Shown in pieces: positions 1 through 64,000 of a stretch of 64,000 nucleotides of DNA. Both the position numbers and the translations under genes were made by a program. The DNA lies in the IMG/VR virus record IMGVR_UViG_3300022699_000278, positions 1-64,000 of that record, one strand, 5' to 3'. The stretch is from a virus. Each line of letters starts with the position of its first letter. Positions within the stretch are counted from its first letter, which is position 1. The notes under the pieces were generated by a model, which saw nothing but the letters and a program-made list of their open reading frames with translations, did not search any database and was not told the origin of the DNA.

Positions 1-493
1 CCGACTGTCGGGAGGAATTGATGGTGGATTTGTCGTATGCCCGCACCCACCCCCCCCCCGACTGTCGGGAGGAATTGACGGTGGCGGTACCGGATACATG
101 CACTTCTCCACTCTCCAGATTTGACACCTCGTGTTTCCCGGCCAAAAATATCAGAGATACATTTCTGCGTCCTGCCAAGTCGTGAACGCTGTCCTCTGCA
201 AATATGTGGTACCTGAACCACTCTGGAAGAGCGTCTCGACAAGCGATTTCAGCCTCTTGTGCATTGTACCACTCCGGAACCTCCCGTTGAACAGTGTTAT
301 ATTTCCATTCGGCAAGAGGTGTGCTGTAGTCATAGTCTGGTGGCACAAGCTCTGTCCGTACAAAATTTACTTCTCGGTCATTAAGACTGTTTTCCGTTAT
401 TATGTCCTCGTGAGAATCCGATACATCAGAAAACAGGACGTCACTCCGGGTAACTATAAATGATGCTGCTCTACACATTAGTGCTCTACACAT
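1..493 (-). CDS. 18-residue-repeat protein, copy 1 (partial, runs off the left edge)
   Basis: The reading frame from ATG 493 (or the in-frame ATG 478) runs off the window at base 1. The first ~110 codons are nearly identical to the gene at 486-1181 (shared segments VNFVRTELVPPDYDYS and PEWYNAQEAEIACRDALPEW), followed by the same GTxTVNSSRQSGG repeats. The site GAGGAGGG lies upstream of the start. A duplicated 15-nt segment gives two in-frame starts. The C-run at 50-59 (G10 in the coding strand) adds one residue relative to the normal repeat. Function unknown; repeats of this kind suggest a beta-solenoid stalk. Confidence 0.7.
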   Translation of the reverse strand, partial: MCRALMCRAASFIVTRSDVLFSDVSDSHEDIITENSLNDREVNFVRTELVPPDYDYSTPLAEWKYNTVQREVPEWYNAQEAEIACRDALPEWFRYHIFAEDSVHDLAGRRNVSLIFLAGKHEVSNLESGEVHVSGTATVNSSRQSGGGWVRAYDKSTINSSRQS

Positions 494-521
494 TAGTGTG
501 TCCCTCCTCGTTAATTGTGCC
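1..521. repeat. Segmental duplication, left copy
   Basis: Bases 1-521 match about 704-1209 at a nearly constant offset of 703 (688 beyond a 15-nt insertion near 479-493). The duplicated unit includes the start, the Shine-Dalgarno site and the last codons of the upstream gene, so both copies keep the same stop/start overlap. The structure points to a tandem gene duplication by unequal recombination. Confidence 0.85.
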
Positions 522-1181
522 ACCGAGAGACATAACCAGTCCCCCTGACTGCTTAGTGGAATTGACGGTGGAAGTGTCGTATACCCACACCCATCCCCCT
601 GACTGCTTAGTGGAATTGACGGTGGAAGTGCCGTATGCCCACACTTCTCCCCCCGACTGTCGGGAGGAATTGACGGTGGATGTGCCGTATGCCCGAACCT
701 CTCCCTCTGACAGCTGAGAGAAATTGACGGTGGAAGTGTCGCAAGCCCACACACTGCCCCCTGACTGCTGAGAGGAATTGACGATGGAAGTGCCGTATGC
801 CTGAACATCGCCACTCTCCAGATTTGACACCTCGTGTTTCCCGGCCAAAAATATCAGAGAAACATTTCTGCGTCCTGCCAAGTCGTGGACGCTGTCCTCT
901 GCAAATATGTGGTACCTGAACCACTCTGGAAGAGCGTCTCGACAAGCGATTTCAGCCTCTTGTGCATTGTACCACTCCGGAACCTCCTGTTGATCAGTAT
1001 AATATTTCCAGCCGGCAATAGGTATACTGTAGTCATAGTCTGGTGGCACAAGCTCTGTCCGTACGAAATTTACCTCTCGGTCATTAAGACTGTTTTCTGT
1101 GATTATGTCCTCGTGATAATCCGATACTTCAGAAAACAGGACGTCACTCCGGGTAACGATGAATGATGCTGCTCTACACAT
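486..1181 (-). CDS. 18-residue-repeat protein, copy 2
   Basis: 231 residues from ATG 1181, preceded by GAGGAGGG; the start overlaps the stop of the upstream gene in ATGTGTAG, implying coupled translation. Residues 1-125 form a globular-looking part with conserved Trp, Tyr and acidic residues. Residues ~126-220 are about five 18-residue repeats of the type GTSTVNSSxQSGGEVWAY. Alternating small, polar and beta-branched residues suggest a beta-solenoid. The last 11 residues (GTINEEGHTNV) are also the end of the upstream 99-aa protein, because the duplication copied that junction. No enzymatic motif is visible; a surface or virion-associated role is only a guess. Confidence 0.75.
   Translation of the reverse strand: MCRAASFIVTRSDVLFSEVSDYHEDIITENSLNDREVNFVRTELVPPDYDYSIPIAGWKYYTDQQEVPEWYNAQEAEIACRDALPEWFRYHIFAEDSVHDLAGRRNVSLIFLAGKHEVSNLESGDVQAYGTSIVNSSQQSGGSVWACDTSTVNFSQLSEGEVRAYGTSTVNSSRQSGGEVWAYGTSTVNSTKQSGGWVWVYDTSTVNSTKQSGGLVMSLGGTINEEGHTNV
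540..800. repeat. 54-bp tandem repeats
   Basis: About five units of 54 bp, each with a core like GAATTGACGGTGGAAGTG, encode the 18-residue repeats on the minus strand. Some units contain the small palindrome CCCGACTGTCGGG. Two units of the other copy lie at 1-115. Confidence 0.85.
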
Positions 1182-1209
1182 TAGTGTGTCCCTCCTCGTT
1201 AATTGTGCC
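704..1209. repeat. Segmental duplication, right copy
   Basis: Partner of 1-521. It carries the N-terminal two thirds of the repeat-protein gene plus its leader. Differences are scattered and mostly conserve the frame, so both copies appear to be under selection. Confidence 0.85.
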
Positions 1210-1473
1210 GGTAATGGTTTCGGGGACACCTTCATATTCCGGCAAATCCACACAGGCTATTTTGCATTCTAACTTATTAAGAGCCAGTTCCCATGTTTCG
1301 CCGACACTCATAAATAGATGGTCGTCTTTGTCACTGACAAATATCATACATTCTCGTCTTACTGATTGATCGTTGTCGTATGTCTCATCATATTTAAAGC
1401 TTACTCTTGATTTTTCGGGTGCTATTAAAAGTGTCCGTTTTTTTACTGATGCAAAATCCATATTTACCCCCAT
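1174..1473 (-). CDS. Hypothetical protein (99 aa)
   Basis: Starts at ATG 1473 (a second ATG follows four codons on) and ends with GTINEEGHTNV, the same tail as the protein at 486-1181; the stop overlaps the next start by 8 nt. The C-terminal half (ETWELALNKLECKIACVDLPEY) resembles the AQEAEIACRDALPEW segment of the downstream repeat protein, so the two may share a small domain. No recognised family. Confidence 0.6.
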   Translation of the reverse strand: MGVNMDFASVKKRTLLIAPEKSRVSFKYDETYDNDQSVRRECMIFVSDKDDHLFMSVGETWELALNKLECKIACVDLPEYEGVPETITGTINEEGHTNV

Positions 1474-1481
1474 GTAAATAA

Positions 1482-1658
1482 TTAATATGATAAATATGTG
1501 ATTAAAAAACTGGTAGTGAATATTGTAGCCATTATAATTATAGCTACAACAATTATTTCAAAAAAGATATTATTGGACCTTTTTTTTTGATATTTTTTTG
1601 ATACGGTAATTTTTCCGCGCCAATCATCTACGATAACCATTTTACCAAAACGTTTCAT
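1482..1658 (-). CDS. Small membrane protein with VVDDWRG-type motif (58 aa)
   Basis: ATG 1658 is preceded by AAAGGAAC at good spacing. The N-terminal half contains FGKMVIVDDWRGK; residues ~31-54 form one strongly hydrophobic segment (IIVVAIIIMATIFTTSFLI). The same N-terminal motif recurs in a 14-residue ORF at 33565-33609. Single-pass membrane protein of unknown function. Confidence 0.65.
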   Translation of the reverse strand: MKRFGKMVIVDDWRGKITVSKKYQKKRSNNIFFEIIVVAIIIMATIFTTSFLITYLSY

Positions 1659-1737
1659 TGTGTTCCTTTTTTTACAAGGTTAGGGTATTCGATAAATAAT
1701 TCTTTTCATCATAAGATGTACTTTCTTGCCTTGTTCA

Positions 1738-2328
1738 TTATTTAGTCCTTGTCGCATAACTCCATACCATATCAGGTATTATTGTTGTCATCGTTATAAA
1801 TGCGATCGGAGAAGGGTTGCCATGTTTTTTTATCGTCCATGCTGTAGCTCCGGCAATACCGACAGCAGCTATTGATATCTGAGTAATCCCGAGTACATTT
1901 CGTCCAGATTTACACTGTAGGTAACCGGGGAGGAAAAAACCCTGTACTTTCCCGCTGATATCTGGTTTCTGCTCAAGGTTTACATTGTTACTATCCGGTA
2001 CAATAACCGCTTTTTCTGGATGCATCTTCCGGTAGATCATATTATCAGTTAATCCAGCAGAGCGATATATTATCCATTGTTCTTCTGTTGTGCCAAGATA
2101 TTCCCATGGATATTTGTAGTATTCCGATACCCCGATTCCGGCTTTTAGTAGATTTTCAACCTTTTCCATTGACATGTTATTTTCTTTAATTAGCTTCCAT
2201 TCTGTTACTGATAACCCTAGTCGTTCCCAGATCGGTATACCGCGTCCGTACATTTGAGCTGATACCGATACTGCAACAATTGCAATAAATATTCCTACAA
2301 TCACCTTTTGCGTACAATTCGAGCCCAT
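1738..2328 (-). CDS. Secreted or membrane protein (196 aa)
   Basis: Starts at ATG 2328 after GGGGTGAATC. Residues 1-25 are a signal-peptide-like segment ending in SVSAQ. The middle holds two diverged copies of a W..LG....W.....G motif (WERLGLSVTEW and WEYLGTTEEQW). The C-terminal third has a PGYLQ turn and two hydrophobic segments (~145-165 and ~172-190), an arrangement seen in DUF5683-like membrane proteins; that likeness is weak. It is co-oriented with two short genes ending in a DNA-binding protein, so this may be a host-modifying operon. Confidence 0.7.
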   Translation of the reverse strand: MGSNCTQKVIVGIFIAIVAVSVSAQMYGRGIPIWERLGLSVTEWKLIKENNMSMEKVENLLKAGIGVSEYYKYPWEYLGTTEEQWIIYRSAGLTDNMIYRKMHPEKAVIVPDSNNVNLEQKPDISGKVQGFFLPGYLQCKSGRNVLGITQISIAAVGIAGATAWTIKKHGNPSPIAFITMTTIIPDMVWSYATRTK

Positions 2329-2331
2329 GAT

Positions 2332-2556
2332 TCACCCCTTACCTTGTCTAATGGTAATTGATTTCGTTGAATGACTATTGTCATTGTAAAGAAATAGCGT
2401 TCTTTTCCGGTATGACCACACACACCGGTGCCATGTTCTTTTTTTGCCAATCATGTGAATATTAGACATTCCTTCTTCTTGTTCTGCCGCTTGAGCAATT
2501 GCAAGAATAATTTTCAAGTCCATTTTTGCTGGTAGTGTGCAATTGAGTTCCGACAT
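2332..2556 (-). CDS. Hypothetical protein (74 aa)
   Basis: ATG 2556 follows AAAGGAGTG with good spacing and the stop lies 3 nt before the next start. It is basic, with a central Trp/Arg-rich stretch (KKRTWHRCVWSYRKR). No family recognised. It sits between the repressor gene and the membrane protein in one apparent operon. Confidence 0.65.
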   Translation of the reverse strand: MSELNCTLPAKMDLKIILAIAQAAEQEEGMSNIHMIGKKRTWHRCVWSYRKRTLFLYNDNSHSTKSITIRQGKG

Positions 2557-2571
2557 TTTGATACACTCCTT

Positions 2572-2769
2572 TTATGTGTTTCGATAATCCCCGACATGGC
2601 GTTCGCCGTATCGTATTTTTATTTGTCTACATTCTTCTTTGCCCCCGTCTATGAGCATTCGGGAAATTGGTATACCGGTCTGTTCAGATATTCTTTTGAA
2701 TTCTTTGTGGTCGTCCGGGTGCAACATAAGCCGGAATTGTACAGGTTGTACAACATCTTTTTTAGCCAT
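2572..2769 (-). CDS. Ribbon-helix-helix DNA-binding protein (65 aa)
   Basis: The N-terminus (VQPVQFRLMLHPDDHKEF) looks like the beta strand and first helix of an Arc/CopG/MetJ fold, and EQTGIPISRMLIDG like the turn and second helix. Length fits the family. It is the first gene behind a consensus promoter that carries a 12-bp palindrome just downstream of the -10 box, a typical autorepressor arrangement. A second small protein of this type is at 22963-23130. Confidence 0.75.
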   Translation of the reverse strand: MAKKDVVQPVQFRLMLHPDDHKEFKRISEQTGIPISRMLIDGGKEECRQIKIRYGERHVGDYRNT

Positions 2770-2799
2770 TTTGAAATCCTTTTAGTTTCCTTCTTTTGT

Positions 2800-2811
2800 G
2801 TAGGTACCTAC
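2800..2811. promoter_or_regulatory. Palindromic operator candidate
   Basis: Perfect palindrome GTAGGTACCTAC between the -10 box and the start of the ribbon-helix-helix gene. Position and symmetry suggest an autoregulatory operator; binding is inferred. Confidence 0.5.
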
Positions 2812-2826
2812 CAACTTTATACCTTT

Positions 2827-2855
2827 ATTATACCACATTTGTTTAGGCCTGTCAA
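2827..2855 (-). promoter_or_regulatory. Consensus sigma70 promoter
   Basis: On the minus strand TTGACA is followed by exactly 17 nt and then TATAAT, a perfect match to the consensus. It reads into the ribbon-helix-helix gene and the genes behind it. Confidence 0.85.
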
Positions 2856-2977
2856 CAAAAATATGATAATTGATAATATTATTTTTTAGACTGCCCCAAA
2901 ACACCAAAAATGCAGCTAAAAAATACCAGGTTTTTTAGGGTGGGAAAGAAAAACAAGGGGAGTTCACATACTTTCGT

Positions 2978-3031
2978 GATAGTAAAAAGCAAGAGCGCAA
3001 CGCGTAGTTTCGTAGGCCGCACGTTGCGCTC
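2978..3031 (-). terminator. Probable rho-independent terminator of the glycan operon
   Basis: A perfect 10-bp inverted repeat (GAGCGCAACG at 2993-3002, CGTTGCGCTC at 3022-3031, 19-nt loop) is followed on the minus strand by TTGCTTTTTAC. It lies downstream of the LicD-like gene, the last gene of the leftward operon. The long loop is unusual for a terminator. Confidence 0.55.
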
Positions 3032-3046
3032 AGGTATTGCTCCAAA

Positions 3047-3090
3047 GCCTGTGTATTGGTTTTAACATGGATGTTACTCCATGCACAGGC
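3047..3090. other. Nested hairpin in the operon 3' region
   Basis: GCCTGTG pairs with CACAGGC, and inside it CATGGA pairs with TCCATG, leaving a one-sided 12-nt bulge. It stands between the LicD-like stop codon and the terminator hairpin, so it would lie in the 3' untranslated region. The rest of 2770-3128 shows only these hairpins, the promoter and the operator, with no gene. Confidence 0.45.
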
Positions 3091-3128
3091 CATTTTTACT
3101 CTTTCTTTAATATACGTTAAAATTCATA

Positions 3129-3827
3129 CTATTTCAAATCAGCACACGATTTTACTTTCTGTACCCATCTTGATGTGCTTTGTTCTCTATAATATTCTCT
3201 GAATCGCCATGTTTTAGTGTATAATTCGTCCAACAGGTGCCCTACCGCATACGGCATCCTGAATGTCAGAGAAGAGCCAGGTTCTCCTATGGGAAACTTC
3301 CATGTGCCCTGATCAGTAAGCATCTGATCCCTTCCAGGCTTTCCTCTGCCCCGCTCCAAGTCAATCGTTTTTTTGTCAGGTATAAGCCAGTGCCGCTTCA
3401 CTCCTTTAAACACGTACTCACTCGGTATCTTCTTTCCCTCTTTGTAGTAGTCGTAGGTGTGATACAGCATATCTCCCACTGGAAGCCAGAAATACACATC
3501 AATGGTCGGTGTTCCCTTCAGCTGATCTTCAACCGGTTTGAAATGGACATTAAGCATCTTCTTTGTAACGTCATTGAATATCGGCTTTTCCACCTTGTAT
3601 CCGTGACCGGTAATAGCTGAAATCAGCTTGTTTTCATCGCACTGTCCGTAAAGTACACCGATGTCTATATCATAGTCCAGCGAGAATGTTTTATCCGCTG
3701 CATATTCCAGCATGTTACCGAAGCAGAAACACCACCACAACTTTTCACCGACTTCGTTTTCCTGCATATCCATAATGTTTGTAATATCATCAAGAAGTCG
3801 CATTGCCATTTCATTTTTGTTTTTCAT
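3129..3827 (-). CDS. LicD-like nucleotidyltransferase-fold protein (232 aa)
   Basis: The segment FCFGNMLEYAADKTFSLDYD followed by IDIGV (residues ~33-57) matches the LicD/fukutin pattern in which a Gly-rich turn is followed by an acidic D.DIDIG metal site. The rest (W..P..., GKPGRDQM) fits the compact LicD layout. LicD proteins transfer phosphocholine or a similar phospho-group to glycans. It is the last gene of the glycan operon and overlaps the preceding glycosyltransferase gene by 17 nt. The substrate is unknown. Confidence 0.7.
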   Translation of the reverse strand: MKNKNEMAMRLLDDITNIMDMQENEVGEKLWWCFCFGNMLEYAADKTFSLDYDIDIGVLYGQCDENKLISAITGHGYKVEKPIFNDVTKKMLNVHFKPVEDQLKGTPTIDVYFWLPVGDMLYHTYDYYKEGKKIPSEYVFKGVKRHWLIPDKKTIDLERGRGKPGRDQMLTDQGTWKFPIGEPGSSLTFRMPYAVGHLLDELYTKTWRFREYYREQSTSRWVQKVKSCADLK

Positions 3828-4755
3828 TGATAATTCTCCTCAAGTGTTCCGCAGCAGGTTTAAGAGATATGTTTTCTCTGTATTTTTTAAGAATAACTTC
3901 TTTTTGTTTTTCAATATCAATGTGTTTTATTGCCATCAAAACCCTTCTCCAGAAATCATGCTTATCTATAACATGAACAGGATATTTTTTCTTCCAGAAC
4001 TGGCAGCTATCCAAAGCAATCACCGGTACCCCACAGGCAAGCGCCTCCGGTATGATTCTCGGGCATGAGTCTTCTGAAGTGTACGGAGCGAGAATTACCT
4101 TGCATTTAGATATGGCCCTCGGCATTCTGTCATGGAATACAAGCTTCACAGAGACGTTTGAAGGGGCTTTGCATGCGTGTCCCATTTGGAGTACACTTAA
4201 TCCCTTTGGCACAGTTCTATGTACCCAAGCTACGTTCTTGCGTCTATCCTTTGACCAAATAGCGGAAAACCCAATGTCGTACTTCTTCTCTACTGCGCGT
4301 GGAAAGAATATCGGAGCAGCAGGCTTGAAGAATAGTTTTCCCACTATACCATGTTTTTTACACTTGTTAACCTGTTGCTCCGAATCACACATAACAAAAT
4401 CATATTTAATACTGTCTTTTGGTATACACCCATGGTTGGCACCGTAATAAATCTTTTTTGCTTTCGGGAACTGCTTCAGAAATGGAACATATTCCTTAAA
4501 TCCACCACGAGCTACAATAATGTCTGGCTTGGAAACGGTGAGGTCGGCCGCCTTGAAACCTTTAGTCCATGTTTCAACAAAATTATTTTTATAAATTACA
4601 GTTCTGTTACCATTACTGTACATTACTTGGCCGTAATCGTCCTCATACACCAATCCAGCAAACAAGTGTGTCCACATATCTGTACACTCATCCAGCGATT
4701 TCCACGCACATTCTTTATGACGCTCCATTTTACCCCGTAAAAATAGCCAGTTCAT
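3811..4755 (-). CDS. GT-B glycosyltransferase, GT4-like (314 aa)
   Basis: The C-terminal half has the family-4 donor site: EDSCPRIIPEALACGVPVIA, with two Glu seven residues apart followed by the A.G.PVIA turn. The N-terminal half is an acceptor-side Rossmann-like domain. Length is at the short end for the family, as in the other GT4-like proteins here. Start overlaps the previous stop. Sugar and acceptor cannot be read from sequence. Confidence 0.8.
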   Translation of the reverse strand: MNWLFLRGKMERHKECAWKSLDECTDMWTHLFAGLVYEDDYGQVMYSNGNRTVIYKNNFVETWTKGFKAADLTVSKPDIIVARGGFKEYVPFLKQFPKAKKIYYGANHGCIPKDSIKYDFVMCDSEQQVNKCKKHGIVGKLFFKPAAPIFFPRAVEKKYDIGFSAIWSKDRRKNVAWVHRTVPKGLSVLQMGHACKAPSNVSVKLVFHDRMPRAISKCKVILAPYTSEDSCPRIIPEALACGVPVIALDSCQFWKKKYPVHVIDKHDFWRRVLMAIKHIDIEKQKEVILKKYRENISLKPAAEHLRRIINEKQK

Positions 4756-5378
4756 ATTTCGGCCTTTGCCTTTGCTTTTATTTTAAACCATTTTTCCTTA
4801 TCTGGTCCAGTCCACAATTTACTTTTCCGTAGTTCCGGGGTATAAAAACAATAATGAAGTATTTTGCTTTTTGCCATTTTATAATTGAATTTACCATAAT
4901 TACTTAAACTGGCCCTTTTTTTGTAAGGTATATACGTAAGTCCCGGCTTCCACTTATACGCTTTTATGTGAGGTTTCGATGGATATGGTTTTTTGTGTTT
5001 CCAACCATCTACAGACGGAGCAGGATAAGCATAATTAAAAGCTAATTGCTGTTTGTTGCTTTTTTTTAATCTTCTTAAATCATCTTCTATACCACTACCG
5101 AAAGATTCGTCTTCATCAGGAAATAAAACAAGATCGGGTTTAACATCATCAAGCATTCGCAAGAGTTCTTCTCTCCATACAAAGGCATTCCAATTCGAAG
5201 CAGATATATATATTCCACCAAGTTTATTGCCACATATACCAGGGATAGCTTCGATTATTTTTTTATCGCCAACAATGCCGTCAAATCGCAAGTATACTTT
5301 ATCCACAAGACCAAGCAAATCACAAAGACATTTATTATAATACTGAAACCTACATAATGCCATTAATCCTACTATCAT
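4752..5378 (-). CDS. GT-A-like glycosyltransferase (208 aa)
   Basis: Start placed at ATG 5378, which overlaps the upstream stop as ATGA and removes an unsupported extension. The N-terminus MIVGLMALCRFQYY, the segment VYLRFDGI and the acidic LVLFPDEDE (~residues 83-91, a DxD-type metal site) fit a GT-A fold of the GT2 or GT92 kind. The C-terminal half is Lys/Trp/Tyr-rich. The specific family is uncertain. Confidence 0.6.
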   Translation of the reverse strand: MIVGLMALCRFQYYNKCLCDLLGLVDKVYLRFDGIVGDKKIIEAIPGICGNKLGGIYISASNWNAFVWREELLRMLDDVKPDLVLFPDEDESFGSGIEDDLRRLKKSNKQQLAFNYAYPAPSVDGWKHKKPYPSKPHIKAYKWKPGLTYIPYKKRASLSNYGKFNYKMAKSKILHYCFYTPELRKSKLWTGPDKEKWFKIKAKAKAEI

Positions 5379-5983
5379 CTCACATCCACCAAATACCATC
5401 GTTTTTGTTTTGTGCACCAGACAATATTGCCAATCGACAGGCTGTCAAAATCATAGTCGATGCTTTTTATATGGTCCTCAAGGTTCCTGCGAAATTCAAT
5501 AAATCCGCTTTTGGAATGGTTTCTATGCTCATCTGCGTTCCAGTTATACGGCTTTCCCTTGGCGAATTTAAGCCATGCACGTTCTGGATAATATACATGC
5601 TGCATGTATATTACCGGAGATATCGCCATACACAGCCTTTCAGGAAATACGATGTCGGTTTTAACTTCATCAATATAATACACTTCCGGGCAAAATTCTT
5701 TAAGGCGGCTCATCATATCAAAAGTTACCGTTGCTTCTTGCCTCGTCTTCGTCGTTTTGTTGAATTTAAATGAATAAAACACTTTGCAGCCAAAACTTAC
5801 ATTGTTGTCGTTGTCGAGCTTTATGTAATAGGACCAATTACCATAATATATGTATACGTTATTTATTTCTGCCGCCCAAAACCCTCGTATGCGACCACTA
5901 TTTTTTTTTCTGTGAATACCGTCATCGGGGCACCTATGGTTACCCTTTTTAATTTTTCGCGCTTTTCCAGTAATTGTGATCAT
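5375..5983 (-). CDS. Glycan-cluster paralogue A, possible kinase-like fold (202 aa)
   Basis: Related along its length to the protein at 14198-14797: both have a DDGIH/EDGVH motif near residue 20, KVFYS/KVYYS in the middle, and end with SIGNIVWCTKQKRWYLVDV against KIGDMMWHSKEKRWYLCDI. The ending resembles the N..W......L.D.. stretch of kinase-like folds, but no ATP-binding loop is clear. Both copies sit among glycosyltransferases, so a role in the same pathway is inferred. Confidence 0.6.
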   Translation of the reverse strand: MITITGKARKIKKGNHRCPDDGIHRKKNSGRIRGFWAAEINNVYIYYGNWSYYIKLDNDNNVSFGCKVFYSFKFNKTTKTRQEATVTFDMMSRLKEFCPEVYYIDEVKTDIVFPERLCMAISPVIYMQHVYYPERAWLKFAKGKPYNWNADEHRNHSKSGFIEFRRNLEDHIKSIDYDFDSLSIGNIVWCTKQKRWYLVDVR

Positions 5984-5999
5984 GTTATCGCCGTTTCAC

Positions 6000-6063
6000 T
6001 ATTGAGAAGAGTTGATGAAGGATGTGAGAATCGGTAACATACCCCCATTAACTCTTCTCAATA
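6000..6063. repeat. 14-bp perfect inverted repeat
   Basis: TATTGAGAAGAGTT at 6000-6013 pairs exactly with AACTCTTCTCAATA at 6050-6063 around a 36-nt loop. It fills the gap between two minus-strand genes. It could be an RNA hairpin, a repressor site or the remains of a small insertion; no U-tract follows. Confidence 0.75.
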
Positions 6064-6078
6064 TTGTATAAAATGCCG

Positions 6079-6279
6079 TTAGGTATTTTGAGTTGAGTCC
6101 GTTGGCTGCTGTGCCTGTGATTCTTCCATGTTTTTCTGATCAGCGACAATTTCGTAACCACTTAACACTTTCCCGATACAACCCGTAAGAACGCCGAGAG
6201 CAATAATATTTGGAAGACCACTTACTGCATCATCAACCATAGTGATCCTTCGTTTCAAATCATCAACATTAATTTCCAT
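6079..6279 (-). CDS. Hypothetical protein (66 aa)
   Basis: ATG 6279 has GGAG 8 nt upstream; a TTG two codons earlier is less likely. The sequence has one apolar stretch (LPNIIALGVLTGCIGKVL) and a polar Gln-rich tail. A small membrane-associated protein is possible. No family recognised. Confidence 0.5.
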   Translation of the reverse strand: MEINVDDLKRRITMVDDAVSGLPNIIALGVLTGCIGKVLSGYEIVADQKNMEESQAQQPTDSTQNT

Positions 6280-6460
6280 AAACAATCTCCAATTTAAGGT
6301 ATGCAGTGCCAGAGGTGTTCCGGGGACAACCCGCTAATCGGTACTTACTGAGCCTTCCGGACGGCGACCGAAACCTTTGCACATGGCATTGCATACTTTG
6401 GTCGTTGGGCAAAATGCCGTTGTCATAAGAGTTGCTTACCATAAATAATAGAAAACCCAT
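6269..6460 (-). CDS. Possible small secreted or membrane protein (63 aa)
   Basis: ATG 6460 has AAAGGATC about 11 nt upstream. The N-terminus MGFLLFMVSNSYDNG is short and hydrophobic. The rest is Arg/Pro-rich and overlaps a hairpin-forming stretch with GTTGGGC on the plus strand, so the ORF may be fortuitous. It overlaps the next gene by 11 nt. Confidence 0.35.
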   Translation of the reverse strand: MGFLLFMVSNSYDNGILPNDQSMQCHVQRFRSPSGRLSKYRLAGCPRNTSGTAYLKLEIVYGN

Positions 6461-6614
6461 AAAAATAATGATCCTTTCCCGGAGTAAATAAATGACCTTT
6501 ATTTGGATCAAATCCATGATAATGAGATGTTCCTATAAGCCAAAGACGCTTTTTTAATATGTTGACATTGATAAATCGCCACGCACATCTTACAACAGAC
6601 AATAAAAGTTCCGC

Positions 6615-7010
6615 TTACGCTTCAGGCTTCGCCACATTGCTTTCAGCAACGTCTTTTATCGCCGTACCGTTGTTTTGCGATTCCTTATTATTCAATGCCC
6701 ACTCCGTACCTTCAAAGAGATCACCGTTCAATTCGCGAGTGAGCCGACCGTACTTCCGATTAATATTGTGCCGCTCCAGGTCGTGGCCAAGGTGACACTT
6801 TTGACAAAGAGCCGCAAGATTTGATTCTGACAAGTCGTGCTTCTCGTGATTGAGATGCGCCACGGTGAGTACAACTTTCGACCTGGTTACAGGATGCGGC
6901 TTGCCGTTTTCGGCACCGCACCACTCGCACTTGTTGGCGGCACGTTCAAACCGAATGCGTCGGCTAACTTCATGCCAATTTTCGGGATATTCGCTGTAAT
7001 CTATGGGCAT
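6615..7010 (-). CDS. HNH endonuclease (131 aa)
   Basis: Start moved to ATG 7010, which has GGAGAACTG upstream and gives the usual family N-terminus MPIDYSEYPENW. Zinc/HNH pattern: CEWCG, then VAHLNHEKHD with SNLAALCQKCH, i.e. C..C, H..H and C..CH. Such phage proteins nick or cut DNA and occur as free-standing genes. Upstream is an attC-like hairpin, and the gene looks like an inserted accessory unit. Confidence 0.85.
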   Translation of the reverse strand: MPIDYSEYPENWHEVSRRIRFERAANKCEWCGAENGKPHPVTRSKVVLTVAHLNHEKHDLSESNLAALCQKCHLGHDLERHNINRKYGRLTRELNGDLFEGTEWALNNKESQNNGTAIKDVAESNVAKPEA

Positions 7011-7034
7011 TGTACAGTTCTCCAAGAGCAAAAC

Positions 7035-7102
7035 ATTTACACCAACGGATTCGGGCAATGTACGAAGCGGGGCCGTTTCCGTTTGTACTTGCCGTGTTAG
7101 GC
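7035..7102. other. attC-like hairpin between small genes
   Basis: Read on the plus strand: ACACCAAC, a 5-nt spacer, CGGGCAATGTAC (7052-7063), a loop, GTACTTGCCG (7085-7094), then GTTAGGC (7096-7102). The inner arms pair with an extra-base bulge and GTTAGGC fits the integron GTTRRRY core, but the opposite core is imperfect. The 12-mer ATTTACACCAAC at 7035-7046 recurs at 19427 and, reversed, at 39791. Confidence 0.4.
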
Positions 7103-7127
7103 TATGTACTACGGCCTCTCCTCATTC

Positions 7128-7262
7128 TTAGCGCGCTCGTTCTTCGGTTTTAATCATGCTTAATTGCCCACATGCTGCACCAGCTTTGATTTCTGCCTGT
7201 GTAGCAATGGCAACTGCATAGTCGTAACCTGCATTGTCAAGCGCCTGTTTAATAGTTTCCAT
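7128..7262 (-). CDS. Separate C-terminal fragment of the RlmN-like radical SAM enzyme (44 aa)
   Basis: ATG 7262 has AAGGAG 6 nt upstream, starting right at the stop codon of the radical SAM gene. The peptide contains ALDNAGYDYAVAIATQAE and AACGQL. AACGQL is the invariant C-terminal motif of RlmN/Cfr proteins, whose Cys carries the methyl group during catalysis. In normal RlmN this segment is fused to the radical SAM domain; here it lies 1 nt out of frame and has its own ribosome-binding site. It is either a split enzyme or a +1 frameshift product. Confidence 0.65.
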   Translation of the reverse strand: METIKQALDNAGYDYAVAIATQAEIKAGAACGQLSMIKTEERAR

Positions 7263-7272
7263 TACCGACTCC

Positions 7273-8058
7273 TTAGATTAAATTTATTCCCTGTATTGCA
7301 CCTTCACCCAACCCGTGCAATTCAGAGCATTCGTTTTTATTGATTGGGCTCAATTTGATAAAGAAACATTCTGGATCAAAGTATTCTTTTAGCTTCTCTA
7401 TATCAAAATCGGATTCGTCAACTAAAGTCATATTGACGGTTGTTTTAAGCTTACTATCCGTTTTGATTAGACCAAGTTCTTTGTAGGTTAATTTATTCTT
7501 GAATGGAATAAGCCAATTTCTTTTTTCTTCATTCAAACTATGGACACTTACCTGTAGAGTGATGTTGTCTTTGACCCAAGAAAAATCAGAACCTTTAATT
7601 CCGATAGTGGACAGATAGTGGTGTGTGTCTGGAAACATAGTATCAAATAACCATATTGCCTGTTTCACTTCTTCGACATTTAGGAACGGTTCACCCATTC
7701 GGGTATAATTAATTTTGTGTTCCTTTGCGTTTTGAAAACTATAGCATGGATTTTTGGATAACACAAACTCAATCTGTTCCAGTATTTCAAACCTTGATAA
7801 ATTGCGACACCTTTTCAATTTTCCTGTTGCACAAAATTTGCACCCGACAGGACAACCACTCATACACGATACACCAATCATCCAACGCTCTGACCTATCA
7901 CCTGTAGAGGTGTAATCAAGAGCATTCTGCTTTCTTCCGATTGCGTCTTTTGTATAGTACGGAAGAAAGGTATCTGTTACCTCGACCGGATAGCCATCTT
8001 CAGTTTCGAGAAGATAGACCGTTCCGTTTGTAAATGACTTGCTGTTTATTTCTTTCAT
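7273..8058 (-). CDS. RlmN-like radical SAM protein lacking its C-terminal tail (261 aa)
   Basis: Start placed at ATG 8058 (GAAAGG upstream). CPVGCKFCATG (about residues 69-79) is the CxxxCxxC iron-sulfur site in RlmN spacing, followed by an RNLSRFEILEQI helix and YTRMGEPFLNVEEV, matching the family GEP motif. TVNMTLVDESDFD and FFIKLSPIN match later core strands. The protein stops before the catalytic-Cys tail, which is found in the next ORF at 7128-7262. The N-terminal resolving Cys of RlmN appears to be Gly here, so the target may not be A2503 of 23S rRNA. Confidence 0.8.
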   Translation of the reverse strand: MKEINSKSFTNGTVYLLETEDGYPVEVTDTFLPYYTKDAIGRKQNALDYTSTGDRSERWMIGVSCMSGCPVGCKFCATGKLKRCRNLSRFEILEQIEFVLSKNPCYSFQNAKEHKINYTRMGEPFLNVEEVKQAIWLFDTMFPDTHHYLSTIGIKGSDFSWVKDNITLQVSVHSLNEEKRNWLIPFKNKLTYKELGLIKTDSKLKTTVNMTLVDESDFDIEKLKEYFDPECFFIKLSPINKNECSELHGLGEGAIQGINLI

Positions 8059-8083
8059 GGTTTTTGCCTTTCGAGCGCGCCTC

Positions 8084-8257
8084 TTATGTCTTGGGCCTGT
8101 TGTAAGATGTGCCTGCACTCAGTTTGGAAAACCAAGTAATCCCATCTTCTGATACGTATTCGCCTCCACAATTATCAGTAAGAAGCCATTTTTTACCGTC
8201 AAATGATAATAAAGAAGCCATATATTCTGATCTACTCAATTCACCATAATTTGGCAT
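8084..8257 (-). CDS. Hypothetical protein (57 aa)
   Basis: ATG 8257 has AAGGAAAA at good spacing. It contains LLSFDGKKWLLTDNCGGEYV and a WFSK motif, a small beta-rich-looking protein. Its stop lies 25 nt before the radical SAM start. No family recognised. Confidence 0.5.
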   Translation of the reverse strand: MPNYGELSRSEYMASLLSFDGKKWLLTDNCGGEYVSEDGITWFSKLSAGTSYNRPKT

Positions 8258-8317
8258 TTTAATTTTCCTTTTCCTTTTGTCTTCCGGCGGCGTTCCTCTG
8301 TATTCGGGGCAGGTTTA

Positions 8318-8339
8318 TTGCGCCCAACTCCCTCAGGCA
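8318..8339. other. Conserved 3'-end element of accessory gene
   Basis: On the minus strand GCCTGAGGGAGTTGGGCGCAAT spans the stop codon. The paralogous gene at 22269 ends with the same layout, GCCTGAGAAC then GTTGATTGCAAT, and 38987-39010 has GCCTGAGAGT then GTTGGTAAAATA. GTTGGGC matches the integron core consensus GTTRRRY. Confidence 0.4.
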
Positions 8340-8617
8340 CCCGCCCGAAGTGGCTTTGTGAAACCCTCGCATTCATGCATTGTCCACTTGCCCTTATAAG
8401 GGATCTCGACACCACGACACCCTTCATTTTGGCACGTTTCACAAAGACATTTTGGGCTGCCTGTGTTGGTGGGCGTGTTTTCGCCATCCGCATTTTTCTG
8501 CCGGGCGGCGACCTTGCGAGTAACAACCTCTGTCAACATCGCGTGAGCCATCGTTACGAGTGCATCGTCTGGCGCTCCACTTACCGCGCTTATCAAGTTT
8601 TCTGCCACCTTATCCAC
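8333..8617 (-). CDS. Cys-rich hypothetical protein (94 aa)
   Basis: GTG 8617 is preceded by GGAAGG. CLCETCQNEGC is a likely metal-binding cluster, with a further CEG near the end. NTGSPK in the middle and LRAGA at the very end are shared with the protein at 22269-22586, and the DNA around both stop codons is also alike, so the two genes have exchanged 3' ends or share a mobile end. Function unknown. Confidence 0.6.
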   Translation of the reverse strand: MDKVAENLISAVSGAPDDALVTMAHAMLTEVVTRKVAARQKNADGENTPTNTGSPKCLCETCQNEGCRGVEIPYKGKWTMHECEGFTKPLRAGA

Positions 8618-8663
8618 GATCTACCACCTTCCCCGCCCGGCCTACAATTCTCCAGGCGAAAAT

Positions 8664-8698
8664 ATGTACACCAACTATACGTTATATGTAATGTACAT
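8664..8698. other. Recurring leader element (ATGTACACCAAC plus TGTAATGTACAT)
   Basis: Upstream of the 8333-8617 gene, the minus strand reads GTACATTACATATAACGTAT then AGTTGGTGTACAT. The same order (GTACATTAC.CATA, then GTTG) occurs at 22623-22652, and GTACATTACACATAA occurs near 28287. Confidence 0.45.
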
Positions 8699-8715
8699 GA
8701 GATACACCATTATTA

Positions 8716-8940
8716 TCAATGTCTTATGTTTGGGTATAGTTTTTTTGTATCTATGCCTTTTCTCTGACTTGCGCGTAACGCCACAATCTGTATTCCATGG
8801 TTTATGGTAGCCTGATTATTTTTGTTACCGCCAACAGAAGCAGATACATCCTCATAATATCTTTTCATAAACCTTGTCAGATTTCCATTAAAACCTTCAA
8901 GGGTATGACCACATTTAATTACTCTTTTCTTTTTTTCCAT
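8716..8940 (-). CDS. Hypothetical basic protein (74 aa)
   Basis: Starts at ATG 8940; no Shine-Dalgarno site is visible, but an AT-rich TATATA stretch lies ~8 nt upstream, so the message may be leaderless. CGHTLEGFNGNLTRFMKRYY is followed by an amphipathic stretch. No family recognised. Confidence 0.4.
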   Translation of the reverse strand: MEKKKRVIKCGHTLEGFNGNLTRFMKRYYEDVSASVGGNKNNQATINHGIQIVALRASQRKGIDTKKLYPNIRH

Positions 8941-8975
8941 AGTACAAATATATACTTGTACATAAGTAGGCGCAA

Positions 8976-9569
8976 CTATTTTTTTGCAAGGATTATATAA
9001 ATGCCATTGTAGTCACGTTTTCCAGTAAGCTGCAGGTCTGACTCGTACCCGTGCTCTTTCAACATATACTTTAATTTGCTGGTATTCCAATGTGGTAGCG
9101 GATTGGCTCCAATTTCATCATGACCATATTTGAAAGGATCGCCACTTCTGGTGTGTATAACAACCTTGTTGCAGCGTTCAAAGACCGTATTTAGTTTTTT
9201 TATTTCGTCATCATTTAAGTGGTGCAATACATAGCTTGCTAAAAACAGATCAAACTCAATTTTATCCAGATCAACAAACTCGAACATTTCATTTATCAGG
9301 GTAACATCTTTTCCTTCAAGGGTTACCTTCGATTGCTTGTAGTACTTTCTGTTCACCTCAATTCCGGTATACCCGGCAATTATTCTGTATAAACATAGCG
9401 CATACATCCCTGCATTAGAACCAAGCTCAAGAACTTTAGCGCCCTTAAAGAAATCAATATTGTTTTCTATCATCGGCAGTCTTTTCTTCAGTTTGTTGTA
9501 TTTCTGGTATACCTTATCGCCCTTCTTCCAGTTCTTTGATATTTGCCGGTATTCTTTTTCGGTGATCAT
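8976..9569 (-). CDS. SAM-dependent methyltransferase A (197 aa)
   Basis: Start placed at ATG 9569, overlapping the upstream stop as ATGA with AGGAAC upstream. VLELGSNAGMYALCLY is the class I SAM-binding motif (E.G...G). It is followed by GIEVN, the acidic residue expected to bind the ribose, and DLFLASYVLHHL as motif IV. Closely related to the N-terminal domain at 14427-15587 (both begin with MITEKEY/MLLTKKQY, then WKKG or WKKH, VYQKY). It probably methylates a glycan in this cluster, but the substrate is unknown. Confidence 0.8.
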   Translation of the reverse strand: MITEKEYRQISKNWKKGDKVYQKYNKLKKRLPMIENNIDFFKGAKVLELGSNAGMYALCLYRIIAGYTGIEVNRKYYKQSKVTLEGKDVTLINEMFEFVDLDKIEFDLFLASYVLHHLNDDEIKKLNTVFERCNKVVIHTRSGDPFKYGHDEIGANPLPHWNTSKLKYMLKEHGYESDLQLTGKRDYNGIYIILAKK

Positions 9570-9760
9570 TTTACAGTTCCTATAATACAAACCATATCGT
9601 CCGGAAAGTTACAATCAGCACTTTCAAAGCTTATTTTCTCCATACCAAAACATTTGTCATCAGCAGCTATTAAGTACTTCCATCCTCCACGTTCTTCATA
9701 ATGCATCGGCTCTTTTGGCCCATCTACGTATCCATACCTATACTGATACTCATCTTTCAT
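9566..9760 (-). CDS. Hypothetical acidic protein (64 aa)
   Basis: ATG 9760 overlaps the stop of the preceding 33-aa ORF by ATGA. Aromatic and acidic (YRYGYVDGPKEPMHYEE, GGWKYLIAADDK). It sits tightly between coupled genes of the glycan operon. No family recognised. Confidence 0.55.
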   Translation of the reverse strand: MKDEYQYRYGYVDGPKEPMHYEERGGWKYLIAADDKCFGMEKISFESADCNFPDDMVCIIGTVK

Positions 9761-9858
9761 GGGTGAAACCCTACCGATCTATCGTTTGGCCTTGTAGACG
9801 TACACCTGCTTAGTATTTCATCTTTTGTGTATTTTATATATATATTTGATTGACTCAT
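9757..9858 (-). CDS. Micro-ORF coupled on both sides (33 aa)
   Basis: ATG 9858 overlaps the upstream stop as TAATG and its own stop overlaps the next start as ATGA; AGGG lies close upstream. The peptide begins MSQSNIYIKYTKDEIL. Such tight coupling on both sides strongly suggests translation. Function unknown. Confidence 0.55.
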   Translation of the reverse strand: MSQSNIYIKYTKDEILSRCTSTRPNDRSVGFHP

Positions 9859-10118
9859 TACCCTATTAAATACGACTTAGAAAATCTTTTTTTTAAAAGC
9901 TTTTCCCTTTTCTTACCCTCAGTAGTTTCCCACCAGTCCTTATCGTATTCTTTATTATACTCCAAAAGTTTATATGACATTTTCTTCGCCATACGCTCAG
10001 CTTCTACAAGCTTTTTACGCACCCTTCTGTCATGTTTTTTGTCACCTTGGTGAAGATCATTTATTTCTCTGAGGACTTCGCAAAGAGTTCTTACCTTAGT
10101 TGCTCTTCGTAACGACAT
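9858..10118 (-). CDS. Hypothetical basic helical protein (86 aa)
   Basis: ATG 10118 overlaps the glycosyltransferase stop (TGATG). Very rich in Lys, Arg and Glu with long helical stretches (RRVRKKLVEAERMAKKMSY). It may bind nucleic acid or a partner protein; no family recognised. Confidence 0.55.
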   Translation of the reverse strand: MSLRRATKVRTLCEVLREINDLHQGDKKHDRRVRKKLVEAERMAKKMSYKLLEYNKEYDKDWWETTEGKKREKLLKKRFSKSYLIG

Positions 10119-11080
10119 CACAGCGCCACAGCACTTTCTTTTTTAACGTCAATCAACACACTTTCAAATGCTTTCTTATACTGCCTGGCAATAGTATCTA
10201 TATGGATGTGTGCTGGCACAATCATCGTCTTCCTATATGACAAAAGCCCATCAAGTGCTTTTTCAACCAATTCAGTATCTATTGGGGGTGGGCTGTTTTT
10301 CTGCAACGTTGGCTTTATTGGCTTACTGTCCAGTGGAAGTATTGCACCATACTCTTTTACTATTTCGGCGTTGCCGCCGATATTGCCTGATATAACAGGT
10401 GTCCCGGCAGCAAGAGCTTCAACAACAGCATTGTCACACCATGAAAACCAGCAGATGCTTACCATCACATCTGCCATAACCAAGTATCGGCGCAGCAGCT
10501 TTTCCGAAACATCTCCTACATATTTAATCTGTTCTTTTGATTTTCTTTCTTCTCTTATTTTGCCACAAAACCAGAAACACACATCGGAGTGTTTTTTTAT
10601 ATAATTCTCAGCAATACGAATCATTTCTCTCATCCGCTTATGGGGCCTGACTTTGCTGGATACATATCTTCCTGAGACTATAACATTCTTTGGGTACTCC
10701 GAATCCATTGGCTCAACTTTATAATCTTCAGGATTAGCTCCGTTATATATAATAAACTCCTTTTTGCCCCTAACTCCAAGTATCTTGGTTACCATGTCGT
10801 ATGCGAATTTTGTCTGGTAGATAACACCGTCACTAGTTTTTATCGTGTGCTTTATCATTTTCCTGCGCCAATCGTATTTCTTATCCTTTTCCAGATGAAT
10901 CCCGTCTATTCGAATCACTTTTCTGCCTTTAGGCTTTTTCTTCCAGTACGACAGCCCAAGTGTCAAATCTGGCTTGCTGGTGACTATTTCAACACCATTT
11001 CTCTCAAGTGCAGGAATAAGCCGTTGTATAAACTTGCTTTTCCCGGTTGAATTCTTCTCGTATTGTATAGCTATTTTCAT
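10118..11080 (-). CDS. GT-B glycosyltransferase, GT4-like (320 aa)
   Basis: N-terminus MKIAIQYEKNSTGKSKFIQR contains the acceptor-side Gly-Lys loop typical here; YQTKFAYDMV and IIYNGANPEDY match the linker; the donor site is CDNAVVEALAAGTPVISGNI, with Glu and Gly residues of the GT4 pattern. Closest relatives in the window are 13250-14191 and 15599-16546. Sugar unknown. Confidence 0.85.
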   Translation of the reverse strand: MKIAIQYEKNSTGKSKFIQRLIPALERNGVEIVTSKPDLTLGLSYWKKKPKGRKVIRIDGIHLEKDKKYDWRRKMIKHTIKTSDGVIYQTKFAYDMVTKILGVRGKKEFIIYNGANPEDYKVEPMDSEYPKNVIVSGRYVSSKVRPHKRMREMIRIAENYIKKHSDVCFWFCGKIREERKSKEQIKYVGDVSEKLLRRYLVMADVMVSICWFSWCDNAVVEALAAGTPVISGNIGGNAEIVKEYGAILPLDSKPIKPTLQKNSPPPIDTELVEKALDGLLSYRKTMIVPAHIHIDTIARQYKKAFESVLIDVKKESAVAL

Positions 11081-11202
11081 ATGTCTATGCTCGTGATAGA
11101 TACTAAGTCACTAACCTCAAGGTCTTCAAAGGAAGGTGTGAGCATCTCCAAAAACTTACCTTTCCCAAATTCATTTAACTTATATTGAATGTGAAGTTTC
11201 AA
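11077..11202 (-). pseudogene. Stand-alone N-terminal fragment of a GT4-like glycosyltransferase (41 aa)
   Basis: A TTG start at 11202, with AGGAA 8 nt upstream and overlapping the upstream stop, opens MKLHIQYKLNEFGKGKF. This matches MKIAIQYEKNSTGKSKF of the next gene and MKIHVNPKYYARGKTGKGKF at 13250-14191. The ORF ends after 41 codons, overlapping the next start as ATGA. It is probably the relic of a deleted glycosyltransferase copy, still translatable. Confidence 0.6.
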
Positions 11203-11915
11203 AGAATACGTTCCTTGTAATAATTATAAAGTTTATTCCATTTATCATGAACAGTTTTGTTTTTTCTACTACAATGCCAAATAATAGAATCATCAGAAAA
11301 TTGATTATCATTATATTTTTTACCAAGTTCCTGAAAATCTATTTGGTCCTTAAATTTATTGTAACATTTCCACAAATATTTCTGGTCGTCATACCATTCC
11401 AAATGTCGTTCAAGTTTTTCATTCAATCGTTTCAACAAAGCTCGTGTTATATTACTATTCCCTAAAACAAATACCCCTTTCTGTAATTTTCTTTTGTCCG
11501 ACTGATCAGGTTTATACATAATCTTCATTGTATTCGCTTTAACATTTTCCCACAACTCGTCAAGATTTCCTCTTACTATAATATCGACATCCATATGAGC
11601 AACTTTTGAATATCCTTCATTTAATGCATCTACCATTGGTGCCGTTCTTTTTGACATTATTGAATTACCATAAACATGATTTTTGTATGTAGAAATATTT
11701 TTTTCAGATAATATTGAATCTCCATAAACATGGATTCTGCGAACTGTTATATTTTTGTAAACATTTTTTATTTTTATACATGATTCTTCAGATAAATCAT
11801 ATGCATATACCAACACTTTTTCATCAAGAGCATTCTCGGAGATTGATTTTAACATAACGCACAATTGTTCAACATAATTACCATAATTGTTTATTTCCAC
11901 AGTAATTATATTCAT
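11199..11915 (-). CDS. GT-A glycosyltransferase, GT8-like (238 aa)
   Basis: KVAHMDVDIIVRGNLDELW (about residues 105-123) is the D.D metal site and following helix of GT8-type enzymes, and SIIWHCSRKNK near the C-terminus is the matching His-containing end motif. The N-terminus (VEQLCVMLKSI) fits the first Rossmann helix. Strongly AT-rich compared with neighbours, which may mark recent acquisition. Confidence 0.7.
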   Translation of the reverse strand: MNIITVEINNYGNYVEQLCVMLKSISENALDEKVLVYAYDLSEESCIKIKNVYKNITVRRIHVYGDSILSEKNISTYKNHVYGNSIMSKRTAPMVDALNEGYSKVAHMDVDIIVRGNLDELWENVKANTMKIMYKPDQSDKRKLQKGVFVLGNSNITRALLKRLNEKLERHLEWYDDQKYLWKCYNKFKDQIDFQELGKKYNDNQFSDDSIIWHCSRKNKTVHDKWNKLYNYYKERIL

Positions 11916-11943
11916 AGTAATATTTCTACCTTATTTTTTAGGT

Positions 11944-12702
11944 TCATATCGGAAACATCGTGTTTTCTCTGGTAATGCCCTTTTTTTCCATCTGTCGCAA
12001 CCGCTTCTTCTGCAATTGTTTCGTTTCTTTATACCATTTATTATCAGCTTTTCTCTTCTTATGTTTCTCCTCCGAATGCTTCCGATAGAAAGCAACCGGA
12101 ATATCAATCTTTTTCTTTTTGACGTGATTAAACGGCGAATCTGGATGTATCCCGAGGCGCATGCTCATTTCCTTGTCTTCTCCTGATCGCAGCCCTTCGT
12201 ACCAGCCGCCGAATCGCTCAAACACTCTTCTCCTGTACATAACTGTCTGCGGATTTACCTCTGAGGGATGTACTCTCAGTTTACGCATCTTCTGGCATGC
12301 CTCATAGTACATCAAATCACCACGTACTTCGAGCGCCTTACCCCATACAACATCTATTTTCGGGTGTTTATCGAGGTATATTTTCTGCAACCTCAAAGAA
12401 CCTGGCACACGCATGTCATCGGCATCGAGAAATGTAATGTAGTCTCCTTTAGATATTTTAAGCCCTATATTCCTCGCCACCGAAACACCACCGTTCACAT
12501 TCAAGGGTATATAATGTATGTTTCGTTCGGGAAATTTAAAAGGCCGGAAGATGTCGTTTACCACGTCCTTTGTTTGGTCGGTACTTGCATCGTCAACTAT
12601 TATTACCTCTAAGCTGTCTTTGTCGAGTTCCCACACTACCGAATGAAACGCGCTCATAATGTATCTGGCATAGTTATATGTCGGTATTATTACGCTAATC
12701 AT
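11944..12702 (-). CDS. GT2 glycosyltransferase (252 aa)
   Basis: ISVIIPTYNYARYI at the start, VIIVDDASTD (~35-44) and ITFLDADDMRVPGS (~87-100) are the three classic GT2 signatures, the last holding the metal-binding D.DD. GWYEGLRSGEDKEMSMRL carries the ED acceptor-loop motif. The C-terminal 50 residues are a very basic tail. It should transfer a sugar from a nucleotide donor. Confidence 0.9.
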   Translation of the reverse strand: MISVIIPTYNYARYIMSAFHSVVWELDKDSLEVIIVDDASTDQTKDVVNDIFRPFKFPERNIHYIPLNVNGGVSVARNIGLKISKGDYITFLDADDMRVPGSLRLQKIYLDKHPKIDVVWGKALEVRGDLMYYEACQKMRKLRVHPSEVNPQTVMYRRRVFERFGGWYEGLRSGEDKEMSMRLGIHPDSPFNHVKKKKIDIPVAFYRKHSEEKHKKRKADNKWYKETKQLQKKRLRQMEKKGITRENTMFPI

Positions 12703-13253
12703 AGCATTCCCATAACTTTCTTCTCAAATTTACCGCCCTTGTGCGATCCCGGCTTGTTGTCCTCTGCAATCTGAACCGGCACAAACTCCATTCCAACAGC
12801 ATACATGGCAGCACACCTTCTGCCGCCATGGTATATTTCATATCCTGTAAGCCAGTCGGCAAGGTATTCAAACCGCGTCTTCCACAATGGTTCTGCAAGC
12901 ACCAGCACCGGCTGTGCTGCATTACGGCTTTTGCTGAAGCCACGCTTCTTTATACTCTTGAGTATTTTATACCTGGACCCAAAGATATGCTCCTTAATAG
13001 CGCTTTCAGTCCACTTCTTCATACCAAGCTTATACCTCCACCTGCGGTCCTCTGCAAATCGGCAATGCTTTAATACCGTCCAGTTCCGCCCGTGTTTAAG
13101 AAGCATCTGCGCACACTCCACCTGCGGACTCTTCGGAAGGCTCATGTCGTATCCCCATATATCGTGGTTTATCAGCTTAGGGATAAACTGATATTTCAGT
13201 TCACGCAGTGGAAGGCTTACCGGTTTTCCTTCGAGGAGGGCGTATTCACTCAT
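12699..13253 (-). CDS. Glycan-cluster paralogue B, ParB-like C-terminus (184 aa)
   Basis: Start overlaps the upstream stop as ATGA. VECAQMLLKHGRNWTVL parallels INAASVLLNHRGTWRV in 24828-25298, and both have a C-terminal G.EI..G......G...VPV segment. The ending GYEIYHGGRRCAAMYAVG, then VPVQI, resembles the ParB/sulfiredoxin fold. No catalytic proof. Its place between two glycosyltransferases suggests a role in the same pathway. Confidence 0.5.
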   Translation of the reverse strand: MSEYALLEGKPVSLPLRELKYQFIPKLINHDIWGYDMSLPKSPQVECAQMLLKHGRNWTVLKHCRFAEDRRWRYKLGMKKWTESAIKEHIFGSRYKILKSIKKRGFSKSRNAAQPVLVLAEPLWKTRFEYLADWLTGYEIYHGGRRCAAMYAVGMEFVPVQIAEDNKPGSHKGGKFEKKVMGML

Positions 13254-14191
13254 ATCAGCGCCCTGAAGAAGGTTAAATACTGTTTGGCAATATTCTGAAT
13301 GTATAATTCCTTAGCCAAGCCCTTATCGTAGTTCCATGTCAATGATTCTTTCATGGCCTTTATAAGGACTTCCTGATTTATCTTTGGTGGCTTGTTGAGA
13401 TTTACCGGTCTGTATTTAAACGGTTTATCTTTCAATACCTTCCCGAATACCAGCAACTCATGCGTACCACCCTGATCTGTGCATATTACCGGGAGCCCGG
13501 CCACTTGTGCCTCAACAACACTGTTCGGACATGCGTCCACATAGGTAAGATGTATCATCGCGTGGCACGATCTATAATAAACCGCCAGTTTGTCATCTTT
13601 TACATTGTCCTCAAATATTATGTTCCCGTTGTTACCGTACTTCTTATTATACCCCAGAGTGTCGCCGCAAACATAAAGCGTACTCTTTGGAATTCCAGCT
13701 TCAAGAAACGCTCGTATAATTTGATTCAGACGTTTTTGTTTCAACCATACTCTCGTGCTTGCTAAAAATATTACCCGCTCCGGATCGGTTTTTATAAGTG
13801 GCTCTACACCATAATTCCGTGGGTCGGCACCGTTGAGTATCACTGTCTCCGGTTTGTTCGGTTTGCATACAAGCTTGTGATAAATCTTTTGGGCGTAGAA
13901 GGACTGATAAACAACGGCGTCAGCCTTTTTAACTGAAAGCGCCTTTTCGTTGTTTATCTTACGCCAGTTCATATTGGTGTCAATATTTGCTGGCCCAACG
14001 CGGATAACCTGTACCTTGGCTTTTGAACCATAGTTCATCCTACCGATATTAAGAGCAATGTCCGCTTTGGCCTTCGAATCAGGAGTAACGTTTATACCCA
14101 TTTCATGCCATGCTTTAACAAGGCGTTGGCAAAATTTACCTTTCCCGGTTTTCCCACGGGCGTAGTATTTTGGATTTACATGTATCTTCAC
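13250..14191 (-). CDS. GT-B glycosyltransferase, GT4-like (313 aa)
   Basis: ARGKTGKGKFCQRLVKAWHE at the N-terminus, VILNGADPRNYGVEP in the linker and VDACPNSVVEAQVAGLPVIC (~235-254) as donor site, followed by TDQGGTHELL. Paralogous to 10118-11080. Overlaps the next gene by ATGA. Confidence 0.85.
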   Translation of the reverse strand: MKIHVNPKYYARGKTGKGKFCQRLVKAWHEMGINVTPDSKAKADIALNIGRMNYGSKAKVQVIRVGPANIDTNMNWRKINNEKALSVKKADAVVYQSFYAQKIYHKLVCKPNKPETVILNGADPRNYGVEPLIKTDPERVIFLASTRVWLKQKRLNQIIRAFLEAGIPKSTLYVCGDTLGYNKKYGNNGNIIFEDNVKDDKLAVYYRSCHAMIHLTYVDACPNSVVEAQVAGLPVICTDQGGTHELLVFGKVLKDKPFKYRPVNLNKPPKINQEVLIKAMKESLTWNYDKGLAKELYIQNIAKQYLTFFRALI

Positions 14192-14197
14192 ATTTCC

Positions 14198-14797
14198 TCA
14201 ATCAATATCACAGAGATACCACCGCTTTTCCTTTGAGTGCCACATCATATCTCCTATTTTGTAACTGCCGAACGTTTTTACACCGTGTTTTGCCTGTGTT
14301 CTTTTCGCCCATTTAACAAACTTCTTGTACCCTTCCGGCGAGTGATCGAGGTGTGAGTCTGCACCCCAATCATACGGTATTCCATACATGTAGTCCTGCC
14401 ACGCCTTTTCCATGGCAGGAATGTGCTCAGTCTTTATCGCATAAGCCTTCGCCTTGTGCAATGTTCTTTTGAACAGAAGGTTTATGTTCACCTGTACTAT
14501 TTTCATTGGCTTTGGTGCTACGCCGAGTTCGTGGAGCTTTTGCCACTTTTTGAATATCTTTTTCACGTACCGGAGCTTTTGTGCTTTTTTCCATGACAGG
14601 CTGTAATACACCTTCATCCCCACTATCCTGCTTTTTTGTACGTAGATTCCGACCCGTCCCTTTGGCAACATCTTTCCTTTGAGTAGTACCGCGTGGCTTC
14701 CCTTCAGAAACCCGTCCTTGCCATTGACGTGTACTCCGTCCTCGGGAGCTTTCATCTTTTTCCTCTCGATGAACTTCAGCACTCCCTTTATCTCCAT
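14198..14797 (-). CDS. Glycan-cluster paralogue A, second copy (199 aa)
   Basis: ATG 14797 follows AAGGAGG, a strong site. It aligns with 5375-5983 from the PEDGVH motif to the RWYLCDID end, which shows this frame is the conserved one. Its first 371 nt are also open in the frame of the upstream methyltransferase. Basic N-terminal half, acidic Trp/His-containing C-terminal half (GADSHLDHSPEGYKKF). Function unknown. Confidence 0.7.
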   Translation of the reverse strand: MEIKGVLKFIERKKMKAPEDGVHVNGKDGFLKGSHAVLLKGKMLPKGRVGIYVQKSRIVGMKVYYSLSWKKAQKLRYVKKIFKKWQKLHELGVAPKPMKIVQVNINLLFKRTLHKAKAYAIKTEHIPAMEKAWQDYMYGIPYDWGADSHLDHSPEGYKKFVKWAKRTQAKHGVKTFGSYKIGDMMWHSKEKRWYLCDID

Positions 14798-15587
14798 CCA
14801 GAGCCTCCTTGGTTTCTGCGTCTATGCTTTCCTGCATTGCCTTTTCCTCAATGCTCCTCATCTCTTCTTTGGTTGTCCCATTTTCTGCAGCAGTTTTTTT
14901 TACCGCCTTGGCACCCTCGGCCAATTCCTCCGTGATTTCTTTTGTGTATGTCGTCTTTTCAGGCTCAACAAACCCCGGCTTCGTTCCGATCACAATATGG
15001 AATTTTTTGTCAGGCCCGAACTCCCACTTTGTCTCGAAGCCGTTTTTCTGCAGGTAGTTTATCACGCTGTTGTAATGCCAGAATGCATGGTTGTTGTGCT
15101 TTCGGCGACCTTTTTTGTTTCTTTTGGCATATCGACTCATTACAATGATCACATCAACTTTCGGCAGCACGTTCTTCTGAAACATGTCCACCTCTTTGTC
15201 ACTGAAGTGATAGAGAACATACGAAAGGAAAACCGCATCAACCGGTCGCGAAATAGTCCCTCGTGCAGTTCTCCGCATAAACGTTTTAACGCTCATGTTC
15301 ATGAACTCAACGTCCTTGTTTTTAATTTGCTTTTTGATTTCCAGGGCCTGGTTATAATACCCATTCTCGCCCTCAACACCGGTATACGATTTTGCAATCT
15401 GAGCAATATGATACCCGGCGAGCCCGGCATTTGAGCCAACTTCAAGCACATTTTTCCCGGTAAACAGGGTGATATGCTTCAGCAGCGTAGGAAATCGAAC
15501 AGTATACCTGTCGTATTTTTGGTATACCGTTCCGTGCTTTTTCCAGTCCTTTGAAAGTTCGTTGTATTGCTTTTTAGTCAGCAACAT
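14427..15587 (-). CDS. SAM-dependent methyltransferase B with long overlapping tail (386 aa)
   Basis: ATG 15587 has GAGGAG upstream. VLEVGSNAGLAGYHIAQIA is the SAM motif, VDAVFLSYVLYHFS the motif IV region; together with the N-terminus this is a paralogue of 8976-9569. After about residue 215 the protein becomes a Lys/Glu/Arg/Thr-rich, low-complexity tail, and its last ~123 codons overlap the 14198-14797 gene in another frame. The tail may be a real disordered extension or simply the lack of a stop. Confidence 0.75.
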   Translation of the reverse strand: MLLTKKQYNELSKDWKKHGTVYQKYDRYTVRFPTLLKHITLFTGKNVLEVGSNAGLAGYHIAQIAKSYTGVEGENGYYNQALEIKKQIKNKDVEFMNMSVKTFMRRTARGTISRPVDAVFLSYVLYHFSDKEVDMFQKNVLPKVDVIIVMSRYAKRNKKGRRKHNNHAFWHYNSVINYLQKNGFETKWEFGPDKKFHIVIGTKPGFVEPEKTTYTKEITEELAEGAKAVKKTAAENGTTKEEMRSIEEKAMQESIDAETKEALDGDKGSAEVHREEKDESSRGRSTRQWQGRVSEGKPRGTTQRKDVAKGTGRNLRTKKQDSGDEGVLQPVMEKSTKAPVREKDIQKVAKAPRTRRSTKANENSTGEHKPSVQKNIAQGEGLCDKD

Positions 15588-15598
15588 TGTATTCTCCT

Positions 15599-16546
15599 CT
15601 ATTTTAATATGTTTACCAACCACATCATAGCCTGTTCTCGATTGCCTATTTTGCTTTTTATAACTTTAATGTGTTCCTCGTTATCTAAATATACTGCATT
15701 TTTTATGGTTTTAATCGCCGATTTAACATTCAATGCCTTGTATTTCAAAGCAGTTTTCCCTGGTATACAGTGGTCGCTGCAGCCAGCCAGTGGTGCATCC
15801 GGGTATATTACCTTACACCCGCACAGTGCAGCCTCTATCGGTGGGTTATGTAGCCCTTCCTTTGTGCTTGTGGATACCCATGTCCCTATAGTATTATACA
15901 TTTTTATCAGCTGCGAGTGTGAAGGGTTTTTTATAAACAGAACGAACCTGTCGTCAACAAAACGCCATATTTTTTTATTCAAGTCATACCCATACCCAAA
16001 GTAGTTGTATTTATCACCAAGATTTTTAATCAGCTTCATTGCAAAATCAAAGTTTTTGCGTGGCTTGGTTGAAACCAGAAAACCAAGGCTCTTCGGGTTC
16101 CTTGCACCATTGTTGCTCCACTTGTCTATATCAACACCCTGATGTGCGATAGCCGTTTTTATACCGTGAGCAAGAAACCAGTCGTACAGGTTTTCACTGT
16201 TTACTATGACGTGAACCCTTCTGGCCTTTCTCAGAATATTAGCTTTTGACATTTGATGACTTTCAAGAAGCCTACACCAATAGTAGGCCCTTGCATTTTT
16301 TGGCTTTGTTTTTAACATGGGGCCAATGTCGCTTATTGAACATGCTATGCAAACATCTGTATCCGGGGGAATTCTTTTTAATGGTGGCTTATGCTTAATC
16401 CAAGTGTGCCTATCAGAATGAGTAACAATATGCGTTCTGTGTCCAAGCTTATTCAGAGTCTGTGTACATAATATTATAGTTCGGCTGCCGCCACACTGGT
16501 TTAATCCACCATAATATGGATGCTGTGCACAGAAAGCTATTTTCAT
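15599..16546 (-). CDS. GT-B glycosyltransferase, GT4-like (315 aa)
   Basis: N-terminus MKIAFCAQHPYYGGLNQCGG is the GT4 acceptor loop; IAHQGVDIDKW the linker; LGFLVSTKPRKNFDFAMKLI the donor-domain start; TSTKEGLHNPPIEAALCGCK then VIYPD the donor site. Overlaps the previous stop by ATGA. Confidence 0.85.
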   Translation of the reverse strand: MKIAFCAQHPYYGGLNQCGGSRTIILCTQTLNKLGHRTHIVTHSDRHTWIKHKPPLKRIPPDTDVCIACSISDIGPMLKTKPKNARAYYWCRLLESHQMSKANILRKARRVHVIVNSENLYDWFLAHGIKTAIAHQGVDIDKWSNNGARNPKSLGFLVSTKPRKNFDFAMKLIKNLGDKYNYFGYGYDLNKKIWRFVDDRFVLFIKNPSHSQLIKMYNTIGTWVSTSTKEGLHNPPIEAALCGCKVIYPDAPLAGCSDHCIPGKTALKYKALNVKSAIKTIKNAVYLDNEEHIKVIKSKIGNREQAMMWLVNILK

Positions 16547-17340
16547 TCAATGATCCTTCTAATTGCCTTGACAACCTTCTCAACCGGAGGATTCCATTTA
16601 TGTTTATCAAGCACCTTGCATGGTGTATTAAATGGATTCCAAAGTCGTTTATACCTGTTGCGGTTAGTTCCTTTAATAATTTTCAAATACTCGTTTCCGG
16701 TAATTACTACATGGGGACATCCGCAAAGAGATGCGAGGTGCATGGGGCCGGAAGAAGTTCCAACACAAACTTTGGCAATAATTAGGGTATTACACAATTC
16801 CTGCAATGACCTGTCCCGCAGATCAACAGTTCCTTTAACGTGATATGCCCCACTTTTAGTTCCAATAGAAGCACAATGTTTTGGATCAACACCGAGTAGC
16901 TTCATCACTTTTTCGTATCGTGCTGGTGGGAAATTCAATTTTGACTGTCTATACTTTTTCATATGTCGGGCATGAAAAACAACCTTATAGCCATACCTGT
17001 TTGTTGGCGAAGGTGCCGTCCCGTACATAACATATTCCCTCGGCCACATCATACAAACGTTACGGCGTGGTTCAATAACTTTGGCGTCCGGATACTTCCG
17101 CTTTATTTTGTCGGGCATGTGCGTCACCTTGCCATTCAGCAGCCACCGATCGGAGTCACCTTTTTTATCATAGTGGTGTATTTTGTCAGCAAAGTCTTCG
17201 TATAAGTAGTCATTACCTGTTCTACAAACAATAACCGTTTTGCCATAGTTTCTGGAACGCTTACGTATTGCCGGTATCCATGTAGTAAGATTCCAACCAA
17301 ATTCAAGCGCAGTGTCTGGTCCTGCAAGCAATTTTTTCAT
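16543..17340 (-). CDS. GT9/heptosyltransferase-like glycosyltransferase (265 aa)
   Basis: The C-terminal VCVGTSSGPMHLASLCGCPH is the ADP-heptose:LPS heptosyltransferase donor motif (G..SGP.H.A...G.P). YKVVFHARHMKKY opens the donor domain. Start ATG 17340 is preceded by GAAGGC. It is the first gene of the main glycan block. Family fit is good; the sugar need not be heptose. Confidence 0.75.
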   Translation of the reverse strand: MKKLLAGPDTALEFGWNLTTWIPAIRKRSRNYGKTVIVCRTGNDYLYEDFADKIHHYDKKGDSDRWLLNGKVTHMPDKIKRKYPDAKVIEPRRNVCMMWPREYVMYGTAPSPTNRYGYKVVFHARHMKKYRQSKLNFPPARYEKVMKLLGVDPKHCASIGTKSGAYHVKGTVDLRDRSLQELCNTLIIAKVCVGTSSGPMHLASLCGCPHVVITGNEYLKIIKGTNRNRYKRLWNPFNTPCKVLDKHKWNPPVEKVVKAIRRIIE

Positions 17341-17370
17341 TCGTGCCTTCTATTTCCTCACAACGGATTG

Positions 17371-17769
17371 CTAATCGTCATTAAATCTTCTTTTGTACGA
17401 TCCTCGCATTTTATACGGAAACATTTGAAATGTTACCGGGTGGTCCACCCAGCAAACACCGACGTATGCTGAGCCTTCCGGAAGGCTGTTCATCCAGTCC
17501 CTTTGATGTTTATCTAATCTTGAACATGGCATTGTATTTCCTTTTGCCTCTTTAACTTCACATGCGATAAATTTGCTGTTTCTACTAATATATCCGGTAT
17601 AATCTGAAATACCATCTGACCGTTCGTAAACTACGGTTAGTTTGTTATTTATTTTTATGACCTTTGACCGTGGTTGATGTCGGAACATTGCTAAGCCGTT
17701 AGATTTGAAATACCACTCTGCAGCCTGTTCACCGGTTGTTCCATTGGATTGTTTTTTTATGGTTGTCAT
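17371..17769 (-). CDS. RecU-like Holliday junction resolvase or PD-(D/E)XK nuclease (132 aa)
   Basis: SDYTGYI followed by FIACEVKEAKGNTM gives the D...E.K metal site of the PD-(D/E)XK fold (about residues 55-78); RLDKHQRDWM is the conserved HQ helix of RecU-type enzymes. Small size fits phage resolvases. It lies next to the recombination genes at 19.8-21.6 kb and probably resolves branched DNA before packaging. Confidence 0.7.
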   Translation of the reverse strand: MTTIKKQSNGTTGEQAAEWYFKSNGLAMFRHQPRSKVIKINNKLTVVYERSDGISDYTGYISRNSKFIACEVKEAKGNTMPCSRLDKHQRDWMNSLPEGSAYVGVCWVDHPVTFQMFPYKMRGSYKRRFNDD

Positions 17770-17803
17770 ATTAACAACATTTCCAATCTACAGAATTTTT
17801 ATC

Positions 17804-17834
17804 GTTGTAGGCAATAAAATTTCGCCATTTTACT
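17804..17834 (+). repeat. Left 31-bp inverted repeat of a mobile-looking block
   Basis: Begins GTTGTAGGC and ends TTTCGCCATTTTACT. It matches the reverse complement of 18971-19001 at 27 of 31 positions without gaps. AACAAC at 17773-17778 can pair with GTTGT, giving an attC-like layout. Confidence 0.7.
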
Positions 17835-17878
17835 AAAACAAAAGACTGACAGACATTAAGAACAAAAGGAATTATAGT

Positions 17879-18145
17879 ATGACTGATGAACAATATTATA
17901 AAATTAAGTCCTTTGTTCTTTCTCTGTTTGAGAAAGAAGAACAGTTTTGGATTGAATCTCATAATTTTTCTGATTTATTTGACCTTTCTCACGGTTATTA
18001 TCAAGAATTGATTGAACGTGTGACAAAAGAAGATCACCCCTTTTTGAATGACGCTCGTTGTAAAGACGAATACGGCGACCCATCCGGCCAGATTCAGTTC
18101 TACCGGAAATTAGAAGAGGGTGGGAACCCTGTCCATTTACAATAG
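17879..18145 (+). CDS. Hypothetical protein inside the inverted-repeat block (88 aa)
   Basis: ATG 17879 follows AAAGGAATTATAGT at good spacing, on the strand opposite to neighbouring operons. Acidic and aromatic (FWIESHNFSDLFDLSHGYYQ; CKDEYGDPSGQIQFYRKLEE). No family recognised. A minus-strand ORF with a good start is antisense to it. Confidence 0.6.
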   Translation: MTDEQYYKIKSFVLSLFEKEEQFWIESHNFSDLFDLSHGYYQELIERVTKEDHPFLNDARCKDEYGDPSGQIQFYRKLEEGGNPVHLQ

Positions 18146-18251
18146 AATCTAAATCAAATTCAATACCATTTAATTCAACATATACAGGAGCATCATCGTT
18201 CATAAATGTATCGAATTTATTTAATATCGATCTCAAAGTTCCATAGTTCAT
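17904..18251 (-). CDS. Antisense ORF, possibly a truncated gene (115 aa)
   Basis: ATG 18251 has a strong AGGAG site, and the first ~35 residues (MNYGTLRSILNKFDTFMNDD, PVYVELNG) look like a genuine small phage protein. After that the frame lies entirely antisense to the plus-strand gene. It is likely the 5' end of a gene cut off when the plus-strand gene was joined on. Confidence 0.4.
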   Translation of the reverse strand: MNYGTLRSILNKFDTFMNDDAPVYVELNGIEFDLDSIVNGQGSHPLLISGRTESGRMGRRIRLYNERHSKRGDLLLSHVQSILDNNREKGQINQKNYEIQSKTVLLSQTEKEQRT

Positions 18252-18431
18252 ATAACAACTCCTAATGGCGGTACTTTCTATATGCGATCTCTGTTGACAA
18301 AAGTATTATGAACCCATTTTATCTAAAATCCAATTACCTATAATAGGTATAGCATATCCAATTGGGATACAAATAATCATAGAAACAATAAATGGAACAA
18401 AAAACGCTATTAAATAAAGGATGATAACATT

Positions 18432-18926
18432 ATGAGTAGTAATACCCCAGAATGTGTAAATTTTCTCCCCATCATCAGCACATTTTTTGGTTCTTTCTTT
18501 GGTGTTATAATTGGTGCGATTTTGAACAATCGTTTTGTTATCAAGAGTACAGATTTGCATTTTTTTAATATCGCCGCTATTAAGTTTAGAAAAGAAATCC
18601 ACCCTTTTTATAGTGAAGTTCGAGAAATGCTCTTGAAAGATAACAAAGGAATGATCGGCAACAATGAAACATGGTCTTATAGAAGAATGCAACAAATCCT
18701 TCCCGAGCATAGAAAAATTATTGAAGAATTTATTTTCTCTATTCCTATTAACCATAGGCATAGCTTCGACATAATTGCCGACACATACTGTCCCCAAAAA
18801 GAAACATATACAGAAGATGATATTAATGCGATGTATTGGTCTGGAGTTGATATGAAAGTTGAAATGTCTATAAGAAATAAAATTAAAGAAAAAATTGAAC
18901 AGATGATGAATTTTAAAATCACGTGA
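18432..18926 (+). CDS. Membrane-anchored accessory protein (164 aa)
   Basis: ATG 18432 follows AAAGGATGATAAC. Residues ~11-30 (FLPIISTFFGSFFGVIIGAI) are one transmembrane helix; the rest is a helical soluble domain (EIHPFYSEVREMLL, HRKIIEEFIFSIP). The layout resembles small accessory proteins common in bacterial gene cassettes, but the family was not identified. The preceding 180 nt holds no supported gene. Confidence 0.6.
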   Translation: MSSNTPECVNFLPIISTFFGSFFGVIIGAILNNRFVIKSTDLHFFNIAAIKFRKEIHPFYSEVREMLLKDNKGMIGNNETWSYRRMQQILPEHRKIIEEFIFSIPINHRHSFDIIADTYCPQKETYTEDDINAMYWSGVDMKVEMSIRNKIKEKIEQMMNFKIT

Positions 18927-18970
18927 TCTTTTTATTTTGTTAATTCCAATGCTAATAAAGCATGACAAGA

Positions 18971-19062
18971 AGTAAAATGGCGAAAAATTACAGCCTACAA
19001 CACGCAAAGGCAGGCTCGAAGACTCGCCCAAACGCTGACGCGCTTCTGCATTTGCGGAACCG
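18971..19062 (-). repeat. Right inverted repeat plus attC-like hairpin
   Basis: 18971-19001 is the reverse-oriented partner of 17804-17834. It continues into a structured stretch: on the minus strand AACAAC, GGTTC, CGCAAATGCAG, a ~32-nt loop, CTGCCTTTGCG, T, GTTGTAGGC. Inner arms pair at 10 of 11 positions and the outer AACAAC/GTTGT also pair. A second hairpin (TCGCTAAC with GTTATGCGA) follows near 19120-19150. No gene is seen in 18927-19158. Confidence 0.5.
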
Positions 19063-19158
19063 TTGTTAAGTAATCTCCACATAGTATAATTCCATCCAAT
19101 ATTAAATTCAAAAACTTGTCGCTAACGCTAACTGTTCGCGGTTATGCGAATGTGACAG

Positions 19159-19404
19159 CTATATCAAATCCCAAAAATTATCGTTAACCGCTTGCGTAAA
19201 TTCAGACGGCACATTTTTCTGACTTGCAATAAACTCTGTTAACTTTTCCTTGATATCCGCTAGCATTACGGACGAACCGCTGTCGGTGGATGTAACCTTT
19301 GCTGCCACTAGATCGGCGACTTCCGCTGCTGCCACTGATGCCGCTTCGTCCGTAATGCACTTGCCACGTATAGCATAAAATATTTCGTTGAACAGTGTCG
19401 CCAT
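19159..19404 (-). CDS. Hypothetical Ala-rich protein (81 aa)
   Basis: ATG 19404 has GGGGAG upstream, which is preferred to the longer ORF. Acidic and Ala/Val-rich helix (AASVAAAEVADLVAAKV) followed by LADIKEKLTEFIASQ. Upstream lies the GTTGGTGTAAAT leader element. No family recognised. Confidence 0.5.
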   Translation of the reverse strand: MATLFNEIFYAIRGKCITDEAASVAAAEVADLVAAKVTSTDSGSSVMLADIKEKLTEFIASQKNVPSEFTQAVNDNFWDLI

Positions 19405-19426
19405 ATAACTCCCCAAAGCAAAGTTT

Positions 19427-19438
19427 ATTTACACCAAC
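19427..19438 (-). promoter_or_regulatory. Leader element GTTGGTGTAAAT
   Basis: Minus-strand GTTGGTGTAAAT, 22 nt upstream of the 19404 start. Identical 12-mers precede the HNH gene (7035-7046) and a zinc-ribbon gene (39791-39802, plus strand). Confidence 0.5.
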
Positions 19439-19447
19439 TTATTGTTA

Positions 19448-19597
19448 TCAGAACCATCTTTTTTTATAGTTTTTCTGTATGTGCCTACCAGACAACGGCT
19501 TATTTATTTTTACACCTCTTGGGTCTGGCAAAGAATCGTACAAAACTTTTCGCTTTCTCATCACAACAGCATCAACAATTCTGTCAAAAAAATTCAA
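19448..19597 (-). CDS. Small basic protein (49 aa)
   Basis: The only plausible initiation codon covering the whole frame is TTG 19597, with AGGA 10 nt upstream; an internal ATG at 19561 would give 37 residues. DSLPDPRGVKINKPLSGRHI looks like real protein sequence. Function unknown. 19598-19805 contains no other supported gene. Confidence 0.45.
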   Translation of the reverse strand: MNFFDRIVDAVVMRKRKVLYDSLPDPRGVKINKPLSGRHIQKNYKKRWF

Positions 19598-19805
19598 TAC
19601 TATTCAATCCTGTTATCCTTTTCCACTTCCGGTAAACCGCGTGTTCATTATATGATATTGCAATTGTGGTGCTCATTTGTGTACCAGTTTTTTATAGGGT
19701 CCTACTTTTGTATATATTTCGAGAATATGCGATCAATCTTTATCTTCAGTTTATTGTAGTTCTAGTTCATTTTCCCTGAAATTTATTAAGTAATATACAG
19801 TTGCC

Positions 19806-20210
19806 TTATCTGTTATAGTGTGCATAAAAATCATCCCAACTATCGTCTCCGGGTTCTGGAAGCTGCACACCGTTTTCATTCATGAAAAGTTTAATGCTGT
19901 CCAGAAACATTGTAAACTGTTTTGAATCCAGTTTGGAGGTGCCGCTTGTTACCGTAACCCTATCACCAAACAAATCTTCTTTAATCTCTGGAAGAAACTT
20001 TTGGCAAAAGTATTTGTACAGTGTATCCTTGTCATTCCCTGTTTCATCCTGTATGCATTGTAACCACATCCACATAAGCCTATTTGATGCGATACTACGA
20101 ACCTTGCGCTTTGCCTTTACCTCACCGATAAACGGACAGTTGAGCTTTATTGCCCTAACCTGTTGTACAAACCTCTCCCGATCGGACTCTGTGATAATGA
20201 TTGTTCTCAT
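19806..20210 (-). CDS. NinB/Orf-like recombination protein (134 aa)
   Basis: ATG 20210 overlaps the upstream stop as TGATG. ASNRLMWMWLQCIQDETGND, then YFCQKFLPE and TSKLDSKQFTMFLDSIKLFM, PEPGDDSWDDFYAHY match the layout of NinB-type proteins (R..N...W, T..L....F...), which load recombinases on single-stranded DNA. Placed directly after the SSB-like, YqaJ and ERF genes. Confidence 0.55.
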   Translation of the reverse strand: MRTIIITESDRERFVQQVRAIKLNCPFIGEVKAKRKVRSIASNRLMWMWLQCIQDETGNDKDTLYKYFCQKFLPEIKEDLFGDRVTVTSGTSKLDSKQFTMFLDSIKLFMNENGVQLPEPGDDSWDDFYAHYNR

Positions 20211-20467
20211 CAGAACGGACAACTATCTTCTGCTTGCGGCTGTTCTCTTTGAAGTGTTTGTGTTGGGGCACCTCCATATTCAGGCGCATCTTCACCGATG
20301 TGGCCAGACCACCACTTCTTTCCCTCACCAGTGGTTTTTGTCCAGAGCACCACCGGTATTGATATGCCAAAAATACGAATTTTTCCCTTTAATGAAGGCA
20401 ACCTCTTTCCCTCCTGTGGTGGCACGCTATTGAGTACAATTTGTCCATTGTTGAGTTTAAAAGCCAT
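20210..20467 (-). CDS. Small protein with an SSB-like C-terminal tip (85 aa)
   Basis: ATG 20467 has AGGAGC upstream. Residues ~1-60 are beta-rich (LKGKIRIFGISIPVVLWTKT, KKWWSGHIG), then a polar linker ends in EDSCPF, close to the acidic D.PF tip with which single-strand binding proteins recruit partners. It lies between YqaJ and NinB genes. A compact SSB substitute is an inference. Confidence 0.5.
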   Translation of the reverse strand: MAFKLNNGQIVLNSVPPQEGKRLPSLKGKIRIFGISIPVVLWTKTTGEGKKWWSGHIGEDAPEYGGAPTQTLQREQPQAEDSCPF

Positions 20468-20476
20468 AGAACGCTC

Positions 20477-21070
20477 CTAAATATTTAGATTGTATCGATT
20501 AAGAATATTGTTTAACTTTGTCATAAACCCATTAAGTTTTTCTTCAATTTCGTTGAAGTTTATATCTTTTGCAAAAAACCTTTTTTCGTAATATGCAAGA
20601 TCACCGGAAAGATCGGAACAATAACCGAAATAGTCCCAATATTCGCGACCGGTACAAAACAAATTCCATTTAATTTGCCATGCATATTTTTTATCTATTT
20701 TATCTGTTAAGATAACTCGGATATGGTTATCGGGAAGTAAACATTTTATTTCGACCCCCCCGTTCTCTCCGATCAACCCGTCGGGAGAACAGCCACACAT
20801 ACTATATACTGGATGTTCAATGTATGCGATTTCTTTTACTGCTGTATTATGTACAATTTTATAATATTCGAGGGCCTCATTCTCCATTTCAATACCACGT
20901 TTCATTGCTTGTGTTAACGGAGTCGCCTTTCTCTGAGCCATAGCAATCTCTGATATTAATAATGCCATAAGGTTTTTTTGCGCCAACTCGGACCCCATTA
21001 AATCATCCGCACGGGTTCCGGTTATCTTCCCGAGCTTTTCCGCAAACCATTCTTCTGACCGCTGTTTCAT
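20477..21070 (-). CDS. YqaJ/lambda-Exo family exonuclease (197 aa)
   Basis: RSEEWFAEKLGKITGTRADD is the YqaJ entry motif, GIEMENEALEYY the conserved Glu helix, and CSPDGLIGENGGVEIKC holds the D and E.K metal ligands. The C-terminal half (YAWQIKWNLFCTGREYWDYF) is the family Q...M/L.... segment. It resects double-stranded DNA for the ERF annealing protein encoded just upstream. Confidence 0.85.
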   Translation of the reverse strand: MKQRSEEWFAEKLGKITGTRADDLMGSELAQKNLMALLISEIAMAQRKATPLTQAMKRGIEMENEALEYYKIVHNTAVKEIAYIEHPVYSMCGCSPDGLIGENGGVEIKCLLPDNHIRVILTDKIDKKYAWQIKWNLFCTGREYWDYFGYCSDLSGDLAYYEKRFFAKDINFNEIEEKLNGFMTKLNNILNRYNLNI

Positions 21071-21071
21071 A

Positions 21072-21632
21072 TTATGCCTCTTTCTTCTTGAGCATTCCGA
21101 TCACAACAGCGGCAGCACGAAAACCAAGGTCTTCAACAGTTTCCCCCCATCCACGATTTTTGATAAAATCGTTAATCTTTTCGGGATCAACTTTTTTTTC
21201 TGCTGAAAGGGTGTGTATTTTATTTTTTTGTTCTTCTGTTGCTGGCCTGGTTTCTGTATGCCCGTTCAAGCTACCGTCATCGTCGTAAGTGAGTACGTTG
21301 AGTATACAGCATAACGAATACCTTCGTGCATACGTCAGGGCACTTCCAAATCGTATGGCCTCTGGTTTTGGCATTAGTAGGGTTATATTTACAACAGATT
21401 CTAATTGGCTTTCGTCATCATACAGTATTGTCTTTAGAAGCTGTTGTCCATCTCCTACCGTAGGAATATAACAAACAGAAAGCCCTAATTCTATTAGAAT
21501 TGGCATTACCGCATTTGTTACATCTTCGAGGTTCGCATATTTTGATTTTGTAAATTCGTTATTGCGGGTTTTATTTACACCAGAAAAAAGCCTCTGAAAT
21601 TCAGCTATTTTTGTTAACATTTTTTGATTCAT
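21072..21632 (-). CDS. erf: ERF single-strand annealing protein (186 aa)
   Basis: Start placed at ATG 21632 behind GGGAGG. KSKYANLEDVTNAVMPILIE (~25-45), GSALTYARRYSLCCILNV and DDDG are the ERF family signatures. The C-terminal ~70 residues are a Lys-rich variable tail. With the YqaJ exonuclease it forms a classic phage recombination pair. Confidence 0.88.
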   Translation of the reverse strand: MNQKMLTKIAEFQRLFSGVNKTRNNEFTKSKYANLEDVTNAVMPILIELGLSVCYIPTVGDGQQLLKTILYDDESQLESVVNITLLMPKPEAIRFGSALTYARRYSLCCILNVLTYDDDGSLNGHTETRPATEEQKNKIHTLSAEKKVDPEKINDFIKNRGWGETVEDLGFRAAAVVIGMLKKKEA

Positions 21633-21685
21633 TCTTACCTCCCATTCACTTTGGCATGCTTTGATTACTCTTAATGGAATCATTA

Positions 21686-21928
21686 TTATGTGCTGTTGCC
21701 AGCCGACTCCATATTATTACTTTGGCCAGCGGACATGTTCAGGCGCTCATCATCGCGCCGATAATACTTTTCGAAACTATCCCAACTGTGATATGCACCA
21801 TAAAACTCCATTGATGCATTGTAAACCATAGTGCCGTCGTGAGTATCGAAGTAAATAAACTGGACAGGTACACCAAGTTTGCTATGCAGCTTGTGAGCGC
21901 CAATTCGCGTTACACCACTGAGGTTCAT
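21686..21928 (-). CDS. Hypothetical protein (80 aa)
   Basis: ATG 21928 has AGGAGAC upstream; the longer frame from 22000 has no such site though it overlaps the previous stop. LGVPVQFIYFDTHDGTMVYN is beta-rich, the C-terminal end polar. No family recognised. Confidence 0.5.
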   Translation of the reverse strand: MNLSGVTRIGAHKLHSKLGVPVQFIYFDTHDGTMVYNASMEFYGAYHSWDSFEKYYRRDDERLNMSAGQSNNMESAGNST

Positions 21929-21993
21929 TTTGTCTCCTATCCGGCCAACTATAATTATAGACTCGGCTGGCAATTTTGCACTGCTGCTATTGA

Positions 21994-22209
21994 TTACCAT
22001 ATTATTCTTTTGGCGAACGGGTTAATCGCTATAGCCTTGTGCTCAAAAGGATCAATAAAGCGCAACTCACCACGATCTTTAATAAACTCCATAACTGGGT
22101 AACGGCACTCTCTACCATTCACCTTTGTAAATCCTACATTCCAACGCAAAAATCGAAATCCATTTTCATGTGCGATACGTTTAGCATCTTTAATCAACGT
22201 TTTTACCAT
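21994..22209 (-). CDS. Hypothetical protein (71 aa)
   Basis: ATG 22209 follows GGGGGATAC. Basic and aromatic (RIAHENGFRFLRWNVGFTKV, CRYPVMEFI). The leader contains TTTTATAGG, similar to leaders of other small genes at 39308 and 39817. Function unknown. Confidence 0.5.
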   Translation of the reverse strand: MVKTLIKDAKRIAHENGFRFLRWNVGFTKVNGRECRYPVMEFIKDRGELRFIDPFEHKAIAINPFAKRIIW

Positions 22210-22252
22210 TGTATCCCCCAGTGAGCCAACCTATAAAATAAAAATCAATTTA

Positions 22253-22274
22253 ATTGCAATCAACGTTCTCAGGC
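22253..22274. other. Conserved 3'-end element of accessory gene
   Basis: On the minus strand GCCTGAGAACGTTGATTGCA spans the stop of the 22269-22586 gene, the counterpart of 8318-8339. Confidence 0.4.
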
Positions 22275-22586
22275 GCCCGCCCGAAGTTGCTGATATACAA
22301 ATTTACAAAACTGTGATAATACGCGCATGTCTCGACCATCAGCACACGTTGACTTATCTTCCACATACTTGTGAACCATTTCCTTAACGTCAGGCAATTT
22401 TGGACTGCCTGTGTTGTTAGACGTAACTGGACCCACCGCAACACCATGTGAGGCCAAAATGTTATTTAATTCCACCATAAGACCGCCGAAACGATTACGA
22501 ACAACCTGCGGACGTTCTAATATTTCGAATAATGATTCACCGATGATAGAGTATGTATCAAGTAATACTTTTACTTCTTTTTTCAT
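22269..22586 (-). CDS. Hypothetical protein sharing ends with 8333-8617 (105 aa)
   Basis: ATG 22586 follows TTGGAGG. Helical (ILERPQV, LMVELNNILAS), with NTGSPKL and the terminal LRAGA shared with 8333-8617, but without its Cys cluster. The two therefore look like modular accessory genes with a common end. Function unknown. Confidence 0.55.
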   Translation of the reverse strand: MKKEVKVLLDTYSIIGESLFEILERPQVVRNRFGGLMVELNNILASHGVAVGPVTSNNTGSPKLPDVKEMVHKYVEDKSTCADGRDMRVLSQFCKFVYQQLRAGA

Positions 22587-22622
22587 GGTCGAACCTCCAA
22601 TATAAAAGGGCCAGTTATGTTT

Positions 22623-22666
22623 TACAACTACTTGCTATGCGTAATGTACAATAGTAAGTCGTTGTA
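22623..22666. other. Intergenic hairpin with repeat shared at 37.6 kb
   Basis: TACAACTACTTGCTA (22623-22637) pairs with TAGTAAGTCGTTGTA (22652-22666) at 13 of 15 positions, starting one base after a stop codon. Within it, the 22-mer at 22625-22646 matches 37638-37659 (opposite strand) at 21 of 22 bases. Confidence 0.6.
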
Positions 22667-22667
22667 T

Positions 22668-22970
22668 TTACAAATTTTCCTCTAATCGTGGTATCATCAC
22701 TTTCCCATTAATCATTACACTGTGTACCATAAAACGAGGTTCTTTCTCAACGTACGATTTTACCACAACAGAAGCCTTGCCGGGATCAATTTCGTACAAC
22801 TGCTTTTTAATGGCTTTAAGTAGTGATGCCACCGTGAGCTTATTCGTTTCATCCATGGTTACTAATTCACTTCTGTTTAACATGAAATGCATTGAATTGC
22901 AATGCATAGCCACAGCATCGACTATTTCGTGCTTATCTACAACAGTTGATGTCATCAGCGATTTAATCAT
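22668..22970 (-). CDS. Hypothetical protein (100 aa)
   Basis: ATG 22970 has AAGGAAAACG upstream and overlaps the stop of the ribbon-helix-helix gene by 8 nt. MHFMLNRSELVTMDETNKLT is followed by a helix and a strand-rich end. Coupled to the regulator, so possibly co-regulated. No family recognised. Confidence 0.5.
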   Translation of the reverse strand: MIKSLMTSTVVDKHEIVDAVAMHCNSMHFMLNRSELVTMDETNKLTVASLLKAIKKQLYEIDPGKASVVVKSYVEKEPRFMVHSVMINGKVMIPRLEENL

Positions 22971-23130
22971 CAGCGTTTTCCTTTTTTCCCAGAATTAGAT
23001 CACACTGTTCATCTATCCCGTTGCGTATTATTCTCGTTATTGGTATTCCGGATTTTTTTGCAGCCTTAATGAGCCGTATTTTCATAGGTCTGAGAACTTT
23101 GAGATTTATTGATTTCCACTTATTTTTCAT
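22963..23130 (-). CDS. Small ribbon-helix-helix regulator (55 aa)
   Basis: ATG 23130; weak Shine-Dalgarno site. VLRPMKIRLIKAAKKSGIPI then TRIIRNGIDEQC follows the strand-helix-turn-helix pattern of Arc/MetJ proteins and parallels the protein at 2572-2769 (SGIPI.R against TGIPISR). Upstream are three TTACATAAAA-type repeats, likely its operator. Confidence 0.6.
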   Translation of the reverse strand: MKNKWKSINLKVLRPMKIRLIKAAKKSGIPITRIIRNGIDEQCDLILGKKENADD

Positions 23131-23149
23131 AGAATATCTTTATGGTTGA

Positions 23150-23197
23150 TTTTATACAACCAGTGATTTTATGTAACGGACAAGAGTTTTTATGTAA
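23150..23197 (-). promoter_or_regulatory. Three half-site repeats upstream of the regulator
   Basis: On the minus strand TTACATAAAA occurs at 23197-23188 and 23176-23167, 21 bp (two turns) apart, and TTGTATAAAA at 23159-23150. Related TTTACAT/TACATAAA strings occur in the gene-free stretch near 28875-28911. Confidence 0.5.
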
Positions 23198-23227
23198 CAC
23201 TAATATACTACATGTGTAATATGAATG

Positions 23228-24019
23228 TTATTCTTTTTTCATATTTCTTAATATTTTTTCACATTTTTTTTCCAGTGCCTTTTTTTTGGCAGACGGGTTG
23301 TTATTCCAGTAATAAATTATGTCTTTCACATACCCTACATTTTTAAGTCCGGCTATTTCGATACACGGAAACATCAAGGCCATATCGCTTGCAGCTTCGA
23401 GCCATTTGCCCTTGTGCCTAAACCACTCAGGTTTTGCCATTTTTATTATCTTCCACTGAATGGTTTTCAGGTGGGAAAACCTCCATGGCATCTTTCTTAT
23501 GTTCCCGGACGTGTGATGCATGCGGCTTATTTTTGTTCTGCGCCCCTTTGATCTTTTCTTATAGCTTCCATGGGTAATCTTCCTGCCTTTTTTATAGTGG
23601 GGCACCACTTTTTTCAATGCGAGGCTGCTTATCCAGTCATCGGCATCTACTATTACTGCCACGTCCTTATACCTTGGCCTCAATAGTTTTTCGGCCTGTT
23701 TAATGATGTTATACATATTGTGGCACAGTCCAAGCCACTTATAATTACATACTACTGTTATCCTATGATCTTTCATTGCAGCCATTTCGGCCACCCATAG
23801 TGAGTTATCGGTAGGTTTGTCGAGGCATACAAGTGCCTTCCAGTGCGGGTATGTTTGTCGAGTAATCGATCGCAAACACTTTTCGATTGAATTCGAGCAG
23901 TTTCTGCCACGTATCAAGAATATAAACGTTAACAGCTTTTTACGTGTCGTCTCACCCTTCTGAGCATGCTGCGTATTTTCGCGTTTTTCGTAGTCATCAA
24001 GGTGGATATCTTCTGCCAT
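23228..24019 (-). CDS. GT2-like glycosyltransferase (263 aa)
   Basis: ATG 24019 follows AGGAGCC. FIFLIRGRNCSNSIEKCLRS and VAVIVDADDWISSLAL (~120-135) are the GT2 signature strands and D.DD metal site. A 35-residue polar N-terminal extension overlaps the upstream gene by 91 nt. The C-terminal half is very basic with a W..A.SDMAL segment. Confidence 0.75.
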   Translation of the reverse strand: MAEDIHLDDYEKRENTQHAQKGETTRKKLLTFIFLIRGRNCSNSIEKCLRSITRQTYPHWKALVCLDKPTDNSLWVAEMAAMKDHRITVVCNYKWLGLCHNMYNIIKQAEKLLRPRYKDVAVIVDADDWISSLALKKVVPHYKKGRKITHGSYKKRSKGRRTKISRMHHTSGNIRKMPWRFSHLKTIQWKIIKMAKPEWFRHKGKWLEAASDMALMFPCIEIAGLKNVGYVKDIIYYWNNNPSAKKKALEKKCEKILRNMKKE

Positions 24020-24831
24020 ACCGGCTCCTGTTCAAGGTGTATGAAATTTCGTACATTTTCATCAGACATTCTTCTTGTCAGTCGGCGAAAACCGTGTTTC
24101 TTCTTACCGAAATCACCAAGGTGTATATCACGGTACATTTTTGGAACATGGTATCCGTGATATGTTTTCCCTTTTTTTCTTGGTGTTGGAAGTCCTGATT
24201 TTTTTATTATTCGATAGAGCATTACTTCATCGTATTCACGATACGAAGCCGGTTTATTGTTGTCGAATTTATCGACAAGCCCACGTTTTAGATTATGCCG
24301 GTATTCGTTCAGGGCTTTTTCTGTTTTTTTATACCATGCTTTAACGTTGAATGAAAAACTTCCTCCGGCAATTCTGGTGAAGTTACCTTTCCATCCGATG
24401 CGATTTACAGCATATCGTCTGGGGTGTCTGTAAGGACCTCTCACGCCGAAATACGGCAGGCCCTTCATTTTTTTTATAAAATATTCAGCATGGGTAGGTT
24501 TGTGGCTGAATATGAGGAAGTCAATGTCTTTAACAAGAACATAGTCATACCCTTTGTAGCTCTGCTTAGACACAAGGAATCTCAGGCTGTTTGTCATTGA
24601 TGTTTTATCAGGATAGGCAGAGAAGGTGTTTTCTTTTACCTCCCATCCGTCGTATGGTATGAGCGCGAGAGCGTTTTTCACATCCTGTTTCAGTGTACCG
24701 GTAACGAACACTTTTACCCCAACGTCCGGGTATGCCCGTTTAACGGTGTACACGAAAAGTGGTATATAATAGGAATAGCTGTCAGCAGTACAGACTGACG
24801 TAAAACATACTTTGTGTTTGTATTTTATCAT
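23929..24831 (-). CDS. GT-A glycosyltransferase (300 aa)
   Basis: Start overlaps the previous stop as ATGA. YDYVLVKDIDFLIFSHKP (~95-112) holds the D.D metal site; FTRIAGGSFSFNVKAWYKK and EYDEVMLYRIIKK are GT-A acceptor-side motifs, and HGYHVPKMYRDIHLG is a His-rich end motif. Length and layout fit capsule-type or GT8/GT77-like enzymes; the exact family is open. Confidence 0.7.
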   Translation of the reverse strand: MIKYKHKVCFTSVCTADSYSYYIPLFVYTVKRAYPDVGVKVFVTGTLKQDVKNALALIPYDGWEVKENTFSAYPDKTSMTNSLRFLVSKQSYKGYDYVLVKDIDFLIFSHKPTHAEYFIKKMKGLPYFGVRGPYRHPRRYAVNRIGWKGNFTRIAGGSFSFNVKAWYKKTEKALNEYRHNLKRGLVDKFDNNKPASYREYDEVMLYRIIKKSGLPTPRKKGKTYHGYHVPKMYRDIHLGDFGKKKHGFRRLTRRMSDENVRNFIHLEQEPVWQKISTLMTTKNAKIRSMLRRVRRHVKSC

Positions 24832-25298
24832 ATCTTTGTACTCAGCTTGTACATTGGCACGGCTGTGACAAGTCGACCATTCTGGTATAGCTCCACTATT
24901 TTATTGTATACTCGTCCGGTAGTATACTTATCTCCCTTAAATATTATTTCAACGCCCTGTTCAATATCGTCCTTTGTGTAGTGCTTCTTTTTCGTACATT
25001 TCGGCCCGATTCTTCTGATAAGATACAGCCCCGGCACTTTCCCATCATTCTTTTTTCTGATGTTGGCTATTTTTTCTCTTTCCCTGTAATCTGGCTGGCC
25101 GATTGATATGAGATATTCGCTGCGTGTCGGGTCATCCATTCTTCTCTTTGTCGTCTTCACCCGCCATGTTCCCCTGTGGTTCAGCAGTACGGATGCTGCG
25201 TTTATATCCGGTTCTGACATGCAGAGTTCGATAGCCCGTTTTGTCATGCCAAGGGTTTTATGGTGTGTCTCCCACGGTTTTCCCGTTATCATCGCCAT
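24828..25298 (-). CDS. Glycan-cluster paralogue B, second copy (156 aa)
   Basis: Start placed at ATG 25298 (GGAG upstream) rather than 25352, which lacks a site. INAASVLLNHRGTWRV and the terminal VEIIFKGD.....LVTAVPM segment align with 12699-13253. Overlaps the acetyltransferase gene by 41 nt. Function unknown; ParB-like fold suspected only. Confidence 0.5.
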   Translation of the reverse strand: MAMITGKPWETHHKTLGMTKRAIELCMSEPDINAASVLLNHRGTWRVKTTKRRMDDPTRSEYLISIGQPDYREREKIANIRKKNDGKVPGLYLIRRIGPKCTKKKHYTKDDIEQGVEIIFKGDKYTTGRVYNKIVELYQNGRLVTAVPMYKLSTKI

Positions 25299-25686
25299 TG
25301 CTCCTCCAAACCAAGAATTTTTCTTTTCCGACCGTTTCCTGTTTAAATCCATGCTTCAAACACAGCGACCTGCCTGGCTCTGTTGAGATGCCGGTTACTA
25401 CCGTATCAAACATGTCACTCGCCGTAATAAATCCCATAAGTTCGTTGCCAACGCCCTTTCCCCTGTCGTTCGGGTCATAAACAATAATATCGGTGAGCAC
25501 CGTAACTACTTTCAGTTTTGTACTCCCATTATTTCCTAAGTGTTCATACTGGGTGGTAAGTATTGCCCTACCGAGCACCTTTTTATTTTTGTCGATCACA
25601 GGAATATTTATCAACTGATCGACAAACACTGTTTCGACTTCAAGAAAATGGTCATTAACCTTGTACACTGATATGTTATTCATCAT
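25258..25686 (-). CDS. GNAT-family acetyltransferase (142 aa)
   Basis: DIIVYDPNDRGKGVGNELMG (~88-107) is GNAT motif A with the R.G.G acetyl-CoA loop, followed by SLCLKHGF as motif B. Compact size is normal. It lies immediately after the terminase gene and before a glycan gene, so it could acetylate a sugar or a host protein. Confidence 0.75.
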   Translation of the reverse strand: MMNNISVYKVNDHFLEVETVFVDQLINIPVIDKNKKVLGRAILTTQYEHLGNNGSTKLKVVTVLTDIIVYDPNDRGKGVGNELMGFITASDMFDTVVTGISTEPGRSLCLKHGFKQETVGKEKFLVWRSNGDDNGKTVGDTP

Positions 25687-27753
25687 TCACCTCCTCATCC
25701 ACGCGGAATAATCCGGGCCTTCGGTAATAACTTTTCTTACGGGTCTGTAATCTCTTGGCCTCTGGATTACCGGTTGTTGTTTTTTTCTTCTCCGTACTTC
25801 ACTTAATATAAGCAGCAGGGCTTTTCCGAATCCATTTTTATCCGCTTCCGGTTTTCCGGCTTTCACTACCCATAGTGCCACCGCTTTTCGTGCGTCTTCG
25901 AGGTTGGTGTGCATGATTATGTGTCCCTCGTTAAACATTTTCACGCCAATGGCGATAGCGCCGTATTCGTCGTATTTTTCGGGCTGTATAAGATACAATC
26001 CCTCTCTTGCTATCACATCCGCCAGAGGAGCGCGGTTTTCTTTCGAGGAGAATATTCTTTCGTTACCGTAAAACCGTATGTCTCTATCATCGTCGTACAT
26101 TCCCTTGCGGGTTTGTGATTTTGCCACGATGGCCATAACATCAGGCTCCGGGTGTTCCCAATGGAATTGAGCATATACCCACAACTTATCCACATAATGT
26201 TGATAAACTGCGGCAAGCCCATCCACCGACAGATCGTCGTTCAAAACCAATGCTCCGAGGTGAAGTACGTCTATCATGAATACGCCGTTAAAGGTTGGGT
26301 CCATGAGTCTGTCATAGTTCCAATCTATTACGAATCTGGTGTTTATTTCCGTAGTCTGTTCCGACTGATCCAGACTTTCGAATATTTTCTTAGGCCCGGC
26401 ATAATACAACATGATGCAGCAGTCGGCTTCATCACATCCATTTCCAGTTCGTTCTTTATACTCTTTTTTCGGCTCAACTTTAAGCTTTCTTCCATTTCCA
26501 GGCCGCCATTCCCGTGTGGACAGTTGTTCTATGAGTTCTTCGTCATCCGGGAGTTCTATGGTTTCAATAATGTCAGCCATATTAAACCACATTATTGTAG
26601 CTGAATCCTGGTATTGTTCATTTCCTGCACCGCCAAACAGACACGGAATAACCTCAATATTATCTTCCTCATTCAGCGCCAGCTCATCTCCAATGGGGCC
26701 ACCGATTCCGTGATCATCGATCTTTATTTTCACCTTACTTTTTATTCCAGTTTTTCTCCGGTATTCTCTAAGCATTTTTAATGTGTGTCCAATAAGAACC
26801 GGTCCTTTTGTTTTCGGGAATTTCCTTATTTCGAGCGTTTTTAGCCCCTGTCTTATTCCAATGGTGGCTAAGTCGGTACCTTCTCGTGCCGGGTCTATTG
26901 CCATTTCGAGGTATTCTCCCGTAGGGACGTTTCTATCTTTCGCCGCGTGACAGTCAGCGAGAGTAATTATAGCCTGCGGGTTACCGAGAGGTGGGAGCCC
27001 AAGAACATTAACCCGGAATATGTCCGATTCTCTCGGATGTCGGCACATTCTTTCGTACCACACCTTGTTTTTCCGGGCGCTGTCTTCCGTGGAAAGCCTT
27101 ATACGGTGCCAGTATTTTTTATCCTTATAGTGTGTATCATAAAACGGGCCTGATGCGCGTGTGGGGTTCCCGGTCATTACAATTTTGTTCTCCGGGTCGT
27201 TCATTCCACCCAAAATGGCGTCAATAATTTCTTTTTCCATGTTTGAAGCTTCGTCCACAAGCCACAAAACGTGTGTAGCATGCACTCCGCTGATATTTTC
27301 TTTGTCTTTCGTTGTCATCATCTGGCCGAAAGCATGCATTTCTTTGTCGGAGTTGTATATTCTTTCCCCGGTGAGGATCACTTTGTCTTTTACGTTGGAA
27401 AAATCGAGCCATTTTGCTATTTCGGCCCAGAGTGTCGCCTTCAAATTGTCGTATTTAGGTCCCGTGGCCATTACTCTTGAATCGTTTCTGCTCCAGCACC
27501 ACCAGATTGCGAGAAATGCGAGTGCCGTGGTCTTTGTTACACCCCTTCCAGAGTGAATGCTGATGTAATCAAATCTGTTTACCGCATCGAGAATCAGCTT
27601 TGTCTGAGGCTCAAGTCGTTTATTTACCTTATCGGCCTTGATTTCTTCCGGAGTAAGCTTGAGAATCTGTTCCTGAACAAATTCTATGGGATGAAACATG
27701 TAATATGCGTATGCTTCGGGGGGGATTGTATCTGATACTCGTTTTTTAGGCAT
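25687..27753 (-). CDS. terL: Terminase large subunit with C-terminal extension (688 aa)
   Basis: Packaging ATPase and nuclease. SGRGVTKTT (~68-76) is the Walker A site, VLWLVDEAS (~160) Walker B with catalytic Glu, TGNPTRASGPFYD motif III. The nuclease domain shows MAIDPAREGTDLA, KIDDHGIGGPIGDEL and GCDEADCCIML, giving the three acidic metal ligands. From about residue 465 a ~220-residue extra domain (FMIDVLHLGALVLNDDLSVD; Trp- and acid-rich) follows, which most large subunits lack. The Walker A has Thr before Lys instead of Gly. Start overlaps the HNH stop by 8 nt. Confidence 0.92.
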   Translation of the reverse strand: MPKKRVSDTIPPEAYAYYMFHPIEFVQEQILKLTPEEIKADKVNKRLEPQTKLILDAVNRFDYISIHSGRGVTKTTALAFLAIWWCWSRNDSRVMATGPKYDNLKATLWAEIAKWLDFSNVKDKVILTGERIYNSDKEMHAFGQMMTTKDKENISGVHATHVLWLVDEASNMEKEIIDAILGGMNDPENKIVMTGNPTRASGPFYDTHYKDKKYWHRIRLSTEDSARKNKVWYERMCRHPRESDIFRVNVLGLPPLGNPQAIITLADCHAAKDRNVPTGEYLEMAIDPAREGTDLATIGIRQGLKTLEIRKFPKTKGPVLIGHTLKMLREYRRKTGIKSKVKIKIDDHGIGGPIGDELALNEEDNIEVIPCLFGGAGNEQYQDSATIMWFNMADIIETIELPDDEELIEQLSTREWRPGNGRKLKVEPKKEYKERTGNGCDEADCCIMLYYAGPKKIFESLDQSEQTTEINTRFVIDWNYDRLMDPTFNGVFMIDVLHLGALVLNDDLSVDGLAAVYQHYVDKLWVYAQFHWEHPEPDVMAIVAKSQTRKGMYDDDRDIRFYGNERIFSSKENRAPLADVIAREGLYLIQPEKYDEYGAIAIGVKMFNEGHIIMHTNLEDARKAVALWVVKAGKPEADKNGFGKALLLILSEVRRRKKQQPVIQRPRDYRPVRKVITEGPDYSAWMRR

Positions 27754-28240
27754 TCAGTAGTCCTACATCGATGGTATTTATTTCGTCGATATTCCCCCCG
27801 TATACTTCAGCAACTTTGTCATTATACGCCTTGGCAGCGCTCATTTCTGCCACAAAATATCCTACAACCATCCCCTTGAACTCTGTTTTCCACAGCCCAT
27901 AGTACGCATCCCATTTTACGCCATTAAAATCACTTCTACCGTTACACCCATACCATTTAACCTGTTCTCCCCGCCAGTTCATCATTTTCATGTTGGCACG
28001 CTGCATATTGAGAGGATTGCCGTCCCTGAATGCCATTTTATAGTCTTCTGATATACCGGCAATCACATTGTGAAGATAGACAAACTCCTGAATCCCGGTT
28101 TGTGGACTGGACAGATGACGCCTGGCATACTTTAATCCACTGGTATTTGAAGTCAAAGTCCACTTATATGGTGACAACCATGTATAAGAATCGTCATCCA
28201 AGAGAGCAAACACGTTCTGTGATAATAGTAGCGGCTTAAT
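27746..28240 (-). CDS. HNH homing-type endonuclease with AP2 domain (164 aa)
   Basis: FALLDDDSYTWLSPYKWTL opens the HNH_3-type domain; VYLHNVI and AFRDGNPLNMQRANMK give the His and Asn of the nuclease. The C-terminal GVKWDAYYGLWKTEFKG then AAKAYNDKVAEVYG is an AP2-like DNA-binding domain. Alignment to the family suggests a start at ATT 28240, 10 nt after TAAGGAG; the first standard start is GTG 28213. Inserted in the terminase operon. Confidence 0.8.
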   Translation of the reverse strand: MKPLLLSQNVFALLDDDSYTWLSPYKWTLTSNTSGLKYARRHLSSPQTGIQEFVYLHNVIAGISEDYKMAFRDGNPLNMQRANMKMMNWRGEQVKWYGCNGRSDFNGVKWDAYYGLWKTEFKGMVVGYFVAEMSAAKAYNDKVAEVYGGNIDEINTIDVGLLNA

Positions 28241-28317
28241 ACTCGATTAACTCCTTACGACATTCTTTTGTTCAACGGCTACACCTTATGTGTAATGTAC
28301 AAAAGGCTGAGCTATCC

Positions 28318-28593
28318 TTATTTATTTTTCCTTAAATTGTTCCGCCTGCAGTCCAGTGTATCTCCGTTCTTAAAATACACCCGTTCGCCACGCCCGGCTT
28401 TCGCTATAATCCTGTGAAGATACAGTTTCCTAACGGTACCACCCTTACGAATACCACACATAACATAATAACCATAATTAAATTTTCCCCTATTAAGACA
28501 CCACGTATGAGATTCAACAACCCTGCTATCCTCATCATCAATCTTAATCAGCTTCCCGCTTATGGTAAAAACTTTAATAATCACCACCCCCAC
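28318..28593 (-). CDS. HNH homing-type endonuclease (91 aa)
   Basis: IKIDDEDSRVVESHTWCLN is the HNH_3 entry segment, KLYLHRIIAKAGRGERVYFK gives the His pair region and NGDTLDCRRNNLRKN the final Asn motif. GTG start at 28593 behind AAGGA. Lacks the AP2 domain of its neighbour. It lies in the terminase region, a usual homing target. Confidence 0.75.
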   Translation of the reverse strand: MGVVIIKVFTISGKLIKIDDEDSRVVESHTWCLNRGKFNYGYYVMCGIRKGGTVRKLYLHRIIAKAGRGERVYFKNGDTLDCRRNNLRKNK

Positions 28594-28976
28594 ACACCAA
28601 TCCTTCTACCAAACAATAACATACTATATGTTTCCATAAATATACAATAAAATGGGGCTGGCGTATTATTTCTACCGGTCATTACCCATTGTAAAGTAAT
28701 ATTCTGTGGAAATTTAGACGCGGAGTTCGGAGAGGGTATATATATAAGTAAAAAGTTCCAGCGGTACACCGGTAACCACCCCCCCCCGTACCCTCTAAGA
28801 TAGGCAAATATTGCCTAGTAATAAACACCATAATAGTTGTAAGTTGTTGATATAATTGAGCTTTAGCGCTTAAGTTTACATAATGGTTTTTATGTGACAT
28901 CTACATAAATATGCTGTTTTTGATACCATTTAGGCCACTTTTTAGAAGTTACAGATTATCCACATAGTTATTAACA
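28594..28976. other. Gene-free stretch beside the terminase genes
   Basis: No supported ORF. It contains a perfect inverted repeat TAGGCAA/TTGCCTA (28801-28817), a run of nine C, an AT-rich TATATATAA stretch, ACATAA-type half-sites near 28875-28911 and one consensus DnaA box TTATCCACA (28956-28964). Next to terL/terS it could hold a packaging or replication site. Confidence 0.4.
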
Positions 28977-29636
28977 TTAATCTGTGTCTGGGGGGGTACT
29001 ATTGGTACTAGTGTCAGCAGCGGGGGAAGCTCGATTGAGATTGTTATCTAATATCGTAACATCTGCTTGTACCTGGTTGCTCTGATGATGCTGCCAAGCT
29101 TTCGCAAATTCCGCTGCCGGGGATACCGTTATGTTGTTGTCAACTTCTACTTTATCACCATAAGCCTCACGATTAATCTTACTCATTAACCACTCACGAT
29201 GTCTCCACTTAATGTCAAACGCTCTGATCTTGTTACCTTGTTGTCTTGGATCACTGTCCTCGTCTGCTACCGTGGTCTCTAAGTCCTTGATATCACTGCC
29301 CAATTTGTCAGCTATAGCGTGAGCCCGATGTGACATTGCTGCTTGCCACGACGTCAGCAACTCCGGAGACAGCGACCTCCAATATCTCAAAGTTGCTGGT
29401 TTTACGCCATTTTTACTAATAATATCATCGACTGGCTCAGATGTAGTTGCTACTTGTAATATTATATTTTGCACTACATTTTGATCGTACGCTACGTGCG
29501 AGTTGTAATAATTAGAGACTGCTTGAGGTACGGAGAGATTTTTTATGTGCTGAGGTATATTGTCGTTGGTGTCGTTGGTGTCGTCGTTTTGACTATTGTT
29601 AGCGCTGATTTTTTTTTTATTTTTTTTAATTGTCAT
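28977..29636 (-). CDS. terS: Probable terminase small subunit (219 aa)
   Basis: VKPATLRYWRSLSPELLTSW (~70-90) is helix-turn-helix-like, followed by KLGSDIKDLETTV and IKWRHREWLMSKINREAYGD with KVEVD, the layout of phage small terminase subunits (oligomerisation helices, then YGDK.). Start chosen at ATG 29636 (MTIKKNKKK). No Shine-Dalgarno site is seen and the leader is a palindrome-bearing AT-rich stretch. Gln/Asn/Thr-rich tail. Confidence 0.7.
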   Translation of the reverse strand: MTIKKNKKKISANNSQNDDTNDTNDNIPQHIKNLSVPQAVSNYYNSHVAYDQNVVQNIILQVATTSEPVDDIISKNGVKPATLRYWRSLSPELLTSWQAAMSHRAHAIADKLGSDIKDLETTVADEDSDPRQQGNKIRAFDIKWRHREWLMSKINREAYGDKVEVDNNITVSPAAEFAKAWQHHQSNQVQADVTILDNNLNRASPAADTSTNSTPPDTD

Positions 29637-29655
29637 ATAATTAATATACATATTA

Positions 29656-29673
29656 TTACATAGTACGATGTAA
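29656..29673. promoter_or_regulatory. Palindromic operator candidate upstream of terS
   Basis: TTACATAGTACGATGTAA: 6-bp arms TTACAT/ATGTAA around a near-symmetric GTAC centre, 20 nt before the terS start. Confidence 0.5.
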
Positions 29674-29702
29674 TTTTTTGCAGTATCCCCCCAAACCCCC
29701 AC

Positions 29703-30114
29703 AGTTTAAGCGTTAAAACTATGGTTATTTGGGCGGTATCCCCTGAGATTTTTCGCCACCCGCAGAAAGGCGGGACTGTGCCGTCGTGGCAACTCGACCC
29801 ATCTGGTCTGTGGCGTGACGATCAACATCCCTGTTTTACGTCACTCAATGCTGCAGCCGTCGTGATTATTGCCTGTTACTCAGCAATCCGGCTCGATGTA
29901 CTATGATAACACCTGACAGCACCCGGTTATAATGTACTATAATTATCTGTGCTTGTCTATAGTTATTTATAGACCTGTATTCTGACCTAGAATACACATT
30001 ATCACACCTTGCAACATTTTGTTGTTGACAATGCAAGCGCTTGCGTGTATGTTTAAGGTATAGCAAAATCGGAAAAGCCGATAAATCACAATCACCACTA
30101 ATCAGGAGGACAGT
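29703..30114. promoter_or_regulatory. Divergent control region
   Basis: No convincing gene (a 61-codon ORF at 29721-29906 has no ribosome-binding site). Tandem inverted repeats: GTCTATA/TATAGAC (29955-29974) and GTATTCT/AGAATAC (29977-29995), then CAACATTTTGTTG, then the promoter at 30025. Transcription is leftward on the left side and rightward on the right, so this is a regulatory hub. Confidence 0.6.
30025..30053 (+). promoter_or_regulatory. Rightward sigma70 promoter with operator in the spacer
   Basis: TTGACA, 17 nt, TATGTT. The spacer contains the 12-bp palindrome GCAAGCGCTTGC (30033-30044), so a repressor bound there would block polymerase. It drives the rightward genes from 30115. 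Confidence 0.7.
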
Positions 30115-30702
30115 ATGAACAAATCAGCAACAAGGACAGTGACAATCAATGGTACAACTGACGTAACGATATCCATATCCCGCAGTATTACAGATATTAA
30201 GGGCGATGGTTGGGAGACAGTTGACGACACTCTGTATATAGAGACGATCGCTGTCGATGCGACAAATCCTCAATCCGGCAAAATAGAGCACGGTACTGGT
30301 ATAGATATCTTGCGCGAGGATAATAAGTTTGATGCAGAGTGGATAAAAAAAGGCGCATACGGGAGGATAAGCAATACTGGTATATATCTCGGCAAGACCT
30401 CTTATGATACAATTGCAGCTGCTTACAACAAGGTAAGCGTCGATGCAATGTATCCCGAGTGGCAAGATCATATTGATAATGTCGCAACAGCGGCGCAAGC
30501 GATACAGATCAAACAAGCGGAGAAAGTCGTCAAAGCAGCGGAGAGGGAGATGCAGCATGGATCGCTCATGAGCGATGCCGAGGTCATTTTGTGGCGTCGC
30601 AATTACAATAATGTACATAACGAGGGCGGTACGGGATATATACCTCATCACACATCAAGAGAGTCATACGATATCGCTAAATCAGTGCTTGCATCTAGAT
30701 AG
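30115..30702 (+). CDS. Conserved-looking phage hypothetical protein (195 aa)
   Basis: ATG 30115 follows CAGGAGGAC. The C-terminal part (MSDAEVILWRRNYNNVHNEG then GTGYIPHHTSRESYDIAKSV) resembles a domain often seen in early phage proteins of unknown role. The N-terminal half is beta-rich. First gene behind the 30025 promoter. Confidence 0.65.
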   Translation: MNKSATRTVTINGTTDVTISISRSITDIKGDGWETVDDTLYIETIAVDATNPQSGKIEHGTGIDILREDNKFDAEWIKKGAYGRISNTGIYLGKTSYDTIAAAYNKVSVDAMYPEWQDHIDNVATAAQAIQIKQAEKVVKAAEREMQHGSLMSDAEVILWRRNYNNVHNEGGTGYIPHHTSRESYDIAKSVLASR

Positions 30703-30734
30703 TATGTTGGAGTTACACGGCTAATCACAATCAA
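30700..30734 (+). repeat. Mini-ORF leader repeat, copy 1
   Basis: AGTATGTTGGAGTTACACGG then CTAATCACAATCA follows the stop codon directly. It encodes the mini-ORF MLELHG at 30704-30724. Confidence 0.8.
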
Positions 30735-30747
30735 CAAGGAGGACAGT

Positions 30748-31068
30748 ATGGACAACAACCTTAGATTAAGCACGATTGCTCTAAAAAATATAAATAATTT
30801 TATCGTCAAGAAAGTTTGTTCTGACGTAAAAAAAATCGGAGGAACAATATGGATGAAAGGAGGACACAAAAGAGCATACTTTCCAGATCTTTTTCCTACC
30901 GATTTAAATGTTGATCATATGCAACAAGCTTATAATCCGTACATTGATTTAATTTCCGGAAACTTTGTCTGTGATGTATCTAAAAGCGGTAATACTATGT
31001 CAGCAAGAGATTATTGGATTGCATATCGTGATTACATGACATCAACTCTAAATATTATGAGGCAATAA
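30748..31068 (+). CDS. Hypothetical protein (106 aa)
   Basis: ATG 30748 follows AAGGAGGAC in the repeated leader. Contains IGGTIWMKGGHKRAYFPDLF and a C-terminal helical part with ARDYWIAYRDYM. No family recognised. Confidence 0.6.
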   Translation: MDNNLRLSTIALKNINNFIVKKVCSDVKKIGGTIWMKGGHKRAYFPDLFPTDLNVDHMQQAYNPYIDLISGNFVCDVSKSGNTMSARDYWIAYRDYMTSTLNIMRQ

Positions 31069-31093
31069 CACACAATTAACAAAGGAGGAGCTA

Positions 31094-31393
31094 ATGACAA
31101 TCAGGATCAAAACTATAGAATCAGTCGAAAAAATAGGTGGCAGAATTATTGCTGATACAACTGTGTGGGATTATCACAATAGCGGTCTAGGAGGCAAGGG
31201 ATCAAATCTACGCAAAACAGTTAATGACATTTTTGCAAAAAATCCTGACATTACAACGATTTTGGCTATATGCGGTAAAAAAGGCAGGAGTCAACATAGC
31301 GCAACTAATGTACATGTTTTTGACGTTACCGATGTAGATACTGATAAGATATGGTTATACGACAAAAGTGCAAGACTTTTTCAACGGCAATAG
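31094..31393 (+). CDS. Hypothetical protein (99 aa)
   Basis: ATG 31094 follows AAAGGAGG. EKIGGRIIADTTVWDYHNSG parallels the KKIGGTIWMKGG segment of the preceding protein, so the two may be distant relatives. ITTILAICGKKGRS and VHVFDVTDVD suggest an alternating alpha/beta fold. Function unknown. Confidence 0.6.
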   Translation: MTIRIKTIESVEKIGGRIIADTTVWDYHNSGLGGKGSNLRKTVNDIFAKNPDITTILAICGKKGRSQHSATNVHVFDVTDVDTDKIWLYDKSARLFQRQ

Positions 31394-31425
31394 TATGTTG
31401 GAGTTACACAGCTAATCACAATCAC
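31391..31425 (+). repeat. Mini-ORF leader repeat, copy 2
   Basis: Same element as 30700-30734 with one base change, encoding MLELHS at 31395-31415, again right after a stop codon and before AGGAGGACAGTATG. Confidence 0.8.
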
Positions 31426-31445
31426 AACAAAATCAGGAGGACAGT

Positions 31446-31922
31446 ATGCGATCAGACAAACTAGGTAGAGCAATTGCACAGTATGATGGATTTAAGGGTC
31501 ACGATACAGTAAGACACGTCATGAGCACCATCCCCGCTGATCTACAAGGGTCGGTCACAGGTAAGCAGCTCGGTATCATCATGTCGATCAGAAACGCAGC
31601 ATACCAAGAGGGCAAATCTGCTGCAAATGACAATGACGGATGTGTATGGATTGATGAGGCTAATGACGGGGCTGGTGCATTGATCCCCAAATCGATACTG
31701 CCAATGATCAAAACGACGGAAACTGTTAAATATACAACCAAAAAAACTGACACACCCTCAAGCAGTTATAATTTTAACGCACTGTATCGCGACGATGCGT
31801 GTACCGATCGAATAGTTGATTGTTTGGATGCACATTATATGCAAGAAAGAGGGGAGTGTGCATATTATCGTAACCAAGAGTCAATAATATCATATACTCT
31901 CAGCGCGGAAGAAAAGTTGTAG
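31446..31922 (+). CDS. Hypothetical protein (158 aa)
   Basis: ATG 31446 follows CAGGAGGAC. MRSDKLGRAIAQYDGFKGHD, then helical segments and an acidic middle (NDNDGCVWIDEANDGAGALI). No family recognised; part of the early rightward operon. Confidence 0.6.
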   Translation: MRSDKLGRAIAQYDGFKGHDTVRHVMSTIPADLQGSVTGKQLGIIMSIRNAAYQEGKSAANDNDGCVWIDEANDGAGALIPKSILPMIKTTETVKYTTKKTDTPSSSYNFNALYRDDACTDRIVDCLDAHYMQERGECAYYRNQESIISYTLSAEEKL

Positions 31923-31928
31923 AACAAC

Positions 31929-31946
31929 AACCGGCTCCAGCCGGTT
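31929..31946 (+). other. Intergenic hairpin
   Basis: AACCGGCTCCAGCCGGTT: perfect 8-bp stem with a 2-nt loop just after a stop codon. No U-tract follows, so it may stabilise RNA ends rather than terminate. Confidence 0.6.
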
Positions 31947-32048
31947 TGCTCTGCAGTGATCACCTCCACGCGGTGCAGGGCGGGTAACGCTAACGATCAC
32001 AGGTAACAATCCACAATAATTAATAATCTTACTCAAGGGAGGTGAAGG

Positions 32049-32276
32049 ATGTTTGATTTGATCCGAGACGAAATACAGCAGGAAAATATACTCCTGCGTA
32101 TCTACAAAACTGATAACGGCACTACTCCGTATCTGTTCCAGGCGCTGGATAACGATTGCGGTGAACGTATCGAGTCATTACGTTGCCGCACTCTAGAACA
32201 GGCTGAACACCAGTATAATAAATACACGAGACTGTACAGCAGTCCCAGTCCCGTACTGCAGGGGGTACAACAATGA
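32049..32276 (+). CDS. Hypothetical protein (75 aa)
   Basis: ATG 32049 follows GGGAGGTGAAGG. YLFQALDNDCGERIESLRCR and EQAEHQYNKYTRLY suggest a small alpha/beta protein. Overlaps the next gene by ATGA. Confidence 0.6.
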   Translation: MFDLIRDEIQQENILLRIYKTDNGTTPYLFQALDNDCGERIESLRCRTLEQAEHQYNKYTRLYSSPSPVLQGVQQ

Positions 32277-32491
32277 TACGCACGCTCAAAACAATAACAC
32301 ACAATGGTCACCTGGCTGTAGAGTATTGCAGAGACGGGGATCAGGTGGCAATAATCGTGACTAACCGACCGCTGATTACCATGGCTGAATTGATCAAAAT
32401 ACTGGAAAACAATATACAGGATATTACCTGCATCAAAACAGCAATTGTATATAATAACGATAACCCGGTAGAGGTACAAAATGGTAGATAA
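32273..32491 (+). CDS. Hypothetical protein (72 aa)
   Basis: Starts at ATG 32273 overlapping the previous stop. IRTLKTITHNGHLAVEYCRD and VAIIVTNRPLITMAELIKIL look beta-rich then helical. It overlaps the next gene by 11 nt. No family recognised. Confidence 0.6.
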   Translation: MIRTLKTITHNGHLAVEYCRDGDQVAIIVTNRPLITMAELIKILENNIQDITCIKTAIVYNNDNPVEVQNGR

Positions 32492-32648
32492 CACCAACCC
32501 AAAAGACCCGGCAGCTATATCACTTGGACGGAAAGGCGGCAAAGCGGGCCGTGGGGACGACAAACGACGTTCCCCCGAACATTACCGCATGATGGTGGAG
32601 AGACGGGCTTTAAACCGCCTTAAAAAGCGTTTTTTGGATAACCAGTAA
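32481..32648 (+). CDS. Small basic protein (55 aa)
   Basis: ATG 32481 has GAGGTACAAA upstream. LGRKGGKAGRGDDKRRSPEH is a Gly/Lys/Arg motif seen in small phage proteins; the C-terminal half is a basic helix (MMVERRALNRLKKRFL). It probably binds nucleic acid. Confidence 0.55.
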   Translation: MVDNTNPKDPAAISLGRKGGKAGRGDDKRRSPEHYRMMVERRALNRLKKRFLDNQ

Positions 32649-32649
32649 A

Positions 32650-32676
32650 TAGTATGTTGGAGTTGCACGGCTAAAT
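32650..32676 (+). repeat. Mini-ORF leader repeat, copy 3
   Basis: AGTATGTTGGAGTTGCACGG then CTAAATAG, after a stop codon; encodes MLELHG at 32654-32674 with a synonymous TTA to TTG change. It lies just before the terminator at 32700. Similar bases (AGTATGTTGAAGGTGCACGG) occur inside the nucleotidyltransferase gene at 32831. Confidence 0.8.
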
Positions 32677-32699
32677 AGTATGAAAATGTATTTTTCTAC

Positions 32700-32735
32700 G
32701 GGCTGGAACTAAATTGTTCCGGCCCTTTTGTTTTT
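32700..32735 (+). terminator. Rho-independent terminator
   Basis: GGGCTGGAAC pairs with GTTCCGGCCC (one wobble) around a 6-nt loop and is followed by TTTTGTTTTT. It ends the early rightward operon. Confidence 0.9.
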
Positions 32736-32752
32736 ATTATATATTACTTCGT

Positions 32753-33475
32753 ATGGAATCAAACATCACCGCTGTAATACTCGCCGCTGGAATGGGAAAA
32801 CGATTCGGGAGCGGGAATGATAAACCAAAAAGTATGTTGAAGGTGCACGGCAAAACGATCTTGGGTAATACTATCAATTTGCTTCACCGCCATTCAATTA
32901 CAAACATCGTCGTTGTCGTCGGAGATAAACGGGATTACATTATCGACGAGTATGGCGATAATGTGCTGTTCGTTACAAATCCCAAGTACCGGACAACCAA
33001 TACCGCTAAAAGTCTACTTAAAGCCCTTGAAAAACTTAACCTGAATTCTGATGTCATATGGATTAACGGTGATGTCATGATGGAATCCGCCGTTGTTGAT
33101 CGTATAGTATCCTGCGGGGAAAATGCCGTCTGCGTGAACACATCCAAGTGCGGGCCTGAAGAAGTTAAGTACACCACCACCATCGATGGCGAGGGCAACT
33201 ATATAAAACACCTGTCAAAGCATGTGAAAAAACCCGAAGGGGAAGCTGTCGGTGTCAATAGAATAAATGCACGCCACATCAGCAAGCTTATCTCTTTTCT
33301 GGAAAAATGTAAAAAACAGGACTATTTCGAAGCTGCTATAGAAAAGATAAGTCTTTCCGCTCTTACGGACTCTCGATTTATTGCTCTGGATGTATCTGAT
33401 TGTAATATTATCGAGATAGACTTCCACGAGGACCTGGTTGCCGCTGAAAAAATGTTTCGAGATTGCGAAAACTGA
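32753..33475 (+). CDS. Sugar/choline nucleotidyltransferase, LicC-like (240 aa)
   Basis: Start at ATG 32753, just behind the terminator; no Shine-Dalgarno site is visible. AVILAAGMGKRFG with KPKSMLKVHGKTIL is the NTP-transferase signature loop, VIWINGDVMME (~100-110) the metal-binding GD, and IIEIDFHEDLVAAE the C-terminal Asp motif. It would make a CDP- or similar activated sugar, choline or aminoethylphosphonate, feeding the LicD-like transferase or the glycosyltransferases. Confidence 0.85.
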   Translation: MESNITAVILAAGMGKRFGSGNDKPKSMLKVHGKTILGNTINLLHRHSITNIVVVVGDKRDYIIDEYGDNVLFVTNPKYRTTNTAKSLLKALEKLNLNSDVIWINGDVMMESAVVDRIVSCGENAVCVNTSKCGPEEVKYTTTIDGEGNYIKHLSKHVKKPEGEAVGVNRINARHISKLISFLEKCKKQDYFEAAIEKISLSALTDSRFIALDVSDCNIIEIDFHEDLVAAEKMFRDCEN

Positions 33476-33564
33476 TTATCATCACCGGTATTTTATCTTG
33501 ATACAGCAAAAGGAACGGAAGTTTCTCGTCCCTGTGATTAATAAAATCCTGAGGGGTTTGGATT

Positions 33565-33609
33565 CTATCCGCGCCAGTCGTCCACGACTGTCATTTTTCC
33601 GTTTCTCAC
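33565..33609 (-). CDS. 14-residue ORF with VVDDWRG motif
   Basis: GTG 33609 overlaps the preceding stop (GTGA) with GGAG 7 nt upstream; the peptide is MRNGKMTVVDDWRG. It matches the N-terminus of the 58-aa membrane protein at 1482-1658 (FGKMVIVDDWRGK) but stops right after the motif. Either a translated micropeptide or a truncated relic. Confidence 0.4.
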   Translation of the reverse strand: MRNGKMTVVDDWRG

Positions 33610-33866
33610 AGTGTGGCTCCGTGTCGTTTGTTCAACCGCTGGATACGCTTTACAATTGCATCCAATTCAAAACCATATACCTTTATTTCCTGTTTTTTTA
33701 AATACTCACGCAGTTTTTTACGGAGTTCTGCAGTGTATGATCCAGGCGGTCCTTTTCTTTTCGGACTAAAATGCGTACAATCTTCTGCCCTAATACCTTT
33801 ACCGTAACCAGCATAACCCGGACAATTATATTCTCTATAATGTATGCAATCGCGGTGAAGTTTCAT
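33606..33866 (-). CDS. Cys-rich small protein (86 aa)
   Basis: CIHYREYNCPGYAGYGKG then EDCTHF gives three Cys and two His in an arrangement like a zinc-binding knuckle; a Lys-rich helix follows (LRKKLREYLKKQE). It overlaps the upstream regulator by ATGA, so it is co-expressed with it. Confidence 0.6.
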   Translation of the reverse strand: MKLHRDCIHYREYNCPGYAGYGKGIRAEDCTHFSPKRKGPPGSYTAELRKKLREYLKKQEIKVYGFELDAIVKRIQRLNKRHGATL

Positions 33867-34153
33867 TTTTTACACCCCGCAGCTTCCTTGATTTTGCGTT
33901 TTACATCCTCAAATTTATTCCCCGAAATAATCAGTGACCCGGAACAATTAATCCAGTCCGGATTTATGCCAAAGCCCTCCAGCATGTAACGATGAGGGGT
34001 AGTATATTTAGGCCCCTCTTTTTCCCAGTTGATAATGGTTGCCGGGCACACCCCGAAAGCGGTTGCAGCCTGAGTAATATTTAGATCGAATAGTTGCCGC
34101 ATTATCCGGAACATCTCGGCTGGCGTTCCTGTTATTTGTTCTGTTGTTTCCAT
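33863..34153 (-). CDS. Helix-turn-helix regulator (96 aa)
   Basis: FDLNITQAATAFGVCPATII then NWEKEG (residues ~22-47) is an XRE-like helix-turn-helix. ATG 34153 has AAAGGAAAAAAGC upstream. It is transcribed away from the replication genes and probably controls the divergent region at 34154-34524. Confidence 0.75.
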   Translation of the reverse strand: METTEQITGTPAEMFRIMRQLFDLNITQAATAFGVCPATIINWEKEGPKYTTPHRYMLEGFGINPDWINCSGSLIISGNKFEDVKRKIKEAAGCKK

Positions 34154-34227
34154 TGCTTTTTTCCTTTCCTACTAAATATATTCATTTTATTTTCATAATT
34201 CAAATTTTATTTTATTATTTTTATATG

Positions 34228-34256
34228 TTGAGTTTTTTGTTCAATTTGCGTATATT
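34228..34256 (+). promoter_or_regulatory. Rightward promoter in the replication leader
   Basis: TTGAGT, exactly 17 nt, TATATT. The next ATG (34265) is only 8 nt beyond the -10 box, so the first message would be leaderless or nearly so. The region 34154-34524 otherwise holds the micro-ORF and the structured leader below. Confidence 0.6.
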
Positions 34257-34264
34257 TAAGGGTA

Positions 34265-34366
34265 ATGAAAAACGAACATTCCGACATGCTACTCGAAATA
34301 ATAATCGGTATCATTTACGGCACTGTTATTTGCGGGGTGCTGTGGGTGATTTGTGAAAACAGATAA
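34265..34366 (+). CDS. Transmembrane micropeptide (33 aa)
   Basis: MKNEHSDMLLEIIIGIIYGT continues as one hydrophobic helix (to about residue 29) and ends CENR. AAGGG lies only 2 nt before the ATG, too close for normal use, which with the promoter position suggests leaderless translation. Function unknown. Confidence 0.5.
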   Translation: MKNEHSDMLLEIIIGIIYGTVICGVLWVICENR

Positions 34367-34455
34367 ACAATTCGTGCATTATCCATTATTTTATATTAAA
34401 TTATTAGTATGCGTGCAACTAAACCTACATTTTTGATTATATAGTAGCCGGAAAA

Positions 34456-34520
34456 GATGCTCCCTAAAGCATCCCCTCGCGGTCGCCGGAGCACGCCCGG
34501 TGACCGGGGCCGGTTTTATT
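34456..34520 (+). promoter_or_regulatory. Structured leader before the replication genes
   Basis: Hairpin GATGCT/AGCATC (34456-34473) is followed by a GC-rich stretch with GCCGG, CCCGGTGACCGGG and GGCCGG ending in TTTTATTT. It could be an attenuator for the replication genes. Confidence 0.4.
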
Positions 34521-34524
34521 TATT

Positions 34525-35127
34525 ATGCATCGTGGATATATAAAACTTTGGCGACGGTTAATTGACTGGGAATGGTTCACCAGTTCAAACACTGTTCACC
34601 TGTTCTTATTTATGCTTTTAAGTGCAAATCATAAAGATGGAACATGGAGGGGGATATCGATAAAACGAGGTCAATTAATAACCGGAAGAAAATCGTTGTC
34701 TGAAAAAACCGGCCTTTCTGAGCGCTCAATACGTACATCTTTAAAAAGGCTAAAATCGACCAGCGAAGTGACCATCAGAACGACCAACAAGTTTAGTATC
34801 GTAACATTATGTAATTACGATATATACAACCCAGAATCAATAGAAGGTGACCAGCAAAACGCCAGCACAGCGCCAACAAACGACCAGCAAGCGACCACAA
34901 ACAAGAATGATAAGAATGAAAAGAATATAATACCACCAATTTTTGAGCACGTTTCAAAATACTGTGAACAGAGGAAGAATGATGTTGATGCTCGAAGATG
35001 GTATGATTTTTATGAATCTAAAAATTGGATGATTGGAAAAAATAAAATGAAAGATTGGCATGCAGCTGTAAGAACATGGGAAAAGAAAAAAAGGCCAACA
35101 AACAAACCCAAAAGAATAATACAATGA
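34525..35127 (+). CDS. Replication organiser, DnaD/O-like (200 aa)
   Basis: HRGYIKLWRRLIDWEWFTSS and the winged-helix segment RKSLSEKTGLSERSIRTSLK (~52-72) are typical of phage replication initiators; NYDIYN closes the domain. After a polar linker, the C-terminal RRWYDFYESKNWMIGKNKMK, then DWHAAVRTWEKK, is the helicase-loader-type domain. The next gene, overlapping by ATGA, is the primase-helicase. Confidence 0.8.
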   Translation: MHRGYIKLWRRLIDWEWFTSSNTVHLFLFMLLSANHKDGTWRGISIKRGQLITGRKSLSEKTGLSERSIRTSLKRLKSTSEVTIRTTNKFSIVTLCNYDIYNPESIEGDQQNASTAPTNDQQATTNKNDKNEKNIIPPIFEHVSKYCEQRKNDVDARRWYDFYESKNWMIGKNKMKDWHAAVRTWEKKKRPTNKPKRIIQ

Positions 35128-36851
35128 ATATTTTTGATCAATATCTATCCTATGGGTTATCTGTAATTCCCTGTAATGACAAGAAACCGGCCATAAGCGG
35201 ATGGAAACAGTTTCAGGCTACTCCACCTACCCCTGAACAAGCAAAAGCCTTTAATGGCCATCAAATCGCGTGTATTTGCGGATATGTATCGGGCGGCTTA
35301 ATCTGTCTCGATTTCGATATAAAAAATGGGAACAAATATGATGACTGGATTTTGCTGGTAAATAATACGAAACCTGAAATACTCAGTGATATAGTATGTG
35401 AGAAGTCTCCGAGCGGTGGGTACCATATAATTTTCAGATCCAATAAAAAAATTCCGAACTTAAAGCTCGCTATAAATAAAACAGGGCAATGCACAATAGA
35501 AACCAGGGGAGAGGGTGGATATTTTATTTCATACCCTTCACCAAATTATCATCTGGAATTTGGTGATTTTGGGAAAATAAAAAAACTATCCGACGAAGAT
35601 ACAGAGCTACTCATAAACTGTGCAAAGGCGCAAACGGAAAAAAGTGAAGACGTCATTGTCACTCAAACACAAACGATTTCAACAGGTTTATCACCCTTTG
35701 ATGATTACGATTCAAGGGAAACACCAACATCGATTCTCGAAAACCACGGGTGGAGTACTGTAGCAAAACGTGGAGAAACCATTTATCTATGTCGGCCAGG
35801 AAAAGATAAAAAGAATATTAGTGCATCATGGAATAATGTACCGGGCAGATTTTATTGTTTCTCGACATCAACGATATTCAAAAACAATACATCGTACAAG
35901 CCAAGCGCCGTATACTCCATTCTTGAACACAATGGAGATTTTTCTGCAGCTGCAAAAGAACTAATATCCAGGGGATACGGAAGCAAAACAGAAAAAAAGG
36001 TAACTGCTAAAATAATAAATCCATCAAATATCAGAAATAAAATATTTGACATAAAACAGTATGGGTATAAAAGAGGTAGAACAACAGGATGGCCAACACT
36101 CGACAAACTGTACTCAGTAACAAAAAGGCAGTTTACAGTTATTACCGGCGTTCCGTCTTCCGGTAAAAGTGAGTTCATGGATGCACTTGCAATAAATTTA
36201 ATGATTAAGGAAGGGTGGAAGTTTGCTGTATTTTCCCCGGAAAACTACCCGGAAGAAATGCATTATCACAAACTAATTGAAAAAATATGCGGGGATGAAC
36301 TGCGGAATATACCAGATGAAAATATTGAAGTTGCCATAAAAACAATTGGAGAACACTTCTTTTTTATTGACGCACTCGAAAGAGACATTGACTTAGATAG
36401 TATTCTGCAGCAAACAGAAGCGTTGATTGAAAAGAAAAAGGTTGACGCCCTTATAATAGACCCATGGAACGAAATAGAATTATCTCGACCAACCAATGTA
36501 AATGATTCAGATTTTATCGGAAACTGTCTAAGAACATGCAGAAAGTTTGCCAGAAAATTTAACATTCATTTATTTATCATTGCACATCCGACAAAATTGC
36601 AAAAAGGCAAAGACGGCAAATATCCAATACCTGAACTATGGGATATCGCCGGAACTGCTCACTGGAGAAATAAAGCCGATAACGGAATTTGCATTCACCG
36701 AGACTTTGAAGAAGATAGAACGTACATCTATGTTCAAAAAATAAAATTTAAATATTGCGGACGGCAAGGGGAAACATGGTTTACATATGAAGAAAAAAGT
36801 GGTAGGTATATTGATGGTGGCGGAACTGTTTCTGATCACTGGTCTGGTTGA
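35124..36851 (+). CDS. Prim-Pol primase fused to DnaB/Twinkle-like helicase (575 aa)
   Basis: Start at ATG 35124 (ATGA overlap), preferred over the longer ORF. Residues ~1-190: archaeo-eukaryotic primase-polymerase, with GLSVIPCNDKKPAISGW, CLDFDIKNG (catalytic D.D) and SPSGGYHIIF (the GG.H motif). Residues ~320-570: RecA-type helicase, with GVPSSGKSEFMDAL (Walker A), ALIIDPWNEIE (Walker B) and LFIIAHPTK (sensor). It would prime and unwind at the phage fork. Confidence 0.88.
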   Translation: MNIFDQYLSYGLSVIPCNDKKPAISGWKQFQATPPTPEQAKAFNGHQIACICGYVSGGLICLDFDIKNGNKYDDWILLVNNTKPEILSDIVCEKSPSGGYHIIFRSNKKIPNLKLAINKTGQCTIETRGEGGYFISYPSPNYHLEFGDFGKIKKLSDEDTELLINCAKAQTEKSEDVIVTQTQTISTGLSPFDDYDSRETPTSILENHGWSTVAKRGETIYLCRPGKDKKNISASWNNVPGRFYCFSTSTIFKNNTSYKPSAVYSILEHNGDFSAAAKELISRGYGSKTEKKVTAKIINPSNIRNKIFDIKQYGYKRGRTTGWPTLDKLYSVTKRQFTVITGVPSSGKSEFMDALAINLMIKEGWKFAVFSPENYPEEMHYHKLIEKICGDELRNIPDENIEVAIKTIGEHFFFIDALERDIDLDSILQQTEALIEKKKVDALIIDPWNEIELSRPTNVNDSDFIGNCLRTCRKFARKFNIHLFIIAHPTKLQKGKDGKYPIPELWDIAGTAHWRNKADNGICIHRDFEEDRTYIYVQKIKFKYCGRQGETWFTYEEKSGRYIDGGGTVSDHWSG

Positions 36852-36908
36852 TAAAATTATTATAATTCTGAAGGTAATAACAAGAATGGTAACCAAAAAA
36901 GAAGCACA

Positions 36909-37067
36909 ATGGTAGAGTTAGCTGATATTTTAAGCAAGGCTGAACACCTTAAAAAGAGAGATTACTCTGTGTATAATTCGTTAAAGCAGGAAATAAGCAA
37001 AATGAATTTACCGGCAGATAGTTACGAATATGCAATAATGAAACTTTCTGAAATATTGGAGGTGTGA
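36909..37067 (+). CDS. Small helical protein (52 aa)
   Basis: VELADILSKAEHLKKRDYSV then YNSLKQEIS; helical and polar. The start is preceded only by AAGAAG. A 9-codon ORF before it overlaps the start, and its own stop overlaps the next ATG. No family recognised. Confidence 0.45.
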   Translation: MVELADILSKAEHLKKRDYSVYNSLKQEISKMNLPADSYEYAIMKLSEILEV

Positions 37068-37267
37068 TGAATAAAACAAACATCTTAGATTTCCCGGAAA
37101 AAACCGACTGGCTTCCGATTGTATCCGATTACGTCGTTACCTACAGGGATGGCGACAATTTCAAGGCTGTCAAACTCACCGCAGAGTCAATTGCGGAAAT
37201 ACCGGAAATGTTTTATTCGTTAGAAAAGACCTGTAAAAATATTATTTCGATTGTTTTGGTGAAATAG
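37067..37267 (+). CDS. Hypothetical protein (66 aa)
   Basis: ATG 37067 behind GGAGGTG. TDWLPIVSDYVVTYRDGDNF is beta-rich. Coupled to the preceding ORF. No family recognised. Confidence 0.5.
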   Translation: MNKTNILDFPEKTDWLPIVSDYVVTYRDGDNFKAVKLTAESIAEIPEMFYSLEKTCKNIISIVLVK

Positions 37268-37304
37268 GCTGCATTGTCGGGAATTATGTGTTATATTACT
37301 TATC

Positions 37305-37472
37305 ATGATAGGGATAATTGAAATTTATAAATGTGAATGCGATAAATGCGGTCACGAGTGGACATCCAGATCGGGAAAAATCCCGGTCGCGTGTCCGGTG
37401 TGTAAATCGAGAAAATGGAACGAATTATCAAAAGGTTCTACTCGCAAGAAACAGAATAAAGTTGCAGCATAA
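37305..37472 (+). CDS. Zinc-ribbon protein (55 aa)
   Basis: CDKCGHEW then CPVCKSRKW gives a two-knuckle C..C/C..C zinc ribbon. No Shine-Dalgarno site, but TATATT stands 8 nt upstream, again suggesting leaderless translation. Similar zinc ribbons recur at 38651, 39030 and 39850. Confidence 0.6.
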   Translation: MIGIIEIYKCECDKCGHEWTSRSGKIPVACPVCKSRKWNELSKGSTRKKQNKVAA

Positions 37473-37491
37473 AACGTATCTGTATGAAGGT

Positions 37492-37581
37492 ATGAAAAAT
37501 ATTATTCTAGCAAATGATTTTACCGTATCGCAATTCATGTTCGGGTGCACTGCGATGGCAATTGAAGCAATGAATAAATGA
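37492..37581 (+). CDS. Possible micropeptide (29 aa)
   Basis: MKNIILANDFTVSQFMFGCT; GAAGGT is adjacent to the start, closer than usual. It fills the gap after the zinc ribbon. Low support. Confidence 0.25.
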   Translation: MKNIILANDFTVSQFMFGCTAMAIEAMNK

Positions 37582-37637
37582 CATCTCGAATACATTACCA
37601 ACAAGGACAGGTTGATTTTATTTAACTTACGCAGGGC

Positions 37638-37659
37638 CATTGCGCATAGCAAGTAGTTG
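37638..37659 (+). repeat. 22-bp repeat shared with 22.6 kb
   Basis: CATTGCGCATAGCAAGTAGT followed by TG, matching the complement of 22625-22646 at 21 of 22 bases. It ends GTTGGCC and precedes a small gene, like the other leader elements. Confidence 0.7.
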
Positions 37660-37713
37660 GCCAAAATAAACCGCGCTGAGATTGTAGTTCGGCGCATACA
37701 GAACGGAGCGTTT

Positions 37714-37899
37714 ATGTCTGAATTACAGTTTCACAAGTGCGGCGAAGATATGGTACGTATCGGAAATTATACATATTTCAACAAGCATCTCGAAAGTAAG
37801 CAGCCATCAAACGTTGTAGGGTTACAGCGGTACAATCGTCGAACAGAACAGTACGAAACATACAACCCACATACGGAAGGGCCGTGCGCCGAAAGATAA
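37714..37899 (+). CDS. Hypothetical protein (61 aa)
   Basis: ATG 37714 behind CGGAGCG. FHKCGEDMVRIGNYTYFNKH and a polar, Tyr-rich end. Flanked on both sides by hairpin elements, so it is a candidate gene cassette. Function unknown. Confidence 0.45.
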   Translation: MSELQFHKCGEDMVRIGNYTYFNKHLESKQPSNVVGLQRYNRRTEQYETYNPHTEGPCAER

Positions 37900-37920
37900 T
37901 TATGATGCGCGGTTTACATC

Positions 37921-37971
37921 GGCTAACAGGCCAAGGCGTACATGCCCAAAGCTGCACGCCCGCCGTTGGCC
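37921..37971 (+). other. attC-like hairpin
   Basis: GGCTAAC (37921-37927) pairs with GTTGGCC (37965-37971) and GGCGTACA (37935-37942) with TGCACGCC (37953-37960), each with one wobble or mismatch, separated by unpaired spacers. This two-box layout is that of integron attC sites, although the cores deviate from the consensus. Confidence 0.45.
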
Positions 37972-38009
37972 AACCCGTTGTACGCAATTAAGCCGGAGAG
38001 CAATATTAT

Positions 38010-38633
38010 ATGTGCGCCCGTAAATACAACATCATCTATGCAGACCCGCCGTGGAACGGATTGGGTTGGAATAATGGTTCAGGCAAAAAGTGTCCAGCTA
38101 ACCATTACGCAGTGCAAGATATCGCGTGGATAAAATCTCTGCCGGTTTCAGAATTGGCCCAAGACACCAGCGCACTTTTCTTGTGGGTAACTTTTCCGAA
38201 TCTAACAGGCGGGCTTGCTGTTATGGAGTCTTGGGGTTTTAAGTACGCAACGTGCGCTTTTACGTGGGTCAAGCGTAATCGATGTTCAGATGGTCGGTTT
38301 ATGGGTTGTGGTAACTATACAAGGGCCAATTCTGAACTGTGCTTGCTTGGCACTCGTGGGAGTTGTCAGTCTTTGCGGAAGTCTCGTTCGGTTCGTCAGA
38401 TTTGTGATGCTCCGGTTGGTAAACACAGCGAAAAACCGGCAGAGATACGCGACCGCATTGTGCAGCTTTTTGGCGATTTGCCGAGGGTAGAACTTTTTGC
38501 CAGAACAATCACGGCGGGTTGGGATGTGTGGGGTAACGAAGTTTCATCATCAATAGAGCTGGGCGCACAGAACACTATGGAATCCGGCTCAACAGCGTAT
38601 AACACAGGTTGGGTGCAATGCCGCCCTTTTTGA
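38010..38633 (+). CDS. MT-A70 family adenine methyltransferase (207 aa)
   Basis: IIYADPPWNGLGW carries the catalytic DPPW at residues ~11-14; ALFLWVTFPNL, then FTWVKRN and GNYTRANSELCLLGTRG follow the MT-A70 order, and KPAEIRDRIVQLFGDLPRVE is the SAM-binding E..R.....G....E end. It methylates adenine N6 in DNA or RNA and may protect the phage from restriction. The last ~25 residues are a phage-specific tail. Confidence 0.88.
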   Translation: MCARKYNIIYADPPWNGLGWNNGSGKKCPANHYAVQDIAWIKSLPVSELAQDTSALFLWVTFPNLTGGLAVMESWGFKYATCAFTWVKRNRCSDGRFMGCGNYTRANSELCLLGTRGSCQSLRKSRSVRQICDAPVGKHSEKPAEIRDRIVQLFGDLPRVELFARTITAGWDVWGNEVSSSIELGAQNTMESGSTAYNTGWVQCRPF

Positions 38634-38650
38634 GATTATAGGAGCGCCGA

Positions 38651-38968
38651 ATGAAAGTAACTCTTGAGTATTTACGTAAGGTCTGTAATCAAATGGCAGA
38701 AGCGAAGGTGGCACCTTTGCCGGTGTACATTGCCATTATTGGTGACAAAAAGTACATGTGTCCAGTGTCGTCGTTGCCGGAAGGTCTTGCCCCGTTACCG
38801 TGCGAGATCGTCGGCGCTCAGTTTTCTGAGGAAGCGGGCGGCACAGACACACAACACTGCCATGTTGCAAGCTCCGAGGGAGACATTTGCCCTAATTGCG
38901 GTGCCGGAAATACATGGAACAAACGTTACGGCAGACACTTGTGTGGTACGTGTGAATACGAATGGTGA
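38651..38968 (+). CDS. Zinc-ribbon-tailed protein (105 aa)
   Basis: ATG 38651 behind TATAGGAGCGC. Residues ~74-105 hold CPNCGAG and CGTCEYEW, a zinc ribbon; the N-terminal part (LPVYIAIIGDKKYMCPVSSL) is beta-rich. It follows the MT-A70 gene by 17 nt. Function unknown. Confidence 0.6.
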   Translation: MKVTLEYLRKVCNQMAEAKVAPLPVYIAIIGDKKYMCPVSSLPEGLAPLPCEIVGAQFSEEAGGTDTQHCHVASSEGDICPNCGAGNTWNKRYGRHLCGTCEYEW

Positions 38969-38986
38969 TCGGGCAAACGTCAACAT

Positions 38987-39010
38987 GCCTGAGAGTGTTG
39001 GTAAAATATA
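38987..39010 (+). other. Conserved GCCTGAG...GTTGG element
   Basis: GCCTGAGAGTGTTGGTAAAA lies between two small genes; compare 8318-8339 and 22253-22274. GGGCA/TGCCT can form the stem of a hairpin just before GTTGG. Confidence 0.4.
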
Positions 39011-39029
39011 ATTTTCTATTGGAGATTAT

Positions 39030-39281
39030 ATGAGCAACAAATGTAATATATATCTTGCTAAAAGTGTTTCTATAACTCAAATAGACTCTCCTTCGTGTAA
39101 AGAGTTTTTACTGGTGGTAGAAAAATTACAGCCTGTAACACAGGTTAAATGCTCCACTGGCGCTACGGTGGTACAAATTTGCCCTTCATGTGAAGGTACT
39201 GGTAATCTATATCCGATAAAGTTAGAAAAACCAATCGTTTGTTCACGCTGTAAGGGTACGGGCAAACTTCTTTTAACCTAA
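39030..39281 (+). CDS. Zinc-finger protein (83 aa)
   Basis: CPSCEGTGNLY and CSRCKGTGKL are two C..C.GTG knuckles of the DnaJ central-domain type. ATG 39030 is preceded by TTGGAG. N-terminal half is a strand-rich segment. Likely a small zinc-binding protein; no partner known. Confidence 0.6.
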   Translation: MSNKCNIYLAKSVSITQIDSPSCKEFLLVVEKLQPVTQVKCSTGATVVQICPSCEGTGNLYPIKLEKPIVCSRCKGTGKLLLT

Positions 39282-39326
39282 ACCGTTATAGACAATAGTC
39301 TTCTTAAATTTATTATAGGCAGTGCT

Positions 39327-39740
39327 ATGAAACAAGCTTTTGAAAAGTACCAAAATGAATGCATGTTTTACAAATTGGTTGCAAATATGTTTCAAATAGT
39401 TGCAAATAACCGTCTTTCATGTCAAGATATTTTGAGTGCTGCAATGCTGGCTGTGCTATTTTACGAACGTGATGTTCGCACCGCGGAATTTGTAGGGACT
39501 CAGCCTGCCGCCAATAACGGAGGTTATGTGCGCGGCTATAAAGCGATTAGTTTTGATGATTTTGTGAAGATTCGTGATTGTCAAGGTACGAAAATGTATG
39601 ATGGTTCTAATGCGATTATTTGCAAGCCACGCCTTGGCGGTAGGTGGTTTTGTGATTTTACAAGCTGTTCTATTTGGCGAAAGTTGGGGCGGCGCGCTGA
39701 TATTAAGGTGGTAAAAATTTCATCGCACAACAAGTGCTAA
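39327..39740 (+). CDS. Hypothetical protein (137 aa)
   Basis: ATG 39327 is preceded by TATTATAGGCAGTG. Helical N-terminal half (FYKLVANMFQIVANNRLSCQ), then a basic Cys/Trp-rich end (RWFCDFTSCSIWRKLGRR). No family recognised. Confidence 0.5.
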   Translation: MKQAFEKYQNECMFYKLVANMFQIVANNRLSCQDILSAAMLAVLFYERDVRTAEFVGTQPAANNGGYVRGYKAISFDDFVKIRDCQGTKMYDGSNAIICKPRLGGRWFCDFTSCSIWRKLGRRADIKVVKISSHNKC

Positions 39741-39764
39741 AAGTAAGGGCTAAAGCCACATTGC

Positions 39765-39802
39765 GGAGCAACGTCTTTTAGCACTGCTCCGTTGGTGTAA
39801 AT
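39765..39802 (+). other. Hairpin followed by GTTGGTGTAAAT leader
   Basis: GGAGCA/TGCTCC stem with a 14-nt loop, immediately followed by GTTGGTGTAAAT (39791-39802), identical to the complements of 7035-7046 and 19427-19438. It precedes the zinc ribbon gene. Confidence 0.55.
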
Positions 39803-39849
39803 AGCGTTTGCCTTTATATTATAGGCGGCGCACAAAGAAAGGATTTATC

Positions 39850-40005
39850 ATGATAGAGAAAATTGGCAATGTCAAATGTTCGCGTTGTGGTCGGGAGTGG
39901 ACTGCTGCGTGCGAGTCTATTGAAACCAAGTCTGTTGAATGTCCTGACTGTGGGTTTATGCAGCCAATATCCTCAAATGACATAACTGGCCGGGACGTTG
40001 TGTGA
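39850..40005 (+). CDS. Zinc-ribbon protein (51 aa)
   Basis: ATG 39850 behind AAAGGATTTATC. CSRCGREW and CPDCGFM form a compact zinc ribbon of the kind found in Com-like or small regulatory proteins. Confidence 0.6.
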   Translation: MIEKIGNVKCSRCGREWTAACESIETKSVECPDCGFMQPISSNDITGRDVV

Positions 40006-40042
40006 AATATCATTGACTCTTTATGATCCCGATGAGAGAAAA

Positions 40043-40067
40043 CCCCGACCCTTGTGGTCGGGGTAGT
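40043..40067 (-). terminator. Terminator for the leftward late operon
   Basis: CCCCGACC (40043-40050) pairs perfectly with GGTCGGGG (40056-40063) around a 5-nt loop; on the minus strand it runs into TTTTCTC. It would stop leftward transcription after the macro-domain gene on the other strand. Confidence 0.65.
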
Positions 40068-40149
40068 TGACAGACGTTTCTAGTAGTATGAGTTGGGACA
40101 AGGAACGCTAAGGTGATTTCCAGAGTTGTAATTCGAACGGCTGATAAAA

Positions 40150-40611
40150 ATGGTAACATTCGTACGTGATAATCTGATTAATATGAACGTTGATGCCGTA
40201 GCAATAATGGGAACCTGCTGCGGACAGGCCGAAAAAGGCATGCAGCAGCGGTTCTATGAGATGTATCCGTACTACAAAGATTATTACCAGATGACTTGTA
40301 ACCAGAAACTCGTTCAGCACAAAAAATGCTTGGCGTTTTGGGCCAAGGACATTTACGGCATAGATATTATCACAATGCCGATAAAGCGGAAGCGGTGTAC
40401 AATGTTTTACTGGAAGAACGTGGTGAAAACATTGGAAAATCTACGAGAAACCATGGTGTTTAACAGATATCAAAGCATATCTGTCCAAGCCGTAGCCTAC
40501 AACACCACTCATTGGAATAAAATCAGAAAAACTTATCTTGATCTGGATATCGATAGAATGAATATTAAAGTAGTTTTTCCAAAATCGGCGAACAAGAAAT
40601 TTCTAAGGTAG
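40150..40611 (+). CDS. Macro-domain-like protein (153 aa)
   Basis: VDAVAIMGTCCGQAEKGMQQ, then RFYEMYPYYKDYY, matches the macro-domain entry (DA.V...N..G..GKG.A..F...YP). FWAKDIYGIDIITMPIKRKR replaces the usual FPTK strand, and the helix with LENLRETM follows. Such domains bind or remove ADP-ribose; phages use them against NAD- or ADP-ribose-based defence. The normal catalytic Asn is not obvious, so activity is uncertain. Its last 9 nt overlap the end of the converging late operon. Confidence 0.6.
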   Translation: MVTFVRDNLINMNVDAVAIMGTCCGQAEKGMQQRFYEMYPYYKDYYQMTCNQKLVQHKKCLAFWAKDIYGIDIITMPIKRKRCTMFYWKNVVKTLENLRETMVFNRYQSISVQAVAYNTTHWNKIRKTYLDLDIDRMNIKVVFPKSANKKFLR

Positions 40612-43600
40612 TGCTTTTCTCTGCTTCATCTCTTTTACATACCGTTCCCGTCCGGTTTTCGGAACTTGTTTCATGTACTGAGCCTGCGTTCCGGACAATA
40701 ACTCTTTCTTCCTGGTTCTAAGTTCTCTTCTTTTGGCCTGATCTGTTGTCTTCCTCAGTTCGGCGTCTATAATTTTCCTCTGTGCTGTCAGGTTGGATAT
40801 CCAGCTACCATAAGCAAGCCCGGTAAACCCGTTGTCTTTAGCACTCTGCGTCAGGCTCTCAATCTTTGCGACAGCTTTCTGCTGGTTGTCGGTTAAAGCA
40901 GTACCAGATTGTGTTGCCTTCAAACCATTCAGTATGTCATCACCATACTCATCGAGTATGTCGTAAAATTTTACCCTGTAATAATCGGATGCAGCATCTA
41001 TCGGCCCGGCAACTTTAAAGTGTTCAGACAAGTCCTGTGTAATAGGGTCAATATCATAAAAGCCAAAAGCCTTTGGCACATTTACAGGCCCGTTTTTCAA
41101 ATAATCAAGTATCGGGTGTTCCAGCGGTTCGTCTCCTCGCTTTGTTCTCGTATACTGAGCAACGGGTGTAATAATCTTCTCCATCATATACTCGAGAGCA
41201 TACTTTTTGCCGTATTTACTAAAAACTCCCTGCTTGTGTATAGACTTTGGCATTATTTGGCGGTGTGTAAATGGATCCTCATTTGTTGATAATCCCTGCC
41301 ACATCTGAATAAACGGGTTCATAAGCGTCTGTATATTCTCTACCGCACCAGTACCAGCCGCCCCTACAAATTCTTCCGCAGCCTGCTTTGGGGTAATTCT
41401 CTTGTCTTTTAAATCAGAAGAAATGCGGTTAAGCTTATCAAGGCCAAGCCATGACATGGCCATATCCACTGGCTGCTGCGGTGCCCATATTTTAATGTTT
41501 CCATCTGAAGTTTTACCGAGATTTATGTGAAATCGCTCCCTCATGTAGTCCGGAAGCTGCATTTCCATTTCTTTCCGATCCTCATCAAGGTTGTTATACG
41601 CCCACTGTGCAGCATAAGCTGACACAATCGGGGTCAACGTATTTAAAGCCCTGTGTGTTCCCTTGTTTTTGCTTACAGCACGCCCATAGTTTCTAAAGTT
41701 GCCCTCATGAAACCGCACAAACGGCATTAGCCCACGGCTTAAAAACAACTGATACGAACGAGGAATTGCCAAATAGTCTATCAAAACCTCTCTTGAAACC
41801 TTACCGGCAGCCGATTCCGGGTCCAACCCGTTCAGGTCAATTGCAGCAAGATTCTGCACATCTTTTCCCTGGGAAATCCTGTCAAGTTGATGGGCGAGAA
41901 CAGACAGCCGCATCAGCGATTCCCTGTATTCAGACGCTGTATTATACTTTTCAAGTATCCCTTTTACCGGCCCCATTCTCAATTCAGCCGTCATTCCACT
42001 GCTGGCAACGTCTTTTTCCGTTGCTACGTCATACAACTTCTGCTCTGTCTCAGATAAATTAACCTTTTTGCCAATACTGTTCGGGTAAAACATTTTTGCC
42101 GCTACCCGTGTCGCTTTAGGCAGATACGTCATGGCAAACGGATCAAATATAGCAACATTTATTGCGTCACCTATCGCATTTCCCACCTGATATGGAAGAA
42201 ACGCCGTACCAAGAGTGAACCCTTTCCATTTTTGAGTAATATGCCCGGCCCTGTATATCAAATCAAACACAGCCGGACTTTTCTCAATCATATTATCAAG
42301 GTCCTGTGCAATTTCTTTCGGAAGCAGGTACATTTGAGGTTTTCCGGTAGCAATCGCTTCTCTTACCGGCTCTCCTCCTTTTGGTCCTTTAGTATCAAGC
42401 CAGTCCTTTACCAGCATATCCTTTGCCAAAGCTTTTTCAAGCATATTTTCATTCAAAGCCTTTACCCTGTAACGCACTTTCTTCCACTCAAGAGCCTTAT
42501 ATTTTTTGCCGTCAATATCTACTTCTGCGCCTTTATACAGTTTCTTTCTCTGTTCCGGGGTTATTTTATTCGTTGCATCGTATTTAATTGCCTGCCTGGT
42601 AAACCAGTCTTCCTGTGCGTTATCCGCAAGCACCTTGGCAATGTGTGTCCATATCACACTGTCGTCAGAAGCTATAATACGCTTCGATCCAAGCGCCTTT
42701 TTTGTGTACGGTCTGTATGGTTCACCAAACTTCCGGTTCATCGGAGTAGCCATCTTCTGCATGAAATCCGGTAAATACTCAAGTACTTTATGCGGAAAAT
42801 AGTCTTCTTCAAGAGATTCTGCGGTAAGTTTTCCCCGCGCAACCAATTCTTCTCCGATCCCACGCATTATTGTTCGCATGTCGTTTGCCGCTTCAATAAC
42901 CTCCGAAGAAGCAGTTTTTTCAAGCCAGTCAAGGTGCTTTGTCACTTCATCAACAGTCAGATTGTTCTCAAGTGTCTGCCCTTTCTGTCCGCGCAGCTTC
43001 AAATTTCTCAACAAAAGAATATCAGTCGCAGCTCGAATGCCTTTTTTCCCATCTTTGGCAACAACCTTGCCGAGAGAACCTTTGCGATATTTGGCAACGG
43101 CATTGAACAAAGCCCTTCTCATAGGAACAAATTGAGTTCGCTTGTTATCTTTATACTGAGGAAATTCATCTAATTTACTTTCATATCTGGTGAAATTGTC
43201 TTTAATGGACTGTACTGTTCCTCCTATATACTGAGCTATTTTAGCAGGAGCACTCAGCGGGGCAAACCGCCCAGCCTCAAGCGTTTCACCTACTTTTTTG
43301 ACCCCGCCCTCAGGGGCCACTTCTTCACCCGGAAGTTTTAGAAATCCAGCCTCTCCAGCTTTTTTCTGTTCCATCTGCGCTTCCGGCACCTTGGCAGATA
43401 TCTGTTCATCGGCATCTTTCATGCCCTCTGACTTGAAGGTAAGGATATTCTCATTAGCAGGAGCCGGTTGCGAAACAACCGGCTCTTTTACTGTTTGTTC
43501 ACCTGGAACATCAGCTACTTGTTTTTTCGCTTGAAATACTCCACCTGCCGGAGCCTCTTCTTCGCCTGTGATTTCGACAGGTTTGGTTTCGACAGGTTCT

Positions 43601-45030
43601 TTCCCGACTCGCTCTTCACCCGGTAACCTCTGGATGTTTTCCGTATCACCTTTTGTTCCTTCTATTGCGGCTTTGGCACGGCTTTCAACCTGCTCGATCT
43701 GTTCTTTTGATACAGCCACTCCAAGTGGCCTTACACTCTCCGGTTCCGGATCAGCAGTTTTTACCGCTTTCTGCATGGTATTTATAACATTTTTGCTCTT
43801 TACATCAACACCTTTTATGTCAGCAAGCCCGAACGTCGCCCCCATTATTGTAGATGCGATTGTGTTTACCAGATTTTCCCTGCTGAATGCATTGTCTCCG
43901 GCAAAAGCTTGCCCTACCGTCTCGACAAGCAAATCCGTTGCCCCCTGAGCAACCGGCTGAATCAATCCTCTTGGCAGAAACTGCTCCGGTGCCGGGGATG
44001 CACCGGCAGCAGCCATGTTTATCACCATGTTTTTTATGGCTTCGCCCCTTACCTCATTATCTTCTGAAAATAACTGGTCGTTGTTTCTGGCAAGATAGTC
44101 CATGGTTGCTGTGGTCATTCTTGCTATTCCATCAAATGCAGCCTTCCCCGCTTTTCCTGCTTTGGCCAATTGAGCAAACTTTGGAACTGCTGACATAGTT
44201 TTTATTATACCGGTTCCTCCGGCAATCATCGGAGCCAGAGTTCCTGCAATCTGCCCGGTAATCGCCGCTGCAGGGTGCTCAGTTTTTCTGTAAGGAGAAA
44301 CAGGGCTTTTGCTATAGGTGAGTGCAAGTCCAGCCTCTTTCAAACCAGCTTCGAGTGGTGTTTCCGACTCCGCAACAGCCATAAGCTTCTTTTCAGTAAC
44401 CTCTTCAGGCTCTGTTGGAATAGCAGTGGTACTGGGTACGGCAAAATCCTCTTCCTTTTTTTGCTCAACCTTACCAATCGCTGGCCCTATGGTAGCTTCA
44501 GGCAGTTTTTCTTCAGGAACAGACAATCGTGTACGTGTGTCAATAGCAGTTGTGCTCGCAGGCGCTGGTTGTGCTTTTAGGGTGCCTTCAATCGATTCTA
44601 CGCTCCTGTCCTGTTCTGGCACGTCTGGCACGTCTTGGGGTGGGTTAAAGGATTTTACAAGCCCCTGGGCCGCTCCTACGCTTTTTTTTGCTATGTTGCC
44701 GATTGCAGAAGCCGCTCCGCCAACCAATTCTTTACCTTTTTCAAGGAGAGATGGTCCCTTCCACTGATCTTTCAGCTCCGGTCGCAGCTTAATCGCATTA
44801 TCTACCAGAGTTTCGTCATCCATGTCCTCATACTCAGGGTACTGCGCTTTTATCTCGGCAGCCAATTCGGAAGTGGAGTACTTTTCAACTTCAGGGGCTT
44901 CCATACTTACAGATGCACGAAGCTCTGGCCGGAGTTTGATTGCGTTGTTCACGAGGGTCTGGTTATCCATGTCCCCGTATTCCGGGTATTGAGATTTTAA
45001 CTCTGCTGCAAGCTCGTCAACAGTATACAT
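40603..45030 (-). CDS. Giant internal virion (ejection) protein (1475 aa)
   Basis: Starts with two copies of a ~35-residue module, each with ELAAE.K.QYPEY and an NAIKLRPEL end. Then Pro/Glu/Lys-rich linkers, an Ala/Gly-rich hydrophobic segment near 265-290, and a long helical C-terminal half with large-polyvalent-protein-like segments (QLFLSRGLMPFVRFHEGNFR). The C-terminal 80 residues are strongly basic. Size and last position in the late operon fit a T7 gp16-type protein ejected with the DNA. Confidence 0.65.
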   Translation of the reverse strand: MYTVDELAAELKSQYPEYGDMDNQTLVNNAIKLRPELRASVSMEAPEVEKYSTSELAAEIKAQYPEYEDMDDETLVDNAIKLRPELKDQWKGPSLLEKGKELVGGAASAIGNIAKKSVGAAQGLVKSFNPPQDVPDVPEQDRSVESIEGTLKAQPAPASTTAIDTRTRLSVPEEKLPEATIGPAIGKVEQKKEEDFAVPSTTAIPTEPEEVTEKKLMAVAESETPLEAGLKEAGLALTYSKSPVSPYRKTEHPAAAITGQIAGTLAPMIAGGTGIIKTMSAVPKFAQLAKAGKAGKAAFDGIARMTTATMDYLARNNDQLFSEDNEVRGEAIKNMVINMAAAGASPAPEQFLPRGLIQPVAQGATDLLVETVGQAFAGDNAFSRENLVNTIASTIMGATFGLADIKGVDVKSKNVINTMQKAVKTADPEPESVRPLGVAVSKEQIEQVESRAKAAIEGTKGDTENIQRLPGEERVGKEPVETKPVEITGEEEAPAGGVFQAKKQVADVPGEQTVKEPVVSQPAPANENILTFKSEGMKDADEQISAKVPEAQMEQKKAGEAGFLKLPGEEVAPEGGVKKVGETLEAGRFAPLSAPAKIAQYIGGTVQSIKDNFTRYESKLDEFPQYKDNKRTQFVPMRRALFNAVAKYRKGSLGKVVAKDGKKGIRAATDILLLRNLKLRGQKGQTLENNLTVDEVTKHLDWLEKTASSEVIEAANDMRTIMRGIGEELVARGKLTAESLEEDYFPHKVLEYLPDFMQKMATPMNRKFGEPYRPYTKKALGSKRIIASDDSVIWTHIAKVLADNAQEDWFTRQAIKYDATNKITPEQRKKLYKGAEVDIDGKKYKALEWKKVRYRVKALNENMLEKALAKDMLVKDWLDTKGPKGGEPVREAIATGKPQMYLLPKEIAQDLDNMIEKSPAVFDLIYRAGHITQKWKGFTLGTAFLPYQVGNAIGDAINVAIFDPFAMTYLPKATRVAAKMFYPNSIGKKVNLSETEQKLYDVATEKDVASSGMTAELRMGPVKGILEKYNTASEYRESLMRLSVLAHQLDRISQGKDVQNLAAIDLNGLDPESAAGKVSREVLIDYLAIPRSYQLFLSRGLMPFVRFHEGNFRNYGRAVSKNKGTHRALNTLTPIVSAYAAQWAYNNLDEDRKEMEMQLPDYMRERFHINLGKTSDGNIKIWAPQQPVDMAMSWLGLDKLNRISSDLKDKRITPKQAAEEFVGAAGTGAVENIQTLMNPFIQMWQGLSTNEDPFTHRQIMPKSIHKQGVFSKYGKKYALEYMMEKIITPVAQYTRTKRGDEPLEHPILDYLKNGPVNVPKAFGFYDIDPITQDLSEHFKVAGPIDAASDYYRVKFYDILDEYGDDILNGLKATQSGTALTDNQQKAVAKIESLTQSAKDNGFTGLAYGSWISNLTAQRKIIDAELRKTTDQAKRRELRTRKKELLSGTQAQYMKQVPKTGRERYVKEMKQRKALP

Positions 45031-46541
45031 TACCTTAGCGCTCCCCCGCCGAGTCCGGAGAAATCAAGGGACTCTTGCTGTGCTTTGCCACCAATTTTTG
45101 CTCCGGGCTGATTAATAATTCCGTACATTCGGTCCTGAAGGGCTTTTAATTCCTGTTGCACCGCGTCAATTTCCTGTTGCGAAGGACGTGGAATTCCAGC
45201 CAACTGTGCGGTATTACCTAAGTTATATGCATACGCAAGGGCAGCCCTCTTGTTGGGATTCTCTGCAATCTGTCTTCCTGCCTCAACAATCCCATTTACC
45301 TTTTTCATTGTCTGAACGTTGTATTCTCCTGGAATAACATTATACAAATCCGGAAAACTCTGCTTCAGCTTCTGGTCAACGGCATCCTGCAGCTTGATTT
45401 CAGCATTGCTTATAGCCGCAGATGTAGGTGGTTTTGGAGCAGTTTTCCTTCGGGATTCTTCTTTTAATCTTTCCTGTGTTAATTTATAACTTTCATCCAG
45501 ATTCTTTTGGTATTCTTTCTCTCCCTGAACAAGTGTGTTAATTTTGTCACTCATTCTACCAAGAAAGTCAGTATTTGTTGCCAGGTTAGAAGGTATGCCA
45601 AGTTCTTGTGATAGAGCCTCAACCTCAATCCCAAGCTTTGATTCCGTTCCATCAACTATTTGCCGTGGTGATGCTTCAGGATTTTCGGCGGCCATTTTGG
45701 CAACGGTATCAATTAGCTTATTTAATGTTTTTTGCTTCGCTTGTAGCGTTTTTTCGATTATCTTACTGTCACCAATACCAGCCTGAATTGCAGCCCCCTT
45801 GTCAGCAGATGCCAATGTCTTTATTCTGGATTGTTGCTCTTTTCTCTTTTTATCTATCTGTTCCTCATATATTTTCATCGGATTCTGGAATATCTCTTCA
45901 GTCTGCTTCACTTGGGAACCAAGACCTTCCGGAACCATTTCTCTGGCCTCCGGCGTGAGTCCCGCCATACCCTCTTCATACTCAGACGCTCTCGGTGGCC
46001 TGCTGAATCTTTGCTCCTCCATCGGAACCTCACCGGTTCTGGCACCAGCCTGCATCGGAACTTCCCCAAACCTTTCTCCGGTTTGAATCGGCGGTCCCTC
46101 TGCTCGTTCTCCCTGAATCGGCGGTCCCTCTGCCTGTATCTGCCTCGTACCGGTAATCGGCTGCCGCATTTCTGATGTGAACTGTGATGCTGAGGATTCG
46201 GCTTTGAGGTTATCAACATATTTCTGTGCTATGGGCGCACTGTTCAGAAGATTTTTTAGATTTGCTTCAGGACCAAGCTCTTCCATCGGTTGTGGAATAT
46301 ACTTTCGTTTCAGTATTTCCATTTTTACCTTATCAATAGATGGGTCGGCGGCTTTTACCTCTGTCTCAAAATCAGAAAGTATTTGCTTATAAGTAGTGTC
46401 GATTTTATCATTGATATTTTTTTGCCTTATAAATTCAGGTATCCTGGAAGCCACATCGGTAAGCGCTTTGCTTATATCGGCTGTCATCCCACCAATTACA
46501 TTGGCTCTCGCCATAGCATACTGTCTCGGATAATCATTCAT
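45030..46541 (-). CDS. Internal virion protein, coiled-coil rich (503 aa)
   Basis: Stop overlaps the next start as TAATG; its own start overlaps the upstream stop. Long helices throughout, Gln/Glu-rich, with short tandem PPIQ/EVPM repeats (EGPPIQGERAEGPPIQTGER) near 140-180. No enzyme motif. It fits the middle member of a T7 gp14-15-16 or P22-type ejection set. Confidence 0.6.
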   Translation of the reverse strand: MNDYPRQYAMARANVIGGMTADISKALTDVASRIPEFIRQKNINDKIDTTYKQILSDFETEVKAADPSIDKVKMEILKRKYIPQPMEELGPEANLKNLLNSAPIAQKYVDNLKAESSASQFTSEMRQPITGTRQIQAEGPPIQGERAEGPPIQTGERFGEVPMQAGARTGEVPMEEQRFSRPPRASEYEEGMAGLTPEAREMVPEGLGSQVKQTEEIFQNPMKIYEEQIDKKRKEQQSRIKTLASADKGAAIQAGIGDSKIIEKTLQAKQKTLNKLIDTVAKMAAENPEASPRQIVDGTESKLGIEVEALSQELGIPSNLATNTDFLGRMSDKINTLVQGEKEYQKNLDESYKLTQERLKEESRRKTAPKPPTSAAISNAEIKLQDAVDQKLKQSFPDLYNVIPGEYNVQTMKKVNGIVEAGRQIAENPNKRAALAYAYNLGNTAQLAGIPRPSQQEIDAVQQELKALQDRMYGIINQPGAKIGGKAQQESLDFSGLGGGALR

Positions 46542-46912
46542 ACTCTACCCCGCAATCCATTTACCCTACCCACATACAGATTTTTCAGGTTTTCGTTTTT
46601 ATTGAGTATCTGCGTTAGCCTGCTTACCTGATTGTGAAATGCATCAGACGCCATTCCCTGCAACTCCAGTCCTAACGCTTGTTTCTGTATTCCTGCTGAA
46701 ACATTAAATTGCCGCTTCTGCTCAGCAAGCTGTGCCCGTGACAGTTTTTCACTAGAAATTCGTTCTGCCCTCGATTCGGCAAGCTCAGTCTGGTAAATCT
46801 GCCTTGACGCTTTTTCGCCCCTGTCGAGGGCTTTTTTTTGAGCAAATCCGGTAGCTATTGATCCGCCGATTGCTCCGATTGCAGATATAATCGCCGCCGC
46901 TAATAATTGCAT
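46538..46912 (-). CDS. Small internal virion protein, gp14-like (124 aa)
   Basis: LAAAIISAIGAIGGSIATGF (residues 3-22) is a Gly-zipper membrane helix, followed by a long amphipathic coiled coil (AERISSEKLSRAQLAEQKRQ). That is the layout of pore-forming ejection proteins which cross the outer membrane. Coupled to the 503-aa gene by overlap. Confidence 0.6.
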   Translation of the reverse strand: MQLLAAAIISAIGAIGGSIATGFAQKKALDRGEKASRQIYQTELAESRAERISSEKLSRAQLAEQKRQFNVSAGIQKQALGLELQGMASDAFHNQVSRLTQILNKNENLKNLYVGRVNGLRGRV

Positions 46913-46919
46913 GTTTTAC

Positions 46920-49826
46920 CTACCTCTTTTTAATGTTTTCAGTGCTCAGGCCCTTCTTAATAATATCGTCAACACTTATTTGTTTATAGTCCTTGTTTGT
47001 AACATCGTATAGCTGAACAGAGTTCCCGTCGTAGCCCTGTATTACATACGGTAACTCGCTGATGGAAATGAGTTTACCAACACTATCATTGAAGGCATCG
47101 TCAACATTGTCATATTGATTTGCATACGCGATATTTTTTTGCTTTTGTTCAACCTTGGGTCTATCGATTGCCGACTCATAATTTTTATTCGCGCTACTAA
47201 TGTTATTTGTGTCAGTATCTGTTACAAAGTAATTTGTTGCTCTTGCATCACCACCAGATTTGGCCTCAACAAGGCTGTTTACGTCGGCTAACGATATATT
47301 TGGTTTTTCCCCACCAATTGTTATATATCCTTCTGGATAGTTGGTATCCATCCTGTCCCAAAACGATATATCGTGCCGCCCCTCATCCCACTTATCCATA
47401 TCTTCTATCGTGGTTGGCAGCTTGCCTTTTTCATCTTGATACGCCTGTACATCATCAACAGTTCCCTCGTATCCCTTACTTTGTAACAACCCAAATGTGG
47501 TTTCTACCGTTTCTTTTCCGTCTCCAGTTCCAGGGTTTATCACATCTCCGGCATTATTCACCGTTACACTATTTCCGGTAAGAACGTTTTTATAAACGTA
47601 GTTCTCATCAGCCTCAATATTGAATCCTGCTTCTTTCCCCCCCATCTCTGAATACTTTTTACCAGCATCAACCATATTATCAAAAGAGGCGATAAAATTA
47701 CCATACTGGTCAACAACGTTATAAACAGGTGTTATATCAAACTCAAGCTCTCCGGTGAGCCCTGCTGTTAAGGTATCTTTAATAAGTTGTGCAGAGTCCG
47801 GGTCAGTTTCAAGCAGTCCCTTATAAAAGTCAGACTCACTAATTGCATTCCATTCTTCGTCGAGGGCGTTAACCTGCAGCCCTTCAAACATGCTCTTGGC
47901 ATTGCCAATGGATGTCTTAAGATCAAGATATTCTTGTTTAGTCAAGTCTATTCCAAGTGTCTTATTCAGCTCGTCCACATTGGTTATGTCTTCCCTGGCT
48001 ATATTCTTCATTATCCGCGCAAGAGTATTGTCTCCATAGCGATCAAGCAGCTCCTGGTTTTTCAACATGCCAAGATCGGTTATCATGTTAAGTCCAGCCA
48101 CAGACCTTGCCGCCTCTTCCCACGAAGAGTATGTCTGTGCCAGCGTATTAATATCTGCCATGCTTGCAGCGAATCTATCGGCACCTATATCTGTTATCAT
48201 CTGGCCAAAATCAAAGGATACACTCGGAAAAAGGTCATTGAGAACACCCTGCGCCTGTGTAATATTGTTTGCATCGCCGGTTTCAATCAGCATGCTTGCA
48301 GCAGACATTTGCTTATCAAATTCATACTTTCCGGTTTCAGTTGTAGCCTTCATGGCAACAAACTCATCTGGTGTTAACGTGCCTGCCATCTCCGGATACC
48401 GTTCAAGTAACTGGTCCAGAGACGCACCTGAATTTATCATATCCATAGTGGAATTAAATTTTTCATCACCAAAGGTATTCCTTGCAGACTCCAGAACCAC
48501 TTTGTCGTATGCCGTCTTGGTCAGATATGATTCTGCCATCTTTGCAAACTCAATTCCACTTATGTCTGTTCCCAAAACATCCTTGATCGTGGTATATGTT
48601 GCACCGCTGTTAATAGCATTGATTGTGTCAAACAGCTGGTCGGCATTAACATTGTTCTGTGCAGCAAGATTAGAAATCTCCCCTGCTGTTACCTGCTGCG
48701 TTTCTATTGTCCTGCTGTATTCAAGGTCTTTTTCATACTGTTCAGGAGTTATATCAAGGCCCGCTGCATTCTTCATATAATTAGCATATCCATTATAATC
48801 CTTTGCAGCGAGAAATTGGTTGCCGATATTGATTATATTTTGATCGGTAATACCCTGAAGCGTGGCTTCCCCTATTTCCCGTTCAACATCCATTCCCTGC
48901 ATCTGTCGAACTTTGTATTCTCTGGCTATTGACCAGTCCGATCTTGTTGCATCTGGATACTTTTGCTGCCATGTATCAAAAGAGGTTGTCTGAGCATCAT
49001 CTGCCATTCTGGCAAATTTCTGGTCTCCGTATTTCTGTTTCGCGAAGTCCATATTTTCACGGAATTTTTCTTCTTCAAAATCCAGGGACTGCTCAAACTG
49101 TCGCCCGATCCTCTCTTCAGAAGCAGCTGCGGTAGCCGCACTCGGTAGCTGTATCGCTGCACCATACGCCTGTTCACTCTCCTGTTTCCTCAGATTGCTC
49201 ATAAGCTGGCTTTCCTGTGCGCCTATCTGTCTGCCAAGCCTAGTCTGTTCCGTAGCGGCCTCTCTGCCGGTAATGTCAGCCTGCGCAAGCTCCTGAGACA
49301 ACGCACCCTTTGCACTCGCAGCCTCACCAGCAAACCTTTCACGTTCTCCCTCACGTATGGCCTGGTTCATTGGGCTGTCATAATCGGCATACCTCTCAAG
49401 TCTCTGCAGTCCGCGTGTCTGGTATGGCTTGAATGTATTTTCCGGCATCGTTGTATCGGGAATAGTATCGTCCTGCTTGTCTGGCGTACCAATCTCGTAT
49501 CCCTCAATACCATACATTTTTTCCATGGACGCAAGGTTCTCTTGTCCGCCCATCTGGGACGCGGGGGTAACGGAAAAGTTACCTCCGGACTGAATGTCAA
49601 CCCTTTCGCCCTCATGTACAGTTTTCGGGCCTTTGTTGGTGTTCAGGATGCCGGTTGGCCTCTCTTCCTGCAGTTTGTTGTCATTACCATATCCTGTAAA
49701 AAACGACCTTCCCTGCCCTACACCAATAGCTCCAAGCTGGCTCCATAGAGAATCAATATTTTCCCGCTGACGATCTTCCTCTGTTTTCTGGTTTCGCTCC
49801 AGAAACGGATAATTACTTGCAGACAT
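46920..49826 (-). CDS. Large internal virion protein (968 aa)
   Basis: Start moved to ATG 49826 (AAGGATACAC upstream). Gln/Glu-rich N-terminal helices (ESEQAYGAAIQLPSAATAAA) and repeated helix units of ~35 residues with L....G.DIT..E motifs (LGTDISGIEFAKMAESYL, LGIDLTKQEYLDLKTSI). No lysozyme motif was found. It belongs to the ejection protein cluster. Confidence 0.6.
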   Translation of the reverse strand: MSASNYPFLERNQKTEEDRQRENIDSLWSQLGAIGVGQGRSFFTGYGNDNKLQEERPTGILNTNKGPKTVHEGERVDIQSGGNFSVTPASQMGGQENLASMEKMYGIEGYEIGTPDKQDDTIPDTTMPENTFKPYQTRGLQRLERYADYDSPMNQAIREGERERFAGEAASAKGALSQELAQADITGREAATEQTRLGRQIGAQESQLMSNLRKQESEQAYGAAIQLPSAATAAASEERIGRQFEQSLDFEEEKFRENMDFAKQKYGDQKFARMADDAQTTSFDTWQQKYPDATRSDWSIAREYKVRQMQGMDVEREIGEATLQGITDQNIINIGNQFLAAKDYNGYANYMKNAAGLDITPEQYEKDLEYSRTIETQQVTAGEISNLAAQNNVNADQLFDTINAINSGATYTTIKDVLGTDISGIEFAKMAESYLTKTAYDKVVLESARNTFGDEKFNSTMDMINSGASLDQLLERYPEMAGTLTPDEFVAMKATTETGKYEFDKQMSAASMLIETGDANNITQAQGVLNDLFPSVSFDFGQMITDIGADRFAASMADINTLAQTYSSWEEAARSVAGLNMITDLGMLKNQELLDRYGDNTLARIMKNIAREDITNVDELNKTLGIDLTKQEYLDLKTSIGNAKSMFEGLQVNALDEEWNAISESDFYKGLLETDPDSAQLIKDTLTAGLTGELEFDITPVYNVVDQYGNFIASFDNMVDAGKKYSEMGGKEAGFNIEADENYVYKNVLTGNSVTVNNAGDVINPGTGDGKETVETTFGLLQSKGYEGTVDDVQAYQDEKGKLPTTIEDMDKWDEGRHDISFWDRMDTNYPEGYITIGGEKPNISLADVNSLVEAKSGGDARATNYFVTDTDTNNISSANKNYESAIDRPKVEQKQKNIAYANQYDNVDDAFNDSVGKLISISELPYVIQGYDGNSVQLYDVTNKDYKQISVDDIIKKGLSTENIKKR

Positions 49827-49839
49827 TTGTGTATCCTTT

Positions 49840-50274
49840 TTAATATCCCATAAACCAGAATTTTTCCACTTCTGTACCATCCCTGTATATCCTGCGGTAT
49901 ATTTCTTCGTGAATACGACCACCAAGATATTCTCCTACGGTAATTACCGTAGCGTCTTTTAAAACGCCCTCAATATTATTTCCATTATCAGTATCACCAA
50001 CGCGAATGCATCTGTCATTAAATCGTGCGGCAATAACATGGTCCATTCGCGTTGGAGTGCTTCCATCCAGCCTGGTAAATACATCCGGATCATTTGCAAG
50101 AACCCATGTAAGGTATGCGCTCTGCGGATATTTCGTTGGCTGATTAAGAAACCCATCAGGTTGCAGCTGGTTCCCGGTAGGCTCGTTTCGTATTTCTTCT
50201 ATGTCACAGTATTCCGGTGCAGATGCATCTTGTGTCTTGAGCCATTTATCACTTATCGGATAACACTTATACAT
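49840..50274 (-). CDS. Virion-associated hypothetical protein (144 aa)
   Basis: ATG 50274 follows GGAGGAATT. Polar and aromatic (YCDIEEIRNEPTGNQLQPDG, GGRIHEEIYRRIYRDGTEVE). Lies between lysis genes and ejection proteins. No family recognised. Confidence 0.55.
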   Translation of the reverse strand: MYKCYPISDKWLKTQDASAPEYCDIEEIRNEPTGNQLQPDGFLNQPTKYPQSAYLTWVLANDPDVFTRLDGSTPTRMDHVIAARFNDRCIRVGDTDNGNNIEGVLKDATVITVGEYLGGRIHEEIYRRIYRDGTEVEKFWFMGY

Positions 50275-50305
50275 AATTCCTCCTTTTTTTCAAATATAAC
50301 ATTGG

Positions 50306-51082
50306 CTATATTTTGGCATTATATCTATTTTGTATATAACTTACCTCATTCCACTTTCCGCGATTAACATAATACATCATTAACGCCTCGTATACCGATG
50401 AGTACGCATGGCCGCCTGCAAACCATCCTATTATCGGTATAGTGTTAAGCCATGTTCTGGCAAAAGGCAGGTTCCTTTTTTGGCCTACATGGACAAGCAA
50501 GAAAAAGCCAAGATTATCAACGATATCCCTTTTATTAAATATATTCAAATTATAGAGACCCTTTTCTTTCCATCTCTTCTTTCCTCTGCGTGTATATGCG
50601 GGCGGACCATTAAACGAATAGCATGGTATTCTCACCCCTGTTTTATCATAGAACTTTTCAGCCGCTATTATTCCTCTCGCACATCCCCTTGAATGCGAAA
50701 CAAACTCAACCGGTTTTTTGTTATTAAACAAATACTCCATAAGCGAAAAACATAACTCGTGTCCTGCATCATTAAACCCATCGTGCCGTCCGTCATTAAA
50801 TAATGGCCAAAATCGTATGTTTTCACCCCATGCTTTTAGTCTTCCGCTGGTTCCCAGATTAACAATAATTATGCGACTCGGCAAATCAAGAAGATAAGTG
50901 AAATCGCATGATGTATAAATACGTTTTACTCGTACCATATCGGGATGCCATATACGCAGTGTGTCCTCGATCTTATCACATAATTCAACATCGCCGTCTC
51001 CGGAATCTTCTCGGTGAAACGCTGCAAGAGAAACGTAAGGAAATAATCGGGCTGGCGGGTCAAGCAAATCATATCGAATCAT
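50306..51082 (-). CDS. Alpha/beta hydrolase, lipase-like (258 aa)
   Basis: VEFVSHSRGCARGII (~129-143) is the nucleophile elbow (S.S.G); NIFNKRDIVDNLGF supplies the Asp and AGGHAYSSV the His of a lipase-type triad. ATG 51082 follows GGAGATATT. It sits directly after the amidase gene, so it may be a lysis esterase acting on the outer envelope, or a virion enzyme. Confidence 0.65.
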   Translation of the reverse strand: MIRYDLLDPPARLFPYVSLAAFHREDSGDGDVELCDKIEDTLRIWHPDMVRVKRIYTSCDFTYLLDLPSRIIIVNLGTSGRLKAWGENIRFWPLFNDGRHDGFNDAGHELCFSLMEYLFNNKKPVEFVSHSRGCARGIIAAEKFYDKTGVRIPCYSFNGPPAYTRRGKKRWKEKGLYNLNIFNKRDIVDNLGFFLLVHVGQKRNLPFARTWLNTIPIIGWFAGGHAYSSVYEALMMYYVNRGKWNEVSYIQNRYNAKI

Positions 51083-51538
51083 TTAATATCTCCAACGTTT
51101 ATTTTTTGTAGTACCCATATTGCCGTTATCATCCAGATGTAAAATGTTTTTGTAGTCAAACACAGGACATTCCTTGTCAGGGCCAACTTCACAGTGACCT
51201 CGAAATCTGATGCTGCAATTATACTGTGAATTAATTTCATGACATAAATTATAGAGACTTCTCATCTGTATAACAGGAAACATTTTCAACCCGCCACAGC
51301 AAATTGCAATTGTTCCAGAATTATGTCCATACTGTGCTGCTGGCTTTAGTTCGATATCCCTGCCTGTTTCAATTAGTCCGGACTTCCTGATATAATAATG
51401 ATATCCGATACAGTTATACCCGCGATCTCTGTGCCATTCATCAACAACACGCCTTTTGTCATGTGACTTATAATCAGATGCGCTGCAATGGATAAAAACA
51501 GTATGTACCCTGCGATTTGGCTTTAAAAAAATAATCAT
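51083..51538 (-). CDS. N-acetylmuramoyl-L-alanine amidase, endolysin (151 aa)
   Basis: VFIHCSASD (zinc His at ~17), WHRDRGYNCIGYHYYIRKSG, then AQYGHNSGTIAICCGG and RGHCEVGPDKECPVFDY (zinc His and Cys) are the amidase_2/T7 lysozyme signature. It cleaves the peptide stem from peptidoglycan. Encoded right after two holin-type membrane proteins. Confidence 0.9.
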   Translation of the reverse strand: MIIFLKPNRRVHTVFIHCSASDYKSHDKRRVVDEWHRDRGYNCIGYHYYIRKSGLIETGRDIELKPAAQYGHNSGTIAICCGGLKMFPVIQMRSLYNLCHEINSQYNCSIRFRGHCEVGPDKECPVFDYKNILHLDDNGNMGTTKNKRWRY

Positions 51539-51542
51539 GTTA

Positions 51543-51665
51543 CTATTTCATCAGTTGCTTTATTATTTCAATGGTTATTTTCCCATAAAACACAATTAGG
51601 GCGCTTCCATAACAGCAATAAACCACCATGCGCCAGCTAAACCTATCGATGTATTTAATTAACAT
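51543..51665 (-). CDS. Small membrane protein of the lysis cassette (40 aa)
   Basis: ATG 51665 follows AAGGATAAG. The peptide is one helix (WRMVVYCCYGSALIVFYGKI) with a short basic N-terminus and tail. Its stop lies just before the amidase start. Candidate holin or holin helper. Confidence 0.55.
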   Translation of the reverse strand: MLIKYIDRFSWRMVVYCCYGSALIVFYGKITIEIIKQLMK

Positions 51666-51669
51666 ACAC

Positions 51670-51903
51670 TTATCCTTTTAATAACATATAAAGAAGGTTC
51701 ATTGCAAGCCCAGCCAGAGTTATTATAAGTAAACTCATGCTTGCCCGCTGGTTTTTCTTTATTTCATCAATACCTTTTCCCCAAACCTCTTTCACCGCAT
51801 CCCTTCTATCTGCCTCCTCTTTGTCAACTTTTTTTTCAATCCGATTGAATTCTTCCTTTATCCCTTCACGGTATTCTCTGCATCTGCTTTCATATTCAAT
51901 CAT
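51670..51903 (-). CDS. XhlA-like holin (77 aa)
   Basis: N-terminal 50 residues are a charged coiled coil (REGIKEEFNRIEKKVDKEEA), followed by RASMSLLIITLAGLAMNLLY, one C-terminal membrane helix. This is the haemolysin XhlA layout, a partner of endolysins. Adjacent to the 40-aa membrane protein and the amidase. Confidence 0.65.
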   Translation of the reverse strand: MIEYESRCREYREGIKEEFNRIEKKVDKEEADRRDAVKEVWGKGIDEIKKNQRASMSLLIITLAGLAMNLLYMLLKG

Positions 51904-51944
51904 TTTTGATCTCTATTCCTTGCCAGGGAACTATCCCGATCTGA

Positions 51945-52115
51945 TTATCTGGGATATACCCAGGCGTTCAATTTATCTATTTGGCGTTGCAGCTCTTTCT
52001 GTCTGGCTGAAGTCTGTTTCGCCCATTCAATAAGCTGTATCCATGACTTCGGATCATCCGGACTAAGTATATCAAGCTGTATGTCCTGTATCTGCAGCTC
52101 ACCCTTCTGGTTCAT
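51945..52115 (-). CDS. Small coiled-coil protein (56 aa)
   Basis: ATG 52115 with GGAG 10 nt upstream; overlaps the previous gene by 17 nt. LQIQDIQLDILSPDDPKSWI, then a helix with AKQTSARQKELQRQIDKLN. Likely virion or lysis accessory; no family recognised. Confidence 0.5.
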   Translation of the reverse strand: MNQKGELQIQDIQLDILSPDDPKSWIQLIEWAKQTSARQKELQRQIDKLNAWVYPR

Positions 52116-52365
52116 TCTGCTTTTTCTCCCCGCTATTCGTGGAAGATGCTTTCATCTGAAGTTTCGCCAGTTCATTTTCAATGCTTCGTATCATGGCTTG
52201 CAATTTACTCAATTGGAAAACCGCTTTTCCATATTGCGCATATAACTGTTGGATATATAACTGTTCATGGGTTGCATGCTTCTGCCTATCCACACCTTGG
52301 GTGTTTTCATTTAATTCAACAGGTATTTTTTTACTTCGCTGTTCAGATGGTTTCTTTGCAGTCAT
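52099..52365 (-). CDS. Coiled-coil hypothetical protein (88 aa)
   Basis: A helical heptad stretch spans ~30-75 (EQLYIQQLYAQYGKAVFQLS). Polar Lys/Glu ends. Lies at the boundary between tail and lysis genes. No family recognised. Confidence 0.5.
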   Translation of the reverse strand: MTAKKPSEQRSKKIPVELNENTQGVDRQKHATHEQLYIQQLYAQYGKAVFQLSKLQAMIRSIENELAKLQMKASSTNSGEKKQNEPEG

Positions 52366-52376
52366 CGTTCACTCCT

Positions 52377-52640
52377 TTAGTTGGAAATGTCTATGTTTAC
52401 AACCGAAAGATATGCTTCTTTCAGCTTGTTTACTATAACCGTATGCATGCTGGTTAAGCTAATCAGCTTGTCATGTATTTCTTTTGGCGTCCACGGTGTT
52501 TCTTTCCCCTGACCAACGTAAACCGGTGTTGTGCTAAAATTAACCACTGCATTTTCTCCAGTTGCCTTCATCATAATTCTGAAATCAGCAGCATGATAAT
52601 AACCCGTAATACGATCCTGAGCGCCTATGCCAATACGCAC
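52377..52640 (-). CDS. Hypothetical structural-region protein (87 aa)
   Basis: FRIMMKATGENAVVNFSTTP, VYVGQGKETPW and a terminal helix. The GTG start at 52640 has no good Shine-Dalgarno site, so the exact start is unsure. No family recognised. Confidence 0.45.
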   Translation of the reverse strand: MRIGIGAQDRITGYYHAADFRIMMKATGENAVVNFSTTPVYVGQGKETPWTPKEIHDKLISLTSMHTVIVNKLKEAYLSVVNIDISN

Positions 52641-52711
52641 ACTTGGTAAATTAACATTTGATATTGTTTAATCTTTTGCCAATTTAAACCCCTGTCATGA
52701 AAACGTTTTTT

Positions 52712-53176
52712 TTACCGTTTTTGTTTCAGCCCACTCCATCTGGCATGATAATAATTCCCTTTGATTTGCTTTATTTTGTCTTCATGGGAAAGCAGCATTT
52801 TACGTATCCATCCATACATCTGGTCAGATATTCCCCTACGATCTCGTTCTTTGATCAACTCCTGCCAAAATACCGCTTCAGGAGAATATATAATCGAATA
52901 ATCTGGTGTGCCTTTTAAGAAATTAGTCATAACCATTGTTTTATCGAGAAACAAACGGCCACTAAGAAACACATCCCAGTCAATATACAGAATATTATCA
53001 TACTTACACAGTATATCGGCACGAAAGTTGTCACTATCAATAACGGCATTGTCATTCTTTGGATATCTATATACTTTTGTTTGAGGATAATAATACTTTA
53101 CACTATTTACACATGGCACAAGTTCTTCCGGTATGTGTCCGTAAACAACCATGAATACTTTCATTTGATCTACCAT
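52712..53176 (-). CDS. GT-A-like glycosyltransferase in the tail module (154 aa)
   Basis: ATG 53176 behind GAAGGTG. ILYIDWDVFLSGRLFLDK holds the D.D metal site; the N-terminal VYGHIPEELVPCVNSVKYYY fits the first GT-A helix. The protein is short and ends with a Trp/Lys-rich tail (YYHARWSGLKQKR). It lies directly downstream of the tail fibre gene, unlike the other glycosyltransferases, so it may act on the virion. Confidence 0.6.
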   Translation of the reverse strand: MVDQMKVFMVVYGHIPEELVPCVNSVKYYYPQTKVYRYPKNDNAVIDSDNFRADILCKYDNILYIDWDVFLSGRLFLDKTMVMTNFLKGTPDYSIIYSPEAVFWQELIKERDRRGISDQMYGWIRKMLLSHEDKIKQIKGNYYHARWSGLKQKR

Positions 53177-53192
53177 GATATCACCTTCTATC

Positions 53193-56100
53193 CTATTGTC
53201 CTAGCATTACTACTCCGTCGGGTAATGTTGCGTGTCCGGATGTCACCCAGAACTCACTTTCACTTGCACCAGCATTTGCTTGTGTTGTCCCTTCTTTAAG
53301 ATTATACCCATATAGCCCCCCGTCTGATGCAATCGAAAAGGCATTGCTTCCCGTTGTGGTAGTGTTGGTGGCACCAACATAAAAATTATGTCTGGTAACG
53401 GTGTTTTTACTAAATAGTCCACCTCCATAGTTGGCTGTATTGGAAGTATCGGTGCTGTTCAGCACAAGTACGGAAATATCTTCTTCGTCAGTGTCGTAAT
53501 GAGGGAAGTCTATTTTCGCTGCTTTAATAGTATTATCGGTCCTGGTGTCGCCACCATTGTCTGCCCCAAGGATAATTGCATCACTATTTAGTATATCAAG
53601 ATAATTACATTTTATTGTATCGTCAAACGTACCGCTTCCTGCAACGTGTAGCTTTGTATCAGGACTATCAGTCCCGATACCTACATCTCCTCCATCGTTA
53701 TACAACGGACTGTCATCCCACGAAGTTGCTCCGTCAGCATACGGTATATACCCTGTTGTAACACCATGAGCAGCAGACGCACCACCTATGTCACTCAGCA
53801 CCTCTGCTCCTGTACGGAAATCCACGTTATCCGATGCATCGAGCACCAGAAACTTATCCGTATCGGTTCCTGCGTTAGCACAGGTAGTTATATTAAGCGT
53901 ACCGTCTGATGCTATCTCTAACTTGGCCGTACCGTTTGTGCGAAATTGCATGGCATTATCTGAGTGATCGTATCGTATATACCCGACATCCGCTGACTCT
54001 GGATCACCGAAGAATATATATTGACGTTGGGTATTCGGTGTTAAGAACTGTAGTCCCGTATGAGTGTTATCCTCAATAACCGATAATGCATCACTATGCG
54101 ATGTAGCTCCACTGTTACCAGCATAAACGTGTAGCTTTGTATCAGGACTATCAGTCCCGATACCTACATTGCCATCTTGACCTATTCTAAGTCTTTCGAC
54201 TAAGCTCTCTTCATTTTCATCATACGTTTTAAATGCCAGAACCCCAAGTGGAGGGTCTCCTGTACCTTCTGGATAAAAGACTAACGATTCAATCGTTGAA
54301 AGTACATATATGTTTCCATATTTAGCCTGTTGCTCAAATTCTATTCCAACACCTGACTCTGATCCTGCCTCTTCTGTCGTCTCATGTGTTATCCTAAGTG
54401 GATATGTTACATCGTTTACGACATTGTCCTCTACGCTTACATGTAATTTATTATCCGGACTAGCTGTCCCGATACCTACATCTCCTCCATCGTTATACAG
54501 CGGACTGTCATCCCACGAAGTTGCTCCGTCAGCATACGGTATATACCCTGTTGTAACGCCGTGAGCAGCAGACGCACCACCAATGTCACTCAGTACCTCT
54601 GCCCCTGTACGGAAATCCACGTTATCCGATGCATCAAGTACCAGAAACTTATCCGTATCGGTTCCGGCGTTAGCACAGGTGGCAATATTAAGCGTACCGT
54701 CTGATGCTATCTCTAGCTTGGCCGTACCGTTTGTGCGAAATTGCATGGCATTATCTGAGTGATCATATCGTATATACCCGATTTCCGCCGACTCTGGATC
54801 ACCGAAGAATATATATTGACGGTTGGTATTCGGTGTTAAAAACTGTAGTCCCGTATGAGTGTTATTTTCGATAGTTACTAATGCGTCGCTATGTGATGCT
54901 GCCCCACTGTTAGCTTCGTAAATATGCAATAGATCGTCAGGACTAGCTGTCCCGATGCCAACATTGCCAGAGCTATCTATACGCATTGCTTCAACACCAT
55001 CATCTGAATGTATTACAAATTCTCCGCCTGAAATCGATGTTCCTAAAACAAATTCTAAATCAGTATAATCCCATCTTAAAAAAGATGCATAAGCATCTGA
55101 AGGTGTTCCAAAAACAAATCTTCCTTCGGATGCATCGGGACATATTATACTCATACCTGTATTGGCACCATTTTCAATTATCAATTCGTCAGCATTGCCA
55201 TTAGCAACAACCGCACCTGCAGAACCATTATAAACATGTAATTTACCGTCAGGACTATCTGTCCCTATGCCAACATCTCCTCCATCGTTATACAACGGAC
55301 TGTCATCCCACGAAGTTGCTCCATCTGCATACGGTATATACCCTGTTGTAACACCATGAGCAGCAGACGCACCACCTATGTCACTCAGCACCTCTGCCCC
55401 TGTACGGTGATCCACGTTATCCGATGCATCTAGCACCAGAAACTTATCCGTATCGGTTCCGGCGTTAGCACAGGTGGCAATATTAAGGTTGCCACCTGTA
55501 AAACAATGATTACCAGCGCCTACCTCCTGAGAATTATATATAAGGTCAGAACCATCGGCATATATTTTCGCCATCTGATCGTCACCGAAAACCACACCAT
55601 AAGAATCGGTATCAAAATACAGGTCGTGTATTAATAATGAAGGGGCGGCATGTTCCGAATAAATACACCAGTCACTTGTAACACTTCCGCCGGTAGAAAT
55701 ATCTTCGATCTTCAAGTCAGCATACCAGTCTTCTGTTGCTGCCTGTCTGTAATGTCGGATAGTAATACCGGTTAACTCGTTCCATGTCCCGGCTTCGTCT
55801 AAATCTCCTGTGTAAGCACAGATTCCCATTCCGTTAGAAACCGTCCCGACATCATCAAGAAGCGCCGCTCCGTTAATACCTTGACATGTGCCGGTATTGG
55901 TAACCCCGGCATCAGGCTTTGCTCGTGCATACCCGTAAAACCCGATACAAGAATGGTCTCCGTTGACAGAAGATGAACTAATAGGCAACCCATATAAACC
56001 GTAATTTTGCTCATTTGTCGTTGAATTATATACACTTAATTTTCCGGGAGAGGTAGGCGTATATGGTCCTATGCCAACATTGTTGTCAGAATCAATAATT

Positions 56101-57161
56101 ATACCGTTGTTTCCAAGCGATGTGCCGGATCGTATATTAAATTTATCGCTGTTGCTGTTATCTATACCAATAGCATAAGACTGTCCGCCGGTAAGAGTAA
56201 AAGTCTGAGATGCGTCTCCGGTACCATCCTGTTGTATTTGAGCCATAGATGTAGTCGAAGCGTCATCACGATAAAGTTTTAATATTGTAGTTGCATCGGG
56301 TGCAATTCCCAAACCAAGGCTTGTCGCCTGCATAGTGCCTATATTGGTAAGATTTTGTGCATTCCAACTAAATGCACCGGCAGCATCACCGGAAACATCT
56401 GCAAGCAGATCAGCTCCGGTGCGGTAATCAATAATGCCCCCGGCATCCCGAACAAGAAACGCATTAACATCCGCACCGGCATCGGCACAAACATCAAGAT
56501 AAACGCTGCTGTTCAAGTCTATCTGGGTGTCCGCTTCAAGATCAAGGTGCCCGTCATTTAAAGATGCCATGTATATAGCATTGTCCCTGAACTGCAGCTG
56601 CATGTCATCGTTCAATAACAGGCCGGTGTCTGGAATGTGGGTAAGTGTAACATCCTGATCATCACCGAGATACATAACCCCGCCATCAGCAAGATACAAA
56701 TCAGAAAATTCCAGCGCCGCCGTCCCGAGTGAAGCACCATCTGCAGCTGTTGGGGTAAAATCTGTAACCGCCTGAAAATGATCTGTGGTAAGTGTATTGG
56801 TAGTATCATTGTACGTGAAATCAGCTTCAGCACCCATTATTCCACCATCATTGTACTGTACCTGTGTGTCGGCTCCTGCTGCAGCTGCAGCCCCTGGAGC
56901 AACCCATCCAAGATTCCCGTCTCCATCTGTATAAAGAATTTCGTTTGCGGCTCCATCTGCAGCCGGAAGCTGCCATTGAGAGTCAATAAGCATACTTAAA
57001 CTTTCATCCCATACAAGCAGCTGGTTGTCAGTCGGCTGAGTAATAGAAGCCTTTGCGGTTCCCAGACGTCTCAAAGACACGGCAACCTCATCCATTAGCT
57101 TTTCAAGGCCACGAACAACGTTCGTTAAATCCCGTGAGTTGTTTATTATGCTTTTAGCCAT
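53193..57161 (-). CDS. Tail fibre protein with repeated modules (1322 aa)
   Basis: Start set to ATG 57161, coupled to the upstream stop. N-terminal ~100 residues (NNSRDLTNVVRGLEKLMDEV) are a coiled-coil anchor. The body has repeated modules: GIGTDSPD..LHV, then SHSDAL...ENNTHTGLQFL, IASDGTLNI and ASAAHGVTTGYIPYADGA, an arrangement of beta-rich fibre repeats. The last 120 residues (GGLFSKNTVTRHNFYVGATN) form the tip. It is the main host-binding candidate. Confidence 0.75.
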   Translation of the reverse strand: MAKSIINNSRDLTNVVRGLEKLMDEVAVSLRRLGTAKASITQPTDNQLLVWDESLSMLIDSQWQLPAADGAANEILYTDGDGNLGWVAPGAAAAAGADTQVQYNDGGIMGAEADFTYNDTTNTLTTDHFQAVTDFTPTAADGASLGTAALEFSDLYLADGGVMYLGDDQDVTLTHIPDTGLLLNDDMQLQFRDNAIYMASLNDGHLDLEADTQIDLNSSVYLDVCADAGADVNAFLVRDAGGIIDYRTGADLLADVSGDAAGAFSWNAQNLTNIGTMQATSLGLGIAPDATTILKLYRDDASTTSMAQIQQDGTGDASQTFTLTGGQSYAIGIDNSNSDKFNIRSGTSLGNNGIIIDSDNNVGIGPYTPTSPGKLSVYNSTTNEQNYGLYGLPISSSSVNGDHSCIGFYGYARAKPDAGVTNTGTCQGINGAALLDDVGTVSNGMGICAYTGDLDEAGTWNELTGITIRHYRQAATEDWYADLKIEDISTGGSVTSDWCIYSEHAAPSLLIHDLYFDTDSYGVVFGDDQMAKIYADGSDLIYNSQEVGAGNHCFTGGNLNIATCANAGTDTDKFLVLDASDNVDHRTGAEVLSDIGGASAAHGVTTGYIPYADGATSWDDSPLYNDGGDVGIGTDSPDGKLHVYNGSAGAVVANGNADELIIENGANTGMSIICPDASEGRFVFGTPSDAYASFLRWDYTDLEFVLGTSISGGEFVIHSDDGVEAMRIDSSGNVGIGTASPDDLLHIYEANSGAASHSDALVTIENNTHTGLQFLTPNTNRQYIFFGDPESAEIGYIRYDHSDNAMQFRTNGTAKLEIASDGTLNIATCANAGTDTDKFLVLDASDNVDFRTGAEVLSDIGGASAAHGVTTGYIPYADGATSWDDSPLYNDGGDVGIGTASPDNKLHVSVEDNVVNDVTYPLRITHETTEEAGSESGVGIEFEQQAKYGNIYVLSTIESLVFYPEGTGDPPLGVLAFKTYDENEESLVERLRIGQDGNVGIGTDSPDTKLHVYAGNSGATSHSDALSVIEDNTHTGLQFLTPNTQRQYIFFGDPESADVGYIRYDHSDNAMQFRTNGTAKLEIASDGTLNITTCANAGTDTDKFLVLDASDNVDFRTGAEVLSDIGGASAAHGVTTGYIPYADGATSWDDSPLYNDGGDVGIGTDSPDTKLHVAGSGTFDDTIKCNYLDILNSDAIILGADNGGDTRTDNTIKAAKIDFPHYDTDEEDISVLVLNSTDTSNTANYGGGLFSKNTVTRHNFYVGATNTTTTGSNAFSIASDGGLYGYNLKEGTTQANAGASESEFWVTSGHATLPDGVVMLGQ
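53640..54140. repeat. Tail-fibre module repeat, copy C
   Basis: About 500 bp coding one full fibre module. Closely matches 54450-54950 over most of its length and, over its first ~250 bp, 55245-55490. Scattered silent and replacement changes. Confidence 0.8.
54450..54950. repeat. Tail-fibre module repeat, copy B
   Basis: Second full copy of the module; recombination between it and copy C would remove or add a module in frame. Confidence 0.8.
55245..55490. repeat. Tail-fibre module repeat, copy A (half)
   Basis: Only the half coding GIPYADGATSWDDSPLYNDG-type sequence and the LDASDNVDHRTGAEVLSDI stretch is present. Confidence 0.75.
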
Positions 57162-57162
57162 A

Positions 57163-58620
57163 TTAATACATAGCACACGTTGAATTACCATTGTTTTCGG
57201 TAACGTCTTTATACATCCACTTCACACTATTACTGCTAATCTGGGTAGCAACTATCCTCGGTTCGAACCCGGTAATCGCCCCACCGTATAAAGTAATCGG
57301 GCCTGAGTATGTAAGATTACGGTCAAGGTGCCGTGAATTAGCAAATGCATCATTTTCATATACTTCAATAGTATTTCCAGACCGTGTTATAGTAAGCATC
57401 GTCCACTGTGTCAGCGCCGCACTCAAAGGTACCGCCCATGAATTTTCCGAGTCATCCCAGTTCAGGTTCCATCCGTCACCATCTTCAATAAGCCTGATTC
57501 TCAAGCTCCCAACACTGAGTATGGTACAGTCAGCTGACGGCGATCTTACCCACATAACTATGCTCAAATCTCCCGCAGGCATGTCAGTATCCACAACCAT
57601 GTTGTCGGACGCCTCAAATACAATTGCTGACCGCACCTTCCCATCCGGACCGGTCGTTACCCCGGCAAAACTTCCGGTTGTGCGCTGGTTGCTTCCTTTG
57701 TCCCATGGCATTGTATGCGATCCATCGGCAAGACTTACCAACTCAATACTTCTTCCCACCCATATAATGGTATCAGATATCATCTCAGCCCATGTTTTTT
57801 CGCTCATTTGTTTCTGTGCCGGTGCTGCTGCAGTGTCAATTTCCTCATTGTACTGCTGTATATCGGTAAGTCTCCACGGTGCGCCAGTAATTCGCACACC
57901 TGTTTGGAGGGCCTCGCTTTCTATGTGTCTATCAGACACTATCTGTGCCCTTTGAGAAAAATATTTTACTTCAGCCTTGTCGTTGGGGCTTGACTCTTCC
58001 CTAAAATACATGCTGGATTTATAAGGTTCCCGAAATCCATACTGATTATAGTCGCTTGTATTCCGCCGCGATTTCAACCATGGCTTCAGATTGACTTCGC
58101 TTTCAGAATGACGTAATTTTTTTGTTGCTTCTGCGGTAAGCTCTCTAAACAGTATATCGGATTCTATTTCAGACCCGCCGTATTCATCGTTTCCGCCGTC
58201 AACCCAGTGGTCTTCTTTTCCAAGCCAGTAGTGCTTAAAAGAGTTGCAGTCAGTAACAATTATTCTTTCTTCATCAAAATCATTAAAGATTCTGCATGTT
58301 CCTACTAGTCCTATTGCATTCGGATAATCAGCGCCTTGGTATTCGCTCCAACTTATCCCCTGTTTTTTTTCCTGTGGAACGCCTAAGCGATAAATCCTAT
58401 CTGATTTTGTAATATTCCTACCGTTGGGAACACCATAACTGTTTTCATAGACATATATATAATCATATTTGGTTTCAGAAAAAAGAAGGCCGACGTCATC
58501 CCATACTTCAAGTTTTACCGTATATGTTCCAGGCATCCGATATACATGTACCGGTTCTTTTTCTTCGGACGTTTCACCATCTCCGAAAGTCCATAGATAT
58601 CTTACAATTGTTCCACTCAT
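57163..58620 (-). CDS. Adhesin with half PKD domain and LamG-like domain (485 aa)
   Basis: Begins SGTIVRYLWTFGDGETSEEK, which is the second half of a PKD domain (the FGDG motif), with no first half. Residues ~330-470 (VRSAIVFEASDNMVVDTDMP, IVMWVRSP, GPITLYGG) form a LamG/concanavalin-like domain. It overlaps the kelch gene by 4 nt, and the missing PKD half is at that protein's end. Host-surface binding is inferred. Confidence 0.7.
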   Translation of the reverse strand: MSGTIVRYLWTFGDGETSEEKEPVHVYRMPGTYTVKLEVWDDVGLLFSETKYDYIYVYENSYGVPNGRNITKSDRIYRLGVPQEKKQGISWSEYQGADYPNAIGLVGTCRIFNDFDEERIIVTDCNSFKHYWLGKEDHWVDGGNDEYGGSEIESDILFRELTAEATKKLRHSESEVNLKPWLKSRRNTSDYNQYGFREPYKSSMYFREESSPNDKAEVKYFSQRAQIVSDRHIESEALQTGVRITGAPWRLTDIQQYNEEIDTAAAPAQKQMSEKTWAEMISDTIIWVGRSIELVSLADGSHTMPWDKGSNQRTTGSFAGVTTGPDGKVRSAIVFEASDNMVVDTDMPAGDLSIVMWVRSPSADCTILSVGSLRIRLIEDGDGWNLNWDDSENSWAVPLSAALTQWTMLTITRSGNTIEVYENDAFANSRHLDRNLTYSGPITLYGGAITGFEPRIVATQISSNSVKWMYKDVTENNGNSTCAMY

Positions 58621-59843
58621 AATTTAAACGACACCTCAAGAGGACAACAACCACTTCTAGGTATCCCGGTAAAATTAAGTGTTACGATAACATAATTCTC
58701 TTTTGTCTCTGTATATGATCCATTGACATTTGTTACCGTTAAAGAAACCGTATATGTTCCCGGAGCATTATATTGATGTGTCGGGTTTTCTTTAGTAGAT
58801 GTTTCACCGTCACCGAAATTCCATAAATAAGATGTCGGGGAACCAGCCTCTTCCGATGTAAATTCAACGGAGAGCGGATATACGCCGCTTAACAGATTCC
58901 CGGTAAAGTCACAATATAAATCATAATCAGAGCACCACACATCTCCAAGATATGTTACATAATCCGATGCTATACCACCAATAATAAATGTCTTGCCATT
59001 CATGTTCACCAGACCGAAGTCACTCCTGGCCGTATATTCGTTTAGCTGTGTTATTTCAGTCCAATTAATACCATCAGTTGTGCTCCATACATCATTAATA
59101 ACGTCATCGGCATTGTCGTATCCACCAACTATGGCTATCTCATCTTTGGCAATGCTCATAACAGACTGATGCTCCCTTCTTTCAGACCAGTCTGCATTTC
59201 CCCTATTTGTCCAGTCCACTCCATTTGGAGAACTATATATTCTATTCATCCTTCCTGTTATTGGTGGCCATGGTGTTGCCATATCGCCACCATATAACCA
59301 CAAAGTACCTAAAAATTCAGCAGAACAGTGCTCCCTTGGGCCTCCCCATCCTGTTCCGTCAATGGCCACAGCGTCATTTGTCCAGTTTTCGCCGTCTTCA
59401 GAACTCCAAACATCATTAACCATACGCCCATCAAATCCACCTGTTATAACCATTTTTCCGTTAAATTCACAAAGGCCAAATTCATGTCTTGCATCCCAGG
59501 GAGCATTGGCAACAACCTGTTCCCATGTTATACAATCATCACTTACCCATACATCATTCAAAAAGCCTCCGCCACTATATCCGCCCATTATCCAGAATCT
59601 ATTGTTGTAATAAATAAACCCGTGACCACTTCTTCTCCCATACCCACCATCAGCAGTTAACTGTTCCCACGTTATTCCGTCAGCCGAACGCCATGCGTCA
59701 GAAAAACGAGATGGCGTTAAATCACCATTATACCCACCAGTTAAATACATATACGTTCCATCAGTAACAACACGTAGCAAGTTCCTTGCAGCCCAGGGAG
59801 CATTTGCAAGTATCTGCGTCCAATCGTTTAAAATAAGTGGCAT
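58617..59843 (-). CDS. Kelch-propeller adhesin with PKD domain (408 aa)
   Basis: Seven or so kelch-type blades (MYLTGGYNGDLTPSRFSDAW, RFWIMGGYSGGGFLNDVWVS, MVITGGFDGRMVNDVWSSED) fill residues ~25-310. A complete PKD domain (SPTSYLWNFGDGETSTKENP) follows, and the protein ends FTGIPRSGCCPLEVSFKL, the first half of a further PKD domain whose second half opens the next gene. AGGAAATAATTT precedes ATG 59843. Probable tail receptor-binding protein. Confidence 0.8.
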   Translation of the reverse strand: MPLILNDWTQILANAPWAARNLLRVVTDGTYMYLTGGYNGDLTPSRFSDAWRSADGITWEQLTADGGYGRRSGHGFIYYNNRFWIMGGYSGGGFLNDVWVSDDCITWEQVVANAPWDARHEFGLCEFNGKMVITGGFDGRMVNDVWSSEDGENWTNDAVAIDGTGWGGPREHCSAEFLGTLWLYGGDMATPWPPITGRMNRIYSSPNGVDWTNRGNADWSERREHQSVMSIAKDEIAIVGGYDNADDVINDVWSTTDGINWTEITQLNEYTARSDFGLVNMNGKTFIIGGIASDYVTYLGDVWCSDYDLYCDFTGNLLSGVYPLSVEFTSEEAGSPTSYLWNFGDGETSTKENPTHQYNAPGTYTVSLTVTNVNGSYTETKENYVIVTLNFTGIPRSGCCPLEVSFKL

Positions 59844-59846
59844 AAA

Positions 59847-62375
59847 TTATTTCCTCGTTCTCCAAAAAACATGCCCGAGTGTTCTCCCATAAGCACTCGT
59901 TCCGATATTCCAGCATTCTTTGAAATCAGTTGCTATTATATCCTGTTCAAGCGAATTAAACATCAGGTCATCACTATATGTCCTGTTGGCAACCTGACGC
60001 ACGCTCATATCATGGCAGAGAAGTTCGTATGTTCCCTTGTTGATTTCTTGTATGCTTCCCCAATCAACAGTTCCCAAATATTCATCAACCACGTCAGCAT
60101 GCAGAATACCATAATATTCACCAAATTCAGGCAGTTCTTCAATATCAGGATTATTGGTTGGAATGCTCCACAAACTGTCGATACACCAGACAAGTATATA
60201 GTTGGGAGCCTTGCGAATAAGCTGTATTGAACCTTCGATTTTGTCAATAATCTGTCTCGTCGCCAAATAATAACCGGCATTATATTTCATGTTGTTGGCA
60301 AGATCGCAATAATGAATCAACGAATCGTCACGACGCGCTGTCACCATAAAACCGGGAACTATTCGTAAAATGTTGCAGTTCGGCATTGCTTCTTTATATC
60401 GCATATTCAATAAGCCGATGTGCTTTTCATCCATGCGGTTCCGTAATGTTTCGTCTGTTGTAATATCTGTAATAACCCTGCATTCAGGATCAACAGTAAT
60501 TCCCTGGATATCTTTTGAAAGGTTTTCATGGACTCTTACCTGATTGCTTGAAAGCACTTCAACAATTATCGATTCATATCCAGTTGACCAGAAAATTGTT
60601 TTCCGTTCATCGCATTCGGTTTTCGAAAAAAAATCATTTGTGTATACATTGTGCAAGGTAACTATGTAACCATTTTGTGAAGCACGCATAACCCTGCCTC
60701 CACCTATAGCACAGGCCTGCAATGGTTTTGGTCCACCATAATAACTGATTCCTACTCGCACCTTTTTGGGAGTTAAATATTCTATTATTGTTTCAGTGTC
60801 GCCATCCTCCCATTTAAGCGGAGTTCCCTCATCGGCCTTTTCAAATATGCCATATTCTGCGGTAACAATACCATGATTTTTACTTGCATAAAAAGCACCT
60901 GCAACACGAAAGTCACCGCACCATGTGAATTTAAGCGGTGGAAGCTCTTCTCCATCATCAGTAGTACGAGGATCAGGACCGCTTTCACTTATATTGGTAG
61001 TACGCCATTTCGTATAGTGCGTCCAATGCCATTCATAGTGATCCTGATCAAGCGGAATATAAAACACTCCTACCTGATTGGGTTTCGTATATTCCCATGA
61101 ATCATTTATTTTCGCACCATTCGCTTCAGTCCCTTTTATTATTTCAGAAATGTCGGTTCCAGTAGTACCCGCTCCCAGATAACCTATCGATGCATTTTTT
61201 TCACGTCCTGTGTCAAATGTAAAGTAACCGTCGTCTTTATATTTGACGACAATCCACGGAAACAACGTATTAATACTTTTCTGCAACGAATCGGCAACCT
61301 CGTGCATGCTCTGCACATTGGTTCCAGTCGTGCTCATATCAACGATGAATTCAGCTTCGTATTCGTTATGGGTTAATTTAAAAGAGGCTCCCGGAGCCGC
61401 TATTGTCCGGTAATAAGCAGGGTCTTTGTTGGTGTCAGACATTTTAGCACATTTAAGACGACAACCATATTTAACACTACTATCATTGTTCCCTATCGGT
61501 TTTTCTCTCCAATATGTCGAATAATCCCTGTTGGGGACTATACTGGTATTTAATTGCGTCGTTCCGCTTTGCTGCAATAATTTTGAATTTGTCCTATCTC
61601 TTATCCCAGTCCCGGAGATTCTTGCCATGGAATAAAGATAATCGTAACGATAACTATGTTCTTTTCTTCTTTGCCTTCCACTAAGCAGTATGTGCGGAAC
61701 CGGTCCGTTCGCACGCCAGAAAATGCCAACACTTTCATAAAAGCTCAATTTGAATATTCCATTCGAATTTCCTAAAACTCCATCATTATCGGAATTATCC
61801 CAATCTGATATGACATTCGACGGCATTCTTCTTGAAACGCAAAGACACTCATTGTATTCGCTGTATTTATAACTGCTGGTATATACCCTTTTACCGTACT
61901 GCCATATTTTTATTCTTTGTATTTTATGCCAACCATTAATATTCAATCGACCATGGATATAACACCCGTCAGATAACCGGTCTTCTCCCGGCAAAGCCAT
62001 TCTTACTTGAGTGGAAGATATGTATTCTGAAATTTCATCATGATAATATTCACCATTATATGTTGGCCATGCTATATAACAACTTACACTGTCATAATTG
62101 AAAACCTCTTCATCGCATGTAACGATATTGTTTATCTTGCTCATATGAAGATTATTCAATTCGTTTCCGCAATCACTTCTCCATGCCGGTGGCTGAAGGT
62201 CGGACCACAACCATGAAGCTAATCGCGGCTGTATCTCAGTGTCGTACGCATGAGCATTAATTAAACCAGCTACAGCTCTAGAGGGTATATCGTCGTGCGG
62301 CGCGTTCTTTACCAGCCCGTCACCGAACTCGCTTTGTTTCCAGCTGTTTAAATTGTCGTCTGTCTGTCTGCTCAT
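59847..62375 (-). CDS. Tail nozzle protein, T7 gp12-like (842 aa)
   Basis: ATG 62375 overlaps the previous stop (TGATG) with AAGG upstream. Length and position (after the gp11-like gene) match tail tubular protein B. N-terminal MSRQTDDNLNSWKQSEFGDG, then strand-rich repeats; QIIDKIEGSIQLIRKAPNYI and LWSIPTNNPDIEELPEFGEY near the end fit the DNA-channel part. Homology was judged by context and size, not by a strong motif. Confidence 0.6.
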   Translation of the reverse strand: MSRQTDDNLNSWKQSEFGDGLVKNAPHDDIPSRAVAGLINAHAYDTEIQPRLASWLWSDLQPPAWRSDCGNELNNLHMSKINNIVTCDEEVFNYDSVSCYIAWPTYNGEYYHDEISEYISSTQVRMALPGEDRLSDGCYIHGRLNINGWHKIQRIKIWQYGKRVYTSSYKYSEYNECLCVSRRMPSNVISDWDNSDNDGVLGNSNGIFKLSFYESVGIFWRANGPVPHILLSGRQRRKEHSYRYDYLYSMARISGTGIRDRTNSKLLQQSGTTQLNTSIVPNRDYSTYWREKPIGNNDSSVKYGCRLKCAKMSDTNKDPAYYRTIAAPGASFKLTHNEYEAEFIVDMSTTGTNVQSMHEVADSLQKSINTLFPWIVVKYKDDGYFTFDTGREKNASIGYLGAGTTGTDISEIIKGTEANGAKINDSWEYTKPNQVGVFYIPLDQDHYEWHWTHYTKWRTTNISESGPDPRTTDDGEELPPLKFTWCGDFRVAGAFYASKNHGIVTAEYGIFEKADEGTPLKWEDGDTETIIEYLTPKKVRVGISYYGGPKPLQACAIGGGRVMRASQNGYIVTLHNVYTNDFFSKTECDERKTIFWSTGYESIIVEVLSSNQVRVHENLSKDIQGITVDPECRVITDITTDETLRNRMDEKHIGLLNMRYKEAMPNCNILRIVPGFMVTARRDDSLIHYCDLANNMKYNAGYYLATRQIIDKIEGSIQLIRKAPNYILVWCIDSLWSIPTNNPDIEELPEFGEYYGILHADVVDEYLGTVDWGSIQEINKGTYELLCHDMSVRQVANRTYSDDLMFNSLEQDIIATDFKECWNIGTSAYGRTLGHVFWRTRK

Positions 62376-63058
62376 CAATACTGCCTTTTAACACAAAAAT
62401 CAGGCACACCCTGTTCACCATTATCAAGCTCCGCCCAATATTTGGGCTTTAAAACGTTTTCTATATAGTTCGTAACGGCAAGCTGTTTTTTGTGATCGTT
62501 CACAGCGTCAATAAGGCTCATTGTGGCCTGCATGAGTATCTGTTCCGCTTCCGGGCTCGGGCACTCATGCTGCACTCTCTGCGAAGCTATTTCCGTAGGT
62601 AATTTATATGATATTCTTTTAAATACCGAAGTCGTTGCTCCGGGATTAATTCCCCTGAAAAAAATAGTGGCCGGGGTGATGTTGCCACTCCCGGCCATCC
62701 TTGCTGTTGTTGTTTTTATGTTAAGAATCCGAAGAAGCTCTATTCCTTCGAACTGCAGGCGTTCCGTTTTCCATACCTGTGACGTTGAATCAGGCAAATC
62801 GGCATCAAGATCGGTAACTACATACTTAACAAGCCAAACCGTGTCCGGGCAATCATATTTATATGTCGAGTCAGCAGTGGTTATTAATGGAAAATTACCG
62901 GTAGCCTCATCATAAATAAGATTCTGTTCCCGCTCACAGGTGTTGAGTATTCGGTGGGCCTGATTATAAAGAGGAAGTATCCCCTTCTCTGAACCTTCAG
63001 GTTGCCACCCGTGACACTCAAGCGCTATCCACGTCAGATGTTGGCTTGTTGACGCCAT
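62375..63058 (-). CDS. Head-tail adaptor, T7 gp11-like (227 aa)
   Basis: ATG 63058 follows AAGGAATAAAA. LPLYNQAHRILNTCEREQNL then a strand-rich middle (VVTDLDADLPDSTSQVWKTE) and a helix CPSPEAEQILMQATMSLIDA near the C-terminus fit tail tubular protein A in size and place. It would join portal and nozzle. Assignment is by context. Confidence 0.55.
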   Translation of the reverse strand: MASTSQHLTWIALECHGWQPEGSEKGILPLYNQAHRILNTCEREQNLIYDEATGNFPLITTADSTYKYDCPDTVWLVKYVVTDLDADLPDSTSQVWKTERLQFEGIELLRILNIKTTTARMAGSGNITPATIFFRGINPGATTSVFKRISYKLPTEIASQRVQHECPSPEAEQILMQATMSLIDAVNDHKKQLAVTNYIENVLKPKYWAELDNGEQGVPDFCVKRQY

Positions 63059-63578
63059 TTTTATTCCTTCCGCTCTTTTTCTCCGCCTTTTCCTGCTCTA
63101 CAATTTCATCAAGCTCTTTTACTCTCGCCGCGATTTCACGCTCAAGCTCTTCTTTGTGGGAAAGCTCAGCCTTGAATGGCCGTTTTCTTTCCTCGCTGAT
63201 TTCCTCTCTCATGTTTTCGTCAACAACAACCAATTCCGGGTGCGTTGAAAGGAAGTGTCTGTTTTTGCGGCCGGGATCATCCCACACATCAGCCTCGATA
63301 TCACCGGTAGATGACTGGTGAAACAGAAGAGCACGGGCTCCTTTTCGTGTTCCCCACCCATGCTTTCCGGTGTTCTGGTCAATATATTCATACGCCTCAA
63401 TGTCTTCCAACCCGTGTATCCGAATGTTAAAAACAAGCCCTTCGCTGTCAATCTGCGGAATTTGTGTTCCTTCATAACGTATCCGGATAAACCGTTCACC
63501 CTTTCTTCTTAACTGCTCAACACGTTTGAGCTTTTCGCGCTCTTCCGGTGCCTTAAGATAATCAACAATCGGGTTCAT
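63018..63578 (-). CDS. Virion-region hypothetical protein (186 aa)
   Basis: ATG 63578 behind AAAGGATTGGT. N-terminal helix (KAPEEREKLKRVEQLRRKGE), a beta-rich middle with GWGTRKGARALLFHQSS, and a Lys/Glu-rich helical tail. It overlaps the next gene by 41 nt. Possibly a head-completion or cement protein; unknown. Confidence 0.5.
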   Translation of the reverse strand: MNPIVDYLKAPEEREKLKRVEQLRRKGERFIRIRYEGTQIPQIDSEGLVFNIRIHGLEDIEAYEYIDQNTGKHGWGTRKGARALLFHQSSTGDIEADVWDDPGRKNRHFLSTHPELVVVDENMREEISEERKRPFKAELSHKEELEREIAARVKELDEIVEQEKAEKKSGRNKNGVNKPTSDVDSA

Positions 63579-63646
63579 ACCAATCCTTTCTTATAATGGA
63601 TACAAGAGAGGGGTATTACCCCCTCCCCCAAACTTTATACTTCAGA

Positions 63647-64000
63647 TCAAACGTTCTCAGCACGGCCAAGAACAACAAGAACTGATCCAAAATATTCGCG
63701 TGCAGCACCGGTTGGATCAACCGGAGTATTGTCAAACTGCATATGCTGGTATCCACGGACACCTGCATAGCCGACACCGTTACGAACATTATAGTCCCAG
63801 TCCTGACTGATCATGTGCATCTTTTCAGGCTCCAGTAGATACAGCGCACCGGCACCATGAAGAACAGACGCATCCCGAATAAGTGGATTGTCCAGATTGC
63901 GCTGATCATTGTCGGTCGGCCACATATACCCGGCTGAAAGCCCATAAGGCTCTGCCGTTCCACTCGGAAGCAGCGTTGCAAGCCTGTCGTCACGAACTAT
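63647..64000 (-). CDS. Probable major capsid protein, C-terminal part (partial)
   Basis: The frame is open to the right edge and reads RDDRLATLLPSGTAEPYGLS before the first ATG in the window. LHGAGALYLLEPEKMHMISQ and GYAGVRGYQHMQFD, ending EYFGSVLVVLGRAENV, look like the end of a coat protein, and its place just before tail-tube genes agrees. The N-terminus and portal are outside the window. Confidence 0.55.
   Translation of the reverse strand: MVRDDRLATLLPSGTAEPYGLSAGYMWPTDNDQRNLDNPLIRDASVLHGAGALYLLEPEKMHMISQDWDYNVRNGVGYAGVRGYQHMQFDNTPVDPTGAAREYFGSVLVVLGRAENV

What the first reader, a model, noticed from the sequence alone, without database searches (positions are those of the whole stretch)
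7128..8058. RlmN-like radical SAM enzyme split into two ORFs, with the catalytic cysteine on a 44-residue peptide
The 261-aa protein has the CxxxCxxC site and the GEP motif of RlmN but stops before the family tail. The very next ORF, with its own AAGGAG site overlapping the stop region, encodes AACGQL, the invariant tail motif containing the methyl-carrying Cys. The two frames differ by 1 nt. Either two polypeptides assemble an enzyme, or a +1 shift at ATC-TAA-G fuses them. The RlmN resolving Cys also seems to be replaced by Gly, so the reaction may differ.
Basis: partly seen in the sequence, partly recalled or inferred. Interest (0 to 1): 0.68.

Follow-up and report, generated by a model that had tools for sequence, protein, structure and literature searches.

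The report
Split RlmN-like phage enzyme, detached cysteine tail
Many phages, and a few cells, carry a relative of the RNA-methylating enzyme RlmN cut into two separate genes, so that the cysteine which would carry the methyl group sits on its own small protein of about 40 residues; a second cysteine that RlmN cannot work without is missing, so the chemistry probably differs from what is characterised.

Summary
In the window a 261-aa RlmN-like radical SAM core (7273-8058, minus) stops before the family tail; a 44-aa ORF (7128-7262, minus) with its own AAGGAG site and ATG carries AACGQL. I found 81 non-redundant loci (window included) with the same two-part layout in phages and some cellular contigs. 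The tail gene follows the core in any frame, after any stop codon, often with genes between, and in three loci precedes it. That excludes an assembly error and a +1 frameshift. Core and tail occur together almost without exception. All 81 cores have Gly at RlmN's essential Cys118 and no other conserved Cys beyond CxxxCxxC; RlmN's Glu105 and the tail Cys are kept. The core lacks RlmN's N-terminal RNA-binding domain, and 18 of 20 cellular carriers checked have a normal RlmN as well. In 11 of 23 phage records with a NAD-salvage phosphoribosyltransferase it lies within 3 kb of the core (P=3e-8). Best reading: a two-component class-A-like radical SAM enzyme with a methyl-carrier peptide in trans, probably acting on a nucleotide or NAD-related substrate. 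Substrate and product are not shown.

The parts
7273..8058 (-). Core: 261-aa RlmN-like radical SAM protein (CxxxCxxC at residues 69-76, TRMGEP at 119-124, invariant Glu26, Gly62 at the RlmN Cys118 position), without RlmN's N-terminal domain and C-terminal tail
   Evidence: PDB profile hits RlmN 6fz6 1.4e-25
7128..7262 (-). Tail: 44-aa protein METIKQALDNAGYDYAVAIATQAEIKAGAACGQLSMIKTEERAR, equivalent of the RlmN C-terminal helix, strand and AACGQL loop with the methyl-carrier cysteine (Cys31)
7269..7274 (-). AAGGAG ribosome-binding site of the tail gene, overlapping the core's stop codon
   Evidence: Sequence read directly; equivalent sites in many relatives
7273..7275 (-). TAA stop codon of the core; not a conserved recoding site
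   Evidence: no significant RNA fold at the junction (z -1.4)

Best explanation
It is a two-component radical SAM enzyme of the RlmN/Cfr (class A) type in which the methyl-carrying cysteine is supplied by a separate small protein. The core would bind the [4Fe-4S] cluster and SAM. The tail protein would dock where RlmN's own C-terminal helix, strand and loop lie. The conserved glutamate (RlmN Glu105, here Glu26) would activate the tail cysteine, a first SAM would methylate it, and a second SAM would give the 5'-deoxyadenosyl radical that turns S-CH3 into an S-CH2 radical, which adds to an sp2 carbon of the substrate. RlmN Cys118, needed to release the product, is replaced by Gly, so release must use another residue or partner, or the tail is consumed. 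The substrate is probably a free adenine or nicotinamide nucleotide rather than 23S rRNA. Shown: separate conserved co-inherited genes, loss of Cys118 and of the RNA-binding domain, retention of Glu105 and the carrier Cys, and linkage to NAD-salvage genes in relatives. Inferred: assembly, methylation, substrate and product.
For: Separate genes: 81 non-redundant loci, tail in any frame, after intervening genes, or upstream. Co-occurrence: 55/56 records with a core have a tail gene, the exception a 26-kb fragment; 71/77 tail loci from an independent scan have a core within 5 kb. The AlphaFold model of a relative (L036) read through its stop gives one RlmN-like fold (pTM 0.87, tail helix pLDDT about 88), best PDB matches RlmN 6fz6, 3rfa, 5hr6, 4pl1 and Cfr 9p0p. 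Natural fused relatives L108/L109 have the same core and tail in one chain. Glu26 in all 36 split cores aligned with RlmN, all RlmN/Cfr Glu. Not an RlmN substitute: N-terminal domain absent, canonical RlmN present in 18 of 20 cellular carriers. NAD link: NAPRTase within 3 kb of the core in 11 of 23 records (expected 1.6, P=2.7e-8), against 0 of 17 for deoxycytidylate deaminase and 1 of 8 for PhoH; L089/L092 run PncA-PncB-Nudix-[core-rSAM2-methyltransferase-tail]-NadE-NADK; in L173 an orphan tail lies between NadM-Nudix and NAMPT.
Against: No biochemistry exists. The docking model joins the two chains by a linker, with only six rows covering the tail, so it cannot prove binding in trans. The window's own record has no NAPRTase, so the NAD link rests on relatives, and 12 of 23 NAPRTase-bearing records do not show it within 3 kb. 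Tail-to-RlmN similarity rests largely on the AACGQL motif and a short helix; RlmN's conserved arginine upstream of it is missing. One relative (L075) has a tail that lost CGQL, and three records (L173/L177, L196) have a tail and no core found.
Confidence: 0.68

Rival explanations
1. Split but otherwise ordinary RlmN/Cfr: the two proteins together methylate an adenosine in tRNA or rRNA, for instance to protect phage translation, with another residue replacing Cys118.
For: Fold and nearest solved structures are RlmN/Cfr; AACGQL is identical to RlmN's tail; Glu105 kept.
Against: RlmN's N-terminal RNA-binding domain is absent (model positions 1-101 unmatched); Cys118, reported as indispensable (PMC9692996), is Gly in 81/81; cellular carriers already have canonical RlmN (18/20); the enriched neighbours are NAD-salvage genes.
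Confidence: 0.18
2. Peptide-modification (RiPP-like) system: the small protein is the substrate, and the radical SAM core, with the neighbouring MoaA/SuiB-like radical SAM protein and methyltransferase, modifies it.
For: Small conserved protein beside one or two radical SAM genes and a small methyltransferase; rSAM2 model matches MoaA but also the RiPP maturases SuiB and SkfB; Vibrio phage D479 has two tandem AACGQ units in one tail protein.
Against: The tail aligns colinearly with the C-terminus of fused relatives and of RlmN, which explains its conservation as an enzyme part; no leader/core layout, protease or exporter was seen; rSAM2 is missing in most loci, the window included.
Confidence: 0.11
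3. Programmed +1 frameshift at ATC-TAA-G makes one fused protein.
For: In the window the two frames differ by one nucleotide and the SD-like AAGGAG overlaps the stop.
Against: Frame, stop codon, spacing and gene order vary freely among relatives, with 32 further downstream and 3 upstream; tails have their own ATG, many with an SD; no special RNA fold.
Confidence: 0.02
4. Assembly error or a decayed pseudogene.
For: None beyond the unusual layout; L016 (broken core) and L075 (tail without CGQL) show that individual copies can decay.
Against: 81 loci from many assemblies, isolate phages included; purifying selection on both ORFs.
Confidence: 0.01

Closest known systems
RlmN (dual-specificity 23S rRNA A2503 / tRNA A37 C2-methyltransferase; TIGR00048; PDB 3RFA, 5HR6, 6FZ6)
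   Same: Radical SAM core with CxxxCxxC and GEP, the Glu105 equivalent, and a C-terminal AACGQL segment with the methyl-carrier Cys; best fold match.
   Different: One chain of about 355-380 aa with an N-terminal RNA-binding domain and Cys118; here two genes, no N-terminal domain, Gly at 118, and TRMGEP in place of MGxGEP.
Cfr / Cfr(B) / Cfr(C) (23S rRNA A2503 C8-methyltransferase)
   Same: Same class A chemistry expected for the first half-reactions; Cys carrier in AACGQL.
   Different: Single chain; keeps the resolving Cys105; RNA-binding domain present.
RlmN C118A crosslinked mutant (PDB 5HR6/5HR7)
   Same: A radical SAM core without the resolving cysteine, the natural state of every split core.
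   Different: A laboratory mutant that traps a protein-RNA crosslink; here the residue is Gly by evolution and the carrier Cys is on a separate protein.
Fused RlmN-like proteins of phages (L021-L023, L025, L124, L125) and of bacteria (L108, L109)
   Same: Shortened RlmN relatives without the N-terminal domain; L108/L109 also lack Cys118 (Thr) and share the TRMGEP motif; one, in a Vibrio phage (L025), lies beside NAD-reconstitution genes.
   Different: Core and tail in one chain; the phage set keeps Cys118.
Phage NAD+ salvage / reconstitution operons (NadV/NAMPT, NadM-Nudix; NARP1/2)
   Same: The split pair is repeatedly embedded in such gene groups.
   Different: No radical SAM component is mentioned for them in the papers searched (PMC9503650; PMC12774641).

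Membership tests
RlmN (TIGR00048 equivalog) | Score over curated cut-off (290 bits) across the full model | tested here: not met
   66.7 bits, positions 102-242 of 355 only
RlmN (TIGR00048 equivalog) | N-terminal RNA-binding domain | tested here: not met
   Model positions 1-101 unmatched; the core starts about 68 residues before CxxxCxxC
Class A radical SAM methylase (RlmN/Cfr) | CxxxCxxC cluster motif and GEP | tested here: met
   C69/C73/C76 in 81/81; TRMGEP invariant in the alignment
Class A radical SAM methylase (RlmN/Cfr) | Methyl-carrier Cys (RlmN C355) in a C-terminal AACGQL segment of the same chain | tested here: not met
   Present, but on a separate protein; ACGQ in at least 76 and ACGM in 2 of the 81 tails
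Class A radical SAM methylase (RlmN/Cfr) | Second, resolving Cys (RlmN C118, Cfr C105) | tested here: not met
   Gly in 81/81; no other conserved Cys; six cores have only the three cluster Cys
Class A radical SAM methylase (RlmN/Cfr) | Conserved Glu that activates the carrier Cys (RlmN E105) | tested here: met
   Glu26 in 36/36 split cores, aligned with Glu in all RlmN/Cfr rows
Class A radical SAM methylase (RlmN/Cfr) | Transfers a methylene/methyl group from SAM to an sp2 carbon of adenosine | not testable with these tools
   Needs biochemistry
RiPP precursor/maturase pair | Small peptide that is modified by the neighbouring radical SAM enzyme | not testable with these tools
   Genomic layout is compatible, but the tail is homologous to an enzyme segment
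NAD+ salvage module | Gene lies beside NAMPT/NadM/NadE more often than chance | tested here: met
   11 of 23 within 3 kb, P=2.7e-8; control families 0/17 and 1/8; not met in the window's own record

The most novel reading that the evidence does not exclude
The tail is a consumable carrier: with the resolving cysteine gone from all 81 split cores, the S-CH2 radical adduct is not broken down by the RlmN route, and the product is a stable thioether between the small protein's cysteine and a nucleotide (an adenine or nicotinamide nucleotide, NAD itself, or an NAD-capped RNA). The phage would thereby make a protein-nucleotide conjugate, and a separate, cheap, replaceable tail (once with two AACGQ units, in Vibrio phage D479) is what such a stoichiometric reaction would favour.
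Probability: 0.12. Interest if true: 0.93.

Novelty: new variant of a known kind. Interest (0 to 1): 0.76.

Why it matters
Class A radical SAM methylases are textbook enzymes in which two cysteines of one chain do the chemistry. Here nature has moved one of them to a separate protein of about 40 residues and replaced the other, across phages of many hosts and some cellular contigs. That makes a long-debated step, how the protein-substrate crosslink is resolved and what Cys118 is for, testable with a natural two-part enzyme whose tail can be added, swapped or isotope-labelled. The linkage to NAD salvage suggests an undescribed NAD- or nucleotide-modifying activity in phage-host conflict. In the cultured Bacteroides, Moorella, Pectobacterium and Vibrio phages looked at, both proteins are annotated only as 'hypothetical'.

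Tried and rejected
Assembly error and pseudogene: rejected by 81 loci and purifying selection. Frameshift or recoding: rejected by variable frames, stops, gaps and gene order; junction fold not significant. Cys65, three residues after the Cys118 position, as a substitute resolving Cys: rejected, since it is Thr or Val in most relatives (Cys in 27 of 81). Split enzyme as replacement for a missing RlmN: rejected, 18 of 20 cellular carriers have RlmN. Vertical cellular gene: in the order of one carrier only 1 of 193 genomes has it, so in that group it is sporadic. Plasmid origin: no match covering 80% of the core among plasmids. Folding the window's own pair as one chain needed a four-letter recoding step that the structure tool does not take; I used a relative whose tail is in frame after a stop (L036). 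A first alignment with separate tail rows misplaced them. A first dN/dS run misread the window's codons; only the corrected values are used. Tail alone against Pfam, NCBIfam and PHROGs: no convincing family. Eight literature searches found no description of the split pair; most subscription journals are not in the library.

Full report
What is in the window. On the minus strand a 261-aa ORF (8058-7273) and a 44-aa ORF (7262-7128) lie 10 nt apart in frames that differ by one nucleotide. The first has the radical SAM cluster motif C69xxxC73xxC76 and MGEP and matches RlmN models partially (TIGR00048 E 1.8e-18, positions 102-242 of 355). The second ends AACGQLSMIKTEERAR and has AAGGAG six bases before its ATG. 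The record is a 71-kb virus contig of IMG/VR.

The split is conserved. Scans with the core and with a core alignment gave relatives in IMG/VR, in GenBank phages (Bacteroides 'tikkala', Moorella MTATph1, Pectobacterium Wc4, Yersinia P778, Vibrio D479) and in some cellular assemblies. Of 92 non-redundant loci, 81 (the window included) have a core without tail and a separate tail ORF nearby on the same strand. Leaving out the window, 45 tails follow within 110 nt (frames +2 in 21, +1 in 18, in frame after a stop in 6; stops TAA 27, TAG 10, TGA 8), 32 lie further downstream and 3 lie upstream. Tails are 36-108 aa, median 41. Between the window and its closest relative the tail shows dN 0.14 and dS 1.17. 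A tail profile finds a tail in 55 of 56 records with a core, the exception being a 26-kb fragment; an independent tail scan finds a core within 5 kb in 71 of 77 loci. Of the six others, two are contig ends, one has its core 5.6 kb away, and three (L173 and L177, with the same tail, and L196) have no core in the record. This excludes sequencing error and frameshifting as general explanations.

The tail is a piece of an RlmN-type enzyme. It aligns through AACGQL with RlmN/Cfr C-termini (hhalign probability 90%) and without gaps over 34 residues with the C-terminus of two naturally fused bacterial relatives, L108 and L109 (94%), which are about 30% identical to the window protein. Core and tail put end to end align with these fused proteins over their length. 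An AlphaFold2 model of relative L036, read through its in-frame stop, is one RlmN-like fold (pLDDT 86, pTM 0.87; tail helix about 88, CGQ end about 60). Its best PDB matches are RlmN (6fz6 E 2.9e-15; 3rfa; 5hr6; 4pl1) and Cfr (9p0p). Because the model is covalently joined, it supports but does not prove docking in trans.

The active site is altered. RlmN's Cys118 column is Gly in 81 of 81 split cores, no other Cys is conserved except the three cluster ligands, and six cores have only those three. Published work holds Cys118 (Cfr Cys105) indispensable for resolving the protein-RNA crosslink, and the C118A mutant traps it (PMC9692996, PMC13001441). The Glu105 that activates the carrier Cys is kept (Glu26, 36/36). 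Another residue changes together with the loss of Cys118: Arg120 in TRMGEP is present in 39 of 39 aligned proteins without Cys118 and in 0 of 14 with it. In the tree, proteins without Cys118 (split, L108/L109, L024) separate from phage fused proteins with Cys118 at support 98/86 and from RlmN/Cfr. The place of L024 is unsure (long branch), and L108/L109 fall among split rows with weak support, so a single split event is likely but not proven.

It is not a spare RlmN. The N-terminal RNA-binding domain is absent, and 18 of 20 cellular genomes with the split core (and both with the fused L108/L109 type) also have a canonical RlmN over the family cut-off. Within the order of one carrier only 1 of 193 genomes has the split core, so there it is sporadic. 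No plasmid match covers 80% of the core.

Genome context points to NAD. Recurrent neighbours are NadM-Nudix, NAMPT/PncB, PncA, NadE, NAD kinase and macrodomain genes (NAD kinase and PncA are named by me from sequence, the others have Pfam hits). NAPRTase-family genes occur in 23 of 56 records with a core and lie within 3 kb of it in 11 (expected 1.6, P=2.7e-8). Control families do not cluster: deoxycytidylate deaminase 0 of 17, PhoH 1 of 8. In L089/L092 the order is PncA-PncB-Nudix-core-rSAM2-methyltransferase-tail-NadE-NADK. In L173 an orphan tail gene sits between NadM-Nudix and NAMPT. About 20 loci carry a MoaA-like radical SAM protein (best fold match MoaA 2fb2/1tv7, then the RiPP maturase SuiB) and a small methyltransferase between or beside core and tail. 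The window's phage has neither this cassette nor a NAPRTase; its neighbours are glycosyltransferases, a methyltransferase-like gene and small unknown ORFs.

Mechanism. I read this as a two-component class-A-like radical SAM enzyme: core plus tail form the site, the tail Cys is methylated by SAM and then activated by the 5'-deoxyadenosyl radical, and the methylene radical adds to an sp2 carbon of a substrate that is more likely a nucleotide or NAD-related molecule than 23S rRNA. Separate genes, co-occurrence, residue changes and context are shown; complex formation, methylation and substrate are inferred. With Cys118 gone, either another group releases the product or the tail stays attached; the second is the most novel reading that the evidence leaves open.

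Novelty. Papers searched describe RlmN and Cfr as single chains with two essential cysteines, and phage NAD systems without a radical SAM component. The library is open-access only, so an unseen report is possible. I rate it a new variant of a known kind.

Noticed in passing
L173:3967-6647: An orphan 46-aa tail gene sits between NadM-Nudix and NAMPT genes in a 101-kb phage contig in which no core was found; the tail may have a role in NAD metabolism of its own, or its partner lies outside the contig.
   Followed up: partly
L020:3854-4078 (Vibrio phage D479): The separate tail protein holds two tandem AACGQ units, i.e. two candidate carrier cysteines in one small protein.
   Followed up: partly
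L089:1899-8788 and L092: A run of NAD biosynthesis genes (PncA, PncB, Nudix, NadE, NAD kinase) with the four-gene radical SAM cassette in its middle; whether the contigs are phage or chromosome was not settled.
   Followed up: partly
L003, L033, L057, L065, L082-L092, L098, L103: Conserved cassette core - MoaA-like radical SAM protein - small methyltransferase - tail; in L082-L084 near chromosomal-looking comEC/holA-like genes.
   Followed up: partly
L027, L053, L054, L093: Further, different radical SAM genes close to the split pair.
   Followed up: no
L075:8138-8245: A tail copy that has lost exactly the CGQL residues (AGAASII) while the rest is conserved: decay or a decoy.
   Followed up: no
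L016:3983-4394: The core gene is broken internally while the tail gene is intact.
   Followed up: no
window 3129-17340: A long block of glycosyltransferases and sugar-related genes on the minus strand surrounds the split enzyme.
   Followed up: partly
window 460-1253: A short tandem-repeat peptide region (repeats like TSTVNSSRQSGG) at the left end of the window.
   Followed up: no
L025:134-3825 (Vibrio phage PS17B-2): A fused RlmN-like gene that keeps Cys118 lies directly downstream of genes annotated as ribose-phosphate pyrophosphokinase and nicotinamide phosphoribosyltransferase (NARP1-like).
   Followed up: partly
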